Assembly (NCBI GenBank): GCA_026712715.1
Contig: JAPOPW010000025.1
Coordinates: forward strand, 62,001 to 126,000
Direction: 5' to 3'
From: Immundisolibacterales bacterium
Lineage (GTDB): Bacteria; Pseudomonadota; Gammaproteobacteria; HK1
DNA length: 64,000 nucleotides
In this document: positions 1 to 64,000 of the stretch, one piece after another
How the letters are laid out: each line of letters begins with the position of its first letter
Position numbering within the stretch: position 1 is the first letter of the stretch
Program-made: the position numbers and the translations under genes
Notes under the pieces: model-generated
Databases searched by the model: none
Told to the model about the DNA's origin: nothing
Seen by the model: the letters and a program-made list of their open reading frames with translations, nothing else

Positions 1-725
1 GCCCAGAACACCGGCATCTCCCCGGGCGCGATGATCGGATCGTCGCCCTGCCAGGCCCGCCCGACGTCCTCGATCCCGATGCGCTCCGGCATCCCGAGAT
101 GGATGGGCGCCCCGTGCACCCGCGGATAGCGGCTGGTGATCTGGACCGCCCGGATCGCGTTCGCCGGGGTGAACGGCCGCATCGACACGACCATCCGGCT
201 GTGGAACCGCCCGGCCGGAGCGCACTCGATGTCGGTGAGGAACATGGGGCACACGCTGCCGTCCTCCCAGTGCCGGATCGGGAGGCCGGCATCGACCAGG
301 GGCTCCTCGAAGGAGAACGAGCATCCGAGGGCGAAGGCGACGAAGTCATCCTGCCAGTGGTCGCCGATGCTGCGAACGTCGCCGTCCAGCTCGCCGTCGC
401 GGAAGACCCGGTAGCTCGGAAGGTCCGTCCGCAGGTCGAGGTCCTCCCCGAGCTCCGGCAGGCGGGGATCGCCCGGCTCGGACATCGCGAGGAGCGGGCA
501 CGGCTTCGGGTTGCGCTGGCAGAACCGGGCGAACTCCGCCGCGTAGTCGCCCGGCAGGATGGCGAGGTTGGCCTGGACGAAGCCCCTCGCGAGCGCCCCC
601 GTGTGACCGCGGTACTCGCCCGCGCGGATGCGGCGCCGGACCTCGACGGGGTCCGCGGTGTTCCAGTCGAGGCCGAGGCCATGGGTCGTTTCGACGGGGG
701 CGGCTGCGGCTGCGATCGCGCTCAT
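1..725 (-). CDS. Putative hydro-lyase, DUF1445 (YcsI/D-glutamate cyclase-like), 3' end cut by window
   Basis: The start is ATG at 725; the C-terminus lies beyond base 1. The 241 visible residues carry blocks typical of DUF1445: GHTGALARGFVQANLAILP, FCQRNPKPCPLL, a GCSFSFE segment, VVSMRPF and ITSRYPRVHGAPIHLG. Family members include putative hydro-lyases and the domain fused or related to mammalian D-glutamate cyclase; the bacterial substrate is usually unknown. It reads toward the left edge, 177 bp from the RraA-like gene on the same strand, so the two could be co-transcribed. Family assignment is firm, substrate is not. Confidence 0.88.
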   Translation of the reverse strand, partial: MSAIAAAAAPVETTHGLGLDWNTADPVEVRRRIRAGEYRGHTGALARGFVQANLAILPGDYAAEFARFCQRNPKPCPLLAMSEPGDPRLPELGEDLDLRTDLPSYRVFRDGELDGDVRSIGDHWQDDFVAFALGCSFSFEEPLVDAGLPIRHWEDGSVCPMFLTDIECAPAGRFHSRMVVSMRPFTPANAIRAVQITSRYPRVHGAPIHLGMPERIGIEDVGRAWQGDDPIIAPGEMPVFW

Positions 726-902
726 GGCGGCTCCTCTCCCGGTGCTCCGGGCACGGTGAACGGCAAGGCGGAAAGTCTATCGCGCGCGCCGCGCCGGCGC
801 ACCGGCGCGCGCCCGCTCCGGAAGGAGGTCCCCTCTCCGGGAGGAGCTCCTGCCGGACCGCGGACCGAAGACGCCTCCCGTCCGCAGCCGGATCGAGTCG
901 GA

Positions 903-1604
903 TCAGTGGATGTCCGCGGAGTCCGACATGGCCTGCCGCAGCCGCTCGATGTCGAACCCCGGGCTGCGGGCGCACTCGAGGATCACCGCCTCGCGCCGGG
1001 TGAGGAGATCCACCGCGGCGGGAAGCTCCGTCACCACCTCGGGGGGAATGACGACCGCTCCGTGCCGGTCCGCGTGCACGATGTCGTCGTTCCGGACGGC
1101 CATCCCGCACACGTTGACGGGCTGGCCGAAGTCCACCACGTGAACGTGGGCGTGGCTCGGCCCCACCTCGCCGGCGAGGAGCTGGAACCCCGGCGCGCAG
1201 TCGTCGAGATCGCGCATCGAGCCGTTGGTGACCGCGCCGAGCGAGCCGAGCCCCTTGTGGACCGCGGTGTTCACCTCCCCCCAGAAGGCCCCGAACCCGG
1301 GCTCGGGGTCGATGTCCTGGATCACGGTGACGGTGGAGCCCGCCCCGCTCGCGACATGCTCGTAGTAGGCGATCCGGGCCTTGCGCAGCTCCGCGGCGCT
1401 CCGGGAGGGGGTGTCCATCGCCCGGATGGTGGCGGTGCGGGCCCGGCCGACGATGGGCTTGCGCGCGGGATCGAGGCAGACCATGGGCCGTACCGTGAAG
1501 CCGGTGGCCCGGCGGTGGGGCGCCACCAGCTCGAGGGCGTTGCAGATGGTCGGGGTATCCCAGGTGGTGAGAAGCTCGAGGTCGGCATCGGTGAAGTCGG
1601 TCAT
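903..1604 (-). CDS. RraA-like / 4-hydroxy-4-methyl-2-oxoglutarate aldolase family protein
   Basis: The protein has 233 residues from ATG 1604; a longer open frame upstream is not needed, because the RraA homology begins at the first residues (DTPTICNALELV). The family signature, a Gly-rich turn followed by Arg-Asp, is visible as TNGSMRDLD with R131 and D132, the residues that bind pyruvate and metal in HMG/CHA aldolases. True RraA (regulator of RNase E) is about 160 residues; this longer form is the catabolic branch, often annotated as dimethylmenaquinone methyltransferase. It probably cleaves or decarboxylates an oxo-acid. The neighbouring SDR and GMC enzymes fit a catabolic setting. Confidence 0.85.
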   Translation of the reverse strand: MTDFTDADLELLTTWDTPTICNALELVAPHRRATGFTVRPMVCLDPARKPIVGRARTATIRAMDTPSRSAAELRKARIAYYEHVASGAGSTVTVIQDIDPEPGFGAFWGEVNTAVHKGLGSLGAVTNGSMRDLDDCAPGFQLLAGEVGPSHAHVHVVDFGQPVNVCGMAVRNDDIVHADRHGAVVIPPEVVTELPAAVDLLTRREAVILECARSPGFDIERLRQAMSDSADIH

Positions 1605-2064
1605 CGGGGGTCCTCGGTACGGGCGAAGGGGTTTCGAATGGTGGAGGCCCGATATTTTGCACGCCTGCGCCCCGGTTCGCCTCGCTCGGCGCTTGCGCGG
1701 ATCCACCGAGCGCACCGCGCCCCTTCGTCCGCGCGGCCGACGGGACCGCGGATGCCGGCGATGTCCCGGCGCGGTGCCGGCGTGGATCCGGCGCGGTGCC
1801 GGCGCCGTGCCGGCGCGGCCGGGCACGCGCGACGGGATATGATCGGTCCCGCGGGAGGCTCGGGCGCGCGAGCGCGCCCGCACGCGGGCGAACCGGCTCG
1901 GCGGCGTGTGGACCGCGTGGCTCTTCCTTCGAGGATGGAACCGGTCCGAGACAGGAACCGCAGGGCGCGAAGCGGCGCGGGGCGGGGCGGTGCCGCGCGG
2001 CGGGGCGCCGACGGCGCAGCGCAAGCGCCCGAACCGGAACGGCAAGTCAACACGGGAACGGACG

Positions 2065-2865
2065 ATGGGGAAGAGGCTGGCGGACAGGGCGGCGGTGGTC
2101 ATCGGGGGCGGCCAGCAGCCCGGCGAGACGGTCGGCAACGGGCGGGCCACCGCGATCCTCTTCGCCCGGGCGGGCGCACGGGTGCTGGTCGTCGACCGCG
2201 ACCGCGAAGCGGCCGCGGACACGGTGCGAGCGATCGAGGCCGAGGGCGGCGCGGCGGCGCCGTTCGAGGCCGACGTGACCCGCGAGGCCGACTGCGAGGC
2301 GGCGATCGGAACTTGCGTGGAACGCTTCGGCCGCATCGACGTCCTCCACAACAACGTCGGCCGCTCGCAGGGTGACCGGGAGGTCGCGGAGCTCGGGGCG
2401 GCGATGTGGGACGAGCTCCACGAGATCAACGTCAAGACGTACTTCCTGTGCTCGAAGCACGCCCTTGCGCCGATGCGGGCGCGCGGGAGCGGGTGCATCA
2501 TCAACGTGTCGTCGGTCGCGTCCACCATCATTTCCCCGACCGTCGCCTACAAGACCTCCAAGGCGGCGGTGAACGCCCTCACCCACTCGCTCGCCATCGA
2601 GAACGCGCCGTACGGCATTCGGGTCAACGCGATCCTGCCCGGCCTCATGGACACTCCGATGGCGATCGAGCGGCGCGCCCGCGAGTGGAACCTGACCCGC
2701 CAGGAGGTGCGCGACCAGCGCGACGCTCGGGTGCCGCTCGGGCGGAAGATGGGCACCGGATGGGATGTCGGGCACGCCGCCGTCTTCCTCGCCTCGGACG
2801 AGGCCCGCTTCATCACCGGGGTCCTGCTGCCCGTGGACGGCGGGCAGAGCATCAACACCGAATGA
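2065..2865 (+). CDS. SDR family NAD(P)-dependent oxidoreductase
   Basis: The protein has 266 residues from ATG 2065, preceded by a weak GGGAACGG; the open frame extends upstream, but the Rossmann strand starts right after this Met. The N-terminal nucleotide loop is unusual (GGGQQPGETVGNG, residues 14-26), longer than the classical TGxxxGIG. Catalytic S150, Y162 and K166 (YKTSK) are present, and the C-terminus ends in the usual ITGVLLPVDGG. Substrate is unknown. The following GMC oxidoreductase is on the same strand, 131 bp away. Confidence 0.88.
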   Translation: MGKRLADRAAVVIGGGQQPGETVGNGRATAILFARAGARVLVVDRDREAAADTVRAIEAEGGAAAPFEADVTREADCEAAIGTCVERFGRIDVLHNNVGRSQGDREVAELGAAMWDELHEINVKTYFLCSKHALAPMRARGSGCIINVSSVASTIISPTVAYKTSKAAVNALTHSLAIENAPYGIRVNAILPGLMDTPMAIERRAREWNLTRQEVRDQRDARVPLGRKMGTGWDVGHAAVFLASDEARFITGVLLPVDGGQSINTE

Positions 2866-2996
2866 ACCGGTGAACGTGCCCGCCGCGCGCCGCCGCGCGA
2901 CCCGGCGGCCGGTCCCGCCGGCGGGCCGGCGCGGACCGTTTGCGCACCCGCCGCCCGTTGCGGGCGGAACCGCGGGGCTGCGGAGCTGATCGGTCC

Positions 2997-4658
2997 GTGA
3001 ACCGCGAGCCCTTCGACTACGTGATCGTCGGGGCCGGCTCCGCCGGCTGCGTCCTCGCCAACCGCCTGAGCGAGGACCCGTCCGCGCGGGTCCTCCTCCT
3101 CGAGGCCGGACCGCCCGATCACCGGTGGGACTTCCGCATCCACATGCCGGGGGCCCTCGCCCGCCCCCTCATGGGCGAAGCGTACAACTGGGCCTACCAC
3201 AGCGAGCCCGAGCCGGGGCTCGACGGCCGGCGCCTGTACTGCCCGCGCGGGCGGGTCATCGGCGGCTCTTCGTCGATCAACGGCATGGTGTACATCCGGG
3301 GCCACGCCCGCGACTACGACGGCTGGGCCGCGCAAGGGCTCCCGGGCTGGAGCTACGCGGACGTCCTTCCCTACTTCCGGCGGTGCGAGGACCGCGGGCG
3401 CGGGGAGGATGCGTGGCGCGGCGCCGGCGGACCGCTCCACGTTTCGACCGGCGCTTCCCCGAACCCCCTCTTCGACGCCTTCATCGAGGCGGGCCGCGAG
3501 GCCGGCTACCCGGTCACCGAGGACATGAACGGCTACCAGCAGGAAGGCCTCGGCCGGATGGACATGACGACCTGGCGGGGGCGGCGCTGGAGCGCGGCGC
3601 GAGGATGGCTCGACCCGGCCCGGCCGCGGCCGAACCTCGAAGTCGCGGCGCACGCCCTGGTCACCCGGGTACGCTTCGAAGGCCGCCGGGCCGCCGGGGT
3701 GGACTACCTCGAGCGCGGGCGCGCCCGCCGCGCGGACGCCGCGCGCGAGGTGGTCCTCGCGGGCGGCGCGATCAACTCCCCGCAGCTCCTGCTCCTCTCG
3801 GGAGTGGGCCCGGCCGACGAGCTCCGGCGCCTCGGGGTCGACGTGGTCGCCGATCTCCCCGGGGTCGGAGAGAACCTCCAGGATCACCTCGAGATCTACG
3901 TCCAGCACGCCTGCACCCGTCCGATCACCCTCTACAGCGCCCTCAAGCCCCTCGGGATGCTGAAGGCGGGGCTCTCGTGGTACCTCTTCCGCGGCGGCCT
4001 CGGGGCGTCCAACCAGTTCGAGGCGGGCGGCTTCATCCGCAGCCGGGCCGGGGTCGAGCACCCCGACCTCCAGTACCACTTCATCCCCATCGCGATGCGC
4101 TACGACGGCTCGGGGCTGCGCGGACAGCACGGATTCCAGGCCCACGTGGGGCCGATGCGGCCGGAGAGCCGGGGCCGGGTGCGCCTCAAGTCCGCGGCCC
4201 CGCGCGCCGCCCCGAGCATCTTCTTCAACTACCTCTCCGCCGAGCGTGACCGGCGCGAGCTGCGGGACTCGGTGCGCCTCACCCGGGAAATCTTCGCGCA
4301 AGCGGCGTTCGATCCGTGGCGCGGCCCGGAGCTCGCCCCGGGTGCGAAGGTGCGCTCCGACGACGCGGTCGACGCCTTCGTGCGCGAGAGCGTCGAGTCC
4401 GCCTTCCATCCGTGCGGCACCTGCCGGATGGGCACGGACGAGGGGGCAGTGACCGACGGCGAGACCCGGGTGCGCGGCGTCGAGGGACTGCGGGTGGTGG
4501 ACGCCTCCATCATGCCCGCGATCGTCTCGGGAAACCTGAACGCCCCCACCCTGATGCTGGCCGAGAAGGCGGCGGACCTCATCCTCGGCCGCCCGCCCCC
4601 GCCCCCGTCCAACGCCGCCGTGTGGATCGCCCCGGACTGGCGGACCGCGCAGCGCTGA
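2997..4658 (+). CDS. GMC family oxidoreductase (choline dehydrogenase-like)
   Basis: The protein has 553 residues from GTG 2997. The upstream Met at 2940 would add 19 residues with no homology, whereas this start places the FAD-binding VIVGAGSAG (residues 9-17) at the usual distance. Further GMC landmarks are CPRGRVIGGSSSING, the GAINSPQLLLLSGVGP signature and the C-terminal HPCGTCRMG/GNLNAPT pair that holds the active-site His and Asn. The family oxidises alcohols to aldehydes with FAD. Length and motifs resemble BetA, but GMC substrate cannot be read from sequence. An MFS transporter follows 81 bp downstream. Confidence 0.92.
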   Translation: MNREPFDYVIVGAGSAGCVLANRLSEDPSARVLLLEAGPPDHRWDFRIHMPGALARPLMGEAYNWAYHSEPEPGLDGRRLYCPRGRVIGGSSSINGMVYIRGHARDYDGWAAQGLPGWSYADVLPYFRRCEDRGRGEDAWRGAGGPLHVSTGASPNPLFDAFIEAGREAGYPVTEDMNGYQQEGLGRMDMTTWRGRRWSAARGWLDPARPRPNLEVAAHALVTRVRFEGRRAAGVDYLERGRARRADAAREVVLAGGAINSPQLLLLSGVGPADELRRLGVDVVADLPGVGENLQDHLEIYVQHACTRPITLYSALKPLGMLKAGLSWYLFRGGLGASNQFEAGGFIRSRAGVEHPDLQYHFIPIAMRYDGSGLRGQHGFQAHVGPMRPESRGRVRLKSAAPRAAPSIFFNYLSAERDRRELRDSVRLTREIFAQAAFDPWRGPELAPGAKVRSDDAVDAFVRESVESAFHPCGTCRMGTDEGAVTDGETRVRGVEGLRVVDASIMPAIVSGNLNAPTLMLAEKAADLILGRPPPPPSNAAVWIAPDWRTAQR

Positions 4659-4739
4659 GCGCGCGTCCGGCGGCGGAGACTCGAATGACCGGCTCGAAGT
4701 CACGCGCGAACGGACGCAACCCATGACCGGACGCCAACC

Positions 4740-5972
4740 ATGACCGGACGGACGGCGGCGAGCGGAGAGACCACGTACGGATGGGTGGTGGTCTTCGCGT
4801 CGCTCGCCCTGCACAGCGTGAGCCTCGGCGCCCCGACGATGCTCTTCGTCGCCCTGAAACCCATCGCGGCGGACCTCGAGACGGTGCGATCGGTCCCGTC
4901 CCTCGCCTATTCGCTGATGATGGTCGGGGCGGGGGTCGGCGGCGTCGCCATGGGCTGGTGGATGGACCGGCTCGGGGTCATGCAGCCGGTGCTCTTCGGG
5001 TCGGTGATGATCTCCCTCGGGGCGCTGCTCGCGAGCTACGCCGAAGGTCCCTGGACCCTCTTCGTCGCTTCCGGGGTGCTCATCGGCCTCTTCGGCAAGG
5101 CGGCGATGATCGCGCCGCTCGTCGCCAACGTGACCCGCTGGTTCGACCGGCGGCGCGGGCTCGCGGTCGCGATCCTCACCTCCGGCCAGGGGCTCGCGGG
5201 GGCGATCTGGCCGGGCATCGTCCAGTACTTCAACGAGCTCGTGGGATGGCGGGGGACGTTCCTCTACTTCAGCGCCCTGGTCGCGATGACGATGGTGCCC
5301 CTCGCCCTCCTGCTGCGTCCGCGCCCCCCGCTCATGGCGGCCGGCGGGACGCACGGGATCCGGGTGGACGAGACGCAGGGGCTCGACCTGTCGCCCCGGG
5401 TCCTGCAGGGCCTGCTCTGGTTCGGCGGGGTGTTCTGCTGCGCGGCGATGGCGATCCCCATCGTGCACCTGGTCAGCCACGCCACCGACCTCGGTCACAC
5501 CCTGGAGCAGGGCGCGCGGATTCTCTCGGTCCTGTTCATCGCCGGGTTCGTGAGCCGCATCGCCTTCGGGATGCTCGCGGACCGGATCGGCGGGGTGCGG
5601 ACCCTCCTCATCGGCTCGGCCTGCATGGCGGTCATGCTGTTCGTGTTCGTGTTCACGACCAGCTACCTCGGCCTCCTCGCGGCGGCGCTCCTGTTCGGGC
5701 TCGGGTTCTCGGGGATCATGCCCTGCTATCCCCTGCTCATCCGCCTCTTCTTTCCGGTGGGCGAGGTCGGCTGGCGGATCGCGGGGCAGTACCTGTTCTC
5801 CGCCTTCGGGATGGCCCTCGGGGGCTGGGTCGGCGGGGTCGTCTTCGACGTTGCGGGCAGCTACACGCCCGCGCTCGTGGTGGGACTCGGGTTCAACGCG
5901 CTCAACTTCTTCCTCATCGGCATCATCTTCGTCCGCGGACGCCCCACGCGCCTCGAGCCGGCCCCCGCCTGA
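4740..5972 (+). CDS. MFS transporter
   Basis: The protein has 410 residues with about 12 hydrophobic segments split by a polar central loop near residues 195-220. The conserved loop 2-3 motif is seen as MGWWMDRLGV, and MLADRIGG occupies the equivalent place in the second half. The pattern resembles the monocarboxylate/oxalate-formate branch of the major facilitator superfamily. It follows the GMC gene on the same strand and probably imports or exports a small organic substrate of the neighbouring enzymes. ATG 4740 is the first Met compatible with a full TM1; another ATG lies close upstream in a different frame. Confidence 0.9.
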   Translation: MTGRTAASGETTYGWVVVFASLALHSVSLGAPTMLFVALKPIAADLETVRSVPSLAYSLMMVGAGVGGVAMGWWMDRLGVMQPVLFGSVMISLGALLASYAEGPWTLFVASGVLIGLFGKAAMIAPLVANVTRWFDRRRGLAVAILTSGQGLAGAIWPGIVQYFNELVGWRGTFLYFSALVAMTMVPLALLLRPRPPLMAAGGTHGIRVDETQGLDLSPRVLQGLLWFGGVFCCAAMAIPIVHLVSHATDLGHTLEQGARILSVLFIAGFVSRIAFGMLADRIGGVRTLLIGSACMAVMLFVFVFTTSYLGLLAAALLFGLGFSGIMPCYPLLIRLFFPVGEVGWRIAGQYLFSAFGMALGGWVGGVVFDVAGSYTPALVVGLGFNALNFFLIGIIFVRGRPTRLEPAPA

Positions 5973-6314
5973 ACGCTGCCGCGGCTTCCCCCATCTTCCT
6001 CGATGGAAGCCGGGCTCGGGGCGGCCGGCTTCGTCGGAATCGGAGTCGAAGGAGGAAATGCGGCACGGCGCGCGGCGCGCGAAACGGCCCGTTCGTTTCT
6101 TGCCCGCAAGGTTCACCGATGCCCCCCTTGGGGACAGGAAGCGGAACGAGGGCCGGAACGCAATGCACGGTCGGCCGGGTGCGACTTCCGGGCACGAATT
6201 CGAAGGCAAGAATCGAGGTGCGGGGCCGAACGGCGGGGAGCAGGATCACGGTCGCGACGCACCCCGGGAGCGGCTCGGGCCGTCGCGCCGAACCCGACCG
6301 ACAGGGGAGATAAC
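5973..6314. other. 342-bp intergenic stretch before ada
   Basis: No credible gene was found. It must contain the ada promoter, but I could not identify an Ada box or a convincing -35/-10 pair. The only clear signal is the AGGGGAGA ribosome site at 6302-6309, which fixes the ada start. Confidence 0.5.
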
Positions 6315-7400
6315 ATGGCCGACCTTACGATGATCGGAACCCCGATGCCGAGCCGATTCCCGACCGACGAGACGCGCTGGCAGGCGATCGTGAACCGCGA
6401 GCGTGGCGCGGCCGGGGAATTCTTCTACTCCGTGGCGACGACCGGCATCTATTGCCGGCCCGGCTGCCCGGCGCGCCGGCCGAGGCGCGAGCACGTGGGC
6501 TTCCACGATTCGCGCGAGGAGGCCGAGAGCGCGGGCTTCCGGCCCTGCCGGCGCTGCCGGCCGGACGAGCCCTCGCTCGCCGAGCGGCACGCCGGCGCGG
6601 TGGCCGCCGCCTGCCGCCTCATCGAGGCGGCCGAGACGATGCCGCGCCTCGACGAGCTCGCCGCCGTGGCCGGCATGAGCAGATTCCACTTCCACCGGGT
6701 CTTCAAGGCCGCCACCGGCTGCACGCCGCGGGCGTACGCCGCGGCGCGGCGCGCGGACCGGGTGCGCGAATCGCTCCGTGGCTCGGGGACCGTGACCGAC
6801 GCCATCTACGACGCCGGGTTCGGCTCGAACGGCCGCTTCTACGCGGATTCCCCCGGGATCCTCGGAATGCCCCCCGCCACCTTCCGCGAGGGCGGACGCA
6901 ACGAGACGATCCGGTTCGCGGTCGGCGAGTGTTCGCTCGGCGCCATCCTCGTCGCGTCCACCGCGAAGGGGGTGTGCGCGATCCTGCTCGGCGATGACCC
7001 GAACGCCCTCGTGCACGACCTCGAGGACCGCTTCGCGAAGGCCACGCTCCTCGGGGCGGAGCCGGAGTTCGAGAAGCTGGTCGCCCGCGTCGTCGCGTTC
7101 GTGGACGCGCCCACGCTCGGCCATGAATTGCCGCTCGACATCCGCGGGACGACGTTCCAGCAGCGCGTCTGGGAAGCGCTCCGGGACATTCCGGCCGGGT
7201 CGACCGCGAGCTACCGGGAGATTTCGGAACGCATCGGAGCGCCGGGCGCGGCGCGGGCGGTCGCGCGCGCGTGCGCGTCGAACCCCCTCGCGGTGGCGAT
7301 CCCCTGCCACCGGGTGGTCCGCAGCGACGGCGCCCCCGGCGGCTACCGCTGGGGGGTGGAGCGCAAGCAGGCGCTGCTCGAGCGCGAGGCAACGCCTTGA
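6315..7400 (+). CDS. ada: Bifunctional transcriptional activator / O6-alkylguanine-DNA alkyltransferase Ada
   Basis: The protein has 361 residues from ATG 6315, five bases after an AGGGGAGA ribosome site. The domain order is classical. First comes the zinc-binding methyl-phosphotriester domain with C47, C51, C78 and C81 (YCRPGC and PCRRC). An AraC-type helix-turn-helix follows around residues 95-190, then the methyltransferase domain with the PCHRV active site (C331). It repairs O6-methylguanine and, once methylated on the N-terminal Cys, activates alkylation-response genes. The next gene overlaps its stop codon and encodes an oxygenase predicted to act on damaged nucleic acid, so both probably form one adaptive-response operon. 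Confidence 0.96.
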   Translation: MADLTMIGTPMPSRFPTDETRWQAIVNRERGAAGEFFYSVATTGIYCRPGCPARRPRREHVGFHDSREEAESAGFRPCRRCRPDEPSLAERHAGAVAAACRLIEAAETMPRLDELAAVAGMSRFHFHRVFKAATGCTPRAYAAARRADRVRESLRGSGTVTDAIYDAGFGSNGRFYADSPGILGMPPATFREGGRNETIRFAVGECSLGAILVASTAKGVCAILLGDDPNALVHDLEDRFAKATLLGAEPEFEKLVARVVAFVDAPTLGHELPLDIRGTTFQQRVWEALRDIPAGSTASYREISERIGAPGAARAVARACASNPLAVAIPCHRVVRSDGAPGGYRWGVERKQALLEREATP

Positions 7401-8149
7401 GCGCCTCCCCTTCGCGGGCGCGCGAGCCGGCCGGGCCGAACTCCGTCTTCGCCGCGCGCATCGCGGCCCTCGACTGGCCGCCGATCGCAGCCGGCCTCGA
7501 CGCGGACGGCCACGCCCTGCTTCCGTCGTTGCTCAGCCCTCGGGAATGCCGGGGCCTCACCGCGCTGTACGAAAGCGGCGAGCTCTTCCGCAAGCGGGTG
7601 GTCATGTCCCGCCACGGCTACGGCCGGGGCGAGTACCGGTACTTCGCCTACCCGCTTCCGCGCCCGGTGGAGGCCCTTCGCACCCTGCTCTACCCGCCGC
7701 TCGCCGAGATCGCCAACCGGTGGAACGAAACGCTCCGCATCGATACCCGGTTCCCGGCCGCGCACGCGCAGTACCTCGAGCGCTGCCACCGCGCCGGCCA
7801 GACCCGGCCGACGCCGCTCGTGCTCCGCTACGGCGAAGGCGACTACAACCGCCTCCACCAGGACCTCTACGGAGAGCACGTCTTTCCGTTCCAGGCGACG
7901 GTCCTCCTCTCCGACCCCGCGCGCGACTTCGAGGGCGGCGAGTTCGTGCTCACCGAGCAGCGCCCGCGCATGCAGTCGCGGGTCGAGGTCGTGCCCCTCG
8001 CGCAGGGCGACGCGGTGGTCTTTCCCGTCCACCACCGCCCGGTGCGGGGCGCGCGCGGCTTCCATCGCGCGAACTTCCGCCACGGGGTGAGCCGCCTGCG
8101 CGCGGGCTCGCGCCACACCCTCGGCATCATCTTCCACGACGCCCGCTGA
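7397..8149 (+). CDS. 2OG-Fe(II) oxygenase (Oxygenase-NA family, predicted damaged-DNA dioxygenase)
   Basis: The protein has 250 residues starting at TTG 7397, which shares bases with the ada stop (TTGA overlap), so translation is coupled. The iron triad is visible: H154 and D156 in RLHQDLYG and H229 in FRHGVSRL. R239 lies ten residues on and is suited to bind 2-oxoglutarate. The family (PF09859 type) is predicted to demethylate or otherwise oxidise damaged nucleic acids. Direct coupling to Ada strongly supports an alkylation-repair role, although it is not AlkB itself. Activity is an inference from family and context. Confidence 0.88.
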   Translation: MSASPSRAREPAGPNSVFAARIAALDWPPIAAGLDADGHALLPSLLSPRECRGLTALYESGELFRKRVVMSRHGYGRGEYRYFAYPLPRPVEALRTLLYPPLAEIANRWNETLRIDTRFPAAHAQYLERCHRAGQTRPTPLVLRYGEGDYNRLHQDLYGEHVFPFQATVLLSDPARDFEGGEFVLTEQRPRMQSRVEVVPLAQGDAVVFPVHHRPVRGARGFHRANFRHGVSRLRAGSRHTLGIIFHDAR

Positions 8150-8292
8150 CCCGTCCTACCCGCCGGCCCGCGGGAAGCAGTTCACCACGTTCCGCCCGAC
8201 TCGAGGGCGCATGGCCGGAGCCGCCCTCACACCGCCCGCTCCGGTGGCGGTAGTCCGAAGCGGCTTCCCCACGGGCCGGACGCGCGGGTCCT

Positions 8293-8329
8293 TGACATGG
8301 AGTACTCATGTTTTCATACTTTTTTCATG
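8293..8329 (+). promoter_or_regulatory. Promoter/operator of the toxin-antitoxin pair, possibly leaderless
   Basis: TTGACA (8293-8298) and CATACT (8315-8320) are separated by 16 bp, a good sigma-70-like pair. The expected start of transcription falls at about 8326-8328, on the antitoxin ATG itself. The near-palindrome CATGGAGTACTCATG (8296-8310) overlaps the -35/spacer and is a plausible autorepression operator for the ribbon-helix-helix antitoxin. Confidence 0.5.
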
Positions 8330-8557
8330 CAGACGATGATTCAGATCCGTAGTGTCCCGGAGCCGCTTCGCAGACGGCTGAAGGCTCGCGCCGCCATGGA
8401 AGGCATGTCGATGTCGCGCTACATCTTGCGGGAACTCGAGAGGGCCCTCGAGCGACCGAGCCGACGCGAATTGCTTCAAAGGATTGGCTCGCAACCGGAG
8501 GTCAACCTGGAGCCGCCCCCCGCGGAGGTTCTCCGAGCGGAGCGTGCATCTCGCTGA
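8327..8557 (+). CDS. FitA/VapB-like ribbon-helix-helix antitoxin
   Basis: The protein has 76 residues from ATG 8327; alternatives in the same frame are ATG 8297 and ATG 8336. The N-terminus (MIQIRSVPEPLRRRLKARAA) is the DNA-binding beta strand and first helix seen in FitA-type antitoxins. The second helix is SMSRYILRELERAL, and the C-terminal tail should wrap the toxin. Its stop overlaps the toxin start by one base (TGATG). It neutralises the PIN toxin and represses its own promoter, judging by family and by the palindrome just upstream. Confidence 0.85.
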   Translation: MQTMIQIRSVPEPLRRRLKARAAMEGMSMSRYILRELERALERPSRRELLQRIGSQPEVNLEPPPAEVLRAERASR

Positions 8558-8946
8558 TGGTCCTGGATGCGTCGGCGGCGGTCGAGTTCGTGTTGAACAC
8601 GGCGGCGGGCAAGCGGCTCGCCGCACGGCTCGCGGACGAGTTCGCGGTCGTCCACGTGCCACATCTCATCGATCTGGAAATCGCCCAGGTGCTGCGCCGG
8701 TACGTTCGCGACGGAACTCTGACCGAACCGATGGCGATGACCGCGCTGGCCCGATGGCGAGAGCTCGATGCCGAGCGATATCCCCACGAGCCGTTCCTCG
8801 AACGGATTTGGCACCTTCGCGACAATTTGACCGCGTACGATGCGGTGTACGTGGCCCTCGCCGAAGCGCTGTCGATGGTCCTCGTGACCGGGGACCGGAA
8901 GCTGGCAGGAGCACCCGGCTTGCATGCCGTCATTGAGCTAGCGTAG
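8557..8946 (+). CDS. PIN-domain toxin (VapC/FitB-like ribonuclease)
   Basis: The protein has 129 residues. The four acidic metal-binding positions of PIN nucleases are all present: D4 (VLDASA), E41 (DLEIAQ), D95 (YDAVYVALAE) and D113 (TGDRKL), so the enzyme should be an active Mg-dependent RNase. It is translationally coupled to the upstream antitoxin by a one-base overlap. Its RNA target cannot be read from sequence. The pair is isolated from mobile genes; it may stabilise this segment or act in stress. Confidence 0.9.
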   Translation: MVLDASAAVEFVLNTAAGKRLAARLADEFAVVHVPHLIDLEIAQVLRRYVRDGTLTEPMAMTALARWRELDAERYPHEPFLERIWHLRDNLTAYDAVYVALAEALSMVLVTGDRKLAGAPGLHAVIELA

Positions 8947-9054
8947 TACGCGGACCGACGTCGCGCCGGCTCAGTTCCGCTGCGACGGACGATTCCATCA
9001 CGTGGCGGCTCAACTCCCTGGCGCGCATCTTTGGGCGAATCCGGTCAGTACCGT

Positions 9055-9927
9055 CTACCCGGCGAAGCGGGACTCGGGGAGGCCGGTGACGCCGAGGCCG
9101 TGGACTGCGAAGAGGGCGCCGTCGATGGGCCGGTCGCCGCGCACGTTGCCCGAGTCGCGGATCGACGGGACGAACGCGATGTCGAGGTCGGGGCCGCCGA
9201 ACATCACGCTCGCCGGTCGCGAGCACGGCATTTCGATCAGCCGGTCCAGGGTGCCGTCGGGGGCGAAGCGCGCGATCCGGCCGGCGTGCACGAGGGCGCT
9301 CCAGAGGAAGCCGTCGCGGTCGACCGTGCCGCCGTCGGGGCCGCTGTCGAAGGGGTTCGTGTCGACCGCGACCCGCTCCTCCCCGATGGCCCCGGTCGAC
9401 GTGTCGTAGTCGTAGGCGAAGATGGCGCGCCGGCCGGTGTCGGCGAAGTAGAAGGTCTCGCCGTCGGGGCTGAAGCAGGGGCCGTTGGCGACGAGGACGT
9501 CTCCCTTCAGGCGGTGGAGCGAGAGATCCGGATCGAGCCGGTAGATCGAGCCGCGCGGCTCGCGGCCGATCCGGGTCTGCATGGTGCCGGTGAGGAAGCG
9601 GCCCTGCCGGTCCACCTTGCCGTCGTTGAAGCGGGTGCTCGGGTCCGCGGATTCCGGATCGGAGACGAGGGTCGCCTCCCCGGTCCCGAAGTCGAAGGTG
9701 TGGACGCCGTTGCGGAGCGCGACGATCGCGCCTCCGCCCCGGCGAAGCGCCATCGACCCGATCATGTCCGGCACGCTGAAGTCACGCCGCTCGCCCGTCG
9801 CCCAGTCGAGCCGGTGGATCCGGGCGCCGCGCGTGTCCACCCAGTACAGGGCCTGCTCCTCGACATCCCAGAGGGGACCCTCGCCCAGCAGATCGATGGT
9901 CTCCCCGATCCGTTCGATTCTCGTCAT
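9055..9927 (-). CDS. SMP-30/gluconolactonase/LRE family protein
   Basis: The protein has 290 residues from ATG 9927. Six-bladed beta-propeller features include LGEGPLWDVEEQALYWVD (metal-binding Glu in blade 1), RFNDGKVDRQGRFLTGTM, NGPCFSPDGETFYFADT and PDGGTVDRDGFLWSALV, matching the Glu/Asn/Asp calcium or zinc site of SMP-30 lactonases. It probably hydrolyses a sugar lactone. The gene stands alone between the convergent toxin gene and the aminotransferase; substrate is unknown. Confidence 0.9.
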   Translation of the reverse strand: MTRIERIGETIDLLGEGPLWDVEEQALYWVDTRGARIHRLDWATGERRDFSVPDMIGSMALRRGGGAIVALRNGVHTFDFGTGEATLVSDPESADPSTRFNDGKVDRQGRFLTGTMQTRIGREPRGSIYRLDPDLSLHRLKGDVLVANGPCFSPDGETFYFADTGRRAIFAYDYDTSTGAIGEERVAVDTNPFDSGPDGGTVDRDGFLWSALVHAGRIARFAPDGTLDRLIEMPCSRPASVMFGGPDLDIAFVPSIRDSGNVRGDRPIDGALFAVHGLGVTGLPESRFAG

Positions 9928-10093
9928 GGTTCACCTCGTCGAACGATTCCCTCGATCCGGGCCCCGTCGCTCCGCCCGTGAAGCGCCGCGACCTGCCGGC
10001 AACGGTGACCCGCGCCGCGACCGTGCGGGGGGCTGGCGGCGGGCCGGCCTGCGGCCGTGACACACCTCGAATTCTTGACCCGAGACCCCGCCG

Positions 10094-11374
10094 TCATCCC
10101 TTCGTGCATTCGGTCAACGCCTGATCGAGGATAGCGAGCGCGGTGTCGATCTGGTCGCGGGTGACGGTCAGCGGCGGCGCGATCCGGAACACGTTGGCGT
10201 GTTGCGGCCGCCCGATGTTGAGACTCGCGCCGAGCTCGATGCAGCGCCGGCCCACCCTCGCGCCGAGCTCGTGGGCGGGCTCCCGGGTGTGCCGGTCCTC
10301 GACGAGCTCCATTCCGATGAGGAGGCCGCGCCCGCGGACGTCTCCGATCGATTCGTGGCGCTGCTTGAGGTCGATGAGACCGCTCTTCAAGTGCCGCCCG
10401 AGCTCGCGGGCCCGCACCTCGAGCCGGTCGCGCACCAGGATCTCGATGACCTTGCTTCCGACCGCGGCGGGAAGCGGGTCCGCGGTGTGGGTCGTGTAGA
10501 ACAGGAAGTCGCGTTCGTGGCACGCCTCCTCGACCTCCGGGGAGGCGACCGTCGCCGACAGCGGCAGTCCCGCCCCGAGCGTCTTTGAGAGGGTCAGGAT
10601 GTCGGGGACCACCCCCTCGTGCTCGAACGCGAACCGGTCGCCGGTGCGCCCGAGGCCGGTCTGCGCCTCGTCCAGGATGAGCAGCATCCCGCGGCGCCGG
10701 CAGTGATCGGCAAGCGCCGCGAGGTAGCCCTCGGGCAGCTCGATGATGCCGCCCGAGCTCAGGATGGGCTCGGCGATCATCGCGGCGAGGCTCCCGACCG
10801 ACTGGCGGTCGATCATCTCGAACCCGAAGTCGAGCTCGGCCCGCCAGTCGTACTCGCCGTTGGACGCGAACGGGGAGCGGTAGGCGTGCGGGGTCGGCAA
10901 TGCGAGCACCCCGGGCATCGGGGCTCCGTAGCCGCGCCGGGCGCCGTTGAAGGTGGCCGCGGCGGCGCCGCCGGTGACGCCGTGCCAGGACCGGTCGAAG
11001 GCCACCACCTCGAAGCGCCCGGTCGCGAGCTTGGCCATCTTGATGGCCGCCTCGTTGGACTCGGCGCCGGTGCTCAGCGGCAGCACCCTGGAGAGCGACA
11101 CGGGGAGCAGGGCGCTCAACGCCGAGGCGAATTCGAGGACCACGTCCGAGAGAAAGCTGCTGTGCAGGTGATCGAGGCGGGTCATCGCCTCGCCGACGGT
11201 GGCCACGATCTCCGGATGGGCGTGCCCGAGGATCGCGCTCATCTGCCCGGAGGTGAAGTCCAGGATCTCGCGCCCGTCGCGGTCGCGCACGTACGCACCG
11301 CCGGCGGACGAGATGATCGTCTCGGAAAACTCGCCGGTGTACCGGAACAGGTGCTCGGCATCGGGCGAAGCCAT
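10094..11374 (-). CDS. dgdA: 2,2-dialkylglycine decarboxylase (PLP, aminotransferase class III)
   Basis: The protein has 426 residues. ATG 11374 was chosen because AAGGAG sits about nine bases upstream; upstream in-frame Mets at 11383 and 11404 lack a well-placed site. The PLP lysine is K264 in LSKTLGAGLP and the pyridine-contacting Asp is D235 in LDEAQTG. Residues special to dialkylglycine decarboxylase are kept: Q44 (SGQMSA), W130 (SWHGVTG) and the Arg of FRIAPPLTV. The enzyme decarboxylates 2-methylalanine-type amino acids coupled to transamination of pyruvate. Whole-length resemblance to the Burkholderia enzyme as I remember it makes this assignment strong for a class III protein. Confidence 0.88.
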   Translation of the reverse strand: MASPDAEHLFRYTGEFSETIISSAGGAYVRDRDGREILDFTSGQMSAILGHAHPEIVATVGEAMTRLDHLHSSFLSDVVLEFASALSALLPVSLSRVLPLSTGAESNEAAIKMAKLATGRFEVVAFDRSWHGVTGGAAAATFNGARRGYGAPMPGVLALPTPHAYRSPFASNGEYDWRAELDFGFEMIDRQSVGSLAAMIAEPILSSGGIIELPEGYLAALADHCRRRGMLLILDEAQTGLGRTGDRFAFEHEGVVPDILTLSKTLGAGLPLSATVASPEVEEACHERDFLFYTTHTADPLPAAVGSKVIEILVRDRLEVRARELGRHLKSGLIDLKQRHESIGDVRGRGLLIGMELVEDRHTREPAHELGARVGRRCIELGASLNIGRPQHANVFRIAPPLTVTRDQIDTALAILDQALTECTKG

Positions 11375-11541
11375 GTCATCCATCTCCTTCGAAAGCGGGT
11401 TCATTGTGGCGCAATGCCCGTTCCCGGTCACGGCGAGCGGTGCCGGCGAAGACGTTCGGCGGGCGCCCCGAACCGCGCTCACGAGCCCTGGCCGCCGTCC
11501 CGTCGGCGGCGCTCGTTGCGGCGCGCTGAGGGGCGGGCGGC

Positions 11542-12714
11542 CTACACCACGTCACGGGCCCGGAAGTCCGCGACCTCGGCTGCGGAGTAGCCCGCTTCGA
11601 GGAGGACCTCCTCGGTGTGCTCGCCCGCCTCCGGGCTCGCCCGGCGCATCTTCGGCGGGGTGCGGCTCAAATTGACCGCGTGGTCGACCACGTTCACCTC
11701 GCCGAGCGCCGGGTGCGTGACCGGCTTCGTCATTTCGAGGTGCCGGACCTGGGGGTCGGCGAACGTCTCGTCCACGGAGTAGATCGGGCCGCAGGGCACC
11801 CCCGCCTCGTTCAGCAGCGCCACCCAGTGGGCGCTCGATTCGGTGCGGGTGTAGGCCGCGATCGCCTCGTTCAGGGTGTCGCGGTTCTCGTACCGGGCGT
11901 GGCCGTCGTGGAAACGCGGGTCTTCGAGGAACGCCTCCGCCCCGATCGCCCGGCACAGCCGCGCGAACAGGTGCTCGCCGGCCGCCGCGATGTTGATGTG
12001 CCCGTCCGCGGTCTCGAAGACTCCGGTGGGGATCCCCGTCGGATGGTTGTTCCCGGCCTGCGGGGGAACCTCTTCGGCGATGGTCCAGCGGGCGGCCTGG
12101 AAGTCGAGCATCGCGATCTGAGCTTCGAGGAGCGACGTGTGCACCCACTGGCCCTCGCCGGTGACCTCGCGGTCGACGAGCGCGGTGAGGATCCCGATCG
12201 CGAGATACATCCCGGCCGTGAGATCCGCGATGGGAATGCCGACCCGGACCGGCCCCTGACCGGGCAGCCCGGTGATCGACATGAGCCCGCCCATGCCCTG
12301 GGCGATCTGGTCGACTCCCGGGCGGTTCGCGTACGGCCCGTCCTGGCCGAACCCGGAGATGCTGCCGTAGACGATGCGCGGATTGATCGCCCGGACCGAT
12401 TCGTAGTCGATGCCGAGCCGGTGCTTCACCCCCGGCCGGTAGTTCTCGACGATGACGTCCGCGCCCGCCGCGAGGCGCATGAAGATCGCCACCCCGTCCG
12501 GGTCCTTGAGGTCCAGGGTGAGGCTGCGCTTGTTGCGGTGCAGGTTCTGGAAGTCCGGGCCGTGGCGGGGGCCGCCGAGTCCGAACGCCTCCTTCGGCCG
12601 TTCCTCGATCTTGATGACGTCCGCCCCGAGGTCCGCGAGCTGGCGGGCCGCCGTCGGCCCGGCGCGGGCCCGGGTGAGGTCGAGGACGCGGAACCGCGAG
12701 AGGGCAAGGGTCAT
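11542..12714 (-). CDS. Class III (CaiB/BaiF family) CoA transferase
   Basis: The protein has 390 residues from ATG 12714 after an AGGGAG site. The open frame runs on upstream into a transposase fragment, which should not be included. The family N-terminus (RVLDLTRARAGP, LGADVIKIE) and DVIVENYRPG are present. The catalytic position, Asp in formyl-CoA transferase, reads Glu here (E197 in HTSLLEAQ). I believe some CaiB subfamilies share this change, so activity may be retained. It likely moves CoA between carboxylic acids. An acyl-CoA dehydrogenase lies upstream on the same strand, separated by the IS110 remnant. Confidence 0.87.
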   Translation of the reverse strand: MTLALSRFRVLDLTRARAGPTAARQLADLGADVIKIEERPKEAFGLGGPRHGPDFQNLHRNKRSLTLDLKDPDGVAIFMRLAAGADVIVENYRPGVKHRLGIDYESVRAINPRIVYGSISGFGQDGPYANRPGVDQIAQGMGGLMSITGLPGQGPVRVGIPIADLTAGMYLAIGILTALVDREVTGEGQWVHTSLLEAQIAMLDFQAARWTIAEEVPPQAGNNHPTGIPTGVFETADGHINIAAAGEHLFARLCRAIGAEAFLEDPRFHDGHARYENRDTLNEAIAAYTRTESSAHWVALLNEAGVPCGPIYSVDETFADPQVRHLEMTKPVTHPALGEVNVVDHAVNLSRTPPKMRRASPEAGEHTEEVLLEAGYSAAEVADFRARDVV

Positions 12715-12852
12715 GTCGTTTCTCCCTGGATGATTCGATACGTGGTCTGTTCGGTGGGGTGAGGGGCGGCTGCCGCCGGCAACGCGCGGCTTGCACGCAG
12801 GTCGCGCCGATGTCCGGCTGCGAACGCCGATCCGCTCGCGGGGGCGCGGCGC

Positions 12853-12990
12853 CTCCGCGATCGTGTCCTTGTGAACGTCCAACCCGATGTACGCGCTAAA
12901 CTCCGTCATGACCTGCCCTCCTCGATGTGGCTCTGTGTCAAGGGTCCTGACCTCGAACATAACCCACGCGTCTCGAGGTCAGGGCAGGTC
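12853..12990 (-). mobile_element. IS110-family 5' fragment: leader plus first residues of transposase
   Basis: ATG 12909 with a GAGGAGGG ribosome site opens a frame beginning MTEFSAYIGLDVHKDTIA, the characteristic start of IS110-family DEDD transposases, including the first catalytic Asp (D11, GLDVHK). The similarity stops after about 19 residues, and the frame then runs into the CoA transferase gene, so the rest of the element is lost. The leader at 12910-12990 is highly structured (see the inverted repeat). It sits between the acyl-CoA dehydrogenase stop (13003) and the CoA transferase. Confidence 0.75.
12910..12990. repeat. Nested inverted repeats in the IS110 leader
   Basis: Outer arms GACCTGCCC (12910-12918) and GGGCAGGTC (12982-12990) enclose inner arms CCTGACCTCGA (12946-12956) and TCGAGGTCAGG (12973-12983). 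All pair perfectly, and the right-hand arms run continuously. In RNA from the minus strand the outer stem would cover the ribosome site just before ATG 12909. It could also serve as a terminator for the acyl-CoA dehydrogenase, but no T-run follows. Confidence 0.7.
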
Positions 12991-13002
12991 AATCCATGAT
13001 GT

Positions 13003-14169
13003 CTAATGGAACGATCCGCCGATGAGGTCGCGGGCGATGATGAGGCGCTGCACTTCGCTCGGACCCTCGCCGATGCGCCGGATCCGCATCTCCCGGTACC
13101 AGCGCTCGAGGGGCAGGTCCTTGGTGACCCCGTAGCCGCCATGGATCTGCATCGCGCGGTCGACGACCCGCCCGCCGGCCTCGCTCGCCACGAGCTTGGC
13201 CATCGCCGCCTCCTTGCGGAACGGCTCGCCCCGGTGCGCCCGCTCCGCCGCGGCGAGGGTCAGCCAGCGCGCGGACTCGATGTCCACCTGGCTGTCGATG
13301 ATCATGTTCTGCACCGACTGGCGGGTGCTGAGTGGCGCGCCGAAGGTCTCGCGCAGGCGCGCGTACTCGATGGCCATCTCCTGCGCGGCGATCGCGACCC
13401 CGATGCACGCCGCCGCGTACGGAATGCGCTGGCGCGACAGGCGATCGTTCGCGATCGCGAACCCGCCGCCGACGGTCCCGAGCACGTTGGTGGCCGGCAC
13501 CCGCAGGTCCTCGAACTGGAGCTCCGTCGCGTAGTTCGCGGAGCGAAGGGTGTGCACGACCCGGCGGACGTGGAAGCCCGGCCAGTCGGTCTCCACGATG
13601 AAGCACGTCACCCCGGCCCGGCCCTTCGACGGGTCCGTGCGGGCGAAGACGATGCCGTAGTCGGCCCGGTCCGCCCCGGAGATGAAGATCTTCGCGCCGT
13701 TGATCACCCAGTCGTCGCCGTCGCGCACGGCGCGCGTGCGGATGGCCCGCGCCGGATCGCTCCCTCCGGAGGGTTCGGTGAGTCCGAAGAACGCCCGCTT
13801 CTCGCCCCGCAGGGTGGGATGGAGGTAGCGCTCCTTTTGCTCCTCGGTCGCCTCGTAGAGCTGGGCGAGTCCGACCGCGCCGAACACCCCGTAGCAGGGA
13901 GCGTAGAGCCCCGCGCGGTGCTGGGCCATCTCGATCGCCATCAGGGTCCGGGTGACGATGTCGACCCCCGGCCCCCCGTACTCCTCGGGGATGTCGAGCC
14001 CGAAGAGGCCCATCTCCCGCACCATGCCGGCGAGTCTCGTGTGGTCGGCGGGTTCGAGCTCGCTCGCGTCCGGATCGAGGTCCGCTTCGAGGGGAATGAT
14101 CTCCTCGCGGACGAAGCGCCGCACGACGTCGACGAGGAGGCGCTGTTCTTCGCTCGGCTGGAGGTTCAT
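13003..14169 (-). CDS. Acyl-CoA dehydrogenase
   Basis: The protein has 388 residues from ATG 14169. The family order is complete: N-terminal helical domain, FFGLTEPSGGSDPARAIRT (FAD/acyl binding), ADYGIVFARTD, then the C-terminal helices with QIHGGYGVTKDLPLERWYRE. Catalytic Glu is E368 in GEGPSEVQR, at the position used by short- and medium-chain enzymes. It introduces a 2,3 double bond into an acyl-CoA and passes electrons to ETF. Chain specificity cannot be read. The downstream CoA transferase may have been part of the same unit before the IS110 remnant came between them. Confidence 0.93.
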   Translation of the reverse strand: MNLQPSEEQRLLVDVVRRFVREEIIPLEADLDPDASELEPADHTRLAGMVREMGLFGLDIPEEYGGPGVDIVTRTLMAIEMAQHRAGLYAPCYGVFGAVGLAQLYEATEEQKERYLHPTLRGEKRAFFGLTEPSGGSDPARAIRTRAVRDGDDWVINGAKIFISGADRADYGIVFARTDPSKGRAGVTCFIVETDWPGFHVRRVVHTLRSANYATELQFEDLRVPATNVLGTVGGGFAIANDRLSRQRIPYAAACIGVAIAAQEMAIEYARLRETFGAPLSTRQSVQNMIIDSQVDIESARWLTLAAAERAHRGEPFRKEAAMAKLVASEAGGRVVDRAMQIHGGYGVTKDLPLERWYREMRIRRIGEGPSEVQRLIIARDLIGGSFH

Positions 14170-14282
14170 CGTCTCCCTTGCGTCCGGTGCGGCCCGCCCG
14201 ACCTGCCCTTCGCGCGGCCGCAAGGCTCCGCTCGCACCGTCCCGATCGCTCGCATCCCGGCTCGAGTGCCGTCGGCGCGCCG

Positions 14283-14696
14283 TCAGGCCGGGCTCAGCCG
14301 GCCGAGGCCGGGCGGCGCCTCGTTCTCGGGCGGGAGGGCCCCGTGGTCGGCCCGGTGGAGCATCAGCAGCTCCCGGAAACGGGTGTGGTACTGGGTGTTG
14401 ACCTCCACCCGGAACCGGAAGCCCGGCCCGCGCCGCGCGAGCTCGGCGGCGAGCTCGCCCCGGAGGCCGAAGAGGGACCGCCCCCCCGCGACCCCGATGC
14501 AGAGCACCTCCGACTCCCCGCCGGCGATCTCCTTCGCGATCTGCCCTTCGGTCCGGCCTTCGGTCCGGCCTGCTTCCTGGCCCGCGACCTGCCCCGCGAT
14601 CTGCCCCGCGATCTGATAGACCCCGAGCTGGCCGGGCAGCCGCGCCACCTCGCTCGCCTCGAGCGCCCGCCAGGGCTTCGTCAGGCGGATTGCCAT
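14283..14696 (-). CDS. GIY-YIG-like small protein with an internal tetrapeptide repeat
   Basis: The protein has 137 residues from ATG 14696, overlapping the end of the upstream hydrolase gene by 16 bp. GVYQIA (residues 25-30) and LCIGVAGG (65-72) resemble the GIY and YIG strands of GIY-YIG nucleases, followed by FGLRGELA and a conserved-looking tail (VEVNTQYHTRFRELLMLHRA). Between the two strands sit eight tetrapeptides (residues 28-59). The nuclease Arg and Glu cannot be assigned with confidence, so catalysis is doubtful; I would call it a conserved hypothetical with this fold as a hypothesis. Confidence 0.7.
   Translation of the reverse strand: MAIRLTKPWRALEASEVARLPGQLGVYQIAGQIAGQVAGQEAGRTEGRTEGQIAKEIAGGESEVLCIGVAGGRSLFGLRGELAAELARRGPGFRFRVEVNTQYHTRFRELLMLHRADHGALPPENEAPPGLGRLSPA
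14520..14615 (-). repeat. 12-bp tandem repeat, eight copies, inside the GIY-YIG-like gene
   Basis: The coding repeat reads QIAG, QIAG, QVAG, QEAG, RTEG, RTEG, QIAK, EIAG. Each unit is 12 bp, so copy-number change keeps the frame. The outer copies are the most alike and the middle ones have diverged. It lies in what would be the loop between the first two strands of the fold. Confidence 0.85.
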
Positions 14697-15610
14697 CGCC
14701 GCGCCTCCCCGTCGGCCGCCCGGCCATCGCGCCGCCCGCCGAGGAATTCGCGGGTCAGGCCGATGAACTCCTCCAGCCGATCGTGGTGCACCCAGTGACC
14801 GGCGCCCTCCACGTTGATCCCGGCCGCCCCGGCGATATGCGCGACCCGTTCGTCCGCGGTCGGATCGGCCGCCCAGCTCTCGGTGCCGCGCACGAGCAGG
14901 GTCGGGCACCGGATCCGCTTCCAGGTCTCCACCGTGTCCGCGGCGCGCATCCCGTGCGGCGGCTGGAGCCGCACGTAGTTGTCGAACTTCCAGCCATAGC
15001 TGCCGTCCTCGTTCTGGCTCACCCCGTGCACGGTGAGGTGCCGGGCCTGCTCGGGGGTGAGATGGGGGTTCTCCTCCTGCATGCGCCGGAAGGCGTCCTC
15101 GATGCTCGGATAGCGCCGCGGCGTACGCCCGGCGAGCCTGCGGACGTCGTCGATCCAGCCCGCGAACCGCTCCGGCCCCGGGAGCCGCTCCTTGCGCCGC
15201 ATCTCGGGCGGCGGCCCCATGCCCTCGATGGCGACGAGCCGCACCACGTTCTCGGGGTAGAGTCCGGCGTACTGCAGCGAGATGGCGCCCCCCAGCGAAT
15301 GCGCGACGATGGTGGCCGGAGTCAGGCGGGTCTGGTGCAGGAGCTGGGCGATGTCGTAGACGTAGTCGGCCAGCATGTACGCGCCGCCCTCGATCCACTG
15401 CGAGTCGCCATGGCCCCGGAGATCCGGGGCGATCACGTGGTAGTCCCCGCGGAACGCCTCGGCCACCCAGTCCCAGCTCCGGCAATGGTCGCGCCCGCCG
15501 TGCACGAGGAGCAGGGGCGGCGCCTCGGGGTTTCCCCAGTCCACGTAGTGGAGGCGCAGCCGCTGGGAGAAGTAGATGTGGGAGGTCGGTCCGTGAACGG
15601 GCGGCGCCAT
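14681..15610 (-). CDS. Alpha/beta hydrolase
   Basis: The protein has 309 residues from ATG 15610; the upstream in-frame Met (15730) would run into the divergent gene. The fold is clear: oxyanion-side LLLVHGGRDH, APDLRGHGDS, the nucleophile elbow AHSLGG (S105) and the terminal GAGHWVHHD (H272). The best acid candidate is a D after strand 6 near PTLLVRGTES. Epoxide hydrolases use Asp as nucleophile, so the Ser points to an esterase or C-C hydrolase type. Substrate is unknown. It overlaps the GIY-YIG-like gene and is divergent from the acyl-CoA synthetase gene, with starts about 119 bp apart. Confidence 0.9.
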   Translation of the reverse strand: MAPPVHGPTSHIYFSQRLRLHYVDWGNPEAPPLLLVHGGRDHCRSWDWVAEAFRGDYHVIAPDLRGHGDSQWIEGGAYMLADYVYDIAQLLHQTRLTPATIVAHSLGGAISLQYAGLYPENVVRLVAIEGMGPPPEMRRKERLPGPERFAGWIDDVRRLAGRTPRRYPSIEDAFRRMQEENPHLTPEQARHLTVHGVSQNEDGSYGWKFDNYVRLQPPHGMRAADTVETWKRIRCPTLLVRGTESWAADPTADERVAHIAGAAGINVEGAGHWVHHDRLEEFIGLTREFLGGRRDGRAADGEARRWQSA

Positions 15611-15728
15611 GCGAGGTCTCTTTCCGGTCGGGTCCAGTCGGCGAAGGGGAGTGTGACGGGATCGGGCGGGGATTCTACAATCGGATGGTTCCGTCCTCTT
15701 CCCGCAGGATCGCAAGACCGCCCGACCC

Positions 15729-17171
15729 ATGCCGAACGATTACCCGCCCGCCGATCTCGATCTCGTTTCCGGCGCCGAGTCCGACTCGGACAGCCTGCGC
15801 GCGCTGTTCCGTCCCCGTTCGGTGGCGGTGGTGGGCGCCTCCCGCGACCCGGGCAAGATCGGGGGCCGTATCTTCCGCTACGTCCGCGACCGCGGGTATC
15901 CCGGCCCGGTATACCCGATCAGCGCCGGAACGGAGCCGGTGCAGGGAGCCGAACCGCTCCCCTCCCTGGACGCCCTCCCCTCGCCCGCCGACCTCGTGTT
16001 CGTGGTGGTTCCCGCGCGGCACGTGCCCGAGGCGGTCAGCGCGGCCGCGGATCGCGGATGCGGCGCCTGCGTGGTGGTGAGCTCCGGGTTTGCCGAGAGC
16101 GGCCCGGAAGGCAAGGTTCTTCAGGAAGAGATCGAGGCGATCGCCCGGGCGACCGACTTGCGCATCCTCGGACCCAACTGCATGGGGATCATGAACCCCC
16201 GCATCGGCCTCTACGGCACGTTCATGAGCGCGCTCGACGAGGTGCCGCTCCCTCCCGGCAACGTCGCCCTCGTCAGCCAGTCCGGGGCGTTCGCGACGCA
16301 CGCCGCGCTGCTGCTCCGCAACCGGGGACTCGACCTCAGCCTGTGGTGCACGACCGGGAACGAATGCGACGTGGACGTCGCGGACGGGATCGCGTGCGCC
16401 GCGCGGGACGAGGACACCGAGGTGATCGTGGCGTACCTCGAAGGTTGCCGCGATCTCGAGAAGCTGGATGCGTCGCTGGCGGTGGCGGCGGAAACGCGAA
16501 AGCCCATCGTGGTCCTCAAGGCGGGACGGAGCGCCCCCGGCGCCGAAGCGGCCCGCGCCCACACCGCCGCCGAGGCGGGTGACGATGCTCGATTCGACGG
16601 GGTCTTCCGGCGAAGCGGCGCCTATCGGGCCCGCTCCATCGAGGAGCTCGTCGACGTCACCCGTGCCTGCGCCGCGAACGCGTTCCCGAACGGCAGGCGG
16701 GTCGGGCTCATGAGCATCTCGGGCGGGGTGGGAGTGATCATGGCGGACGACGCGGTGCGGGCCGGGCTCGACGTGGCGCCGATGCCGGCGGCGGTGGAGT
16801 CGGAGCTCAAGGCGCTGCTCCCCTTCGCGGCCGCCCGCAACCCGATCGACTGCACCGCGCAGGCGTTCAACGACTGGTCGCTCTTCGACCGTTTCCTCGA
16901 CGCGACGGTCCGCCGGGGCGGCTACGACTCCATCGTGCTCTTCCTCGCCACCGTCGGGGCGAATCCCGCGGTGATGGACCCGCTCATGGACCGTCTCGAG
17001 GCGGCGCGGGCGGCGCGTCCCGACCGGGTGATGGCGCTCAGCCTCATCATCGACGACGAGCGCCGGGGCCGGCTCGAGCGGGCCGGCTTCCTCGTCTTCG
17101 AGGACCCCAGCCGCGCGGTGAACACGGTGGCGGCCCTCGCGCACATCGGGGACCACCTGTTCCGGCGCTGA
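15729..17171 (+). CDS. ADP-forming acyl-CoA synthetase, alpha (CoA-binding) chain only
   Basis: The protein has 480 residues. It begins with a CoA-binding Rossmann domain (FRPRSVAVVGASRDPGKIGG, about residues 26-45), followed by the succinyl-CoA ligase-like domain (NVALVSQSGAFATHA, RILGPNCMGIMNP) and a third domain (VGLMSISGGVGVIMAD). Larger enzymes of this family carry an ATP-grasp beta domain of about 220 residues; it is absent here and no separate beta gene is adjacent. The product either pairs with a beta chain elsewhere or binds CoA without ligase activity. Confidence 0.85.
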   Translation: MPNDYPPADLDLVSGAESDSDSLRALFRPRSVAVVGASRDPGKIGGRIFRYVRDRGYPGPVYPISAGTEPVQGAEPLPSLDALPSPADLVFVVVPARHVPEAVSAAADRGCGACVVVSSGFAESGPEGKVLQEEIEAIARATDLRILGPNCMGIMNPRIGLYGTFMSALDEVPLPPGNVALVSQSGAFATHAALLLRNRGLDLSLWCTTGNECDVDVADGIACAARDEDTEVIVAYLEGCRDLEKLDASLAVAAETRKPIVVLKAGRSAPGAEAARAHTAAEAGDDARFDGVFRRSGAYRARSIEELVDVTRACAANAFPNGRRVGLMSISGGVGVIMADDAVRAGLDVAPMPAAVESELKALLPFAAARNPIDCTAQAFNDWSLFDRFLDATVRRGGYDSIVLFLATVGANPAVMDPLMDRLEAARAARPDRVMALSLIIDDERRGRLERAGFLVFEDPSRAVNTVAALAHIGDHLFRR

Positions 17172-17235
17172 CGGAGGCGGGACAGGGACGGTAGCGGGAC
17201 CGCCGGGTCCGGCCGCGGAATCCGGCCGGAGCCGG

Positions 17236-18177
17236 TCAGGCCGCCTCGCGCCGGTTCATCGCGTCGACGGCCGGAAACACCTCCTCGATGAGGCGCCGGG
17301 TCTGGTCGAAGACCTCCTCGTCCGTGGGACCGAGCGGGCGCAGGATGAACTTCGAGACCCCGTTGCGGACGTACGCGTCGATCCGGGCGACGATGTCCTC
17401 GGCCCCGCCGACCACCATCGCGTCGCGCGGGTCCCGGTCCGGGAAGCTCTGTCCCAGCACCTTGAGGCGTTCCTCGACGAAGGGCTCGTCGGGGCTCCCG
17501 AAGCGGTAGTAGAACCCGGCCCCGTAGTGGTCGTGGTCGATGCTGCGCCCGAATTCCGCGCACGCGGCCCGGATCGCGGCCACCGCCCGGCCGGCCTCGT
17601 CGGGGGTCTCGCGCCCCGCGAGCCACCCCGTGCCGACCCGCGCGGTGCGCCGGACCGCGGCCCGGCTCGAGCCGCCGATCCACAGCGGGAGGTCCGGCTG
17701 CACCGGCAACGGCGCGATGCTCGCGTTCCGGTACCGGAAGAACTCGCCCTCGGTGGTCACCCGCTCCCCGCGCCAGAGCGCCGCGATGATGTCGAGCGCC
17801 TCGTCGACGAGTCGCCCCCGGCCTTCGGTGGGCCGGCCGGTCGCCTTCCAGTCGGGTCCGAGGGTGCTCCCGATCCCGAACGCGGGGAGGAGGCGTCCCT
17901 CGCTCAGAAAGTCGATGGTGGCGCACTGCTTGGCGAGGAGGAGCGGGTCGCGAAGCCCGACGGAGGCGACGTTCATCCCGAACTTGATCCGCCGGGTGGC
18001 GCCCGCGAGCATCGCCATCGCGCTCATGCACTCGAGGATGGGCCGCCGGGAGACCAGGCGGTCCGTCTGCCACAGCGAGTCCACCCCGCCCTCCTCGCAG
18101 AGGTCCACCCACCGGCGAAACGCCGCACCCGACGAGAACGGGAGCTCCATGAGACCGAGACCCACACCTATCGTCAT
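17236..18177 (-). CDS. LLM class flavin-dependent oxidoreductase
   Basis: The protein has 313 residues from ATG 18177. Luciferase-like TIM-barrel blocks are visible: GVDSLWQTDR, RIKFGMNVASVGLRDPLLLAKQ, IDFLSEGRLLPAFGIG and PLWIGGSSRAAVRRTAR. These enzymes use reduced FMN or F420 to oxidise organic compounds; cofactor and substrate cannot be decided. It is convergent with the acyl-CoA synthetase chain and followed upstream by a GST gene on the same strand, 238 bp away, where I see no gene. Confidence 0.9.
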   Translation of the reverse strand: MTIGVGLGLMELPFSSGAAFRRWVDLCEEGGVDSLWQTDRLVSRRPILECMSAMAMLAGATRRIKFGMNVASVGLRDPLLLAKQCATIDFLSEGRLLPAFGIGSTLGPDWKATGRPTEGRGRLVDEALDIIAALWRGERVTTEGEFFRYRNASIAPLPVQPDLPLWIGGSSRAAVRRTARVGTGWLAGRETPDEAGRAVAAIRAACAEFGRSIDHDHYGAGFYYRFGSPDEPFVEERLKVLGQSFPDRDPRDAMVVGGAEDIVARIDAYVRNGVSKFILRPLGPTDEEVFDQTRRLIEEVFPAVDAMNRREAA

Positions 18178-18415
18178 CGCTCACTCCTCGACTTCGGCTT
18201 GCGCCCGCGCGATGGACGCGCGGCGCGGGCACCGGCGCGGCCGGCGGCTGGCAATTCCCGTACGGCGGGCCCGCAGGGGTTCGCGAAGACCCGGGGCGCC
18301 CGCGCCTCCCGCCGTGCGGCGCCGGCCGTCATGCCCGCGGTACGGCACGCCCCCGTGCCTCTCGTGACCCGCGCGCCCCCGAACGGGCGGGGGCGGACTC
18401 TTCCGGGTACTCGAA

Positions 18416-19027
18416 TCAGGCCTTGGCCGAGGGCCGCTCTCCCACCCGTTGGCGCCAGGCCGCGATGTTCTCGAGCCCGGGGTCCAGGGGTTGGCCGAAC
18501 GGTACGAAGGTCTCGAGGTTCGCGTAGAGGAGGATGTCGGCCAGGGTGAACCGGTCTCCGCAGATCCAGTCGCGGCCGTCCATCTGGCCGTCGAGCCACG
18601 CGAGGCGGTCCGAAGCCGCCGCCTTCAGGCCTTCCGCGGCCTCGGGAATCGTGTGCATCCGGTCCTTGAACATCCTGATCCCCTTGCCGAAGCGGAACCC
18701 GTTGCCCATCGGCTCGCAGATGTAGAGGTCCACCCGCCGCGCCCACATGCGCGCCTCGGCCCGCTCTTCGGGCGTCGACCCGAGCAGCGGGTGTTCCGGG
18801 TGGAGCTCCTCGAGGTACTCGCAGATCGCGGTGATCTCGGACACGCAGGTGCCGTCATCGAGCTCGAGGGCGGGACAGGTGCCTTGCGGGTTCTTCTCGA
18901 GGAATTCGGGCTCGCGGTTCTTGCCGGCGACGATGTCCACGTCCTCGAGCGGGATCTCGATGCCCTTCTCGGCCATGAACATGCGAACCGCGTGGGGGTT
19001 GGGTCCGATGGAGTTGTAGAGCTTCAT
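18416..19027 (-). CDS. Glutathione S-transferase
   Basis: The protein has 203 residues from ATG 19027; a Met at 19042 is possible but would place five extra residues before the first strand. The N-terminal thioredoxin fold has the cis-Pro region (GTCPALELDDGTCVSEI) that binds glutathione. The C-terminal helical domain contains the N-capping motif around DRFTLADILLYA, typical of GSTs. It lies 85 bp from the glutathione reductase gene on the same strand, so the pair likely acts together in glutathione-dependent detoxification. Confidence 0.92.
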   Translation of the reverse strand: MKLYNSIGPNPHAVRMFMAEKGIEIPLEDVDIVAGKNREPEFLEKNPQGTCPALELDDGTCVSEITAICEYLEELHPEHPLLGSTPEERAEARMWARRVDLYICEPMGNGFRFGKGIRMFKDRMHTIPEAAEGLKAAASDRLAWLDGQMDGRDWICGDRFTLADILLYANLETFVPFGQPLDPGLENIAAWRQRVGERPSAKA

Positions 19028-19112
19028 GGTCGCGCCTCGCAAGTGATTCGGCGCGCATGATAGCCGGTCGCAGGCCCGCCGCCCCGACCGGGGTTCCGCT
19101 TCCCCGCGCCCG

Positions 19113-20585
19113 TCAGGCGACTTCGGCGGCCGCCGGTTCCCCGCGGCGGAGCCGGCGCGCGGGCGTGCGCATGGTGACGATCTCCTCCGCCGCGGTCGGG
19201 TGGATGGCCATCGTCCGGTCGAACTGGGCCTTGGTGGCTCCGCACTTCATGGCGATCCCGACCCCCTGCATGATCTCCCCCGCATCCGGGTCGAGGAGGT
19301 GGCAGCCGACCACCCGGTCGGTCGCCGCGTCCACCAGGAGCTTCATGACGGAGCGCTGGTCGCGTCCCGAAAGGGTGTGCTTGAGGGGGCGGAAGTCCGC
19401 GAGGTAGACGTCGATCTCGGGATATCGTTCCCGGGCTTGCGCCTCGGTGAGGCCGCAGGTCCCGATCGCGGGCTGGCTGAAGACCGCGGTCGGCACGTCC
19501 TCGTGGTCGGGCGAGAGGGGATTGTCGTTGAACACGGTCTCCGCGAAGCAGTGCCCCTCCCGGATCGCGACCGGGGTCAGGTTGATCCGATCGGTCACGT
19601 CGCCGACCGCCCAGACGTGATCGACGTTGCTCCGCGACCAGGCATCGACGAGGACCGCTCCGTTCGGCGCGGTCGCTACTTCAGCGTTCTCGAGCCCGAG
19701 CCCCGCGGTGTTCGGACGGCGCCCGGTGGCGTAGAGGATGAGGTCCGCCTCCAGGGTCTCCGGGTCCCCGGAGCCGCCCTCCCCGGCGGCGCCGGTGCCG
19801 GCGAGCACCGCCCGGATCCCGCCCCGGCCTCCTGCGCCGTCCGCCGTCCCCTCGATCGCCGCCACGTTCGCGTCGAAGCGAAGATCGACCCCCCGCTTGC
19901 GCATCTCGTCGGCGAGCGCGAGGCGGATGTCGTCGTCGAAACCGCGCAGGAAGAGCGGCCCCCGGTACAGTTGCGTGACCTCCACTCCGAGGCCCGCGAA
20001 GACCCCCGCGAGCTCGACCGCGATGTAGCCGCCCCCGACCACCACGATCCGCTCCGGCAGGCGTTCGAGGTAGAACACGTCGTCGGAACGGATGGCGTGC
20101 TCGATCCCCGGGATGTCGGGAAGCACGGGCTCGCCGCCGGTCGCGACGAGGATGTGGCGGGCGCTGACCGTGCTTCCGGCGACGTTGATCGCGTGCGGCC
20201 CGGCAATCGTCGCCCGCGCGTCGAAGAGCCGCGCGCCCGCCCCCTCGATGAGCCCCCGGTAGATCCCGTTCAGGCGCTCGATCTCCCGGTCCTTGTTCGA
20301 GACCAGGGTCGGCCAGTCGAATCGGGGCCGGCCGGATGCCCCGTTCGAGGCGGTCCCCTCCGACGAACGCCACCCGTACCCCGCCGCGTCCTCGAAGTCC
20401 TCCGCGAAGTGGGAGGCGTACACGAAGAGCTTCTTCGGGATGCAGCCCACGTTGACGCAGGTGCCGCCGAGAAAGCGCTCTTCGGCCACCGCGACCCGGG
20501 CGCCGTATCCGGCCGCGATCCGGGCCGCCCGGGTCCCGCCGGACCCCGCGCCGATGACGAAGAGATCGTAGTCGTGGTCGTTCAC
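19113..20585 (-). CDS. gor: Glutathione-disulfide reductase
   Basis: The protein has 490 residues from GTG 20585, which has a GGAGCGG site; the ATG at 20633 would add 16 unrelated residues. FAD-binding GAGSGG, redox pair C43/C48 in GGTCVNVGCIPKK, the NAD(P) domain VVVGGGYIAVELAG and the interface HPTAAEE (catalytic His-Glu) are all present. A Gly-rich insert around residues 245-285 is longer than in the E. coli enzyme. It reduces GSSG with NADPH and sits next to a GST gene. Dihydrolipoamide dehydrogenase is less likely given the missing lipoyl-type features and the GST neighbour. Confidence 0.92.
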   Translation of the reverse strand: MNDHDYDLFVIGAGSGGTRAARIAAGYGARVAVAEERFLGGTCVNVGCIPKKLFVYASHFAEDFEDAAGYGWRSSEGTASNGASGRPRFDWPTLVSNKDREIERLNGIYRGLIEGAGARLFDARATIAGPHAINVAGSTVSARHILVATGGEPVLPDIPGIEHAIRSDDVFYLERLPERIVVVGGGYIAVELAGVFAGLGVEVTQLYRGPLFLRGFDDDIRLALADEMRKRGVDLRFDANVAAIEGTADGAGGRGGIRAVLAGTGAAGEGGSGDPETLEADLILYATGRRPNTAGLGLENAEVATAPNGAVLVDAWSRSNVDHVWAVGDVTDRINLTPVAIREGHCFAETVFNDNPLSPDHEDVPTAVFSQPAIGTCGLTEAQARERYPEIDVYLADFRPLKHTLSGRDQRSVMKLLVDAATDRVVGCHLLDPDAGEIMQGVGIAMKCGATKAQFDRTMAIHPTAAEEIVTMRTPARRLRRGEPAAAEVA

Positions 20586-20693
20586 CTGAGCCGCCGCTCC
20601 ACCGTTACCATGAGGGGCGCAATCTTGGCACATCCCCGCCCGGGATTCGGTGGATCTCGCCGGCCCGGGCGCGACCGCGAAAGGAGCAGACGC

Positions 20694-21554
20694 ATGGACT
20701 GGACATCACGGCGCGAACGCTTCCGCGCCGTCCTCGAGGGCGGGACGTGCGTGCATCCCGGCTCGGTATTCGATCCGATCTCGGCGCGCATCGCCGAGGA
20801 CCTCGGCTTCGAGGTCGGCATGTTCGCGGGCTCCGTCGCCTCGATGACCGTGCTCGGCGCGCCGGACCTCATCGTGCTCACCGCGAGCGAGTTCGCGGCG
20901 CAGGCGTACCGCATCAACCGGGCGGGCGCTCTTCCGCTCCTCGTCGACGCCGATCACGGCTACGGCAACGCGCTCAACGTCCGGCGCACCGTCGAGGAGC
21001 TCGAGACCGCCGGGGTTGCGGCCCTGTCCATCGAGGACACCGACCTGCCCCAGCCCTTCGGCACGGTCGGCGCGACGCGCCTGCTCCCGGTCGAGGAGGG
21101 GATCGGCAAGATGCGGGCCGCGCTCGCCGGGCGGCAGGATCGGCGGCTCGTCATCGCCGGGCGCACGAGCGCGGCGGCCGTCACCGGTATCGACGACGCG
21201 GTCGCGCGCGCGCGGGCGTACGAGGCGGCTGGAGTCGATGCGCTCTTCATGGTCGGCCTTCGCACCCGGGTCGAGGTCGAGGCGGTGGCAAGTGCCGTCC
21301 GACTCCCCATCATCCTCGGGGGCGTCGGGCCGGAGCTCTCGGACCGCGGCTGGCTCGCGGAGCACGGGGTGCGGATCGCGCTCCAGGGCCATCAGCCCTT
21401 CGCGGCGGCGGTGAACGCGGTCTACCGGACCCTGAAGGCCCTGCGCGAAGGAACCCCGCCCGGCGAGATCGAGGGGGTCGCCCCGGCCGAGCTCATGCGC
21501 CGCGTCACCCGCGACGCCGAGTACCGGGACTCGATGGACGAGTTCCTCACCTGA
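20694..21554 (+). CDS. Oxaloacetate decarboxylase (isocitrate lyase/PEP mutase superfamily)
   Basis: The protein has 286 residues from ATG 20694 after a good AAAGGAGCA site. Metal and substrate residues sit in FAGSVAS and LLVDADHGYGNALNV (D85, D87, H88), with SIEDTDLP further on. The KKCGH loop of isocitrate lyase is absent. The overall pattern matches the Pseudomonas PA4872-type oxaloacetate decarboxylase better than methylisocitrate lyase or PEP mutase, so decarboxylation of oxaloacetate or a related 3-methyl oxo-acid is the best guess. It is divergent from gor. Confidence 0.85.
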   Translation: MDWTSRRERFRAVLEGGTCVHPGSVFDPISARIAEDLGFEVGMFAGSVASMTVLGAPDLIVLTASEFAAQAYRINRAGALPLLVDADHGYGNALNVRRTVEELETAGVAALSIEDTDLPQPFGTVGATRLLPVEEGIGKMRAALAGRQDRRLVIAGRTSAAAVTGIDDAVARARAYEAAGVDALFMVGLRTRVEVEAVASAVRLPIILGGVGPELSDRGWLAEHGVRIALQGHQPFAAAVNAVYRTLKALREGTPPGEIEGVAPAELMRRVTRDAEYRDSMDEFLT

Positions 21555-21770
21555 ATCCGAACCGTCCCGCCATTGCCCGGCACGACCGGGTCGTGGCGGG
21601 ACGCCTCGCCCGATGGCTGGGAAACGGTCCGCCGGCCGGGAGACGGACCCTCCCGCCGGGCCGAGCGGCCGCCGGCCGGGACGGGCCGTCCGTCCGGACC
21701 GCCGGCCGGGTCGAGGCTCCCGGCGGCGCCCGGGCGGGCGTTCGCGCCCGTGTGGCCGGGCGGCGCCGGG

Positions 21771-22784
21771 TCAGAGCTTCTTCAGCTCCGGCAGGAGCTC
21801 GTCGGAGATCATCCGGATGCTGTGCAGGGCGGTGCTGAGCGGCATGCCGGCCCAGTGGGTCCGGAAGGTGAGGTGGTTGACCCCGAACTCCTCCCAGTAC
21901 GGCCGAAGCTGCTCGTAGCACTCTTCCGGCGAGCCGAGCACGAAGCGGCTCCGAAGGAGGTCGTCGAAGTCCTGGTCGAAGGTCTCGTCCGCGGGCATGA
22001 CCTTGTCCTGGCCCCACTTCGCATAGTCGCGGTACTTGCCGGCGAGGTACGGGCCGGCCATCTCGATCGCGGTCGCCCGGTCCCGGGCGCAGAAGATCTC
22101 CTTCACGGCCGGCAGCTCGCGCGGCATCGCCTTGCCCTGGCGCTCGAGCTCGTCGCGGTAGACCGAGAGGTGGTGGCGGATGGTCTCCATCGTCGAGTGC
22201 GGGTTGATGTACCAGGCGTCGCACATGCGCGCGGCCCGCCGGATGGCCCGCTCGTTGTTCGCCGCGAGCCAGATGGGCGGGTGGGGGCGCTGCACCGGGC
22301 GGATGTTCATCCGCACCCCGTCGAGCTTCACCGTCTCGCTCTCGTGGGACACCGACTCCTCGGACCACAGACGCTTCACGAGGTCGAGGTACTCCTCGAA
22401 GCGCTTCACCCGCTGGCCCTTCGGCACCGCGAACGCGTCGAACTCGACGTCCCGGTACCCGAGCCCGATCCCGAAGACGAAGTTCCCGCGCGCGATGACG
22501 TCGAGCGAGGCGACGGTCTCGGCGGTGTACACCGGGTTGTGCAGGCCGAGGAGCAGGATGCCGAGCCCGGTGGTCATCTCGCCCGCCTCCGGCATGAGCC
22601 GGGTGAGGAAGGGAACGATCTGGAGCTGCTGGTTGTTGCCCTCGTTGAGGTAGTGCTGGCCGGAGAAGACGGAGTCCCAACCCTTGTCGCGCGCCATGCG
22701 GACCATCGCGATCTGATCGTCGAGCGCGCTCACCATGTCGGTCTCGAGGTACTGCTGGTTGGTGACGAAGAGCCCTACCTTCAT
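21771..22784 (-). CDS. LLM class flavin-dependent oxidoreductase (second copy type)
   Basis: The protein has 337 residues from ATG 22784 preceded by GCAGGAGGAAT. Luciferase-like features include GWDSVFSGQHYL, TTGLGILLLGLHNPVYTAETVASLD, FVFGIGLGYRDVEFDAFAV and PPIWLAANNERAIRRAARM. It belongs to a different branch from the paralogue at 17.2 kb (different length and N-terminus). The 216 bp between it and the convergent decarboxylase hold only GC-rich repeats of GCCGGCCGGG type and no gene. Confidence 0.9.
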   Translation of the reverse strand: MKVGLFVTNQQYLETDMVSALDDQIAMVRMARDKGWDSVFSGQHYLNEGNNQQLQIVPFLTRLMPEAGEMTTGLGILLLGLHNPVYTAETVASLDVIARGNFVFGIGLGYRDVEFDAFAVPKGQRVKRFEEYLDLVKRLWSEESVSHESETVKLDGVRMNIRPVQRPHPPIWLAANNERAIRRAARMCDAWYINPHSTMETIRHHLSVYRDELERQGKAMPRELPAVKEIFCARDRATAIEMAGPYLAGKYRDYAKWGQDKVMPADETFDQDFDDLLRSRFVLGSPEECYEQLRPYWEEFGVNHLTFRTHWAGMPLSTALHSIRMISDELLPELKKL

Positions 22785-23026
22785 GTTCGATTCCTCCTGC
22801 GTTCCGGGGCGTGGTCTGACCGGCGCGGATTATCTCCCGTTCCCCGCGGCCGCGTCTCGCATCCGGAAGATGCCGGGAACGAGGTCGATTCGGCGCGGAG
22901 CGCTCCGGGCCGGCGCCTCCCGCGCGTGGCGGACCCGGACCGGATCGCGCGGACCGGGAATGCGACGGCCGATCGGTCCCGACCTCGGCGAACCGACCGC
23001 ACGAAACCTCGCGCTAAGATTCGGCG

Positions 23027-24022
23027 ATGGGCGAACGCACTCCATCCGCACCGCTCCCGGCCGGCAAGCTCGCGCCGGACCTCCTCGCCCGGCTCATCGA
23101 GACCGATCTTCCCCCCGAGGTGCGGCTGGGACCGCGGGTCGGCGAGGACGCGTGCGCGATCGAGGTCGCGGCGGGGACCCTGATCGCCGCTACGGATCCG
23201 ATCACCCTCACCGGCTCCGGGGTCGGGGCGCACGCGGTCATCGTCAACGCGAACGACGTCGCGGTGACCGGGGCGCGGCCGCGGTGGTTCCTCGCCTGCG
23301 TGCTGCTGCCCGAGGGTTCGACCGAGACCGAGGCGGAGGCGCTCTTCGCGGGAATGCGCCGGGCGCTCGACGAGGTGGGGGCGGCGCTCGTCGGCGGCCA
23401 TACCGAAGTGACGGCGGCGGTCCGCCAGCCGCTCGTGGTCGGTCAGATGCTCGGGATGGCAGGCGGACGGACGGTGCCGACCGGCGGGCTCCGGCCCGGG
23501 GACGCGCTCGTCCAGATCGGCCCTGCGCCGGTCGAAGGCGCGGCGGTGCTCGCGGACCTCCTGCCACCCGAGAGGATCGAGTCGATATCCGCCGGCACCC
23601 TCGAAGCCGCCCGGGCCGCCCTCGACACCCCGGGGATCTCGGTGGTCGAGCCGGCTCTCGCGGCCGCCCGGGCGCAGGCGGTCGCCCTCCACGACCCGAC
23701 CGAAGGCGGCCTCTCGGCCGGACTGCACGAAATGGCCGAGGCCTCCGGCGTCGCCATCGAACTCGACGCCGAGAGCGTCGCGTGGTTCGAGCCCGGGGTG
23801 GCCCTCTGCACGGCCGCCGGCCTCGATCCCTGGGGAACCCTCGCCTCGGGAGCGCTGCTCGCGGGGTTCGCCCCGGACCAACTCGATCCTGCGCTGCGCA
23901 AGCTCGCGAGCGCCGGCCACGCCGCATCCGTCATCGGCCGGGCCGGTGCCGGGAGCGGCGTCGCCTTCGACAGCGGCACACCGCTCCCCCGCTTCGAACG
24001 CGACGAGCTGAGCCGTCTCTAG
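23027..24022 (+). CDS. AIR synthase-related (HypE/ThiL/PurM-like fold) protein
   Basis: The protein has 331 residues from ATG 23027. The N-terminal PurM half has GPRVGEDACAIEV and NANDVAVTGARPRWF, and GGHTEVT is the conserved signature of HypE-like proteins. The C-terminal half has HDPTEGGLSAGLHEMAEASG, the glycine-rich nucleotide loop. Hydrogenase maturation HypE ends in PRIC; this protein ends in SRL and no hyp genes are nearby, so it is not a hydrogenase factor. It should bind ATP, but the substrate is unknown. Confidence 0.87.
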   Translation: MGERTPSAPLPAGKLAPDLLARLIETDLPPEVRLGPRVGEDACAIEVAAGTLIAATDPITLTGSGVGAHAVIVNANDVAVTGARPRWFLACVLLPEGSTETEAEALFAGMRRALDEVGAALVGGHTEVTAAVRQPLVVGQMLGMAGGRTVPTGGLRPGDALVQIGPAPVEGAAVLADLLPPERIESISAGTLEAARAALDTPGISVVEPALAAARAQAVALHDPTEGGLSAGLHEMAEASGVAIELDAESVAWFEPGVALCTAAGLDPWGTLASGALLAGFAPDQLDPALRKLASAGHAASVIGRAGAGSGVAFDSGTPLPRFERDELSRL

Positions 24023-24026
24023 ACGA

Positions 24027-24090
24027 AATATTTCACCGACTTCCTGCTGCGGACGCCCATCTGCTCGCTGTGACGAGCCGTACTCCTCCA
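24027..24090. repeat. Dispersed repeat family 2, copy 1
   Basis: About 60 bp starting just after the previous stop codon align with 54991-55055 at roughly two bases in three. Shared blocks are TTTCA, CGGAC, the pattern CGC-GT-ACG-GCC-TAC and a following C-rich run. It lies on the far side of the transposase relic. Function is unknown. Confidence 0.5.
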
Positions 24091-24445
24091 TCGGCGGCGG
24101 AAGCAATCCCCTCTATCGCCCGCCGGACGAGAAATTCCCACGGAACGGGAACCTGGCCTCGCGTGCAAGCGACTCTTTCCATCGTCTTTGCGGGACCGGC
24201 CGACGGCTTCATGTTGCCCGGATCATGCGCGAATCCCGTCCACGCCGTTCCGGGCGATGTGGTGGTACGCTCCGGACCGGATCATGTCGCCGTCCGGGGC
24301 GTGAGACTGGACGAACGGCGCCGACTCGGACAAACTAGGGCAGCATCGGGATACGACCTCGGAGGGAACGAAGTGAGCATCGGCGACGACTGCAACCGGT
24401 GGCAAGAACCCCGGTCGGCCTTCGCCGCCTGACATTCGTGATCGG

Positions 24446-24907
24446 TCACGGGGCCCACGCTCCGCATCGTTCGACGCGTCGCAGTAGTAGAAGTCCGGAT
24501 GGTCGAGCTCCACGGCTTCCTGGAGCAGCGTGGGCGCGAGCCGTCTCGATCGAGGGTCTCACGCTCGAGCCTGTCCGCCACTCCGTCGAGCTGCCGTCCC
24601 TCAAGCTCGACGGCGCGTCCACGTCAGCGACGATGCACGGATTCGCGCTCGCAGGCAGTCGCGACAGGGAGCAGCCGCCATTTCGGTCAATGCGATCAAA
24701 GAGTCGATAGGGAGAGAAGCCGCGGCCGAAGACCAAGTAGCGCTCGCGTACCCACCGTCCCACGCGTGGCGTGCGGTGGTCATTGACCCGTTCGCCGGTG
24801 AGCTTCACCCGCTCCAACCCGCGTCGGGTGACGCTCATCACCAGATGCAGGTTCGCCGCCGCGGGGCTGGCGTTCGTCCTCGTGCCCGGGCAGCGCTTCG
24901 CCAGCAA
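24446..24907 (-). pseudogene. Decayed IS4-type transposase
   Basis: In one minus-strand frame (clear match 24629-24850) the text LHLVMSVTRRGLERVKLTGE, VGRWVRERYLVFGRGF, YRLFDRIDRNGG and SRLPASANPCIV matches the middle of DDE transposases of the IS4 type (usual forms read LLVFDLGFF and RIDRNGGYFVSRL). The expected catalytic Asp before the GF segment reads G, and similarity ends soon after, apparently through frameshifts. No intact ends were found. The whole 24023-24996 interval has no functional gene and marks the left edge of the catabolic island. Confidence 0.75.
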
Positions 24908-24996
24908 TCCGCTTCAAGCCGGTTCGTGCTCCGAGAGCTGCCCACACAGCTCACCGACCGCCGACCAGCGGCCGGTCCGGCCGATGGGAGGGCCTG

Positions 24997-25506
24997 ATGG
25001 CGGAGAAAGGAAAACTCGAGCCGGTGGCCGACTTTCGCGAGCAGGCGATCTTGTGGCCCAAGGGCCATACCTATGAGGACTTCGAGGTCGGCATGGTGTT
25101 CCGGCACCATTGGGGCCGGACCCTGAACGAAGGCGACAATTCGCTCTTCACCACCCTGACCCTGCATTTCAATCCGCTCTACTTCAACGAGCCCTACGCC
25201 AAGGCACACGGCCATCCCGGCGTCGTGGTCAACCCACTGCTGGTCTTCAATACCGTGTTCGGCATGACGGTGGAGGACTTGAGCGAGGGCGGTGGTCCCT
25301 TCCTGGGTGTCGACGCCATGACCTACCACCGGCCGGTCCACGTCGGCGACACGGTCTATGCCCATTCCGAGGTGGTGGGCAAACGTACCTCGGCGAGGTT
25401 TCCCGGCTTTGGCATCGTCACCTGGCATACCAAGGGTCTGAACCAGGACGGTGAGATGGTCATCGACTACCGCCGCGCCAACCTGGTGAGAACCCGCGAT
25501 GAGTAA
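24997..25506 (+). CDS. MaoC family dehydratase (first of two)
   Basis: The protein has 169 residues from ATG 24997 behind a GGGAGGG site. The hot-dog fold is recognisable: YEDFEVGMVFRHHWGRTLNE, NPLYFNEPYAKAHGHPG (substrate His region) and a C-terminal strand GLNQDGEMVIDYRRANLV. Single-domain MaoC proteins of this size hydrate 2-enoyl-CoAs; itaconyl-CoA or mesaconyl-CoA hydratase is the likely role given the operon. It opens a five-gene operon and overlaps the next gene by 8 bp. Confidence 0.9.
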   Translation: MAEKGKLEPVADFREQAILWPKGHTYEDFEVGMVFRHHWGRTLNEGDNSLFTTLTLHFNPLYFNEPYAKAHGHPGVVVNPLLVFNTVFGMTVEDLSEGGGPFLGVDAMTYHRPVHVGDTVYAHSEVVGKRTSARFPGFGIVTWHTKGLNQDGEMVIDYRRANLVRTRDE

Positions 25507-26707
25507 GTTCATTCCCCGCGAGGACGCGCCGGACGGTTACCTGACCGAGGAGCGACGCCTGATCCAGCAGGTGGCGCGCGACTTCACGATGAACGAAGTA
25601 CTGCCGGTGGCCAACGAGCTGGACCCCCAACAGGGCGAGATCCCCATGTCGCTGCGCGACAAGATGGCGGCGATGGGCTACTTCGGCATCACCGTGCCCG
25701 AGGAATACGGCGGCATGGGCCTGGGCTGCTTCGAGTACTGCCTGATCACGGAAGAGCTGGCCCGCGGCTGGATGAGCGTGGCCAGCATCATCGCCCGCGG
25801 CAATGGGGTCTTCGGCGCCCACACCATGAGCGAGGAACAACGGCGCAAGTACCAGCCGCGCAGCGCCAGCGGCGAATTCCTGGCCGCCGCCGCGCTGTCC
25901 GAACCAGACACCGGCTCGGATCTCTCCAGCATTTCCTGCCGGGCCCGCCGCGAGGGTGACGAGTATGTGATCAACGGCAACAAGTACTGGTGCACCTTCG
26001 CCGATGGCGCCGACTACATCATGCTGTTCGCCCGCACCGGCGAGCCGCCCGGCCAAGCCCGGAGGCATATCGGCATCAGCGGTTTCATCATCGAGAAGGA
26101 ACGCGGCAAGCTTCCGCCCGGAGTCTCCGGTGCGCCGATCCCGAAGATCGGCTATTTCGGCTGGAAGACCTGGGAACTCGCCTTCGACGACTGCCGCATT
26201 CCCGCCAGCTCCCTTGTCGGCGAGGAGGGCAGGGCCTTCTACATCATGGCCAGCGGCCTGGAGAACGCCCGCGCCCACACCGCCGCCCGCGCCATCGGTC
26301 TGGCCCGCGGTGCCCTGGAGGACGCGATCGCCTACGCCCGGGAACGCAAGCAGTTCGGGCGGCCGATCAGTGAGTTCCAGGCGATCCGCTTCAAGATCGC
26401 CGACATGGCGGCGGAGGTCGAGGCCGCGCGGCAGTTGCTGTATTTCGTCTGCACGGAAATCGACCGGGGCCGGCGTTGCGACAAGGAGGCCTCGATGGTC
26501 AAGCTGTTCGCCAGCGAGATGGCCGAGCGGGTGACCAGCGAGGCGATCCAGATCTTCGGCGGCGCCGGCTACACCACGCATTGCGCGGTGGAACGCTATT
26601 GGCGCGATGCCCGGCTGACCAAGATCTTCGAGGGCACCTCGGAAATCCAGCGGCGCATCATCTCGGACAACCTGCTGGGCAAGCCCGAAAACCAGTTCGG
26701 CAATTGA
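25499..26707 (+). CDS. Acyl-CoA dehydrogenase of the C5-dicarboxylate operon
   Basis: The protein has 402 residues, with ATG 25499 inside the preceding gene. Visible motifs are AAALSEPDTGSDLSSISC (FAD/acyl site), ENARAHTAARAIGLARG, FGGAGYTTHCAVERYWRDA and the catalytic E378 in FEGTSEIQRR. An acyl-CoA dehydrogenase is also found in the itaconate locus of Pseudomonas aeruginosa; a methylsuccinyl-CoA to mesaconyl-CoA step is one attractive reading, but substrate cannot be proved. Confidence 0.93.
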   Translation: MSKFIPREDAPDGYLTEERRLIQQVARDFTMNEVLPVANELDPQQGEIPMSLRDKMAAMGYFGITVPEEYGGMGLGCFEYCLITEELARGWMSVASIIARGNGVFGAHTMSEEQRRKYQPRSASGEFLAAAALSEPDTGSDLSSISCRARREGDEYVINGNKYWCTFADGADYIMLFARTGEPPGQARRHIGISGFIIEKERGKLPPGVSGAPIPKIGYFGWKTWELAFDDCRIPASSLVGEEGRAFYIMASGLENARAHTAARAIGLARGALEDAIAYARERKQFGRPISEFQAIRFKIADMAAEVEAARQLLYFVCTEIDRGRRCDKEASMVKLFASEMAERVTSEAIQIFGGAGYTTHCAVERYWRDARLTKIFEGTSEIQRRIISDNLLGKPENQFGN

Positions 26708-26721
26708 CGGCGGGCGATGGA

Positions 26722-27216
26722 ATGACGACCTTGAGGACCTCCGAACTGACCGGCAACGACAACTATTTCGAGGACTTCCGGCCCGGCGCGGTGTTCCGCC
26801 ATGCCCGCGGCAAGACCGTGGAGGCGATCGACAACGTCCAGATCACAAACCTGGTGATGAATACTGCCGAAGGGCACTTCAACGAGGACGCCATGCGCAA
26901 GCAGGGCGGCATCTTCGATCGCCGGGTCTGCTTCGGCGGCGTCAGCATCGCCCTGGTGGTCGGCCTGGCGGCCCAGGACACGGCCGAGAACGCCCTGGCC
27001 GAGCTGGGCATGGACAAGATCCGCCTGAAGGAGCCGGTCTTCCACGGCGACACGCTGTATGCCTGCAGCCAGGTCCTCGCGGTGGAGGACGGCGAGCGCG
27101 AGGACGCCGGCGTCGTCACCTTCCACCATTGGGGTCTCAACCAGGACGACAAGGTGGTCTTCGAGGGCGAGCGGCGGGTGCTGATCAAGCGGCGCAGCCA
27201 CTGGGCCGACAATTGA
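26722..27216 (+). CDS. MaoC family dehydratase (second)
   Basis: The protein has 164 residues from ATG 26722, 15 bp after the dehydrogenase gene. It has YFEDFRPGAVFRHARGKTVE, an N-T-A-E-G-H-F-NEDAMRK block at the active-site helix, and GLNQDDKVVFEGERRVLIK at the end. It is only distantly like the first MaoC protein, so the two may form a heteromer, replacing the double hot-dog of single-chain mesaconyl-CoA hydratases, or may act on different enoyl-CoAs. The final codons overlap the CoA transferase start. Confidence 0.9.
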   Translation: MTTLRTSELTGNDNYFEDFRPGAVFRHARGKTVEAIDNVQITNLVMNTAEGHFNEDAMRKQGGIFDRRVCFGGVSIALVVGLAAQDTAENALAELGMDKIRLKEPVFHGDTLYACSQVLAVEDGEREDAGVVTFHHWGLNQDDKVVFEGERRVLIKRRSHWADN

Positions 27217-28436
27217 GCGCCGAGGGCTGGGGGGCGCTGGCCGGATTGCGGGTGGTCGACCTGACGCAGATGCTGGCCGGACCGTTCTGCACCATGTTGC
27301 TTGCCGACCAGGGCGCCGAGGTGATCAAGGTGGAGCCGCCAGGGGGCGACATGACCCGCCGCGCGGCGCCGTACTTCGCCGACGACGAGGCACGTCACTT
27401 CGGCGGTTACTACCAGAGCATCAACCGCAACAAGAAGAGCATTTCCATCGACCTGAAGACCGCGGCCGGCAAGGCCATCGTCCGCCGCCTGGTCGAGGAG
27501 GCCGATGTGCTGGTTGAGAATTTCCGGGCCGGCACCATGGAGCGCCTGGGACTGTCCTACGAGAGCCTGGCCGAGCTCAACCCCCGCCTGGTCTATGCCA
27601 CCGTGCGCGGCTTCGGCGATCCGCGTTCGGGCGCCAGTCCCTATGCTGACTGGCCGGCCTTCGACGTCGTGGCGCAGGCGATGGGCGGGATCATGGGCAT
27701 CACCGGTCCGGACCGCGAGCACCCGTTGAAGGTCGGCCCCGGGGTCGGCGACATCGTGCCGGCGATGCTGCTGACTGTCGGCGTCCTGGCGGCGGTGCGC
27801 CACGCCGAGCGCACCGGCGAAGGCCAGTTCGTCGACGTCGCGATGTACGACGCCGTCCTTGCCCTGTGCGAGCGGATGATCCACCAGCATTCCTACGCCG
27901 GCGAGGTGCCGGGGCCCGAAGGCAACGCCCATCCCCTGCTCTGCCCGTTCGGGATGTTTGCGGCCAGCGACGGCTGGGTCTCGATCGCCTGTCCGTCCGA
28001 TCACTTCTGGCGCACCCTGACCGAGACCATGGGCCGGCCGGAACTGGGCACCGACCCGCGGTTCCTGGAAAACGCCGGCCGTTCTGCCCACAGCGACGAA
28101 GTGATCGCCATCGTCTCCGACTGGACCCGCCGGCACAGCAAGGCGGAACTGATCGAGCTGCTGGGCGGCAAGGTGCCCTTCGGCCCCGTCAACACGGTGG
28201 CGGACGTGATGGCCGACCCCCACGTCCAGGCCCGCAACATGCTGGCCCGGGTGGCCCATCCCGGCAGCGAGCGGATCGGCACCATCGCCAATACCCCGAT
28301 CCACATGAGCAAGACCCAGGGCGGCGTGCACCGCCGCACTTCACTCCTCAGCGAGGACGCCGACGATGTCCTCACCGCCGCCGGCTACGGCGCGGCCGAG
28401 ATTGCCCGGCTGCGCGAGGCGGGCGCGATCATCTAG
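27213..28436 (+). CDS. Class III CoA transferase (itaconate/mesaconate-type candidate)
   Basis: The protein has 407 residues starting at TTG 27213, fused by a TTGA overlap to the MaoC stop; homology starts at residue 11 (GLRVVDLTQMLAGPFC), so the far-upstream Met is wrong. QGAEVIKVEPP, VLVENFRAGTMERLGL and the catalytic D213 (MYDAVLAL) are in place. Length equals that of known itaconate and mesaconyl-CoA transferases. In this operon it would activate a C5 dicarboxylate with CoA from succinyl-CoA or another donor. Confidence 0.9.
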   Translation: MSAEGWGALAGLRVVDLTQMLAGPFCTMLLADQGAEVIKVEPPGGDMTRRAAPYFADDEARHFGGYYQSINRNKKSISIDLKTAAGKAIVRRLVEEADVLVENFRAGTMERLGLSYESLAELNPRLVYATVRGFGDPRSGASPYADWPAFDVVAQAMGGIMGITGPDREHPLKVGPGVGDIVPAMLLTVGVLAAVRHAERTGEGQFVDVAMYDAVLALCERMIHQHSYAGEVPGPEGNAHPLLCPFGMFAASDGWVSIACPSDHFWRTLTETMGRPELGTDPRFLENAGRSAHSDEVIAIVSDWTRRHSKAELIELLGGKVPFGPVNTVADVMADPHVQARNMLARVAHPGSERIGTIANTPIHMSKTQGGVHRRTSLLSEDADDVLTAAGYGAAEIARLREAGAII

Positions 28437-28450
28437 CGACGGGAGAGAAC

Positions 28451-29365
28451 ATGAGCGACAGACCCAAGCGCGCCCGGCGCTGCCAATTGTCGGTGCCCGG
28501 CAGCAGCGAGAAGATGATGGCCAAGGCGGCCGGACTGGCGGTCGATCACATCTTTCTGGACCTGGAGGATGCGGTGGCGCCGGCCGAAAAGCCGCCCGCG
28601 CGGGGCAAGGTCGTCGAGGCCCTGAACCGCCTGGATTTCGGCCGCAGCGTCCGATGCGTGCGGATCAACGATATCGAGACCCCGTGGGCCTACAAGGACA
28701 TCATCGAGGTCTTGACCGGAGCCGGCGAGAACCTGGACACCATCATGATCCCCAAGGTCAAGCACGCCCACGACGTCAAGTGGGTCGAAATCCTGATGAA
28801 CCAGATCGAGCAGGATATCGGCCTGAAACGCCGGATCGGCATCGAATTGCTGATCGAGGAGGTCGAAGGAATCCAGAACGTGGACGAGATCGCGGTCTCC
28901 TCCCCCCGGCTGGAGGCCATGGTGTTCGGCATGGGCGATTATTCGGCCTCGCAGGGGGTCGACGTGCGCACGGCGATGGGCGGCGACGGCGTCTATCCCG
29001 GCGACATCTGGCACTACCAGCGCCAGCGCGTGGTGATCGCCTGCCGCGCGGCCGGGATCGATGCGGTCGATGGACCGTTCGGCAACTTCCGCGATTCCGA
29101 GGGCTACGAGCGGGAAGCGACCCGAGCGATGGCCCTGGGCTGCGTCGGCAAGTGGGCGATCCATCCGGCCCAGGTGGAAATCGCCCAGCGGGTCTTTTCG
29201 CCCGAGCCAGAGGAGGTGGACCGGGCGCGCAAGATTGTCCGGGCGTATGACGCGGCGGTGGCCCGCGGCGAGGGCGCAGCCGAGGTCGACGGAGCGATGA
29301 TCGACGCCGCTTCGGTCCGCATGGTCCGGAACACGCTGGACAAGGCCGACCTGTACGGCCTGTAG
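28451..29365 (+). CDS. Malyl-/citramalyl-CoA lyase family (CitE-like) enzyme
   Basis: The protein has 304 residues from ATG 28451 after GGGAGAGA. CitE superfamily residues are clear: FLDLEDAVAP (D37, E39), VRIN (R71), IMIPKV, LLIEEVEGI with E136, and the metal Asp in GMGDYSAS (D163). The sequence resembles the Rhodobacter malyl-CoA/beta-methylmalyl-CoA lyase (CQL..PGS at the start, VDGPFGNF, VGKWAIHPAQ). It should split a hydroxyacyl-CoA into a 2-oxo acid and a smaller acyl-CoA: citramalyl-CoA to pyruvate plus acetyl-CoA, or methylmalyl-CoA to glyoxylate plus propionyl-CoA. It ends the operon. Confidence 0.92.
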   Translation: MSDRPKRARRCQLSVPGSSEKMMAKAAGLAVDHIFLDLEDAVAPAEKPPARGKVVEALNRLDFGRSVRCVRINDIETPWAYKDIIEVLTGAGENLDTIMIPKVKHAHDVKWVEILMNQIEQDIGLKRRIGIELLIEEVEGIQNVDEIAVSSPRLEAMVFGMGDYSASQGVDVRTAMGGDGVYPGDIWHYQRQRVVIACRAAGIDAVDGPFGNFRDSEGYEREATRAMALGCVGKWAIHPAQVEIAQRVFSPEPEEVDRARKIVRAYDAAVARGEGAAEVDGAMIDAASVRMVRNTLDKADLYGL

Positions 29366-29430
29366 CGTCTTGCCGTATCGGTGCGGCCGGGTATCGCCCT
29401 GCGGCCGACGCTCCGACGACGGACCTCGCC

Positions 29431-29581
29431 GGACTCCTTGAGCGGCTCGGAGTTTGACGGACGAGTCACGTTTTCAAAGCGGGTTTCCCGGACGAGAGGT
29501 ACGAGGCTGCTCCCGTTAGGGGGCACCGGGGTTCGAATGAACTTGGTGGCTTCGAACGTGCCTCGTCAGTCTGAGGCGCAG
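29431..29581. repeat. Dispersed repeat family 1, copy A
   Basis: About 150 non-coding bases between the lyase gene and the convergent SDR share ordered blocks with 53315-53478: GGACTCCT-GAG-GGC, GACGAGTCACGTTT, GTACGAGGCTGCT-CCG-TA, GGTGGCTTCGAAC and CTCGTC-GTC-GAGGCGCAG. A T-loop-like GGTTCGAAT occurs at 29530 but no tRNA can be folded. Confidence 0.75.
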
Positions 29582-29591
29582 CCTCGCCAGG

Positions 29592-30356
29592 TCATGCGAT
29601 CAGCCGCCCACCGTCGACGACGATGGTCTGGCCCGTGATCCACTGACCGGCTCGCGAGGCCAGGAAGACCGCCGCCCCGGCGATGTCCTCGGGCTCGCCC
29701 AGGCGCCTGAGCGGCGTTACCTCGGCCCGGGCCGCCCAGAACGTCGGGTCGTCCCAGAGGCCCTGCGCGAAGTCGGTCTTCACCAGGCCGGGGGCGATGC
29801 AGTTGAAACGGATGTTGTGGGGGCTGAACTCGACGGACAGGTTGCGCACGATCTGCATGTCGGCGGCCTTGGAGACGCAGTAGGTGCCGATCACCGGGCT
29901 GCCCTTCATGCCCCCGATCGAGGAGACGATGACGTAGACGCCGTCCCGACGCTGGCGCATCTCGGGCACGACCAGCTCGGCCAGCCACATGTGGGAGCGG
30001 ATGTTGCAGGTCATGGTCTCCTCGAAGGCCGCTTCCGGGACCTCGATATTGGAGCCGTAGAACGCATTGACGGCGGCGTTGGCGATGACGATGTCGATCC
30101 GGCCCCATTCGCCGCGGGTCCGCTCGATGAGGGCTTCCAACTGCTCGCGAAAGGTGATGTCGCAGGCCATCGCGATGGCCTCGCCGCCCGCCTCGCGGAT
30201 CTCCGCCGTCACCCGATCGCAGTCCTCGGCATTGCGGCTGGAGATCGTGACTCGGGCGCCGTGCGCCGCCAGGGCGTGGGCGATGGCGCGGCCGATGCCC
30301 CTGGTCGCACCCGTCACCACCGCCACTTTTCCCGTCAGGTCGAACAGATCCCGCAT
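29592..30356 (-). CDS. SDR family oxidoreductase
   Basis: The protein has 254 residues from ATG 30356. TGATRGIGRAIA near residue 16, IANAAVNAFYG, catalytic SSIGGMKGSPVIGTYCVSK (Ser, Tyr, Lys) and the terminal WITGQTIVVDGG make it a classical SDR. The open frame continues upstream into a glyoxalase relic, which is unrelated. It is convergent with the C5-operon and may act on a hydroxy- or oxo-acyl intermediate, but this is only context. Confidence 0.92.
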   Translation of the reverse strand: MRDLFDLTGKVAVVTGATRGIGRAIAHALAAHGARVTISSRNAEDCDRVTAEIREAGGEAIAMACDITFREQLEALIERTRGEWGRIDIVIANAAVNAFYGSNIEVPEAAFEETMTCNIRSHMWLAELVVPEMRQRRDGVYVIVSSIGGMKGSPVIGTYCVSKAADMQIVRNLSVEFSPHNIRFNCIAPGLVKTDFAQGLWDDPTFWAARAEVTPLRRLGEPEDIAGAAVFLASRAGQWITGQTIVVDGGRLIA

Positions 30357-30479
30357 GATGGCGCCTGTTGGACGATTGCCGCGGCTCGGGCCCGAGGATA
30401 GCCCAACGGTTCGCTCCCTGGGCACCGACTTCGAAGGCCCCGCCGATTCGGGCCGGACCGTTCGTCGCAGTCGGCCCGG

Positions 30480-30570
30480 TTCGGTCACGAGGGTGACGGC
30501 CTCAATCCGGTTGCCGTCCAAATCGCGGATGAAGGCGACTCAATCCCGCATGCCCGGGCGGCCACCCGAT
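30480..30570 (-). pseudogene. C-terminal relic of a VOC/glyoxalase-family protein
   Basis: Reading the minus strand gives GMRD, a stop, then VAFIRDLDGNRIEAVTLV, the familiar end of glyoxalase/bleomycin-resistance (VOC) proteins (usual form AAFVRDPDGNRIEAV). The rest of the gene is gone and an in-frame stop interrupts what is left. The remainder of the 30357-30769 interval shows no gene. A VOC protein gene occupies a comparable place in the Pseudomonas aeruginosa itaconate locus. Confidence 0.6.
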
Positions 30571-30769
30571 TCGGTCGCAGCCTGGCGCGGCCATTGATCG
30601 CGCCGGGGGACTTCGACCAAGCCCCGCGTGTTGCCGACGAAGTCTTGCGCACCGATTCGGGCCACGTTGTATCCTGGCCGCAAAACGCGTATACATCTCG
30701 CCGAACCGGGCGCGCGGACGAGAGATTACCCGAATGTCTCCACGAAGAGAGAAGTGACGGAGCGGACAG

Positions 30770-31264
30770 ATGACGGCGGAGCACGAAACTATCGACACGG
30801 CCCGGATCGAGCGCCTGGAGCGCCGGCTGCGAGTGCTGGAGGACACCGAAGCCATCCGCACCCTGAAGACGCTCTACGCGGCTCATTGCGACGATGATTA
30901 CAACTACGACGCCATCGCGGGACTGTTCGCCGAGGACGCAGTCTGGGAGCATCCGGTCATGGGCCGCTTCGAGGGGCGGGAGGCGATCCGGGGCTTCTTT
31001 CGGGACGCCGCGGGCATCTTCAGCTTCGCCGTCCACTACAGCCTGAACGGGCAGATCCACGTCGACGGCGACCGGGCGGAGGCGAAATGGTACCTCTTCA
31101 TGCCCTGCGTCATGGCGGCCGACGGCCGGGCCATGTGGCGGGCCGGCATCGACGTGGAGAGATACGTGCGGGTCGGCGAGGAGTGGCGGTTCGCGTACAA
31201 GAACTCGAAGCCCCTCTTCCACAGCCCCTTCGACGAGGGCTGGGCAAGGACGCGCTTCGCCTGA
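30770..31264 (+). CDS. SnoaL-like / nuclear transport factor 2-fold protein
   Basis: The protein has 164 residues from ATG 30770. The NTF2-like cone fold is suggested by the N-terminal helix (LRVLEDTEAIRTLKTLYAAH), then YDAIAGLFAEDAVWEHPVMG, FEGREAIRGFF and the closing strands RAEAKWYLFMPC and YVRVGEEWRFAYKN. Members include polyketide cyclases, isomerases and ligand-binding proteins. No catalytic set can be fixed. It is followed 109 bp later by the MmgE/PrpD gene on the same strand. Confidence 0.85.
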   Translation: MTAEHETIDTARIERLERRLRVLEDTEAIRTLKTLYAAHCDDDYNYDAIAGLFAEDAVWEHPVMGRFEGREAIRGFFRDAAGIFSFAVHYSLNGQIHVDGDRAEAKWYLFMPCVMAADGRAMWRAGIDVERYVRVGEEWRFAYKNSKPLFHSPFDEGWARTRFA

Positions 31265-31373
31265 CGCCGGCCGCCGGCCCCCATGTCCCGGCCGGAGAGA
31301 TTCTCCAGCATCACCATCGAGCGGCGGATGTCCGCCACCTATGCTTTCAGACAGCGACACGAGGAGACCCATC

Positions 31374-32723
31374 ATGGCGCTTACTTGCTCACTTGGACGG
31401 TTCGTTGCGGATCTGTCGCCGAACCGGGTACCGGACGAAGCGGTCCGTGTCGCCCGCACTGGCTTCATCGACTGCATCGGCACGATGATTGCCGGCCGCT
31501 CGCAACCCGGCACGCAGATCCTCAAGGACGTCCTGGCGCCGGAAAAGGGCCCGGCGACCCTTTACTTCAGTGGCGAGGAGAGCCCGGGACCGGAGGCGGG
31601 GTGGATCAACGGGACGGCGGCGCATGCGCTGGACTACGACGACGTCACCCTGCCCCTGCGCGGCCATGCGTCCACCGTGCTCGTGCCCGCCATCCTCGCG
31701 GAAGCGGAGGTCATCGGCGCCAGCTACGGGGACATGCTGGTCGCCTACATCGCCGGCTATGAGACCTGGGCCGAGCTGGTCCGCCGCGACGTGCCGATGT
31801 ACCACCAGAAGGGATTCCATCCCACCGGTGTCTTCGGAGCGCTCGCCGCCGCGGCCGCGTGCGCGAAGCTGCGCAGGCTCGACGGCGACCGTACCGCAAT
31901 CGCGATTGCGATCAGCGCGTCGCAAGCCTCCGGAATCATGTCGAATTTCGGCACGATGACGAAACCCTTCCATGCCGGGAAGGCGGCGCATTCCGGCATC
32001 ATTTCGGCGCGGCTGGCCGAGGCCGGCATGACCGCGAGCCGGGACGCCCTGGAGCATCCGCAAGGGTTCCTGAGCGCGGTCTCGCCCGAGAACAATCCCG
32101 ACCGCGCCGGTGACGGCAACCTGGGCGAAGACTGGGCCATCATCCGTCACGGGCTGAGCATCAAGAAATATCCCGCCTGCTACGCCGCGCATCGGGCGAT
32201 CGACGCCATGCTGGATCTCGTGGAAACACATCCGGTGAAGCCCGAGGACGTGCGCAAGGTGTCCGTGCATTTCAGTTCGTTCACCTCGGATGTCCTGTGC
32301 ACGCGGCAGCCCGACACCTCCCTCGCCGCCAAGTTCAGCATGGAGTTCGTGATGGCGAGCGCCCTCGTCGCACACCGCGTGAGCCTCGCCGAGCTGAGCG
32401 ATCCCTTCGTCCAGCGCAAGGACGTGCAGGACGCGATGCGGCTCGTGGAACGGGACCTGACGGACGACAACGACGAGGAGAATCCGGGCCTCGCACCGTG
32501 GGACCAGGTGAAGATCGAGCTCGTGTCGGGGCAGGTGCTGGAAAGCGAACGGGTGACGCGGGCGCGCGGTCATGCCGAACGGCCGCTCACCGACTCGCAG
32601 TTGCACGAGAAGTTCGAGGATTGCCTGACGAGCGGCGGGTCGGAGATTCCGGCGGACGTGCTGTTCGAACGGTTGCAGTCGATGCCGTCGATTTCGGCAC
32701 GGGAGCTGACGGCGGTTCACTGA
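31374..32723 (+). CDS. MmgE/PrpD family protein
   Basis: The protein has 449 residues from ATG 31374, seven bases after GAGGAG; the earlier in-frame Met (31341) lacks a site. Family landmarks are AHALDYDD, GYETWAELVRR, GFHPTGVFGALAAAAA, GTMTKPFHAGKAA (substrate loop) and HGLSIKKYPACYAAHRAID. MmgE/PrpD proteins include 2-methylcitrate dehydratase, cis-aconitate decarboxylase and related (de)hydratases. cis-Aconitate decarboxylase makes itaconate, and an MmgE/PrpD gene occurs in the Pseudomonas itaconate locus, so a role in branched C5/C6 dicarboxylate chemistry is likely. Confidence 0.92.
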   Translation: MALTCSLGRFVADLSPNRVPDEAVRVARTGFIDCIGTMIAGRSQPGTQILKDVLAPEKGPATLYFSGEESPGPEAGWINGTAAHALDYDDVTLPLRGHASTVLVPAILAEAEVIGASYGDMLVAYIAGYETWAELVRRDVPMYHQKGFHPTGVFGALAAAAACAKLRRLDGDRTAIAIAISASQASGIMSNFGTMTKPFHAGKAAHSGIISARLAEAGMTASRDALEHPQGFLSAVSPENNPDRAGDGNLGEDWAIIRHGLSIKKYPACYAAHRAIDAMLDLVETHPVKPEDVRKVSVHFSSFTSDVLCTRQPDTSLAAKFSMEFVMASALVAHRVSLAELSDPFVQRKDVQDAMRLVERDLTDDNDEENPGLAPWDQVKIELVSGQVLESERVTRARGHAERPLTDSQLHEKFEDCLTSGGSEIPADVLFERLQSMPSISARELTAVH

Positions 32724-32762
32724 GCCCGGCATGCGACCCCGGCGTCATGCGTCGGGGTTGCA

Positions 32763-33407
32763 TCACCACTGCTCCCAATGGACGATCTCGTCCAGGGGCC
32801 GACGCGGGGCCGGCTTGAAGTCGGTGCCGCGGGTATAGGCGACCGGCAGCAGGCCGACCTGCATGACGTCCTCGGGGATCCCCAGCAATTCGGCCGCCTC
32901 CTCCTCGCAGCGCAGATGCAGCGTGGTCAGCACCGAGCCCAGACCCCGGGCCCGGAGCGCGAGCTGGAAGCTCCAGACCGCGGGAAAGATCGAGCCCATC
33001 AGCCTGGCCCAGGCGTCACGCGACGGCTCGGCGGGCAGGTGGTCGGTGCGGATACAGGGGATGACGTGCACTGGCACGTCCTGGAGCCGTTCGGCCAGAT
33101 AGCGGGCCGAATCGAAGACCCGGGCGTCGTGTGTCGCGCCCGCCGCCAACGCTTTCTGGTGCGCCGTCGCGAGACGGCCGGTGGCGTTCTTGCGGTAGAG
33201 CTCGGCCAGCGCCCGGCGCCGGTCGGCATTCGTGACCACGAGCCAGCGCCAGTCCTGACGGTTCGAGCCGGTCGGCGCCTGCACGGCCAGCTCCAGGCAT
33301 TCTCGGACGAGCTCCCGCGCGACCGGTCGCTCGAGGTCGAGGCGCTTGCGCACCGCCCGCGTGGTCGAAAGCAGCGCGTCGGTGACGGACAGGTCGAATG
33401 CGGTCAT
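32763..33407 (-). CDS. Nitroreductase family protein
   Basis: The protein has 214 residues from ATG 33407, with GAGGAACGAG just upstream. FMN-binding features are TTRAVRKRLD, QAPTGSNRQDWRWLVV and LRARGLGSVLTTLHL, followed by PVAYTRGTDFKPAPRRPL. It should reduce quinones, nitro compounds or enones with NAD(P)H. A perfect 56-base hairpin stands directly before the ribosome site and could influence its expression. Confidence 0.92.
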   Translation of the reverse strand: MTAFDLSVTDALLSTTRAVRKRLDLERPVARELVRECLELAVQAPTGSNRQDWRWLVVTNADRRRALAELYRKNATGRLATAHQKALAAGATHDARVFDSARYLAERLQDVPVHVIPCIRTDHLPAEPSRDAWARLMGSIFPAVWSFQLALRARGLGSVLTTLHLRCEEEAAELLGIPEDVMQVGLLPVAYTRGTDFKPAPRRPLDEIVHWEQW

Positions 33408-33426
33408 CGTCTCGTTCCTCATGCTC

Positions 33427-33482
33427 GTGCGAGAATTTCACCGACTCGCGGCCGCAGCCGCGAGTCGGTGAAATTCTCGCAC
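33427..33482. repeat. Perfect palindrome, 26-bp arms and 4-bp loop
   Basis: Left arm 33427-33452 (starting GTGCGAGAATTTCACC) and right arm 33457-33482 are exact reverse complements around CGCA. It lies 20 bp before the nitroreductase start. Part of the arm (AATTTCACCGACT) resembles the beginning of repeat family 2 at 24.03 kb. Confidence 0.95.
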
Positions 33483-33602
33483 CGGCACACCGTCGAGAGG
33501 GGCGCAGGCGACGTAACGGTGGCCCTGCCCGAGACCGTCGGCGATGCCTTCGCCACGCGAGCCCGCGGCGACGAATCCATTCACCAGGTTCAAGATGGAT
33601 AC

Positions 33603-33638
33603 CCACGTCGTCCAGCATCGGCGTGCTGGACGACGTGG
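33603..33638 (-). terminator. Hairpin downstream of dctP, 15-bp perfect arms
   Basis: CCACGTCGTCCAGCA (33603-33617) pairs perfectly with 33624-33638 around a 6-base loop, about 60 bp after the dctP stop. No T-run follows on the minus strand, so intrinsic termination is possible but unproved. The remaining interval to 33407 has no gene. Confidence 0.45.
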
Positions 33639-33697
33639 TCCGGGATGCGGTCCGGTGGTGCGCCCCCGGTCGACGGCGCACCGCAGGCGGAACGCGA

Positions 33698-34762
33698 CTA
33701 CTTGGGCACCGCCGCGGGCTTCACCGAGTCACGGTACTTGTAGGCGTTGGCCCAAGCCTTCTCATAGGCCCGCTGGTGGTCGAGAATCTTCTGGAACCAG
33801 CCACCCTCCTCGGCCGCCGTCTTGTCCGCCCAGGCGTAGGCAAGCTCCCTGCCCTTCTTGAGCACGGCATCGTCGAGAACGACGATCTCATTGCCGGATT
33901 CCAGGTAGAACTGATAGGCGTACGCGTCCTCGTGCCCCACGAACTGATAGAAGGCCAGGCTCATCTCGCGGGCGGCGATTTCGACTATCTTCTTTTGACG
34001 GTCCGAAAACTTGTTCCACACGTCGACGTTGAAGTGGCAACTGCCCACGGCCGCCGGCTGGTGAAAGCCCGGCATGATCAGATACTTGGCGACCTTGTGG
34101 AAGCCTTGCGCCTTGTTGACCGAAAGCTGTGCCCACTCGACGGCGTCGACCACGCCGCGCTCCAGCGCCGCATAGATCTCCGAGCCCGGCAGGACCACCG
34201 CCGAGACGCCCAGGCCCTTGGAGATCTCGGCCCAGATGCCGGAGGTGCGAACTTTCCAGCCCTTCAGGTCCTCCAGCGTCTGCACCCTCTTGGTGCTGTG
34301 AAAGCCCATCTCTCGCGGCGATATGCCGCACGGAAACGTGATGGTGCCGAACTCTTCCAACCGGAACTCCTGGTAGAGCTCCTGGCCGCCGCCGTAGTAG
34401 AGCCAGTGGATGAGCTGCTCGGCGTTGAGACCGCCGGCATATCCGGACAACAGCGCCAGGGCCTTGTTGTCTCCCCAATTGTAGCCGTCGAAGGTGTGGC
34501 CCAGATCCGCGACCCCGTTGCGCACCGCCTCGCCGACCGTGTTGTAGCTGCTCAGGGTGCCGGACGGGAAGACCTCGATCTTGAGCTCGTTGTCGGTCAG
34601 GAATTCGACCTGCTCGGCGAAGGCCTTGGCCTGCCTCTCCATCACCAGACCACCGCCCCAGGAGGTGGCCATCTTCAGGTTCATCTGTTCCGCCGACGCG
34701 GAGCCGGCGAGGAGCGCAAGCGCCGCCACGGAACCAAGCGCAGTCGTGGTACATCTCTTCAT
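33698..34762 (-). CDS. dctP: TRAP transporter substrate-binding protein DctP
   Basis: The protein has 354 residues from ATG 34762, preceded by GAGGAGAA; the longer frame is not needed. A clear signal peptide (MKRCTTTALGSVAALALLAG, cut after SASA) sends it to the periplasm. MATSWGGGLVMERQAKAFAE, VFPSGTLSSYNTVGEAV and the ligand-binding WKVRTSGIWAEI (conserved Arg) plus AVEWAQLS are typical of the mannitol/keto-acid subgroup of DctP. It captures a carboxylate for DctQM. Unusually it is on the opposite strand from dctQ and dctM. Confidence 0.93.
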   Translation of the reverse strand: MKRCTTTALGSVAALALLAGSASAEQMNLKMATSWGGGLVMERQAKAFAEQVEFLTDNELKIEVFPSGTLSSYNTVGEAVRNGVADLGHTFDGYNWGDNKALALLSGYAGGLNAEQLIHWLYYGGGQELYQEFRLEEFGTITFPCGISPREMGFHSTKRVQTLEDLKGWKVRTSGIWAEISKGLGVSAVVLPGSEIYAALERGVVDAVEWAQLSVNKAQGFHKVAKYLIMPGFHQPAAVGSCHFNVDVWNKFSDRQKKIVEIAAREMSLAFYQFVGHEDAYAYQFYLESGNEIVVLDDAVLKKGRELAYAWADKTAAEEGGWFQKILDHQRAYEKAWANAYKYRDSVKPAAVPK

Positions 34763-34848
34763 GGATGCAATTCTCCTCTGGTGTGCCGCTCGATGATACA
34801 GCAGGACATTCTCGCCACAACCTCCGGCTCTCCCCGCGCGAATCCCGC

Positions 34849-35184
34849 TCACAGGCTCTGGAAAACCTGGGCGCGGACCCGGATCCGGTCGGTGAACCGT
34901 TCCCATCCGCGCACGGCCATGTCCCGGAACGCCTCGCTTTCCAGGGCCTCCGGGCTGTCAAGCTCGTAGACTGCGGCATAGACCCTGGCGCTGTCCGCGG
35001 TCTTCTCGCCGTGATCGGTCAGCGCCGCGTCGCGGGCCGCCAGATAGCGTGTACCGCGAAGCACGCCCGGACAGGTCAGTGCTTCCGGAAGGTGGACCTC
35101 GTCGTACCATTGGTTCCAGTCCGCTTCGACGGCCGGATCGATCTCCGCGGTGACGATCAACAGACATGGCGGCAAGTGCGGCAT
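34849..35184 (-). CDS. EthD-like dimeric alpha-beta barrel protein
   Basis: The protein has 111 residues from ATG 35184. LLIVTAEIDPAVEADWNQWY, then DEVHLPEALTCPGV and GTRYLAARD, match the ferredoxin-like EthD/DUF4286-type fold, in which a conserved N-W-Y-D-E-V-H block precedes the first helix end. Function is not known; members are often found in catabolic clusters. It lies between inverted dctP and the dctP relic. Confidence 0.75.
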   Translation of the reverse strand: MPHLPPCLLIVTAEIDPAVEADWNQWYDEVHLPEALTCPGVLRGTRYLAARDAALTDHGEKTADSARVYAAVYELDSPEALESEAFRDMAVRGWERFTDRIRVRAQVFQSL

Positions 35185-35404
35185 TTGTCGGGGCTCCTGT
35201 TGCGGGGTTCCGTGGTTGCAGTCGGCCTTGTCCCCGACCCTAGGCCGCGAACGGGAAAGCTTCGATTGTCGAGATGGCCGCGAGTTTCGGTCACGAGAGT
35301 ACCGAACATCTGCCATTGATGGCAATTTCAGTCACTTGGCGTGCAGACTGTCGTTCTCCGGAGGCCTGTGGGCTCCCGTACGGCTCTCGCGCAACCGGTC
35401 GATC

Positions 35405-35480
35405 GGCTTGCACGAGTTCGCCAAGTACCTGATCATGCGGGGCCTCGATCAGCCCAGTGCGGTGGCCTGGGCAGGCCACG
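35405..35480 (+). pseudogene. Relic of a second dctP in front of dctQ
   Basis: The plus strand encodes GLHEFAKYLIMRGLDQPSAV, which matches GFHKVAKYLIMPGFHQPAAV of the intact DctP; the DNA match is equally clear (CGCCAAGTA, CTGATCATGC, CAGCC). Weak similarity may extend back to about 35370. The rest of 35185-35589 contains no other gene. The relic is in the orientation and place expected for dctP of an ancestral dctPQM operon. Confidence 0.75.
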
Positions 35481-35589
35481 GCGCGCGTTGCGATCGAGAG
35501 CGAACGCCGGGAGCGTCCCGACCGGGGCGACCACGGTCGACCGGTGGAGGGAAGAAAGCACTGAACAAGCACGAGAGCGGTACCGGCTG

Positions 35590-36129
35590 ATGTGGACGGT
35601 CATTCGCGCCATTGAGTGGTTTTCCAAGGTCTTCGGGTATATCGGCGCCTGGATCATCGCCCCCCTCATCGTCAGCATGGTCTGGGAGGTGATCTCGCGA
35701 AGGTTCTTCGACGCGCCGACCATCTGGGCCTACGAGATGTCGTACATGCTGATGGGCACGAGTTTCCTGTTCGGCCTTGCCTTTACGCTGCAGATGCGCC
35801 GGCACGTGCGAGTCGATTTCCTCTACGATCACGTCAGCCTGAAGAAGCAGTCGATGATCGACCTGGTCGGCTTCGCCATTCTGGTGCTGCCGGCGATGCT
35901 GCTGCTGCTGGGCGGCCTCTGGGACTTCCTGGCCTACGCCTACGAGCGTGACCTGCGTTCGGGCCAGTCGGCCTGGAACCCGGTGGTCTGGCCCTTCCGG
36001 GCCGGCTTCGTCATCGCCTTTGCCCTGTTGCTGCTTCAGACCATCTCCGAGATCCTGAAGTGCATTCTCGTCCTGATGGGTCACCACGTGCCTCGGCCAG
36101 CGGAATCGGACACGCTGGCGCTGCATTGA
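35590..36129 (+). CDS. dctQ: TRAP transporter small permease DctQ
   Basis: The protein has 179 residues from ATG 35590. Four hydrophobic segments are visible (about residues 17-35, 50-68, 90-110 and 132-155). VWEVISRRFF and WAYEMSYMLMGTSFLFGLAFTL are the standard DctQ motifs, and MRRHVRVDFLYD follows. It joins DctM in the inner membrane, 20 bp upstream of that gene. Confidence 0.93.
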   Translation: MWTVIRAIEWFSKVFGYIGAWIIAPLIVSMVWEVISRRFFDAPTIWAYEMSYMLMGTSFLFGLAFTLQMRRHVRVDFLYDHVSLKKQSMIDLVGFAILVLPAMLLLLGGLWDFLAYAYERDLRSGQSAWNPVVWPFRAGFVIAFALLLLQTISEILKCILVLMGHHVPRPAESDTLALH

Positions 36130-36149
36130 CGAGGCGCTGAGGCTCGAGC

Positions 36150-37475
36150 ATGGGAATCCCGCTCGCCGCATGGATGTTCCCGGTCCTGTTGTTCTGCATC
36201 TTCATGGGCTTTCCGGTCGGCTTCTCGCTCATGGGAACGGCTCTTGTCTTCGGCCTCATCAGCTATCCGCCCGAACCGCTGGCGCATCTTCTGACCTCCA
36301 AGGTGCAGGACGCCGCCAGCAGCTCGGTGCTGGCGGCGGTGCCGCTCTTCGTCTTCATGGGCGCGATGATGGAGCGCTCGGGCATCGCCGAACGCCTCTT
36401 CGAAGTCATTCACCTCTGGACCCGGCGGCTGCCGGGCGGCCTCGCGGTCGGCACCGTGCTGATGTGCGTGGTCTTCGCCGCCGCGAGCGGCGTCATCGGC
36501 GCCACCGAGTCGGTGGTCGGTCTGCTGGCCATTCCGGTGATGCTGAAGTATGCATACGACAAGGGACTGATTTCGGGCACGATCTGCGCCGGCGGCTCGC
36601 TCGGCACCATCATCCCGCCCTCCGTCGTCGTCGTGATCCTCGGGCCGGTGGCCGATGTCGACGTCGGCAGCCTCTTTGTCGGCATGCTGTTTCCGGGGCT
36701 GATCCTGGCCGGGCTCTACATCATCTACATCCTGATCCTGTGCACGATCGCGCCGAGGTACGGGCCGAGCCTGCCGCCGGACGAGGACGAGCCCTCGCTG
36801 ATCCAGAAGCTCGTCATATCGGCCCGGGCGCTGCTGCCACCGATCTTCCTGATCGCCGCCGTCCTCGGCTCGATCATCGCCGGCTGGGCAACGCCGACCG
36901 AGGCCGCGGCCATGGGGGCCGCCGGCTCGATCATCCTGACGGTGGTCTATCGGACCTTCACCTTCTCGGTGCTGTCGCAAGCCTTCGTCAAGACCATCCT
37001 GGTCACCTCGATGATCCTGATGATCCTCCTGGGCGGGACCATGTTCGCCGGCGTCTTCGTCGCCTCGGGCGGCATGTCGATGATTCAAGACGCGCTTCAG
37101 GGTATCGGCTTGACGGCCTGGCCGACCCTGCTGCTGATCCTGTTCCTGGCCTTCATGGCCGGCTTCGTCCTGGAACTGGTCTCGATCATCCTGATCTTCA
37201 TCCCGATCGTGATTCCGGTGATACAGCAGCTCGGCTTCGACGTGATCTGGTTCTGCATCCTGTTCCTCATCGTGATCCAGACCAGCTATCTGCCCCCGCC
37301 GATGGCGCCGGCAATCTTCTACCTGAGGGGCATCAGTCCGCCGGAGATCACGATTCACGACATGTACCGCGGCGTGATTCCGTTCATCGGTCTTCAGTTC
37401 ATCGCGCTCGCCCTGGTCATGCTGTTCCCGCAGTTGGCGCTCTGGCTGCCGGACCAGCTCCTGGGCTTCAAGTAG
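36150..37475 (+). CDS. dctM: TRAP transporter large permease DctM
   Basis: The protein has 441 residues and about 12 membrane segments. Typical DctM features are FLFCIFMGFPVGFSL-like TM1, VPLFVFMGAMMERSG, FAAASGVIGATESVVG, GGSLGTIIPPSVVVVI and WATPTEAAAMGAAGS. Together with DctQ and a DctP it imports a carboxylate using a sodium or proton gradient. The substrate is inferred from the neighbouring C5 operon. Confidence 0.95.
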   Translation: MGIPLAAWMFPVLLFCIFMGFPVGFSLMGTALVFGLISYPPEPLAHLLTSKVQDAASSSVLAAVPLFVFMGAMMERSGIAERLFEVIHLWTRRLPGGLAVGTVLMCVVFAAASGVIGATESVVGLLAIPVMLKYAYDKGLISGTICAGGSLGTIIPPSVVVVILGPVADVDVGSLFVGMLFPGLILAGLYIIYILILCTIAPRYGPSLPPDEDEPSLIQKLVISARALLPPIFLIAAVLGSIIAGWATPTEAAAMGAAGSIILTVVYRTFTFSVLSQAFVKTILVTSMILMILLGGTMFAGVFVASGGMSMIQDALQGIGLTAWPTLLLILFLAFMAGFVLELVSIILIFIPIVIPVIQQLGFDVIWFCILFLIVIQTSYLPPPMAPAIFYLRGISPPEITIHDMYRGVIPFIGLQFIALALVMLFPQLALWLPDQLLGFK

Positions 37476-37526
37476 TCCGCGGCGGGGAGGCGCATGCTTC
37501 CGCCTCTGCGCTGCACGACCCCCGGG

Positions 37527-37546
37527 CCCCGGCTCGGGGGCCGGGG
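37527..37546. terminator. GC-rich hairpin between dctM and a convergent SDR
   Basis: CCCCGGC (37527-37533) pairs with GCCGGGG (37540-37546) around TCGGGG. It lies between convergent stops and could end both transcripts; no T-run is present. Confidence 0.4.
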
Positions 37547-37579
37547 CGACGAGGGGAGAACGCAGAGAACCTTGGCTCC

Positions 37580-38359
37580 CTAAGCCGTCGCACCGCCGTC
37601 GACCGGCAGCGCCGCGCCGGTGATGAAGGAGGCCTCGTCGGACAGGAGGAACAGCGCGGCGTTGGCGATTTCGTCCGGGGCGGCGGCTCGGCCCATCGGC
37701 ACGCTCGAGACGCGGGTGCGGATCAGCTCCTCCTTGTCCATTCCGGCGGTGCGCTGCTGGTCCGGCCGGGCGACGAACACCCGCAGCATCGGTGTGTCGA
37801 CCGCCCCGGGGCAGACCACGTTGACCCGGATGCCGTCCTTGACCACGCGCTTGGCCAGCGACTTGGCGAAGCCGATCACGCCGAACTTCACCGCCGAATA
37901 GACCGGGCTGTTCGGCGAGCCGACGAGGCCGGAGACCGACGCGGTGTAGAGCAGCGACCCGCCGCCGCGCATCCGCATCTCCGGGAGCGCGGCCTGCGCG
38001 GTCAAGAGCTGGGTGCGAAGATTGAGGCCGACGGCGATGTCGAACTCCTTCATCTCCAGCCCCTCGAACGCCGCCGGGCCGGGGTGACCGACATGGTCCC
38101 AGACGAAGTCGAGGCCGCCGAAGGCGTTCGCCGTCTCGCGGACGATACGGGCCGAGTCGGCGTCCCGGGTGAGATCGGCGACGATGCCGAGCGCCCGGCC
38201 GCCGGCGGCCTCGATCTCCGATACCGCCGCGGCGACCGCGGCCGCGTCGAGGTCGACGATGCCGACCGCCGCCCCTTCGCGCGCGAACCGCACGGCGCCG
38301 GCCCGGCCCATGCCGGAGCCCGCCGCGGTGACGATGCCGATCTTGCCCTCGAGTCTCAT
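37580..38359 (-). CDS. SDR family oxidoreductase
   Basis: The protein has 259 residues from ATG 38359. VTAAGSGMGRAGA (nucleotide loop), DFVWDHVGHPG in place of the usual NNAG, catalytic TASVSGLVGSPNSPVYSAVK and the terminal FITGAALPVDGG identify a classical SDR. The NNAG position reads DHVG, which is unusual and may alter coenzyme geometry. Substrate is unknown. Confidence 0.9.
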   Translation of the reverse strand: MRLEGKIGIVTAAGSGMGRAGAVRFAREGAAVGIVDLDAAAVAAAVSEIEAAGGRALGIVADLTRDADSARIVRETANAFGGLDFVWDHVGHPGPAAFEGLEMKEFDIAVGLNLRTQLLTAQAALPEMRMRGGGSLLYTASVSGLVGSPNSPVYSAVKFGVIGFAKSLAKRVVKDGIRVNVVCPGAVDTPMLRVFVARPDQQRTAGMDKEELIRTRVSSVPMGRAAAPDEIANAALFLLSDEASFITGAALPVDGGATA

Positions 38360-38437
38360 GAAACTTCTCCCGTTCTCGTTGTCGTGAATCGCCTCGCCGG
38401 CCCGCTCAGCCCCCGGCGCCCGCCACCCGTTCCCGGA

Positions 38438-38896
38438 TCAGCGGCAGTTCCTGCGGTAGCCGTGCCGCGATGCGTTTTCGATCACCGGGTCGAGCAGCGC
38501 AAGGTCGCCCGGGATGATCTGGTTGCCCTGGGGAAACACGGCTCCGGTCACAACCCCGATCTCGCTGCGCACGCGATCGTCCTGGTAGTAGCAGTCGTAC
38601 ACGCGACTCAGCAGGTTCTGAAACGCTTGCGGCTCGTTGGCACTGAACTCGGTCAGTCGCTCGCAGCGTTCGCTGAGCGACAGATCGGGAAAGGCAGGAT
38701 TCAGCTTCCCCAGAATCGATGTCAGGTCGGCGACAAAATCCGCTGCCTGCGTGCTCAGGTAGTGTTTGAAATCCACATCCGCAGCGCTCGGCATGGAGCC
38801 GTCTCGACTCGCCGGAATCAGTGCGTCGAGCAACCCGGCCAACAATGATTGTTGTTGTTCGCTGAGCGGTCGATCGGCGAAAACGGGATCGGGCAT
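38438..38896 (-). CDS. Gluconate 2-dehydrogenase subunit 3-like small subunit
   Basis: The protein has 152 residues from ATG 38896, 17 bp after the GMC stop. LLAGLLDALIPASRDGSMPSAADVDFKH matches the start of gluconate dehydrogenase small subunits, with the usual helical remainder and VFPQGNQIIPGD. Unlike many homologues it has no Tat or Sec signal, suggesting a cytoplasmic or hitchhiking partner. It should form a complex with the GMC flavoprotein encoded just upstream. Confidence 0.8.
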   Translation of the reverse strand: MPDPVFADRPLSEQQQSLLAGLLDALIPASRDGSMPSAADVDFKHYLSTQAADFVADLTSILGKLNPAFPDLSLSERCERLTEFSANEPQAFQNLLSRVYDCYYQDDRVRSEIGVVTGAVFPQGNQIIPGDLALLDPVIENASRHGYRRNCR

Positions 38897-38913
38897 GGCT
38901 GTTTCTCGTTGAT

Positions 38914-40518
38914 TCAGTCGAACAGATTGGCGAGGTTGTTCTTCATCGTGTCGGCGACATACAACGCCAATGCCTGAATCGTACTGGTCGGATTCACGGC
39001 GCCGCCGGTGACGAAGATACTGCCGTCGACGACAAACAGGTTTCTGACGTCGTGGCTGCGGCCCCAACGATTGACCACCGATGTCTCCGGGTCGTCACCC
39101 ATCCGCGCAGTGCCGAGCAGATGCCACCCGGCGAGGGGCTTGGGTCCGTCGCTGATGATGTCCACGGCGCCGGCCGCACGCAACGCTTCCTCTGCGCGTG
39201 CCATCCCGTGGGCGATCAGCTTCCGGCTGTTTTCGCTGTATCGATAGGTGATCCTGGGCGCCGGGATGCCGTCGGAGTCGGTCAGCGCGGGGTCCAGGGT
39301 GACCGTGTTGTGCTCCTCCGGCAGGTCTTCGCCGATGATGCCGATGGCTGCGACGTGATCGAAACGTTGCCGGAATGCATCGTGATGGTCAGGGCCCCAG
39401 GGAATCGTGCCATTGACATAGCCGGTCATCGCCGTGTTCAACGGCCCGGGACCACGGTTGATCTGCATGGTGTAGCCGCGCACGAAGCCGCGCTCGAGAT
39501 CGGTCTCGTAGAACTCCTTGCTCAGTATGCAGCAGCCCTGCGGCCCCTTGTGGCTGTCGAGCCTTTCCTCGAACCGGCCCTGCACGAGCCCCGCCGGATG
39601 AAACATGAGATTCCTGCCCACCAGACCGCTCGAATTGGCAAGGCCGTCGGGAAACCGGCTGGAGGTGGAATTCAGCAGGAGGCGCGGCGTGCCGACGCCG
39701 TTGCAGGCCATGACCACTACTTCGGCGCGCTGGAAGCACTCTTCGCCGTCCGCATTGAAGTAAATCACCCCGTCTGCAAATCCGTCATCGTTCAACGTGA
39801 TTTCCCGCACCCGGCACCGGGTGCGCAGCTCCACGCGGCGCCGGATCGCATCGGGCCAGTAGGTGATGTCGGTGCTGGACTTGGCGCCTTGCGCGCAACC
39901 GGACATGCAGGGGCCCAGGTTCAAGCACCTGTCGCGACCCTCGTAGGGTTGGGAAATGATGGCGCTGTCCGAAGGCCACCAGTGCCACCCGAGCGCATTG
40001 AACCCTCTGGCAACGGTCTCCCCGACCAGTCCCAGCGGGAGCGGCGGCAGCGGGGGTTGCTTTGGCGGACACATCGGATCACCCGACAATCCCGACACCC
40101 CCATCACGCAGTCGTTCTGTGCGAAGTAGGGCTCCAGGGTGTCGTAGTCAATGGGCCAGTCGTCCGCGACGCCATCCAGAGACTTCACCTTGAAATCCGA
40201 AGGGTGCAAACGAGGGAAGTGCGCGGCGTAAAGGATGGTGCTGCCGCCGACGCCGTTGAAATTGACTACGGTTACGTCCGAGTCGCGGTTGTTGATCGGA
40301 TAATCCGTATCCAGCCCGCGGACGTTGGGGTCGATGTTGTACGGTCCGAAGGACTGACTTTCCCAGTTGGCCGCGTTGGACGGGTACTTTGCCGGGTTCA
40401 TCCAGTCGCCCTGTTCGAGGCAGACGATGCGCATGCGCGTGTCCGCCAGACTCCACGCAACCGCCGCCCCCGAAGCACCGGCTCCGATGATCAGCACGTC
40501 TACAACGTCCTCGGCCAT
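38914..40518 (-). CDS. GMC family dehydrogenase, large flavoprotein subunit
   Basis: The protein has 534 residues from ATG 40518. FAD-binding IIGAGASGAAVAWSLA, GVGGSTILYAAHFPR, the Cys-rich CLNLGPCMSGCAQGAKSS (possible iron-sulfur ligands as in FAD-glucose dehydrogenase), and the terminal GWHLLGTARMG with GAVNPTSTIQALAL (active-site His and Asn). Gluconate/sugar dehydrogenases of this class work with a small subunit, found immediately downstream, and normally a cytochrome c, which is missing here. Substrate is unknown. Confidence 0.9.
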   Translation of the reverse strand: MAEDVVDVLIIGAGASGAAVAWSLADTRMRIVCLEQGDWMNPAKYPSNAANWESQSFGPYNIDPNVRGLDTDYPINNRDSDVTVVNFNGVGGSTILYAAHFPRLHPSDFKVKSLDGVADDWPIDYDTLEPYFAQNDCVMGVSGLSGDPMCPPKQPPLPPLPLGLVGETVARGFNALGWHWWPSDSAIISQPYEGRDRCLNLGPCMSGCAQGAKSSTDITYWPDAIRRRVELRTRCRVREITLNDDGFADGVIYFNADGEECFQRAEVVVMACNGVGTPRLLLNSTSSRFPDGLANSSGLVGRNLMFHPAGLVQGRFEERLDSHKGPQGCCILSKEFYETDLERGFVRGYTMQINRGPGPLNTAMTGYVNGTIPWGPDHHDAFRQRFDHVAAIGIIGEDLPEEHNTVTLDPALTDSDGIPAPRITYRYSENSRKLIAHGMARAEEALRAAGAVDIISDGPKPLAGWHLLGTARMGDDPETSVVNRWGRSHDVRNLFVVDGSIFVTGGAVNPTSTIQALALYVADTMKNNLANLFD

Positions 40519-40844
40519 GGTCTCCCCCAGAACGATTTGGCTCAGTTTATCCGGACCTTCCCGGCGTGCCGCAGCGAAGATCGCCGCCCGAATGGTGATG
40601 AAATAGATGAATTATTGCGGATAAAAGTCTGTACCGCATAGCGTTTTCTTGGTAAAGATCCCCACCCGGATCGTCGAATGGGCGACGAGCGTGCCGGATC
40701 GTGGGATACGACAGTCGAAATCGAGCACGATGCCCGGGAATTCGTGCCGGTGTCCCCACCGTCCGTCTCCGTACCGGCCTTGCAGTACACGCTCCCAACG
40801 CGAGGTTCCAGGCTCGAATCGCGCCTGAGCCGCCGGTGCGAGGG
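40519..40844. other. 326-bp interval without a gene
   Basis: It contains an AT-rich patch (about 40597-40650) just before the GMC start that probably holds its promoter, then GC-rich DNA reading toward the exonuclease-like gene. Open frames here have no recognisable content. Confidence 0.4.
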
Positions 40845-42056
40845 TCACCGGGACGCGACGGGAAGGGCGACGTCGACCCAGACGAGGCGGTGGTCGGAGG
40901 CGTCGAGGAGCGCAGATCCCGGCTCGCCCTCCTCGGGCCAGTACACCCCGGCGTCCGTGATTGCGAGACCCGCCGAGGGCAGCACGTAGTCGACCCTGAG
41001 GTTGCCGGGCGCGCGGTCGCGAAAGTCGGCGGTGTCGAAGCGCGCCGCGCCGCGGTGGCGGACGTTCGCCTTGCCCTGGGCCAACGCGGCGGCGGCGGCG
41101 CCCTCGCTCTCCGGCGTCACGGAGGCGTTGACCAGGGGATGCCCGGTGAGCTGGCGCGCCGCCCCCGGCACCGATTCCCCGTCCACCGGATCGGCGTTGA
41201 GATCGCCTGCAATGACGAAGTGCGCGCCGGAAGGGAGCCCGCCCGCCCGGCCCTCGTCGTCGCGCAGGTAGTCCGCCGCTTCGATGTAGTCCTTCCAGAA
41301 ACGGATCTCGTCGGCATTGCGCAGGCCGTTCCGGTCCTCGGGACCATCGAAGACGGGTGGCGTGGGGTGGCTCGCGAGCAGATGGACGACCTCGCCGTCG
41401 ATGCGAATCGGGACATCCCAGTGGCTCTTGGAGGAGAGGCGGAGGATCGCGAGCGCGTCCTCGGAGTAGAAGGACGAACCGTCGGCGCGGACCGGGAGCC
41501 GCGCTCGGGGCAGGTCCTTCCACCGGAAGGTGCGGAAGGTCCGAACGGCGCCCGAATCGATCGCGTGCTTCGACAGGACGACCATCCCGTACTGCCCTTC
41601 GAAGGTCCCGAATCCGTGCGAGTCCCGCGCGCGCTCGAACGTTCCGGCCACCTTGCCGACAATTCCGTCGCCGTCGAGGTCGAGCCCGGTAGCAAGGCCG
41701 GTGTTCGAAGGCGCGATGAAGCTGAACGGGTAGGCGCCACCGAGGTAGCTCGCGACGAAGCTTCGATCGTTGCCCGGCCCGTAGTCGAACTCGTTCACCA
41801 GGATGACGTCGGGGTCCACGGTGCGGACGATGGCCGCCACCTTCGCGATCTGCGGGTCCGTGCCGCTCGCGAGCGCGGCCGCGAGCTCGCCCCCGGCGCC
41901 GCGATGCATGGAGGCGTTGAACGTGGCGAAGCGCACGCTCCCCGCAGCCGCATCACCGGCGGCAAGGACGAGGCCGATGGCGGCAAGGACGAGCCCGGCA
42001 ACCGGGAAGCGCACGCGGTTCATCTGGTTCCCGGGGAGGGCATCACGTTTCCGCAT
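40845..42056 (-). CDS. Secreted endonuclease/exonuclease/phosphatase family protein
   Basis: The protein has 403 residues from ATG 42056 after AGAGGA; ATG 42023 is an alternative, and the frame upstream of 42056 is spurious. A signal peptide (PVAGLVLAAIGLVLAAGDAAA) is visible. EEP-fold catalytic blocks follow in order: RFATFNASM, VILVNEFDYG, GMVVLSKHAI, HLLASHPTPP, VIAGDLNADP and the terminal SDHRLVW. It should be a Mg-dependent phosphodiesterase or nuclease in the periplasm or outside. It is divergent from the autotransporter, sharing the 486-bp region between them. Confidence 0.92.
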   Translation of the reverse strand: MRKRDALPGNQMNRVRFPVAGLVLAAIGLVLAAGDAAAGSVRFATFNASMHRGAGGELAAALASGTDPQIAKVAAIVRTVDPDVILVNEFDYGPGNDRSFVASYLGGAYPFSFIAPSNTGLATGLDLDGDGIVGKVAGTFERARDSHGFGTFEGQYGMVVLSKHAIDSGAVRTFRTFRWKDLPRARLPVRADGSSFYSEDALAILRLSSKSHWDVPIRIDGEVVHLLASHPTPPVFDGPEDRNGLRNADEIRFWKDYIEAADYLRDDEGRAGGLPSGAHFVIAGDLNADPVDGESVPGAARQLTGHPLVNASVTPESEGAAAAALAQGKANVRHRGAARFDTADFRDRAPGNLRVDYVLPSAGLAITDAGVYWPEEGEPGSALLDASDHRLVWVDVALPVASR

Positions 42057-42542
42057 CTCACGGGTCCTCTCGATTCCCAGCGCAGTTGCCGGCCTGCGGC
42101 GGCGGAGCGGGGTGACTTGGGACGCTGGTGCAGCCGACGCAGGATTGTAGGGGCGAATCCCGCCACCCATGCGCCCGTTCCGGGAAGCGTTCCCGGCGCC
42201 GGGGGCGGGTGCCGGGCAACGGGTCACGGTCGCGAACATCTCTGGTTTTGACAGCGTGATGTGCGCCCACTTGCAGGACCAATTTATGGGACTCTTTTTC
42301 TTGTAGGAACATGGGTTCTTATGTGTAGACCGGCTCCCTTTTTGTGTAGTCAATTTCCCTTTCTTCACTAGTGTCGGAACCGATTGGTCAAACTACAAAA
42401 TTATGCGGCCATTTTCCATTGCCGCAGATTCTGATCCGTGCATAAATCGCCGGTGCAGATGGCACATCCGCAGCCTCCGGGACGCACTTCCGCGGCAAGC
42501 GAGGCTGGCGGCATCTCGTTCAAGGAGAATCGGAGGAACGTC
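42057..42542. other. 486-bp divergent regulatory region, AT-rich centre
   Basis: The stretch 42240-42420 is strikingly AT-richer than its surroundings and lies between the EEP-family gene and the autotransporter. It must carry the autotransporter promoter. TTGACA occurs at 42248-42253 but no good -10 is spaced from it. No gene was recognised; the frame open through it belongs to shadows. Confidence 0.5.
42301..42349 (+). promoter_or_regulatory. Three phased TGTAG boxes upstream of the autotransporter
   Basis: TTGTAG (42301), GTGTAG (42323) and GTGTAG (42344) recur every 21-22 bp, two helical turns. The last two are each followed by a CCCTTT run. This spacing suits cooperative binding of a regulator on one face of the DNA. 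Confidence 0.4.
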
Positions 42543-45500
42543 ATGGAGTCTTGCGGGAGCGCGCAGGCGCAGGGCGAGATCCTCCATCGGCTTCGGCTCG
42601 GGAATTCGGGAACCGGCCGGCGCGTGGCGAGGACCGGCGCCGCCCTTGGGCTGGCCGCCCTGCTGGGTATCGCCGGGCAGGCGCGGGCCGAGAACGAATG
42701 CGGCCCGCCGGAGGCGGAGAAGGAAGTCGTCTGCACGCCATCCACCTACGACCCTGCCGGGGGCAATATATTCTACAGCCACGACGAGACCGGCGAGGAC
42801 GAGACCAGCGGCGACTTCACCGTCCGGCTCGGCGCGGACCTCTCGATAGACTACGACCGCGAACGCCCCGGCGACGACGTGTACGTCTCTCCCTCGGATG
42901 ATCAGGACCGCAGCCACGGCGCCGTATGGGTGTCGCCGGGCGAATTCGGGGAATATGCGGGCGACGCTTCGCTCTACTCCTCCGCCAGCGTGACCTCGAA
43001 CGGAATTGGCATCTTCGCCGGGCACTACGGGAAGTCGGGCACGCTGAGCATGGAGCTTTCGGGCGGCGACATTGCGACCACGGGCGCACAGTCCCACGCG
43101 GTCGGCGGTTTTCGTTCGGAAGGCAGTGACGGCGCGCTTGACCTCATGGTTCGAGGCGTGACCATCGACACGACGGGAGTACTCGCCTTCGGCGTCTCAG
43201 CCGAACATACGGGCGAGGGAGTCTTGAACCTCACCATGCAGGACATCGCCGTCTCCACGGCGGGAGATTGGGCCATCGGCGTCAGAGCTTCGCATGACGG
43301 CGCAGGCGAGCTGAATATCGACGCGCAGAACCTCGTCATCAAGACCGCGGGACATATTGGCATCGGCGTCATTAGTTGGCATCAAGGCGAGGGCGAACTG
43401 AATATCGACGCGCAGGACCTCGTCGTCGAAACGGCGGGAGCGCACGCCGACGGCGTCTACGGTAGTCATCAAGGCAAGGGCGAGTTGGCGCTCACCGCCG
43501 AGGAGCTCGTCATCGAAACAGCGGGAGATGATGCCGACGGCGTCTCAGGTACGCATGAGGGTGAGGGGGAACTGAAGATAGACGCTCGCAACCTCGTCAT
43601 CGAAACGGCGGGAGCGAACGCAAGAGGCGTATACGGTCTTCATCAAGGCGAGGGCGAATTGGCGATTACCGCCGAGGAGTTCGACATCGTAACGGCGGGA
43701 GACAAAGCCGACGGCGTTTCAGGTACGCATGCGGGTGAGGGGGAACTGAAGATAGACACTCGCAACCTCGTCATCGAAACGGCGGGAGCGAACGCAATAG
43801 GCGTCTACGGTCTTCATCAAGGCAAGGGCGATTTGGCGCTTACCGCACGGGGCCTCGACATCGTAACGGTGGGAGTGGACTCCCGCGGCATCTACGGTCG
43901 TCATCAAGGCGAAGGCGATTTGGCGCTCACCGCCGAGGACCTCGACATCGTAACGGCGGGAGATTGGGCGAACGGCGTCTTTGGTTTGCACGAAAGCGAG
44001 GGTGATCTGAAGATGGACGCTCAGAATCTCGACATCGTAACGGCTGGAGACAATGCCGACGGCATCGTTGGCTGGCATCAAGGCGCAGGCGAAATGAAGA
44101 TGGACGCTCGCAACCTCGACATCACCACGAAGGGTGAGAACGCCCGCGGCATCTACGGTCGTCATCAAGGCGAGGGCGATTTGGCGCTCACCGCACGGGG
44201 CCTCGACATCGTAACGGTGGGAGTGGACTCCCGCGGCATCTACGGTCTTCATCAAGGCAAGGGCGATTTGGCGCTTACCGCCGAGGAGCTCGACATCGTA
44301 ACGGCGGGAGACGAAGCCGACGGCGTCTCAGGTACGCATGCGGGTGAGGGGGAACTGAAGATAGACACTCGCAACCTCGTCATCGAAACGGCGGGAGCGA
44401 ACGCAAGAGGTGTCTACGGTCTTCATCAAGGCGAGGGCGAATTGGCGCTCACCGCCGAGGAGCTCGACATCGTAACGGCGGGAGATTTGGCGAACGGCGT
44501 CTTTGGTGTGCACGAAAGCGCGGGGGATCTGAAGTTGGACGCTCGGAACCTCGACATCACCACGAAGGGAGCGAACGCAAGAGGCGTCTACGGTCTTCAT
44601 CAACGCGAGGGCGATCTGGCGCTCACCGCCGAGGACCTCGACATCGTAACGGCGGGAGGTTGGGCGAACGGGGTCTTGGGTGTGCACGAAAGCGCGGGGG
44701 ATCTGAAGTTGGACGCTCGGAACCTCGACATCGTAACGACGGGAGATATTGCCGACGGCCTCATTGGTTGGCGTCGAGGGGAAGGCGAACTGAAGATGGA
44801 CGCTCGGAACCTCGACATCGCAACGGCGGGAGCGTCCGCCAGAGGCGTCTTCGGCGGTCATCAAGGTGCGGGCGAACTGGCGCTCACCGCCGAGAACCTC
44901 GACATCGCAACGGCGGGAGCGTCCGCCAGAGGCGTCTTCGGCATTCATCTGGGCGCGGGCGAACTGGCGCTTACCGCCGAGGACCTCGACATCGTAACAG
45001 CGGGTACGGATGCCGATGGTGTCCGCGCGCAGCACCGAGGCGCGGGGGACTTGAACCTCGACGTCCGGGGCGTCTCCATCACCACTACGGGGGCGGGCGC
45101 CAGCGGCATCTACGGGAACCACTTCGCCATGGGGGGCGATGTCGCCGTCCGCGTTCGTGACGGCGCCGTCTCGACGGCGGGCGCGGATGCCTTCGGGGTG
45201 CGCGGCTTCCATGCCGGCCCGGGCGCGCTCGACGTCGACCTGCGCGAGACCTCGGTCGCCACGGCTGGAGAAGGCTCCCATGGCGTCGTGATTAATCGAT
45301 TCGGCTCAGGTTCGACCTGCATCGCGGTGGACGGGGGTTCGGTCCACGCCGCCGGGACAGGGGCGAGCGGCATCCGGATCGGCCTCCTCGACGAGGCCGG
45401 CAGCCCGGTATTCGTCTCCCCGGTCGGCGAGGACGGCTACCGCAGGCAGAGCGTTTCGGTGAACGCGCCGGTGACGGGCGGCTCGGGCGAGGACGCGGCG

Positions 45501-46721
45501 GGGGTGTTCCTCGCGGGCGGCGGCAGGGTGGCCATCGGCTCCCGCGGGCGGGTCGGCGCGGCGTCCGGGATCGCGATTCTGGCTTCCGGCGGGGCGCCGA
45601 AGCTCAGCGTCGAGATGGACCTCGACGGGCGCCGGGCGGGCGATGTCGTCGACGGCACGATCCGCAACGACGGGGGCGAGACCACCGTGGTGGTGAACGG
45701 GGTCACGCTGCACGACGGCGCCACGGGCGTCACGGGAACCGAGGTGGCGAACGGGGCACGGGACTTGAGCCTGGCGGCGAGCGGGACGATTGCGGGGCGG
45801 ACCTTCGCGCCCGAGGACTTCATCGAGAGCTACGTGCCGCGCGCGGCGGTGTACGAGGCGCTGCCCGGCTTCCTGCTCCGACTGAACGGCGGACGACCCT
45901 CCGGCACGCGCATCGCGCGGCCCGGCTCGCCCGCCTGGGCACGGGTATCGGGCGGTCGGGGGTCGTACGAGCCCGGCCGCGCGAGCGTCGGGGCGGGGTA
46001 CGACTTCCGCCGCTTCTCGGCCGAGGCGGGCCTGGACCTCGCTCTGGGCGAGAACGTCACCGGTTCGCTTTCCTTGCGCCACGTCGGCGGTACCGCGGAA
46101 GTGGCCTCGCCCTATGGCCGGGGCGAGATCGAGGCGCGGGGCGTGGGCGTCGCCGCGGGCCTGTCCTGGAGCGGGGCGGACGGGTACTACGGGCGCGGGC
46201 GCCTTGCGTTCACGAGCTACGAGGTGGACGTTTCGTCCCGCAAGCGCGGGAGCCTCGCACGGGACGTCGGGGCGAGGGGCCATTCACTGGGCATCGAGGC
46301 GGGACGGCGCATCGCCGTCGGCGAGACGGTGACGCTCACCCCCCGGGCGTGGGCGGCGCGCCGCGGGCTGTCCGGAGGCGCGTTCACGGATGCCGTGGGC
46401 GCCCGCGTGTCGCTCGACGAGACGACGCGGCATACGGGGGGCATCGGTCTCTCGGCGGAGACCGAGCGGGCGCTCGAGGACGGTGCGCTCACCCTGCGCG
46501 CCTCGGCGGATGTCGAGCGCGCCCTGGGCGGCGCGGACACGGTCGCCGCGGTTTCGGGCGAGCGCCTCGAGTCGGAAGCTTCCGCTACCCGCGTCCTGCT
46601 CGGGCTGGGCGGGACTTTGCACAAGGGGCGGCTCTCGCTCGGCGCGCAGCTTGGCGCGGGCGGCCCGGGGTCCGGCGACACGCAATACTCGGGTCGAATC
46701 ACCCTCGGCTGGACGTTCTAG
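42543..46721 (+). CDS. Autotransporter adhesin-like protein with about 25 tandem 29-residue repeats
   Basis: The protein has 1392 residues from ATG 42543, five bases after GGAGGA; the frame upstream is not needed. A signal peptide (RRVARTGAALGLAALLGIAG, cut after ARA) is followed by a short unique region (to about residue 205), the repeat passenger (about 206-931) and a hinge. The C-terminal beta-barrel of about 265 residues starts near SPAWARVSGGRG and ends LGWTF with the terminal Phe required for outer-membrane insertion. Repeats of the form LDIVTAGD.A.GV.G.H.GEG should build a beta-helix. Type Va secretion to the surface is expected; adhesion or cell contact is the usual role. It has its own AT-rich promoter region. 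Confidence 0.93.
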   Translation: MESCGSAQAQGEILHRLRLGNSGTGRRVARTGAALGLAALLGIAGQARAENECGPPEAEKEVVCTPSTYDPAGGNIFYSHDETGEDETSGDFTVRLGADLSIDYDRERPGDDVYVSPSDDQDRSHGAVWVSPGEFGEYAGDASLYSSASVTSNGIGIFAGHYGKSGTLSMELSGGDIATTGAQSHAVGGFRSEGSDGALDLMVRGVTIDTTGVLAFGVSAEHTGEGVLNLTMQDIAVSTAGDWAIGVRASHDGAGELNIDAQNLVIKTAGHIGIGVISWHQGEGELNIDAQDLVVETAGAHADGVYGSHQGKGELALTAEELVIETAGDDADGVSGTHEGEGELKIDARNLVIETAGANARGVYGLHQGEGELAITAEEFDIVTAGDKADGVSGTHAGEGELKIDTRNLVIETAGANAIGVYGLHQGKGDLALTARGLDIVTVGVDSRGIYGRHQGEGDLALTAEDLDIVTAGDWANGVFGLHESEGDLKMDAQNLDIVTAGDNADGIVGWHQGAGEMKMDARNLDITTKGENARGIYGRHQGEGDLALTARGLDIVTVGVDSRGIYGLHQGKGDLALTAEELDIVTAGDEADGVSGTHAGEGELKIDTRNLVIETAGANARGVYGLHQGEGELALTAEELDIVTAGDLANGVFGVHESAGDLKLDARNLDITTKGANARGVYGLHQREGDLALTAEDLDIVTAGGWANGVLGVHESAGDLKLDARNLDIVTTGDIADGLIGWRRGEGELKMDARNLDIATAGASARGVFGGHQGAGELALTAENLDIATAGASARGVFGIHLGAGELALTAEDLDIVTAGTDADGVRAQHRGAGDLNLDVRGVSITTTGAGASGIYGNHFAMGGDVAVRVRDGAVSTAGADAFGVRGFHAGPGALDVDLRETSVATAGEGSHGVVINRFGSGSTCIAVDGGSVHAAGTGASGIRIGLLDEAGSPVFVSPVGEDGYRRQSVSVNAPVTGGSGEDAAGVFLAGGGRVAIGSRGRVGAASGIAILASGGAPKLSVEMDLDGRRAGDVVDGTIRNDGGETTVVVNGVTLHDGATGVTGTEVANGARDLSLAASGTIAGRTFAPEDFIESYVPRAAVYEALPGFLLRLNGGRPSGTRIARPGSPAWARVSGGRGSYEPGRASVGAGYDFRRFSAEAGLDLALGENVTGSLSLRHVGGTAEVASPYGRGEIEARGVGVAAGLSWSGADGYYGRGRLAFTSYEVDVSSRKRGSLARDVGARGHSLGIEAGRRIAVGETVTLTPRAWAARRGLSGGAFTDAVGARVSLDETTRHTGGIGLSAETERALEDGALTLRASADVERALGGADTVAAVSGERLESEASATRVLLGLGGTLHKGRLSLGAQLGAGGPGSGDTQYSGRITLGWTF
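43158..45335 (+). repeat. 87-bp coding tandem repeat, about 25 copies
   Basis: Each unit encodes 29 residues (the 23rd has 30). Two unit types alternate over much of the array, one ending ALTAEE/ALTAED and one ending KIDARN/KMDARN, giving a 174-bp higher-order period. Long near-identical stretches recur 609 bp apart (about 43680-43850 and 44290-44460, seven units), indicating recombination within the array. Outer units are more diverged. Confidence 0.92.
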
Positions 46722-46724
46722 CGA

Positions 46725-46775
46725 GGCAGCGCCTCGGACCGACGAGAACTGGTTGAACGGGGCGAAGCACACACT
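46725..46775 (-). repeat. Dispersed repeat family 1, partial copy C
   Basis: On the minus strand, right after the autotransporter stop, the 19 bases TCTCGTCGGTCCGAGGCGC are identical to copy B at 53.46 kb, preceded by a GCTTCG-containing stretch as in copies A and B. Similarity beyond this is weak. Confidence 0.6.
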
Positions 46776-46853
46776 CTCCGCAATCGCAAGGCCGGCGGAG
46801 CCCGACGGAAGGCCCAACGCGCGCGATCGACCTTGGCCGAGTTTCGTGACGTC

Positions 46854-46889
46854 TTGCCCATATTTGACTATATGGGTAGTATGGGTCCG
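46854..46889 (+). promoter_or_regulatory. Promoter/operator of vapBC, possibly leaderless
   Basis: CCATAT (46858-46863) and ATATGG (46870-46875) form an inverted repeat, a likely antitoxin operator. TTGCCC (46854-46859) and TAGTAT (46877-46882) are 17 bp apart and would start transcription at about the GTG at 46889. Confidence 0.45.
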
Positions 46890-47149
46890 TGAAGACGACC
46901 GTCGACATTCATGCCGAGCTCCTCGCGCGCGCCAAGCGTCATGCCACGGAAACGGGCCGCCCGCTGCGTGCGGTGATCGAGGACGGGCTCCGGCGCGTGC
47001 TCTCCACTTCCACGATGCGCGAACGATATGAGCTTCCGGATCTGAGGGCGGGGGACCCACGAGCGCCGGACCCGCTGGAACGGCTCTCCTGGCCGGAGTT
47101 GCGCGAGCTGATTTACGGGGACTCGGGCGGGGACCCGGGCACCCGGTGA
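46889..47149 (+). CDS. vapB: VapB-type antitoxin
   Basis: The protein has 86 residues from GTG 46889. The N-terminus MKTTVDIHAELLARAKRHAT is a ribbon-helix-helix DNA-binding segment, followed by helix RPLRAVIEDGLRRVL and an acidic C-terminal tail that should block the toxin. The stop overlaps the toxin start (GTGA). An operator-like palindrome stands immediately upstream. Confidence 0.87.
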   Translation: MKTTVDIHAELLARAKRHATETGRPLRAVIEDGLRRVLSTSTMRERYELPDLRAGDPRAPDPLERLSWPELRELIYGDSGGDPGTR

Positions 47150-47589
47150 TCGCCGTCGACACCAATGTTCTAGTCCATGCGCACCGCCGGGAATCGCGGT
47201 TGGGCGACGTGGCGTACGAGCTCCTGGTGGACCTCGCGGAAGGAGACCGGGCCTGGGCGATCCCCTGGCCCTGTTGCTATGAGTTCCTGAGCGTGGCGAC
47301 GAACCGTCGCATCTGGAAGGAAGCGGCCACGACCCCGGAGCATGCCTGGGGACAGTTCCAGGCCTGGGCGTCGTCGCCGTCCAACCGCATGATCGGCGAG
47401 ACCGACGATTTCGCGGACGTTCTGCGAAGATTCGTGGCACGCCCGCACGTCGTCGGAGGAGTCGTTCACGATGCCCGCATCGCGGCATTGTGCATCGCCC
47501 ATGGCGTCGATGTGCTGCTCACCCGAGACCGCGACTTCTCTTCGTTTCCGGAGCTGCGGACAAGCAATCCTTTCTCTACGGGGTATTGA
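47146..47589 (+). CDS. vapC: VapC-type PIN-domain ribonuclease toxin
   Basis: The protein has 147 residues from GTG 47146, overlapping the antitoxin by four bases. PIN acidic residues are in place: D5 (AVDTNVLVH), E46 (CCYEFLSV), D109 (HDARIAALC) and D128/D130 (TRDRDF). It should cleave RNA when freed from VapB. It belongs to a different PIN subgroup from the toxin at 8.6 kb. Confidence 0.92.
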   Translation: MIAVDTNVLVHAHRRESRLGDVAYELLVDLAEGDRAWAIPWPCCYEFLSVATNRRIWKEAATTPEHAWGQFQAWASSPSNRMIGETDDFADVLRRFVARPHVVGGVVHDARIAALCIAHGVDVLLTRDRDFSSFPELRTSNPFSTGY

Positions 47590-47727
47590 TTGCGGAAGCT
47601 CGCGAAGCGGGCAGCCGGGGACCGTGCGTCCGGTGCGTAGCGAAGATGCCGCCACTCCTCGATTCGTGACCCGCTCGAAGAATCGGCCGAGCGACGCTCG
47701 GGCCCGGCATATCGAATTCGGCGGCGG

Positions 47728-48348
47728 TCAGTAGAGGGTCTCGGGCACCCTGGCGCGAATCTCGCGATCGACCCGCTCGCCATCCGCTTCGCCGATGTGG
47801 TCGGCCAGCATCTGGCCGAATGACGGGAGGACGGCCTTGCGGTCCACCCGCGTCTCGTCGGCCCAGAGCCGCGAGCGCACGAGGGCCTTCGTGCACTGGA
47901 GGAAGACCTCCTCGACCTCGACGACGAGCCCGCTCCGCGGCACCCGTCCTTTGACCGCGAGCGGCTCCAGGAGCGCGGGATCGGTGGTCAGGGTGGCCCG
48001 ACCGTTGAGCCGCAACGTCTCGTCCACCCCCGGAATCAGGAACAGCATGCCGACGTGGGGGTTCTCGAGCACGTTCGTCAGCGAATCGGCCCGGTTGTTG
48101 CCCCGCCGATCGGGGAGGAGGATGGTCCGGTCGTCGAGGACCGCGACGAACCCGGCGGGGTCGCCGCGCGGCGAGCAGTCGACCCTCCCATCCGCGCCGG
48201 CGGACGCGAGAACGACGAAGGGCGAGAGTGCGATGAACCGCCGGCAGTGCCGGTCCAGGCGCTCGAGGGACTTCCTGACCGCCCGTTCGCTCGGTTCGCC
48301 ATAGCTGCTCCGCAGCTCCTCGACCGTCTCGATGACGTGCTCCGTCAT
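47728..48348 (-). CDS. PPOX-class FMN flavoprotein (MSMEG_1061-like)
   Basis: The protein has 206 residues from ATG 48348, after a GAGGGGGAGAC site. The split-barrel signature is visible: FIALSPFVVLASAGADGRVDCSPRG, then RTILLPDRRGNNRADSLTNVLENPHVGMLFLIPG. These proteins bind FMN and may act as pyridoxamine-phosphate-oxidase-like oxidoreductases. Longer upstream frame lacks homology. It is convergent with vapC. Confidence 0.87.
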   Translation of the reverse strand: MTEHVIETVEELRSSYGEPSERAVRKSLERLDRHCRRFIALSPFVVLASAGADGRVDCSPRGDPAGFVAVLDDRTILLPDRRGNNRADSLTNVLENPHVGMLFLIPGVDETLRLNGRATLTTDPALLEPLAVKGRVPRSGLVVEVEEVFLQCTKALVRSRLWADETRVDRKAVLPSFGQMLADHIGEADGERVDREIRARVPETLY

Positions 48349-48545
48349 GTCTCCCCCTCGCGCTCGTCGTGTTCCGTCCGTGATCATGCGCCCGTAGGGT
48401 CGCGCGCTCAAGCGGATCGACGGGAATCTCGGCCGCGCATGCGCCGATGTCGGCGCGCTCCCTTCGCCTCGGGGCACATCGGGGTTCGATTCGCGGTGGC
48501 CGCTCTTCGAGGCCGGCTCCGGCCCCGCCGGGCCGCCCCGCCGGA

Positions 48546-49457
48546 TCAGGCGAGGCCGTGGCGTTCGAGGAACTCGAGCATCAGGGCCGTGCACTCGGCC
48601 GGCTTCTCGAGCTGGAGGAAGTGGGAGGCGCCCGGGACGTAGTCGTAGTCGAGGTCGCAGCGCCTCGCGAAATCACGGAGCACGATGCTCGGCACGAAGG
48701 CGCCGGGACCGGTCGGATCGCCGCCGATCAGCTTGAGCGGGCAAGGGAAGCTCCCCATCGCGAGCTCGAAGCTCGAATCGAGGAAGGTCGCGAAGACCTG
48801 GGCTTCGTGCTCGCGCGGGCAGCAGAGCTCGTAGCCGCCGCCGGTCTCGGCGGGTCGCAGGGTCGCCTGCGCGTAGAGCTCGGGCACGCCGGGCAGGAGA
48901 CGTTGGAAGACGGACGCCGCGCGCACGATCTCCGCGAGCTCCTCGCGTGTGTCGAAGCGCGGCTGGCGCCGCCGTGTGCGGGCGGACAGCTCGTTCTCGC
49001 GCTCGAGGTACACCCGCTCCAGCCGGTCGCCGTTCGGCGGCGAGAGGGGCGGGTCGAAGAGGACGAGGGCCGCAAAGCGCGGCCCCGAGCGAAGGGCCTG
49101 GTAGAGCGCGGTGAGGGCCGACATCGAGTGAAAGACACCGACCTTCGGCTTTGCCCCGAAGTGGCGGTCGATCCCCCGGACCACGTGCTCGCTGTCCCAG
49201 ACGAAGGTCGGAAAGTGATGCGTCCCGAGGGGCGCGCGCGGATTCCAGCCGTGGCTGCGGAAGTCGTGGACGACGAGGTCGAATCGGTCCATGAGCCGCG
49301 ACCAGAACGGATAGTAGAGGTCGATGGCGAGCCCGTTCCCGTGACTGAGGACGAGCCTCGGTCCGTCCGGATTGCCGTGGCGGCGGAGGATGACGAGGCT
49401 GCCGTCGGCCATGCGGACCTCGCCCGTGGCGAGGGGCTCGGGAACCTCCCAGTGCAC
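48546..49457 (-). CDS. Alpha/beta hydrolase
   Basis: The protein has 303 residues from GTG 49457; a Met at residue 16 is another possible start. LVLSHGNGLAIDLYYPFW and LVVHDFRSHGWNPRAPLG are followed by the nucleophile region GVFHSMSAL, which reads HSMSA (Ser), and a terminal GASHFLQLEKP with the catalytic His. A conserved-looking DPTGPGAF loop precedes it. Substrate unknown. It shares direction with the rhodanese gene upstream, 102 bp away. Confidence 0.88.
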   Translation of the reverse strand: MHWEVPEPLATGEVRMADGSLVILRRHGNPDGPRLVLSHGNGLAIDLYYPFWSRLMDRFDLVVHDFRSHGWNPRAPLGTHHFPTFVWDSEHVVRGIDRHFGAKPKVGVFHSMSALTALYQALRSGPRFAALVLFDPPLSPPNGDRLERVYLERENELSARTRRRQPRFDTREELAEIVRAASVFQRLLPGVPELYAQATLRPAETGGGYELCCPREHEAQVFATFLDSSFELAMGSFPCPLKLIGGDPTGPGAFVPSIVLRDFARRCDLDYDYVPGASHFLQLEKPAECTALMLEFLERHGLA

Positions 49458-49559
49458 GACGATGGGCGGACGGTCGGGGTCGGGCGAATCCGGACGGCGC
49501 CGGACGCGACGGGCGAAGGGCGAGCGCCCGGGAGGCGCGGAACGGGAGGCGGGGTCCGG

Positions 49560-49979
49560 TCAGCCGCGGGACGACGGCAGCTTCGGCTCCTTCGCCTCCA
49601 CCGCGCCTCCCGCCTGCTTCCAGGCCCCGAAGCCCCCCGCGAGGTGGCAGACCGGAGCGAGGCCCATGTCCTGCACCGCCTTGGCCGCGAGAGCGGAGCG
49701 GAGCCCTCCCGCGCAGAAGAACATGAAGCGCTTGCCGGACTGGAACACGTCGCGCGCGTACGGGCTCTCCGGATCCACCCAGAACTCGAGCATGCCGCGC
49801 GGCGCGTGCACCGCGCCCGGAATGGCTCCCTCGCGCCACAGCTCGCGCACGTCCCGGATGTCGACGAAGACCACGTCGTCGTCGCCCTGGTGCCGGAGCG
49901 CGTCCTCGACCGTCCAGGTCTCGATACCGGCCTCCGCCTCCGCGCAGAGCTGCTTGATGCCCTTGGTAATCGTCGCCAT
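49560..49979 (-). CDS. Rhodanese-like domain protein
   Basis: The protein has 139 residues from ATG 49979; a Met ten residues upstream is possible. VVFVDIRDVRELWREGAIPGAVHAPRG is the CH2A region, and the active-site loop FMFFCAGGLRSALAA carries the sulfur-accepting C89, so it should be active as a sulfurtransferase. It is a single-domain protein. The 189 bp before it are GC-rich and empty. Confidence 0.92.
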   Translation of the reverse strand: MATITKGIKQLCAEAEAGIETWTVEDALRHQGDDDVVFVDIRDVRELWREGAIPGAVHAPRGMLEFWVDPESPYARDVFQSGKRFMFFCAGGLRSALAAKAVQDMGLAPVCHLAGGFGAWKQAGGAVEAKEPKLPSSRG

Positions 49980-50168
49980 CGTGTCGGCCCTCCCGGCCAC
50001 TCGGTTCATGTCGCGGCGGCTGCGCCGCTCCGTACGTCCCGTCCGCCCCGTCCGGCTGGCGCCGCGGCCCCGGCGACCCCGCCGCCTTCCCATCCGCCGT
50101 CCCGGAACCGGCCGCCGCAGGCGGGCCGCGACGAGCGACCCGGCGTCCGGCCGCGGCCGGACGCGCGT

Positions 50169-50915
50169 TCAGTAGGTCGCCCGCCCCCCGCTTGCGTCGA
50201 ACACCGCGCCGGTCGTGAACGAGTTCTCCTCCGAGACGAGCCACGCCACCAGGGCGGCGAGCTCCTCGACGAGCACGAACCGTCCGCGCGGGATCTTCGA
50301 GAGCATGTAGTCGATGTGCGCCTGCGTGATCTGTTCGAAGATCCGCGTCCGCGCCGCCGCCGGGGTGATGCAGTTCACCGCGATGTCGCGGTCCGCGAGC
50401 TCCTTCCCGAGGGACTTGGTGAGTCCGATCACCCCCGCCTTCGCGGCGCTGTACGCGCTCGCGTTGGGGTTGCCCTCCTTGCCCGCGATGGAGGCGGTGT
50501 TGACGATGCGGCCGTAGCCGCGCTCGATCATGTGCGGCACCACCGCCCGGCAGCAGTAGAAGACGCCGTTCAGATCGATCTCGACCACCTGGCGCCACTC
50601 TTCGATCGGGTACTCCCAGGTGGTGGCGTTGGGACCGGCGATGCCGGCATTGTTGACGAGAATGTCGATGCACCCCGCCGCCTCGATGGTCTCCTCCGCC
50701 GCGCGCTCCACGGACTCGGGGTCGGCCACGTCGACGACCACCCCGCCCGTGCCCGATCCGAGCGCCGTCCGGGCGGCTTCGAGCTCCCCGGGGTCGCGGT
50801 CCCAGAGGGTGACTCCCGCTCCGGACGCGAGCAGCCGCTCCGCAATGGCGAGCCCGATGCCCTGCGCGCCCCCCGTCACCACCGCCCGGCGGCCTTCCAG
50901 ATCGATTCGATTCAT
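50169..50915 (-). CDS. SDR family oxidoreductase
   Basis: The protein has 248 residues from ATG 50915. VTGGAQGIGLAIAE, NNAGIAGPN, and NTASIAGKEGNPNASAYSAAK contain the nucleotide loop and the Ser-Tyr-Lys catalysts. A substrate loop ARTRIFEQITQAHIDYMLSK and the ending FTTGAVFDASGGRATY are typical of sugar-acid SDRs such as 2-keto-3-deoxy-L-fuconate dehydrogenase. Another SDR gene lies 46 bp upstream on the same strand. Confidence 0.92.
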   Translation of the reverse strand: MNRIDLEGRRAVVTGGAQGIGLAIAERLLASGAGVTLWDRDPGELEAARTALGSGTGGVVVDVADPESVERAAEETIEAAGCIDILVNNAGIAGPNATTWEYPIEEWRQVVEIDLNGVFYCCRAVVPHMIERGYGRIVNTASIAGKEGNPNASAYSAAKAGVIGLTKSLGKELADRDIAVNCITPAAARTRIFEQITQAHIDYMLSKIPRGRFVLVEELAALVAWLVSEENSFTTGAVFDASGGRATY

Positions 50916-50961
50916 GCTCTGCGTCTTCCTCGTGTCGCGTATGCGTCGGAACGTCAGATGG

Positions 50962-51720
50962 TCAGATGGTCCGCCCGCCGTCCACCGGCAGGCACACCCC
51001 GGTCAGGAACTCGGCGTCGTCCGAGGCGAGGAAGAGGACCGCGTTCGCGATGTCCGCCGGCTGGCTGAGCCGTCCGAGCGGCACCGTGCTCATGAACCGG
51101 GCGTGCATCTCGGGGGTGACCTCTCCGCCGAGGAACTCCCCCAGCATCTGGGTCTCGCCGGCCACCGGACACACCGCATTGACCCGGATGCGATCCGGCG
51201 CGAGCTCCACCGCCATCGATTGGGTGATGGTGTTCACCGCGCCCTTGGAGCCGTTGTACCAGACGAGGCCGGGCCGGGGGCTGATGGCGGCGGTGGAGGC
51301 GGTGTGGATGATGCACCCGCCGCCCGCCTCGCGCATGATCGGCACGGTGTGTTTCGCCGACCAGTAGATCGCCTTCACGTTGACCGCGAAGATCCGGTCG
51401 AACTCGTCTTCGGTGACGTTCTCCATCGGCTGGTTGCGCTGCGGCACGCCCGCGTTGTTCACCATGATGTCGAGCCCGCCGTAGCCCGCGACGGCCTCTT
51501 CGACGAGGCGCCCGGTATCCGCGTCGCTCGAGACGTCGGCGTACACGAAGCGCGCTTCACCCCCTTCGTCGCGGATCGAGTCGGCCACCCGGCGGCCGTC
51601 CTGCTCGTTCACGTCGTTGACGACCACCCGGGCTCCTTCGGCCGCGAAGCGCCGGCAGATCCCCTCGCCGAAGCCCGCGCCGCCGCCGGTGACGATCGCT
51701 ACCCTGTCCTCCAGTCGCAT
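50962..51720 (-). CDS. SDR family oxidoreductase
   Basis: The protein has 252 residues from ATG 51720. VTGGGAGFGEGICRR (the loop carries Phe where Ile is usual), NNAGVPQRNQPMENV, catalytic TASTAAISPRPGLVWYNGSK and the ending FLTGVCLPVDGG are clear. It forms an apparent operon with the next SDR (46 bp) and follows an amidohydrolase gene. Substrate is unknown. Confidence 0.93.
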   Translation of the reverse strand: MRLEDRVAIVTGGGAGFGEGICRRFAAEGARVVVNDVNEQDGRRVADSIRDEGGEARFVYADVSSDADTGRLVEEAVAGYGGLDIMVNNAGVPQRNQPMENVTEDEFDRIFAVNVKAIYWSAKHTVPIMREAGGGCIIHTASTAAISPRPGLVWYNGSKGAVNTITQSMAVELAPDRIRVNAVCPVAGETQMLGEFLGGEVTPEMHARFMSTVPLGRLSQPADIANAVLFLASDDAEFLTGVCLPVDGGRTI

Positions 51721-51827
51721 GCTTTCCTCCGTCGCGAGCCCGCCGCCCGCGGCCCGCCGTTCATTGGGGCGGCAAGACTAACTCATCCGATGCCCGGCAC
51801 GGGACGCCCCGGCGCCCCGCCGTCCGA

Positions 51828-53063
51828 TTAGTCCGCGGCGGCCAGCCGGACCATCGCGTCGAGCAGGGTCTGGCCGCCGGCCGCAAGGTCGCCCGGCGTC
51901 GCGTTCTCGATCTCGTTGTGGCTGATGCCGTCCTCGCAGGGCACGAAGATCATCCCGGTCGGGGCGACCCGGGAGACGTAGCAGGCGTCGTGGCCGGCCC
52001 CGCTCACGATGTCCATGTGCTCGAAGCCGCCCGCCTCGGCCGCCTCGCGGACCGCCGCGACGCAACGCGGATCGAAGGGGGTGGCCGGAAAGTGCCAGAT
52101 CTGGCGGAGGTCGAGATCGAGACCGATCTCGCCCGCGATCGATTCGCAGGCCGACCTCAGGTCCGCGTCCATCCGCGTGAGCGTGTCCTCGATCGGATGC
52201 CGGAAGTCGACGGTGAAGAAGACGCGGCCCGGGATCGTGTTGCGCGAATTCGGGGACACCTCCAGCATGCCGACGGTGGAGCAGGCGTTCGGCTGGTGCG
52301 CGAGGCCGATGCGGTTCACCGCGTCCACCATGCGGGCGGCACCCACCAGCGCGTCGCGTCGCCGGCGCATCGGGGTCGGGCCCGCGTGGGCCTCCATTCC
52401 CGTCACCGTGATCTCGTACCAGCGCTGGCCCTGCGCCCCGGTCACCACCCCGACCGTCTTCTCCTCCGCCTCGAGGATGGGCCCCTGCTCGATGTGGGCC
52501 TCGAGGTACGCCCCGACCTCGTGCTCTCCGACCCGCTCCTTCCCGGCATAGCCGATGCGCGCGAGCTCGTCCCCGAACGTCTTTCCCTCCGGGTCGGTCC
52601 GCGAGAGCACGAAGTCGAGGTCGAACGCGCCACCGAACGCCCCCGAGGCCATCATCGCCGGAGCGAACCGCGAGCCCTCCTCGTTGGTCCACGCGACCAC
52701 CTCGATCGGCGCGTCGGTCTCGTAGCCGTAGTCGTTGAGGGTGCGGATGAGCTCGAGCCCCGCGAGCACCCCGTAGGCGCCGTCGAACTTGCCGCCGGTC
52801 GGCTGGGAGTCGAGGTGACTCCCGGTCATGACCGGCGCGCGGTCCGGGCTTCGCCCCGCCCGCCGGGCGAAGATGTTCCCCACCTGGTCCACGCTCACCT
52901 CGCAGCCCGCTTCCTCGCACCAGCGAACGAAGAGATCGCGTCCCTCCCGGTCGAGGTCGGTGAGCGCGAGCCGGCAGACCCCGCCCTTCTCGGTCGCCCC
53001 GATCTCGGCGAGCTCCATCAGGCTCGCCCACAGCCGGTCGCCGTTGATCTTGAGATTGTCCAC
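51828..53063 (-). CDS. M20-family Zn-dependent hydrolase (N-carbamoyl-amino-acid hydrolase/allantoate amidohydrolase type)
   Basis: The protein has 411 residues from ATG 53063. Metal ligands appear in order: TGSHLDSQPTGGKFDGAYGV (His and Asp), WTNEEGSRF (Glu), AHIEQGPILE (His) and SGAGHDACYVS (His). GMEAHAGPTPM is the dimerisation-domain signature. Family members hydrolyse ureido compounds: beta-ureidopropionate, N-carbamoyl-L-amino acids or allantoate. No pyrimidine or purine pathway genes are near, so the substrate stays open. Confidence 0.92.
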   Translation of the reverse strand: MDNLKINGDRLWASLMELAEIGATEKGGVCRLALTDLDREGRDLFVRWCEEAGCEVSVDQVGNIFARRAGRSPDRAPVMTGSHLDSQPTGGKFDGAYGVLAGLELIRTLNDYGYETDAPIEVVAWTNEEGSRFAPAMMASGAFGGAFDLDFVLSRTDPEGKTFGDELARIGYAGKERVGEHEVGAYLEAHIEQGPILEAEEKTVGVVTGAQGQRWYEITVTGMEAHAGPTPMRRRRDALVGAARMVDAVNRIGLAHQPNACSTVGMLEVSPNSRNTIPGRVFFTVDFRHPIEDTLTRMDADLRSACESIAGEIGLDLDLRQIWHFPATPFDPRCVAAVREAAEAGGFEHMDIVSGAGHDACYVSRVAPTGMIFVPCEDGISHNEIENATPGDLAAGGQTLLDAMVRLAAAD

Positions 53064-53612
53064 TCGCCGCTCCTCGCCATGCCGTTCTCGCGCGCAACTC
53101 TAGTCCATCGCGGGCGGCGGAGGGAACGGCGCGGGCGCCTCCGCGGCGGTCGCGCCACGGCTCCGTCACCGAGCGATGCGGGGATAATGTCCGGACAGCC
53201 ACGGCATCGACGGGAAGAAGGGCTTGACGACGGACCCGGTCCCGTTCCGATCGGCCGGCGGCGGCGGCGGGCCCGGCGCGGGCTGCGTCGCCGGCCGGAC
53301 GTCCGCGTGGACCGGGACTCCTCGAGGGGCCCCCAATTTCTTCGGACGAGTCACGTTTGCCAATCGATATGAGGTCGGAATGAGGAACGAATCGTACGAG
53401 GCTGCTACCGCTACGGAGCGGCCGGGACCCGAACGGGGATGGGTGGCTTCGAACCGGTCTCGTCGGTCCGAGGCGCAGTGTCGCTGGAATTCGTGCGAAG
53501 GGCCTGGATTCCCTGGCCGGAAGGAGGTTTCGGCGAGATTCGAGGCTCCGAGGGGGAACGCAGACCCGGACACGGCGTGGGTTCGGCGGCCGGAGCCGGC
53601 TCGGGCCGCGTC
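53064..53612. other. 549-bp interval without a gene, containing a dispersed repeat
   Basis: It separates the divergent amidohydrolase and flavoprotein genes. The main content is repeat copy B (53315-53478). The frame open upstream of the flavoprotein is not a credible extension. Confidence 0.5.
53315..53478. repeat. Dispersed repeat family 1, copy B
   Basis: About 164 bases share five ordered blocks with copy A (29431-29581), including CGGACGAGTCACGTTT, GTACGAGGCTGCT and GGTGGCTTCGAAC, and the last 19-base block with copy C (46.7 kb). Orientation is the same as copy A. Confidence 0.75.
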
Positions 53613-54989
53613 ATGAAGCCGGCGATCGAGACCGACGTGGCCGTCGTCGGCGGCGGTGGCGCGGGCCTCATGGCCGCGGCCACCGCGGCCACGGTCGGGG
53701 ACGGCCTCGACGTCCTGCTGCTGGAACGCGATGCGGGCGAGCCCTGCAACTCCCTCATCTCCTCGAGCTTCATCCCCGCGGCGGGGTCGCGTCTTCAGCG
53801 CGCGGCCGGAATCGAGGACTCCGCCGAAGAGATGGCCGCGGACATCCTCCGGAAGAACGGCCGCCGGAGCGATCCGGAGGTGACCCTCGAGCTCTGCCGC
53901 CGGTCGGCCGAGACCATCCACTGGTTCATCGACGGTCTCGGCGTCGACCTCGAGTTTGCGCCCGAAGTCGCGTGGATCGGGCATTCCCATCCGCGCATGC
54001 ACAGCCACCCGACACGAAGCGGCATGCCCGTCATCGAGCGGATGCGCGAGCGCTTGGTGTCCCTTGGCAATGCCACCGTGCTCGACGAAACCACCGGAAC
54101 CGGGCTCATCCGGGACGCGGGCGGCGCCGTCACCGGCGTCACCGCCCGCCGGCACGGAGCGGAGCTTCGCATCGCGGCCCGGCGGGTCGTGCTCGCGACC
54201 GGCGGGTTCAATGCGAATCGCGAGATGCTGGCGCGGTACATCCCCGAAATGGCGGACGCGCCCAATATCGGCGCGCGTTCCAGTCGGGGCGACGGCATCG
54301 GGTGGGGAATGGCGATCGGCGCGGCCGTGGACCACATGAGCGGCTATCAGGGCCGGGACTGCATCTTCGACGACGGCACGCGCCTCACGCCGGGGGTGAT
54401 CAACGAGGGCGGCATCGCGGTCAACGCGACGGGCCGGCGCTTCGTCGGCGAGGACCGGGACTACTCGGAACTCGCCGCCGTCTATCGGGCGCAGCCGGGA
54501 GGCTTCGCGGTCTTCGTCTGGGACGCGCGTATCCAGCGCATGACGGAGAACATGCACGTCATGCGCGAAGCCATGCGCAAGGGCGGAATCGCGAAGTGCG
54601 ATCGCGTCGTCGGCATCGCCGAGCGATTCGGGTTGCCGGCGGGCACCCTCGCGGAGACGATTGACGGCTACAACACGGGCGTGCGGTCCGGGAGCGACGC
54701 GTACGCGCGCAAGAACCTCACCGAGCCCCTCGCGCCACCGTTCCTCGCCGCCAGGGTCACCGGCGCGATGGCGCATACCCAGGGCGGCCTGAGGGTGGAT
54801 ACCGCCTGCCGGGTGCTCCGGCCGGACGGACGTCCCGTGCCGAACCTCCACGCCGGCGGCAACACCATGGCGGGACTGTCCGGCGACTCCGCGGGCGGCT
54901 ACACCTCGGGCAACGGTCTTCTCGTCGCCTATGCGAGCGGCATGATCATCGGCCGGCACGCCGTCGCTTCCATCAAGGGCGAACGCTAG
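53613..54989 (+). CDS. FAD-dependent oxidoreductase (fumarate reductase/succinate dehydrogenase flavoprotein-like)
   Basis: The protein has 458 residues from ATG 53613. FAD-binding VAVVGGGGAGLMAAATAA begins at residue 9. RRVVLATGGFNANREM, SSRGDGIGWGMAIGAAVDHM, NATGRRFVGED and the C-terminal NLHAGGNTMAGLSGDSAGGYTSGNG are typical of the soluble flavocytochrome-like or 3-ketosteroid-dehydrogenase-like branch. A single polypeptide without iron-sulfur partner argues against a respiratory complex. Substrate is unknown. Confidence 0.9.
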   Translation: MKPAIETDVAVVGGGGAGLMAAATAATVGDGLDVLLLERDAGEPCNSLISSSFIPAAGSRLQRAAGIEDSAEEMAADILRKNGRRSDPEVTLELCRRSAETIHWFIDGLGVDLEFAPEVAWIGHSHPRMHSHPTRSGMPVIERMRERLVSLGNATVLDETTGTGLIRDAGGAVTGVTARRHGAELRIAARRVVLATGGFNANREMLARYIPEMADAPNIGARSSRGDGIGWGMAIGAAVDHMSGYQGRDCIFDDGTRLTPGVINEGGIAVNATGRRFVGEDRDYSELAAVYRAQPGGFAVFVWDARIQRMTENMHVMREAMRKGGIAKCDRVVGIAERFGLPAGTLAETIDGYNTGVRSGSDAYARKNLTEPLAPPFLAARVTGAMAHTQGGLRVDTACRVLRPDGRPVPNLHAGGNTMAGLSGDSAGGYTSGNGLLVAYASGMIIGRHAVASIKGER

Positions 54990-54990
54990 C

Positions 54991-55055
54991 CTCAATCTTT
55001 CATGAATCTTCCGTTACGGACACCAATTTACCCGCGGTAACGGGCCATACCCCCC
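54991..55055. repeat. Dispersed repeat family 2, copy 2
   Basis: It starts directly after the flavoprotein stop and aligns with 24027-24090 over about 60 bases (see that entry). The rest of 54990-55215 has no gene. The two copies have in common that each follows a TAG stop within a few bases. Confidence 0.5.
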
Positions 55056-55152
55056 TCGATTCGCCTCGACGGCGAAACGAGCAACGAACTGCTGGCTACG
55101 CCGTCACCGTCTTTAGGTCCGTGCGTCCCACCACCACGGAACCCGAGGATTG

Positions 55153-55170
55153 TTGTCGCCTTCGCGACAA
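55153..55170 (-). terminator. Hairpin after the AAA-DUF4435 gene
   Basis: TTGTCGC (55153-55159) and GCGACAA (55164-55170) enclose a 4-base loop, about 46 bp past the stop. It could end transcription of the defence-like gene, though the T-run is poor. Confidence 0.45.
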
Positions 55171-55215
55171 GAATCGGTGAAAACTCCGGGTCAAATCGAT
55201 CGGCCGTCGACTCAT

Positions 55216-56838
55216 CTATCCCGTCCCGATGACCGCACCAATGGAGTCGCGCATCCACCTTGTCGAGGCAAGAGCGCCGACCTGCAGATTGAAGCCGGCC
55301 AAGTAGTCTCCGGGTCGATTCGTTTTCATATCGAGGAACGGATAGTACTTCTCGAAATCAGTCGAGTCTGTCGCTCGCGTGATTTCCTCGATTGCCTTCC
55401 TCTTCAGTTCCCTCGAGAACTCTTTGATGATTTCGTAGCTGTTGCGGTTCTTCTCCAAATTGACCAGCATCCGGTCGCGAACCGCTTTCATGTTGCGCTG
55501 CACCGCCTCGCGGTAGTCCATTTCGTCGAACCCCTTGGGTGAAAGCTCCGCAAGATTCTTCGGATGGTAGAGATAACTCTCGATGGAATAGTATCCAAGA
55601 ACAAGAAGATTGGCGCGCCTTCGACGAATTTCCCGGATTTCCTCCGTGCCGAGAAAGTCACGGTCTATCAACCCGAAAAAGTCAGGAAGTGCTCTTGCCT
55701 GAATGGTGATTGCATTCTTGTCCCGGGCAACCACGAACAAGAAGCCAGGAAAATCAATCGAGTTGTAGAGCGGGGCGTTCTTTCCTTCGCACAAGACCAG
55801 TTTGCTGTTCGGAAATACCTTGAGCGCCGAATCGCGAGGTACTGCGATGTCGAAATTGTGCTCGGATTTCGGTGATGGTCGCAAAGTCAAAGGTCGATCG
55901 AAATCGAACTCGTCGAAGTCGATAATTGCCGAGTCGTCGCTTGCGTTCGCATATTCGATGAAACCGAGCGAATGACTCGCCGTCCAGAGTTGGCTGTTCT
56001 CCGGAATCCAATTTTCAACAATCTCTTCAAGGAGCGCGTACTGGAGCCGGGTGTGCAGATGAACGTCGAGTTCGTCGATAAAGTAGATTGCATTGGGAAA
56101 GTGTTCGCGGCGGACGAACAGGTTGAGAAGAATATTGAATACTTCCTTCTCGCCACTGCTGAGGAGGTCGTAGTGAATTTCTGAATTACCCTTTTGGAAT
56201 CGTACGTCCGGAGCCTTTTGCTCCAATGCGGGGATCATGCGAATAAGACGCAGGGTGGTCGAAGAAACACCGTTGAAAATTCTTGCCAAGCTATCGTTGA
56301 TGGGGTCGACAAATCGTGCGCGCATGGTCTCGGAATTAAAATCCTCGCCCCAAACTTCGCGGAGGATCTTCTCTGTCACCTGGGAGATGTCCGTGTCGAA
56401 ACGAATATCGTGTTCAATGAATCTCTGAGGACGGTCTGAATCGGAAGCCAAATTGGCAGAAGCGCGGCGTTGAGGACGAAGTTCGGGCACTGTTCGGAAG
56501 GAACTTCTCCCGTAAAACGCTGATTTGCTGTTCCAACTCTGAGGAGTCGTGACTGTATGCGCTCCTTTCGAACGCGTCAGGTTGACGCCGCCGCCCAAGT
56601 TGATCGAAACTGACGACTCGGAACCGCTGATTTTTTCCCAATAATTAACGTAGTAGTCCCTGATGCCCTGTTTATGGGGGGCCGAGATGTACTCGAATGC
56701 ATCGAAGACGGATGACTTCCCGCTTCCGTTGGCGCCAATCAGGAGCACGAGCTTTGGCGGGGCCTGACACGATGAAAGGTCGATCTCCAGGTCGGTGAAG
56801 CGTTTGAAATTCTTTACGCGCAACTGTTCGATGTTCAT
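55216..56838 (-). CDS. AAA (OLD/AriA-type) ATPase fused to a DUF4435/TOPRIM-like domain, probable defence gene
   Basis: The protein has 540 residues. The N-terminal ABC-type ATPase has KNFKRFTDLEIDLSS, Walker A GANGSGKSS (35-43), signature LLSSGEKE (225-232), Walker B IYFIDELD (251-257) and switch His in TASHS (286-290). From about residue 345 a second domain shows LVLCEGKNAPLY (E352), FFGLIDRDF (D392, D394) and YYSIESYLY (E420), the acidic pattern of DUF4435 TOPRIM-like nucleases. The same two domains form AriA and AriB of the PARIS anti-phage system, sometimes fused. DNA is clearly AT-richer than its neighbours, a sign of transfer. No partner gene is adjacent. Confidence 0.82.
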   Translation of the reverse strand: MNIEQLRVKNFKRFTDLEIDLSSCQAPPKLVLLIGANGSGKSSVFDAFEYISAPHKQGIRDYYVNYWEKISGSESSVSINLGGGVNLTRSKGAHTVTTPQSWNSKSAFYGRSSFRTVPELRPQRRASANLASDSDRPQRFIEHDIRFDTDISQVTEKILREVWGEDFNSETMRARFVDPINDSLARIFNGVSSTTLRLIRMIPALEQKAPDVRFQKGNSEIHYDLLSSGEKEVFNILLNLFVRREHFPNAIYFIDELDVHLHTRLQYALLEEIVENWIPENSQLWTASHSLGFIEYANASDDSAIIDFDEFDFDRPLTLRPSPKSEHNFDIAVPRDSALKVFPNSKLVLCEGKNAPLYNSIDFPGFLFVVARDKNAITIQARALPDFFGLIDRDFLGTEEIREIRRRRANLLVLGYYSIESYLYHPKNLAELSPKGFDEMDYREAVQRNMKAVRDRMLVNLEKNRNSYEIIKEFSRELKRKAIEEITRATDSTDFEKYYPFLDMKTNRPGDYLAGFNLQVGALASTRWMRDSIGAVIGTG

Positions 56839-57321
56839 CGGAGTTCCGTCGATTCTGAACTGGTTTTCTTGTGCCGCGCGCGTTTGAGCGAAATCTGCGG
56901 GGTCAACTCACGACGCGAACGGCACCTGGGACCTGTGGCGGATCGGTTCGACCGCCGAAATCATACCTCAAGAGCATGGGGCCGCGCCGACGGATGACAT
57001 TGGACAGCCGTGGCGAGGATCCGGCTCGTTCCGTCGCGGATTCTCGGGAGTCATGTCGCGAGAGAGGGGAGCGCAGCGACGACGAGTGGGCGTTGCGCTG
57101 GTTGGCGGCAGGGCGGGGTCAGGCCGTGGCGCCCCCGGAGCGCCATTCTTCGGGTCTGTGCCACCGGGGTGACTCACGAATTCGTGTCGGGCCACGTTTC
57201 CTTGCGGTCGGCGGGGAGCGGGCGATTCCATCCGACCAGCCGCGCGGTCCTTGCGACGGTTGCCACGGGGACCGCAATTTCGCTCAAATGGCCATCTGCA
57301 ACCTTGCGTGGAGAAGAAGCC
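56839..57321. other. 483-bp interval without a gene
   Basis: It lies between the divergent AAA-DUF4435 gene and an acyl-CoA ligase and should carry both promoters. GC content rises sharply from left to right. The only distinct element is a perfect 12-bp palindrome, CACGAATTCGTG, at 57175-57186. Open frames through it carry no recognisable domain. Confidence 0.45.
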
Positions 57322-58863
57322 ATGAACACGGGCGCGTTCCTCGCCAAGACCGCCGTGCTCCACCCCGGCCGCCCGGCCCTCGTGCTCGGAGTCGAGACCG
57401 TCGCCTCGTACGCGCAGTTCGCGGACCTCAGCGCCCGGCTCGCCCGCGGCCTCGTCGAGCGCTTCGGTCTCCGGCCGGGCGACCGGTGCGGCATCGCGAT
57501 GACCAACGCGCCCGAGTTCCTGGTCGCCCTCTTCGGCTGCTGGTACGCGAACGTGTGCGCCGTGCCGATGAACGCGAAGCTCCACCGCCGCGAGTTCGCG
57601 TACATCCTTGAGAACTCGGGCGCCCGAGCCTGCTTCGTGAACGGCGCGCTCGGCGAGACCCTGGCCGGGCTCGACCGGGAGGTCGACGCGCTCGAGCACC
57701 TGGTGCGCACGGACGACGCGCAAGGGTGGGACGCGCTCCTTGCGGGCGACCCGCTGCCCCTTCGCGACTGCGATCCCGACGATCCGGCGTGGCTGTTCTA
57801 CACGAGCGGCACCACCGGCCGGCCGAAGGGCGCCACCCTCACCCACCGCAACCTCGTCTCGCAGACCATGAACTACTTCTGCGACGTCGACACGGTGAGC
57901 GAGCGCGACTGCATCATCCATTCCGCCCCGATGTCGCACGCCTCCGGCTGCTACGCCCTCCCCCACGTCGCGCGGGGGGCGGCGCAGGTCGTGCCGGAGA
58001 GCGGCGGGTTCCACCCGGAGGAGATCATCGACCTCATCGACCACCACCCCGGGGCGAGCTTCTTCTTCGCCCCGACGATGATCGTCCGCCTGCTCGAGTC
58101 TCCCCGCATCGCGAAGGTCAACCTCGACCACCTCAAGACCATCGTCTACGGCGGCGGGCCGATGTACGTCGAGGACACCCGGCGGGCGCTCGCCGCGCTC
58201 GGGCCGAAGCTCGTCCAGATCTACGGCCAGGGGGAGGCCCCGATGACCATCACCGGGCTCGCGCGCGAGCTCCACCTCGACACGGAGCACCCCCGCTACC
58301 TCGAGCGCCTGGGATCGGTGGGCACCGCCCGGACCGACGTCGAGGTTCGGATCGTCGGTCCCGACGACGAGCCGCTTCCCCCGGGCCAGACGGGCGAGGT
58401 TGCCTTGCGCGGCGACGTGGTGATGAAGGGCTACTGGAACAACCCGGAGGCGACGCGCGACGCCCTTCGCGGCGGGTGGCTCCACACCGGAGACCTCGGC
58501 GCGATGGACGAGGACGGCTTCGTCACCCTCAAGGACCGTTCCAAGGACATGATCATCTCGGGAGGCACCAACATCTATCCGCGCGAGATCGAGGAGGTGC
58601 TGCTGCGCCACCCCGGGGTGCTGGAGGCATCCGTGGTCGGCCGGCCGGACCCCGAATGGGGCGAGGAGGTGGTCGCCTTCGTGGTGGCGACGACCCCGGG
58701 GGCGCGGGTACCTGAAGCGGAGCTCGACACTCTCTGCCTCGAGCACATCGCGCGCTTCAAGCGGCCCCGCGACTACCGCTTCATCGACACCCTGCCCAAG
58801 AACAACTACGGCAAGGTGCTCAAGACGGAGCTTCGTTCCCGGCTCGCCGCCGAGGCGCGGTGA
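57322..58863 (+). CDS. Class I adenylate-forming acyl-CoA ligase
   Basis: The protein has 513 residues from ATG 57322 after GAGAAGAA. The ATP loop LFYTSGTTGRPKGATLTH, adenine-side IYGQGEAPMTITG, WLHTGDLGAMDEDGFVTLKDR and the terminal lysine motif NNYGKVLKTELR are intact. The usual YGxTE motif reads YGQGE. It activates a carboxylic acid as acyl-AMP and transfers it to CoA; chain type is not evident. The phosphopantetheinyl transferase gene is convergent downstream. Confidence 0.93.
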   Translation: MNTGAFLAKTAVLHPGRPALVLGVETVASYAQFADLSARLARGLVERFGLRPGDRCGIAMTNAPEFLVALFGCWYANVCAVPMNAKLHRREFAYILENSGARACFVNGALGETLAGLDREVDALEHLVRTDDAQGWDALLAGDPLPLRDCDPDDPAWLFYTSGTTGRPKGATLTHRNLVSQTMNYFCDVDTVSERDCIIHSAPMSHASGCYALPHVARGAAQVVPESGGFHPEEIIDLIDHHPGASFFFAPTMIVRLLESPRIAKVNLDHLKTIVYGGGPMYVEDTRRALAALGPKLVQIYGQGEAPMTITGLARELHLDTEHPRYLERLGSVGTARTDVEVRIVGPDDEPLPPGQTGEVALRGDVVMKGYWNNPEATRDALRGGWLHTGDLGAMDEDGFVTLKDRSKDMIISGGTNIYPREIEEVLLRHPGVLEASVVGRPDPEWGEEVVAFVVATTPGARVPEAELDTLCLEHIARFKRPRDYRFIDTLPKNNYGKVLKTELRSRLAAEAR

Positions 58864-58994
58864 GTTTCGAACGTCGCCCGCCCGGGTCGTCCCGGGCGCC
58901 GGGAACCCCCGGGTAGCGCAGGGCGCTCGCAGCGCCGGAGACCGTTCGCGGAGGAGGCATCCCGACCGCCCGCGGACCGCCGGGACACGGGCGC

Positions 58995-59747
58995 TCAGTC
59001 CTCGATCGGCGCCACCTCCCCCGGATGCGCCCCGGGCTCGGACGGCCGTTCGTGCGCGAGGGCGGCGGCGAAGTGCTCGTTGCCGAGGTTCTCGATCCCC
59101 CACGCGACTGCGGGCAGGTGCGGGAACCGGAACTCGCCGGTCGTCCCCCCCCGCCGCATCGCGGGCGGCACCTCGAACCCCGCGACATCGAGCTGGAGGC
59201 CCGTTCCGAGCGCCTTGAGCAGCGCTTCCTTGATCGTCCAGAGAGTGAAGAACCTTGCAATCCGATCGCCTCCGCCCGACGACGCGAGCTCGGCTCGCTC
59301 GTCCCGCGTCAGCACGGCCGCAATCAGCGCGTCGAGGTCCCGCCACGCGACCCGCTCCTCGACGTCCACCCCGATCCGCCCGCCCCGGGCGAACGCGAGG
59401 AGTCCGTGCCGGCCGCTGTGGCTCACGCTGAAGCTTGCCGGGGCCGGGCCGCCGCGCAGGAGGGCGAGCGGCTTTCCGCGCTCGGTGTCGCGGAACGAGA
59501 GCTGCCCGTTCGCGCAGTCGAGCCGGGCGCAAAGAGCGGCGCGCAGCGCCGCCCGGCAACGCACGAACTCACGGCGGCGGCGCGGATGGGTGAAGCGCGC
59601 CAGGCGTGACCGTTCGGCATCGTCGAGCCAGCCGAGGGCCTCGGATTCGCGGCCCGGATGAGGGGTCAGATCCACGTGGAGGACGACCGCGTCGCGGGTC
59701 CTCGCGAACGGGCCCCACCAGCGGCCGGCAACGGAGTCGGCCGGCAT
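58995..59747 (-). CDS. 4'-phosphopantetheinyl transferase superfamily protein (Sfp type)
   Basis: The protein has 250 residues from ATG 59747. SFSVSHSGRHGLLAFARGGRIGVDVEE contains the Mg-binding D and E, and FFTLWTIKEALLKALGTGL is the second signature (W-x-x-KEA). It moves the phosphopantetheine arm of CoA onto carrier proteins. Sfp-type size and an RFTHPRRRREFVRCRAALR N-terminal block suggest a broad-specificity enzyme, although no polyketide or peptide synthetase is in this window. Confidence 0.93.
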   Translation of the reverse strand: MPADSVAGRWWGPFARTRDAVVLHVDLTPHPGRESEALGWLDDAERSRLARFTHPRRRREFVRCRAALRAALCARLDCANGQLSFRDTERGKPLALLRGGPAPASFSVSHSGRHGLLAFARGGRIGVDVEERVAWRDLDALIAAVLTRDERAELASSGGGDRIARFFTLWTIKEALLKALGTGLQLDVAGFEVPPAMRRGGTTGEFRFPHLPAVAWGIENLGNEHFAAALAHERPSEPGAHPGEVAPIED

Positions 59748-59790
59748 GGCGGGTCGGCAATTCCTCGGGGTGATGCCGCCCCTCGCGGGA

Positions 59791-61041
59791 TCAGCTCCGG
59801 TAGCCGGCGTTGATGTCGATGTAGGCGTGGGTGAGGTCGCAGGTCCAGATGGTGTCCCGCCCGGTGCCGACGCCGACGTCGGCGCGCAGGCGGACCTCCT
59901 GGCCCATGAGGTGCCCGGTTGCCCGCTCCTCGGAGTAGCCCTCCCGGATCCGGCCGCCCTCGGCGCACTGCTCGTCGCCGATCCACAGCCGCAGCCGATC
60001 GCGCTCCGCCGCCTCGCCGGCCTTGCCGACGGCCATGACGAGCCGGCCCCAGTTCGCGTCCGACGCGGCGAGCATGGTCTTCACGAGCGGCGAATTGCCG
60101 ATGCTGAGCGCGATCCGGCGCGCCGCCGCGTCGCTCTCGGCCCCTTCGACGGTGACCTCGACGAACTTGCTCGCCCCCTCCCCGTCACGAACGATCTGGT
60201 GGGCGAGGTCGAGCATCGTCTCGTCGAGCAGGGCCCGCAGCTCGTCCAGGCGCGGATCAGCCGCCTCCGTGACCGGCGTGGCGGGCTTGACCGCCCCGGT
60301 GGCGAAGAGCAGCACGGTATCGCTCGTCGAGGTGTCCGAATCGACGGTGATCCGGTTGAAGCTGCGGTCGACCGCCCCGGTGAGCAGGGCCTGCAGCACC
60401 GGGGCGGGAAGGTCCGCGTCGGTGAACGCGAACCCGAGCATCGTCGCCATGTCCGGCGCGATCATCCCGCTCCCCTTGGCGATCGCGGCGACCCGCACCG
60501 TCTCGCCGTCGAGGCGCGCCTCGCCCCCCGCTCCCCTCCGCGAGGCGTCCGTCGTGCGGATGGCGTCGGCCGCGGCCCGCCAGCGCTCCGGGGCGGGCGG
60601 GGCGAGGGCTTGCGCCGCCTGCTCCACCGCCGCGCGCATCGCCTGCGCGCCGAGCGGCTCGCCGATGACGCCGGTCGAGGCGAGGGAGACGTCCTCGGGA
60701 TGCGTATCGAGGGCGTCCGCGACCGCCCGCGCCGAGGCGCGCGCCGCGTCCTCGCCCGCCGCGCCGGTGAACGCGTTGGCGTTGCCGGCGTTGCACAGCA
60801 CCGCGCGCGCCGTGCCGCGCGCAACGTGCCGGCGGCACCAGTCGACCGGCGCGGAGGCGCAGCGTGACCGGGTGAACACCCCCGCGACCCGGGACCCCGG
60901 CGCGAGGGCGGCGAGCATGACGTCGGGGCGCCCCCGGTAGCGAAGCTCCGCCGCGTGGGCGGCAAGCAGCACCCCGGCGACCGGCGGAAGCTCGGGGAAG
61001 GCGGCGGGGGCGAGGGGAGATACGGAAGGTGACTCGCTCAC
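59791..61041 (-). CDS. argJ: Bifunctional glutamate N-acetyltransferase / amino-acid acetyltransferase ArgJ
   Basis: The protein has 416 residues from ATG 61041. The self-cleavage site is APDMATMLGF with nucleophile T200, which splits the precursor into alpha and beta chains. VLCNAGNANAFTG, DVSLASTGVIGEPL, AIAKGSGMIAPD and NRITVDSDTSTSD are invariant ArgJ blocks. It recycles the acetyl group from N-acetylornithine to glutamate in arginine synthesis. No other arg gene is close. Confidence 0.97.
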   Translation of the reverse strand: MSESPSVSPLAPAAFPELPPVAGVLLAAHAAELRYRGRPDVMLAALAPGSRVAGVFTRSRCASAPVDWCRRHVARGTARAVLCNAGNANAFTGAAGEDAARASARAVADALDTHPEDVSLASTGVIGEPLGAQAMRAAVEQAAQALAPPAPERWRAAADAIRTTDASRRGAGGEARLDGETVRVAAIAKGSGMIAPDMATMLGFAFTDADLPAPVLQALLTGAVDRSFNRITVDSDTSTSDTVLLFATGAVKPATPVTEAADPRLDELRALLDETMLDLAHQIVRDGEGASKFVEVTVEGAESDAAARRIALSIGNSPLVKTMLAASDANWGRLVMAVGKAGEAAERDRLRLWIGDEQCAEGGRIREGYSEERATGHLMGQEVRLRADVGVGTGRDTIWTCDLTHAYIDINAGYRS

Positions 61042-61308
61042 GAATGACTCCAGGTGGGATCGAGCGCCGGCGGAACGCCGGAGGCACGATCATGTCAGAA
61101 TTTCGCCCGGCCTCCCACCGGGTCGCGGTCGGCCGGCATACGTCCTCTTCCGGGTCGCCGCAGACCTTCTTCGCGCCGATCCGGCGCGAGACACCGGAGA
61201 AATGCGCTCCAACGGAGGGAATCCGGTCAAGGGCCAGGACTTGTCGCGGGTGGACCAACAGACCAGAATGCACCAGATCTCGAGATTACATGCCACTGAT
61301 GCCGAGAC

Positions 61309-61572
61309 ATGTCAGATAGCACGATTCATGCCGACGTCAGGCTCGGCGCCCAGGGGCGGCTCGTGGTGCCCGCCTCGATCCGAAAGGCGCTCGGGTTCCG
61401 CCCCGGCGAGACCCTCGTGGCCCGGATCGAGAACGGACACCTGGTGATCGAGAAGCCCGAAGCGGTGGAGCGCCGGCTGCATGCCCATTTCCGGAAGTTC
61501 GAGGGACGCAGCCTCGCCGAAGAGCTGATCGCCGAGCGCCGCGAGGAAGCGCGCAGGGAGGGTTCGGGTTGA
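61309..61572 (+). CDS. AbrB/MazE-type antitoxin
   Basis: The protein has 87 residues from ATG 61309. The swapped-hairpin DNA-binding domain is visible as VRLGAQGRLVVPASIRKALG, FRPGETLVARIENGHLVIEK, followed by a charged helical tail (RSLAEELIAERREEARRE) that should bind the toxin. It overlaps the PIN toxin start by four bases. The 267 bp upstream contain no gene and I could not fix a promoter. Confidence 0.9.
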   Translation: MSDSTIHADVRLGAQGRLVVPASIRKALGFRPGETLVARIENGHLVIEKPEAVERRLHAHFRKFEGRSLAEELIAERREEARREGSG

Positions 61573-61955
61573 GTGCGGTGCTCGACGCTTCCGCTCTCCT
61601 CGCCTACCTCCAGCGCGAGCCCGGCGCCGGCTCGGTCAAGGCGGTGCTCGGCAGCGCCATCATGTCCACCGTCAACTGGACGGAGGTGATCCAGAAGGCG
61701 GCCGACTCGGAGGGCGAAGCGGCCGAGCTTCGAGTGGGCCTCGAGTCTCTCGGGCTGATCCTCGAGCCCTTCTCCGCATCCCAGGCCGGGATTGCCGGCT
61801 CGCTCCGCGACTCCACGATGGAGCTCGGTCTCTCTCTCGGCGACCGGGCGTGCCTCGCGCTCGCGATCGAGAAGGGGGAGACGATCCTGACCGCGGACCG
61901 CATCTGGCGGCGGCTGCGTCTCGGGATCGGGATCGGGATCGAAGTCATCCGATAG
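61569..61955 (+). CDS. PIN-domain toxin partner of AbrB-type antitoxin
   Basis: The protein has 128 residues from TTG 61569 in a TTGA overlap with the antitoxin. Acidic PIN residues are D6 (VLDASALLAY), E39 (NWTEVIQK), D92 (GDRACLALA) and D110 (TADRIW). It is a third, distinct toxin-antitoxin module in the window, and the only one with an AbrB-fold partner. A GGGATC triplet repeat encodes the GIGIGI near its end. Confidence 0.9.
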   Translation: MSAVLDASALLAYLQREPGAGSVKAVLGSAIMSTVNWTEVIQKAADSEGEAAELRVGLESLGLILEPFSASQAGIAGSLRDSTMELGLSLGDRACLALAIEKGETILTADRIWRRLRLGIGIGIEVIR

Positions 61956-61964
61956 CCGACGCCG

Positions 61965-63239
61965 ATGCCGAAGACCATCACTCCGGACGACGTGCCGGGC
62001 CTGCTCGCGCCGGGCATGACGGTGTTCGTCGCCGGCGGCGCCAACGAGCCCGTCACGGTGCTCGACGCGCTCCGGCGCCGGCCGGCCGCGGCCGCCGGGG
62101 TCACCTGGATCCAGTCCATCGTGCCCGGCCTCAACCGCTTCGACTTCTGCTCCCTGCACGAGGAGGCGCACGCCGTCGCGTTCTTCATCACCCCGGAGAC
62201 CCGCGCGAGCTACCGCGCCGGGCGGATCGACTTCGTGCCCTGCCAGCTCCGGGCGGTCGCGGACCTCCTCGGCGAGGGGCTCGCGATCGATCTCGCGATC
62301 ATGAGCGTATCGGCACCGCGGGACGGCGCGCGGGAGGGCGCCGCCGACTTCGGCGCGGGACTCAACTGCGACTATGTCGACGTCGTCTTCGAACGCGCGC
62401 GTCAGGTCGTCGCGGAGGTCAACCCGGCCCTCCCCGATCCTCCGGACGGACCGCGCATCGCGGCCGGAGACATCGACTTCGCGGTGCCGGTGGACCGCCC
62501 CCCCGACCCCTTCCCCCTGCCCGTCCCGGACGACACCGCCCGCGCCATCGCCCGGAACGTCGCCGCGCTCGTCCGCGACGGCGACACCATCCAGACCGGC
62601 ATCGGCTCCATCCCCTACGCGGTGCTCGGCGCCCTTCGGGAGAAGAACGACCTCGGGCTTCACTCCGGCATTCTCGACGACGGGGTGATGGAGCTCGTCG
62701 AGCGCGGGGTGATCAACGGAGCGCGCAAGACCATCGACCGCGGCCGGCACGTCACCGCCTACGCGATCGGCTCGCCCGCCCTCTACGACTGGCTCGGGGA
62801 GCGCCCGGACGTGCGCTTCCGCCCCGTCAACTACACCCACGGGGCCGGCACGCTCGCCCGGATCGACCGCTTCGTCTCGATCAATTCCGCGCTCGAGATC
62901 GACCTCGCGGGTCAGGTGAACGCGGAGATGATCCGCGGCGCCCAGGTCACCGGGACGGGGGGATCGGTAGACTTCATGCGCGGGGCGGCGGGCTCGCGAG
63001 GCGGGCGTTCCATCGTGGCCCTCGGCGCGACCGCGGCCGGGGGCCGGGTCTCGCGCATCGTGCCGCGCCTTGGCGAGGGGAACGCCGCGACCGCGCTGCG
63101 CACGGACGTCGACTTCGTGGTGACCGAGCACGGGGTCGCCGACCTGCGGCACCGGCCGGAGCGTGCGCGCGCCGCCGCGCTCGCGGCCATCGCGGCCCCC
63201 GGTTTCAGGAGCGAGCTCGAGGCGGCGGGCCGCCCGTGA
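61965..63239 (+). CDS. Acetyl-CoA hydrolase/transferase family protein (4-hydroxybutyrate CoA-transferase-like)
   Basis: The protein has 424 residues from ATG 61965. VAGGANEPVTVLDAL, GDTIQTGIGSIPYAVLGAL, LGLHSGILDDGVMELVERG, then FVSINSALEIDLAGQVNAE (catalytic Glu) and GTGGSVDFMRGAAGSRGGRS, VTEHGVADLR are the family blocks. It transfers CoA between acetate or butyrate-like acids, or hydrolyses acetyl-CoA. The class I fold is unrelated to the CaiB-type enzymes elsewhere here. Its stop overlaps the next gene. Confidence 0.93.
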   Translation: MPKTITPDDVPGLLAPGMTVFVAGGANEPVTVLDALRRRPAAAAGVTWIQSIVPGLNRFDFCSLHEEAHAVAFFITPETRASYRAGRIDFVPCQLRAVADLLGEGLAIDLAIMSVSAPRDGAREGAADFGAGLNCDYVDVVFERARQVVAEVNPALPDPPDGPRIAAGDIDFAVPVDRPPDPFPLPVPDDTARAIARNVAALVRDGDTIQTGIGSIPYAVLGALREKNDLGLHSGILDDGVMELVERGVINGARKTIDRGRHVTAYAIGSPALYDWLGERPDVRFRPVNYTHGAGTLARIDRFVSINSALEIDLAGQVNAEMIRGAQVTGTGGSVDFMRGAAGSRGGRSIVALGATAAGGRVSRIVPRLGEGNAATALRTDVDFVVTEHGVADLRHRPERARAAALAAIAAPGFRSELEAAGRP

Positions 63240-63919
63240 TCGACATCACCTCCCTCGACTTCGCCGCGGTGGTCCTGCTCGCCGCGTGCTGGGGGGGGTT
63301 CAACCTGGTCGTGTTCCGCCCCCGGACCGGGAAGCAGGCGAGTCTCAGCCGGACCATGGACCGCTACCGATCGAAATGGATGGCGACCATGGCGGGGCGC
63401 GAGCTGCGCATGATCGACACCATGATCCAGGGCTCGGTGCTCCAGGGCTGCACGTTCTTCGCATCGACCGCGATCCTCCTCGTCGGCGGACTGCTGACCC
63501 TCCTCGGGGCAAGCGACAGCGCGCTCACCGTGGTGCGCGAGATTCCGTTCGCGGCCGAGACGTCGCGCACCCTCTGGCAGATCAAGGTGCTGGGGCTCGT
63601 GACGGTGCTCGTCTACGCCTTCTTCAAGTTCGCGTGGGCGCACCGCCTCTACACCTACTGCATCGTCGTCATGGGTGCGACCCCGATGGACGACGGGTCC
63701 GAAGCGGCCAGCTTCGCGCGGCGGGCCGCCCGCCTGCTCGACCTCGGCGCCCTCCACTTCGACCGGGGGATCCGCGCCTACTACTACACGTTCGCCGCGA
63801 CCGCGTGGTTCATCCACCCGGTGCTGTTCATGATCGCCACCGTGTGGGTGACCGCGGTGCTGCTCCGGCGCGAGTTCCGTTCCCGGACCCGCAACATCCT
63901 CTTGTCCGAGCCCGATTGA
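63236..63919 (+). CDS. DUF599 family membrane protein
   Basis: The protein has 227 residues from GTG 63236 in a GTGA overlap. Four membrane segments are evident: FAAVVLLAACWGGFNLVVF, FFASTAILLVGGLLTLLG, KVLGLVTVLVYAFFKFAW and FAATAWFIHPVLFMIATVWV. RYRSKWMATMAGRELRMIDTMIQGSVLQG and the paired MGATP/FDRGIRAYYYTFA blocks match DUF599. Function is unknown. Confidence 0.88.
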   Translation: MIDITSLDFAAVVLLAACWGGFNLVVFRPRTGKQASLSRTMDRYRSKWMATMAGRELRMIDTMIQGSVLQGCTFFASTAILLVGGLLTLLGASDSALTVVREIPFAAETSRTLWQIKVLGLVTVLVYAFFKFAWAHRLYTYCIVVMGATPMDDGSEAASFARRAARLLDLGALHFDRGIRAYYYTFAATAWFIHPVLFMIATVWVTAVLLRREFRSRTRNILLSEPD

Positions 63920-63928
63920 TCCGGGCCG

Positions 63929-64000
63929 ATGTGGGGTCTCGATCCGGCCGCCTTCCGGCGCAGTCGAAATCCCTGGCTGACCGACCGGCGCTTCGTCGCG
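63929..64000 (+). CDS. Start of a further gene, cut by the window end
   Basis: ATG 63929, ten bases after the DUF599 stop, opens a frame of 24 codons (MWGLDPAAFRRSRNPWLTDR and on) to the edge. Too little is visible for an identification; position suggests it belongs to the same operon. Confidence 0.4.
   Translation, partial: MWGLDPAAFRRSRNPWLTDRRFVA

What the first reader, a model, noticed from the sequence alone, without database searches (positions are those of the whole stretch)
55216..56838. Single-gene AAA ATPase-DUF4435 fusion, a PARIS/OLD-like defence candidate on foreign DNA
One 540-residue chain joins an ABC-type ATPase (Walker A 35-43, signature 225-232, Walker B 251-257) to a TOPRIM-like domain with E352, D392, D394 and E420. 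These are the halves AriA and AriB of the PARIS anti-phage system, here fused and unusually short. The gene is visibly AT-richer than its neighbours and stands alone between a dispersed repeat and a metabolic gene. That such fusions exist is known; its small size and sequence could make it a separate subtype.
Basis: partly seen in the sequence, partly recalled or inferred. Interest (0 to 1): 0.78.

Follow-up and report, generated by a model that had tools for sequence, protein, structure and literature searches.

The report
Divergent one-gene PARIS-like phage defence
One foreign-looking bacterial gene encodes a sensor-type ATPase joined to a predicted RNA- or DNA-cutting domain; it resembles the one-gene form of the known PARIS anti-phage system but belongs to a separate branch that standard detection models barely recognise, and its relatives ride on prophages and plasmids.

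Summary
The gene is real: 540 aa, minus strand, 56838..55216, GC 52% (third position 63%) against about 70% (87-94%) around it. The N-terminal half is an OLD/SMC-type ABC ATPase. The C-terminal domain passes no Pfam cut-off, but its family profile aligns with the DUF4435/Toprim half of recognised one-gene AAA-DUF4435 (PARIS AriAB) fusions (probability 98%, E 3e-14, score 98.9 against at most 21 for shuffles). E351 (not E352), D392, D394 and E420 are invariant among relatives. The gene is missing at this site in both congeners: one joins the flanks directly, the other holds different DNA. Nearest relatives (60-64% identity) are Vicinamibacterales (Acidobacteriota). Distant ones sit on a Zymomonas plasmid and beside phage integrase, repressor, tail and tape-measure genes. 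Intact Vicinamibacterales copies show dN/dS 0.2-0.3, while about half the copies there are broken. I read it as a divergent branch of single-chain PARIS-like defence (ATPase sensor, Toprim nuclease effector), probably acting by abortive infection. Trigger and substrate are inferred, not shown. New variant of a known kind; moderate interest.

The parts
55216..56838 (-). Single-chain OLD/SMC-type ABC ATPase - DUF4435-like Toprim protein, 540 aa (P0001), stop codon included
   Evidence: Intact ORF; Pfam AAA_15 3.5e-19, AAA_21 1.6e-14, SMC_N 8e-13; PADLOC best AriAB 1e-21, 75.3 bits
56710..56736 (-). Walker A, residues 35-43 (GANGSGKSS, K41)
   Evidence: Translation; G35 N37 G38 G40 K41 S43 invariant in 9 rows
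56143..56166 (-). ABC signature, residues 225-232 (contains LSSGEK 226-231)
   Evidence: L226 S227 G229 E230 K231 invariant
56068..56088 (-). Walker B, residues 251-257 (IYFIDEL, D255 E256)
   Evidence: I254 D255 E256 invariant
55972..55974 (-). H289, switch histidine of the ABC ATPase (SHS)
   Evidence: H289 S290 invariant
55543..55806 (-). DUF4435-like Toprim core, residues 345-432
   Evidence: hhalign of the family C-terminus with 9 fused AAA-DUF4435 proteins: prob 98.2, E 2.8e-14; window clade alone 90.7, 1.3e-6; shuffles score at most 21 against 98.9; alternating strands and helices in the AF2 model at moderate confidence
55786..55788 (-). E351, first Toprim acidic residue (LVLCEG)
   Evidence: Invariant; aligned with FVEG of fused AriAB
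55657..55665 (-). D392-x-D394 (LIDRDF), Toprim DxD motif
   Evidence: D392 and D394 invariant, R393 is L in some phage copies; aligned with GVIDRD of fused AriAB
55579..55581 (-). E420 (SIESYL), conserved DUF4435 acidic residue
   Evidence: E420 and Y422 invariant; aligned with EVENLF of fused AriAB
53130..57317 (.). Segment without counterpart at this site in both congeners (FAD gene 53439-54989 plus the ATPase-Toprim gene); G001 joins the flanks across 75 bp, G002 has about 6.9 kb of different DNA there
   Evidence: blastn of the window against L058 and L057

Best explanation
The gene is a horizontally acquired, one-gene anti-phage defence system of the OLD/PARIS kind, in a divergent branch. 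Shown here: an N-terminal OLD/SMC-type ABC ATPase fused to a C-terminal domain homologous to DUF4435 (the AriB Toprim nuclease family), with the ATPase motifs and the E351/D392/D394/E420 acidic set invariant; accessory placement; purifying selection on both halves in the Acidobacteriota copies; phage and plasmid carriage of relatives. Inferred: the ATPase domains assemble and act as the sensor, holding the Toprim domain inactive. A phage product, such as an anti-restriction protein, binds the ATPase and changes its conformation. Two Toprim domains then form a two-metal nuclease that cuts host RNA (most likely tRNA, as AriB does), stopping translation and aborting the infection. Because the effector is covalently tethered, activation must occur in cis and not by release of an AriB dimer.
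For: ATPase: Pfam AAA_15/AAA_21/SMC_N, 9 of 9 family members. Toprim: hhalign with recognised fused AAA-DUF4435 proteins 98.2%, E 2.8e-14, far above reversed and shuffled controls; family C-terminal HMM hits 9 of 9 fused proteins; these pass the DUF4435 cut-off and the three scanned are PADLOC AriAB at 360-577 bits; window C-terminus alone hits AriB weakly, 1.1e-3. Catalytic residues invariant. Foreign and accessory: GC, empty or replaced site in congeners, no full-length orthologue in 54 relatives, 3 of 398 in the phylum sample. Mobile carriage: between tRNA-His and an integrase (L071), beside a CI-type repressor (L069), a tape-measure gene (L072) and a minor tail gene (L070), Zymomonas plasmid. 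Selection: dN/dS 0.2-0.32 among intact Vicinamibacterales copies. Literature: PARIS occurs as a single-gene fusion (PMC9122126); AriB is a two-metal tRNase (PMC12409363).
Against: The window protein reaches neither the DUF4435 gathering score nor a full-length AriAB match. The family C-terminal HMM does not detect stand-alone DUF4435 proteins or an AAA_15-type AriAB fusion. The predicted structure is of low confidence (pLDDT 58 full length, 67 C-terminus), and Foldseek of the C-terminus gives nothing significant. There is no defence island or restriction system next to it. No functional data exist for this branch.
Confidence: 0.6

Rival explanations
1. It works like a class 1 OLD nuclease or the one-protein ATPase-Toprim systems HEC-04/IbfA: a single chain whose Toprim domain degrades or nicks DNA of the invader, with the ATPase as regulator, and no tRNA cleavage.
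For: Single gene, no partner, outside defence islands, as class 1 OLD (PMC10568477). IbfA is a 518-aa ATPase-Toprim protein (PMC12111858). The best, non-significant Foldseek match of the C-terminus is an OLD Toprim domain, 6njx; the T. scotoductus OLD structure is among the full-length matches.
Against: The C-terminal domain aligns with DUF4435 fusions with strong statistics; no OLD, GajA or AriB chain is hit by the C-terminal profile in the PDB sequences.
Confidence: 0.25
2. It is an OLD-like ATPase-nuclease with a non-defence cellular role, carried as an ordinary accessory gene.
For: OLD-family proteins can have cell-cycle roles (archaeal Cran1, abstract of PMC12796447). In Vicinamibacterales six of eight carriers share one upstream flank, a quinoprotein-like gene, not a defence island.
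Against: Patchy presence, broken copies in about half of the Vicinamibacterales carriers, absence from congeners, and carriage by prophages and a plasmid fit a conditionally useful defence gene better than a cell function.
Confidence: 0.1
3. The window copy is a recently acquired gene with no current function, on its way to decay.
For: Related copies are broken in L005, L006, L063 and L044; compositional mismatch to the host; no recognisable promoter.
Against: Open reading frame intact over 540 codons, all motifs intact; non-synonymous distance to the nearest relatives about 0.28-0.32 with saturated synonymous distance.
Confidence: 0.05

Closest known systems
PARIS, single-gene AAA_21-type DUF4435 fusion (PADLOC AriAB PDLC02982)
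   Same: One chain of about 540-560 aa, N-terminal ABC ATPase, C-terminal DUF4435 Toprim with E, DxD and E aligned
   Different: Separate clade with 100/100 support in a tree flagged for long branches; ATPase begins with an OLD/SMC-type strand (NFKRFTDL) that those fusions lack; below the DUF4435 cut-off; compact Toprim in the window clade
PARIS, AAA_15-type fusion and two-gene AriA+AriB (PDLC02981, PDLC02979, PDLC02983; structures 8ux9, 8v45)
   Same: ATPase half gives the best PADLOC scores with these models (75.3 bits AriAB, 75.8 AriA); AriA structure found by the family profile; AriB weak hit for the window C-terminus
   Different: The fusion matched here (L091) is about 690 aa; the family C-terminal HMM does not detect L091 or stand-alone DUF4435 proteins; no separate effector gene
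OLD class 1 (P2 Old, T. scotoductus OLD 6P74) and HEC-04/IbfA
   Same: Single gene, ABC ATPase plus Toprim, carried by phages or plasmids (PMC10568477, PMC12111858)
   Different: Toprim half aligns with DUF4435 and not detectably with OLD by sequence; IbfA itself was not fetched, but no enterobacterial plasmid gene matches over the full length
PtuA / retron I-A ATPases (Septu, Retron-Eco7)
   Same: ATPase fold: best Foldseek and profile matches in the PDB
   Different: PtuA pairs with an HNH nuclease; here the effector is a fused Toprim domain and there is no HNH gene or reverse transcriptase

Membership tests
PARIS (AriA+AriB or fused AriAB) | ABC ATPase of the AAA_15/AAA_21 type (published cut-offs 32 and 27 bits) | tested here: met
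   70.1 and 55.2 bits; rule from PMC9122126
PARIS (AriA+AriB or fused AriAB) | DUF4435 (PF14491) domain over the 27-bit cut-off | tested here: not met
   No DUF4435 match for the window protein; a Zymomonas homologue gives 17.7 bits
PARIS (AriA+AriB or fused AriAB) | Homology of the effector domain to DUF4435 by profile-profile comparison, catalytic residues aligned | tested here: met
   Prob 98.2, E 2.8e-14; controls at noise; residues aligned
PARIS (AriA+AriB or fused AriAB) | Fused-protein profile score (published threshold 80 for AAA_15+DUF4435; PADLOC model used as a stand-in) | tested here: inconclusive
   Window 75.3, L003 62.3, L043 90.4, L072 99.8, Zymomonas 100.9 bits; the models may differ from the published ones
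PARIS (AriA+AriB or fused AriAB) | Triggered by an anti-restriction protein; Toprim cleaves tRNA; abortive infection | not testable with these tools
   Needs experiments
OLD class 1 | Single gene with N-terminal ABC ATPase and C-terminal Toprim, no partner gene | tested here: met
   Architecture; neighbours are metabolic
OLD class 1 | Toprim half detectably related to OLD and closer to it than to DUF4435 | tested here: not met
   C-terminal profile finds no OLD chain in the PDB sequences; structural match not significant; DUF4435 fusions found
Gabija (class 2 OLD) | Adjacent UvrD-like helicase gajB | tested here: not met
   Neighbours: FAD-binding oxidoreductase, AMP-binding ligase, M20 peptidase
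Retron / Septu | Adjacent reverse transcriptase or HNH nuclease | tested here: not met
   No such gene among the identified neighbours

The most novel reading that the evidence does not exclude
This branch is a PARIS-like system in which sensor and nuclease cannot separate, so it must be switched on in cis, and the window/Acidobacteriota subclade, with its trimmed Toprim (shortened loop after the catalytic Glu and shortened second helix, Gly after the Glu replaced by Asn in Acidobacteriota), has a changed RNA or DNA target.
Probability: 0.22. Interest if true: 0.6.

Novelty: new variant of a known kind. Interest (0 to 1): 0.42.

Why it matters
Two-gene PARIS works by releasing its AriB nuclease from an AriA complex. 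A review says it is unclear whether the one-gene fusions form a separate OLD class or operate differently (PMC10568477). This family gives a compact, phage-borne, single-chain set that current DUF4435 and AriAB models barely recognise. It would extend the count of such systems and offers material to test whether a tethered Toprim can be activated without release.

Tried and rejected
1) Pfam, PADLOC, NCBIfam and PHROG scans: no family over threshold for the C-terminal half. 2) AlphaFold of the full protein and of the C-terminal domain with 9 rows: low to moderate confidence; Foldseek of the C-terminus not significant, of the full protein dominated by the ATPase half; treated as weak evidence only. 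3) Dispersed-repeat idea: rejected. 4) Small-size subtype: rejected. 5) INPHARED phage records: no match, so phage carriage rests on IMG/VR contigs. 6) A second copy in the same genome: only a short P-loop match. 7) Pseudogene reading of the window copy: unlikely, see rivals.

Full report
OBSERVATION. The ORF is at 55216-56838 on the minus strand, 540 aa, ATG start, intact. Relatives start at the same methionine. GC is 0.51-0.53 over the gene against about 0.70 around it; third-position GC is 0.63 against 0.87-0.94 for the neighbours 53439-54989, 51828-53063 and 59791-61041 (the 57324-58863 line in that output was read out of frame and is not used). The claimed dispersed repeat was not found: both flanks are single-copy in the genome.

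WHAT THE PROTEIN IS. The N-terminal half hits AAA_15, AAA_21, SMC_N and AAA_23 over their cut-offs, and all nine members of the family alignment match these families. In the PDB its profile matches retron/Septu PtuA, Rad50/SMC, GajA and AriA. For the C-terminal 200 residues PADLOC sees only a weak AriB match (E 1.1e-3) and Pfam nothing relevant. A Zymomonas plasmid homologue gives DUF4435 at E 3e-3 and AriAB at 4.5e-7 for the same half.

TEST OF THE TOPRIM/DUF4435 READING. I fetched DUF4435 proteins over the Pfam cut-off from a sample of 398 genomes of the phylum. Nine are one-gene AAA-DUF4435 fusions, mostly 533-559 aa (two read shorter because of start choice). Three of these were scanned and are PADLOC AriAB at 360-577 bits. 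The family's C-terminal alignment (13 members) against the C-terminus of these nine gives hhalign probability 98.2%, E 2.8e-14, score 98.9. Reversed profiles score 15-18 and thirty column shuffles reach at most 21. The window clade alone (window plus four Vicinamibacterales) gives 90.7% and 1.3e-6. In the alignment LVLCEG pairs with VVFVEG, GLIDRD with GVIDRD, and IESYL with VENLF. A family C-terminal HMM finds all nine fusions but neither three stand-alone DUF4435 proteins nor an AAA_15-type AriAB fusion. The AF2 model of the domain shows alternating strands and helices with E351 and D392 at strand ends, at moderate confidence (pLDDT 67). Foldseek is not significant; the first hit is an OLD Toprim at E 0.42. 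Homology to DUF4435 is therefore well supported by sequence profiles, and the fold itself is not independently shown.

PHYLOGENY AND SIZE. In a 22-row tree the family (window, four Vicinamibacterales, G401, Zymomonas, six viral contigs) forms one side of a 100/100 branch against the nine recognised fusions. The window is sister to the Vicinamibacterales proteins (the program flags long branches, so deep placement is uncertain). The size is ordinary. A real difference within the family is that the window/Vicinamibacterales clade lacks about 12 residues after the catalytic Glu and about 10 in the region of the second Toprim helix, and is longer in the C-terminal tail. The Acidobacteriota proteins carry CEN where the window and the other members carry CEG.

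FOREIGN AND ACCESSORY. No full-length orthologue was found in 54 relatives, and 3 of 398 genomes of the phylum sample, the window's own included, carry the family. In congener G001 the sequence matching window 53129 is joined to that matching 57318 across 75 bp. G002 has about 6.9 kb of different, lower-GC DNA at the same place. The absent segment includes the FAD-binding oxidoreductase gene 53439-54989, whose relative lies on another contig in G001, so I cannot say whether both genes came together. The neighbours are metabolic: M20 peptidase, FAD_binding_2, AMP-binding ligase.

WHERE RELATIVES LIVE. In the Vicinamibacterales family group 8 of 28 genomes match. Four copies are intact. L005 lacks residues 175-231 with a frame change, L006 lacks 353-443 (the Toprim core), L063 retains only short pieces, and L062 has an internal gap and reaches a contig end (residue numbers are those of L003). 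Six of the eight share the same upstream flank, so the gene is partly vertical there and decaying. dN/dS among the intact ones is 0.20-0.32 overall and 0.16-0.30 for the Toprim core, so both halves are kept by selection. On viral contigs the homologue sits between a tRNA-His and an integrase (L071), beside a CI-type repressor with a ParB-like gene nearby (L069), beside a tape-measure gene (L072), beside a minor tail gene (L070), and in an element with several recombinase-like ORFs and a mobilisation-like ORF (L068; last description from reading the ORFs). L024 keeps only the ATPase half. INPHARED phages have no match. Such positions are usual for phage-borne defence cargo (general knowledge).

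MECHANISM. Shown: domain make-up, conserved catalytic sets, mobility, selection. Inferred from PARIS (PMC9122126, PMC12409363): ATPase as sensor, Toprim as two-metal nuclease, tRNA as the most likely target, growth arrest as the outcome. In two-gene PARIS the trigger releases AriB from an AriA hexamer. In a single chain this is impossible without proteolysis, so activation in cis is implied. I put defence of some kind at about 0.85, a PARIS-like RNase mechanism at 0.6 and OLD-like DNA cleavage at 0.25.

MEMBERSHIP AND NOVELTY. By the published detection rule (AAA domain plus DUF4435 over 27 bits, or AAA_15+DUF4435 fused profile over 80) the window protein is not formally PARIS: no DUF4435 hit, and 75.3 bits with the PADLOC AriAB model used as a stand-in. 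Several relatives score 90-101 with the same model, so part of the family is probably already counted as single-gene PARIS by current tools. I therefore class it as a new, divergent variant of a known kind.

LIMITS. That the host is in Pseudomonadota while the nearest relatives are in Acidobacteriota is inferred from the tool's kinship labels and from gene content of same-phylum genomes recalled from memory; it was not tested with a marker gene. The family tree has long branches. Phage carriage depends on IMG/VR's calling of contigs as viral, though the neighbouring phage genes were checked for four of them.

Noticed in passing
window 61309-61955: Small ORF of the SpoVT/AbrB look (no Pfam hit at 1e-8) overlapping a PIN-domain ORF (Pfam PIN 1.6e-12), a VapBC-like pair; the blastn match of G002 spans it, that of G001 skips it.
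   Followed up: partly
L057 (G002) 4643-11498: At the same chromosomal site the congener G002 carries two near-identical tandem genes of about 800 aa, membrane-protein-like, GC 59%: the site looks like a repeated target for insertion.
   Followed up: partly
L006 8001-9330: Vicinamibacterales copy whose deletion removes just the Toprim core (residues 353-443) with a frame change, while the ATPase half stays open.
   Followed up: partly
L065 (G376) 6577-8474: A copy of this family with two TAA stops lies between pdxT-like and tgt-like genes; the same genome also has an intact fused AAA-DUF4435 gene elsewhere (L083).
   Followed up: no
L071 1047-4650: tRNA-His, then the homologue, then an integrase gene on the other strand: a prophage end with the defence-like gene as outermost cargo.
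   Followed up: partly
window 56883-56894 and 57277-57288: Perfect 12-nt inverted repeat (TTTGAGCGAAAT/ATTTCGCTCAAA) flanking the stretch upstream of the gene; the right arm is conserved at the empty site of G001; could be chance.
   Followed up: no
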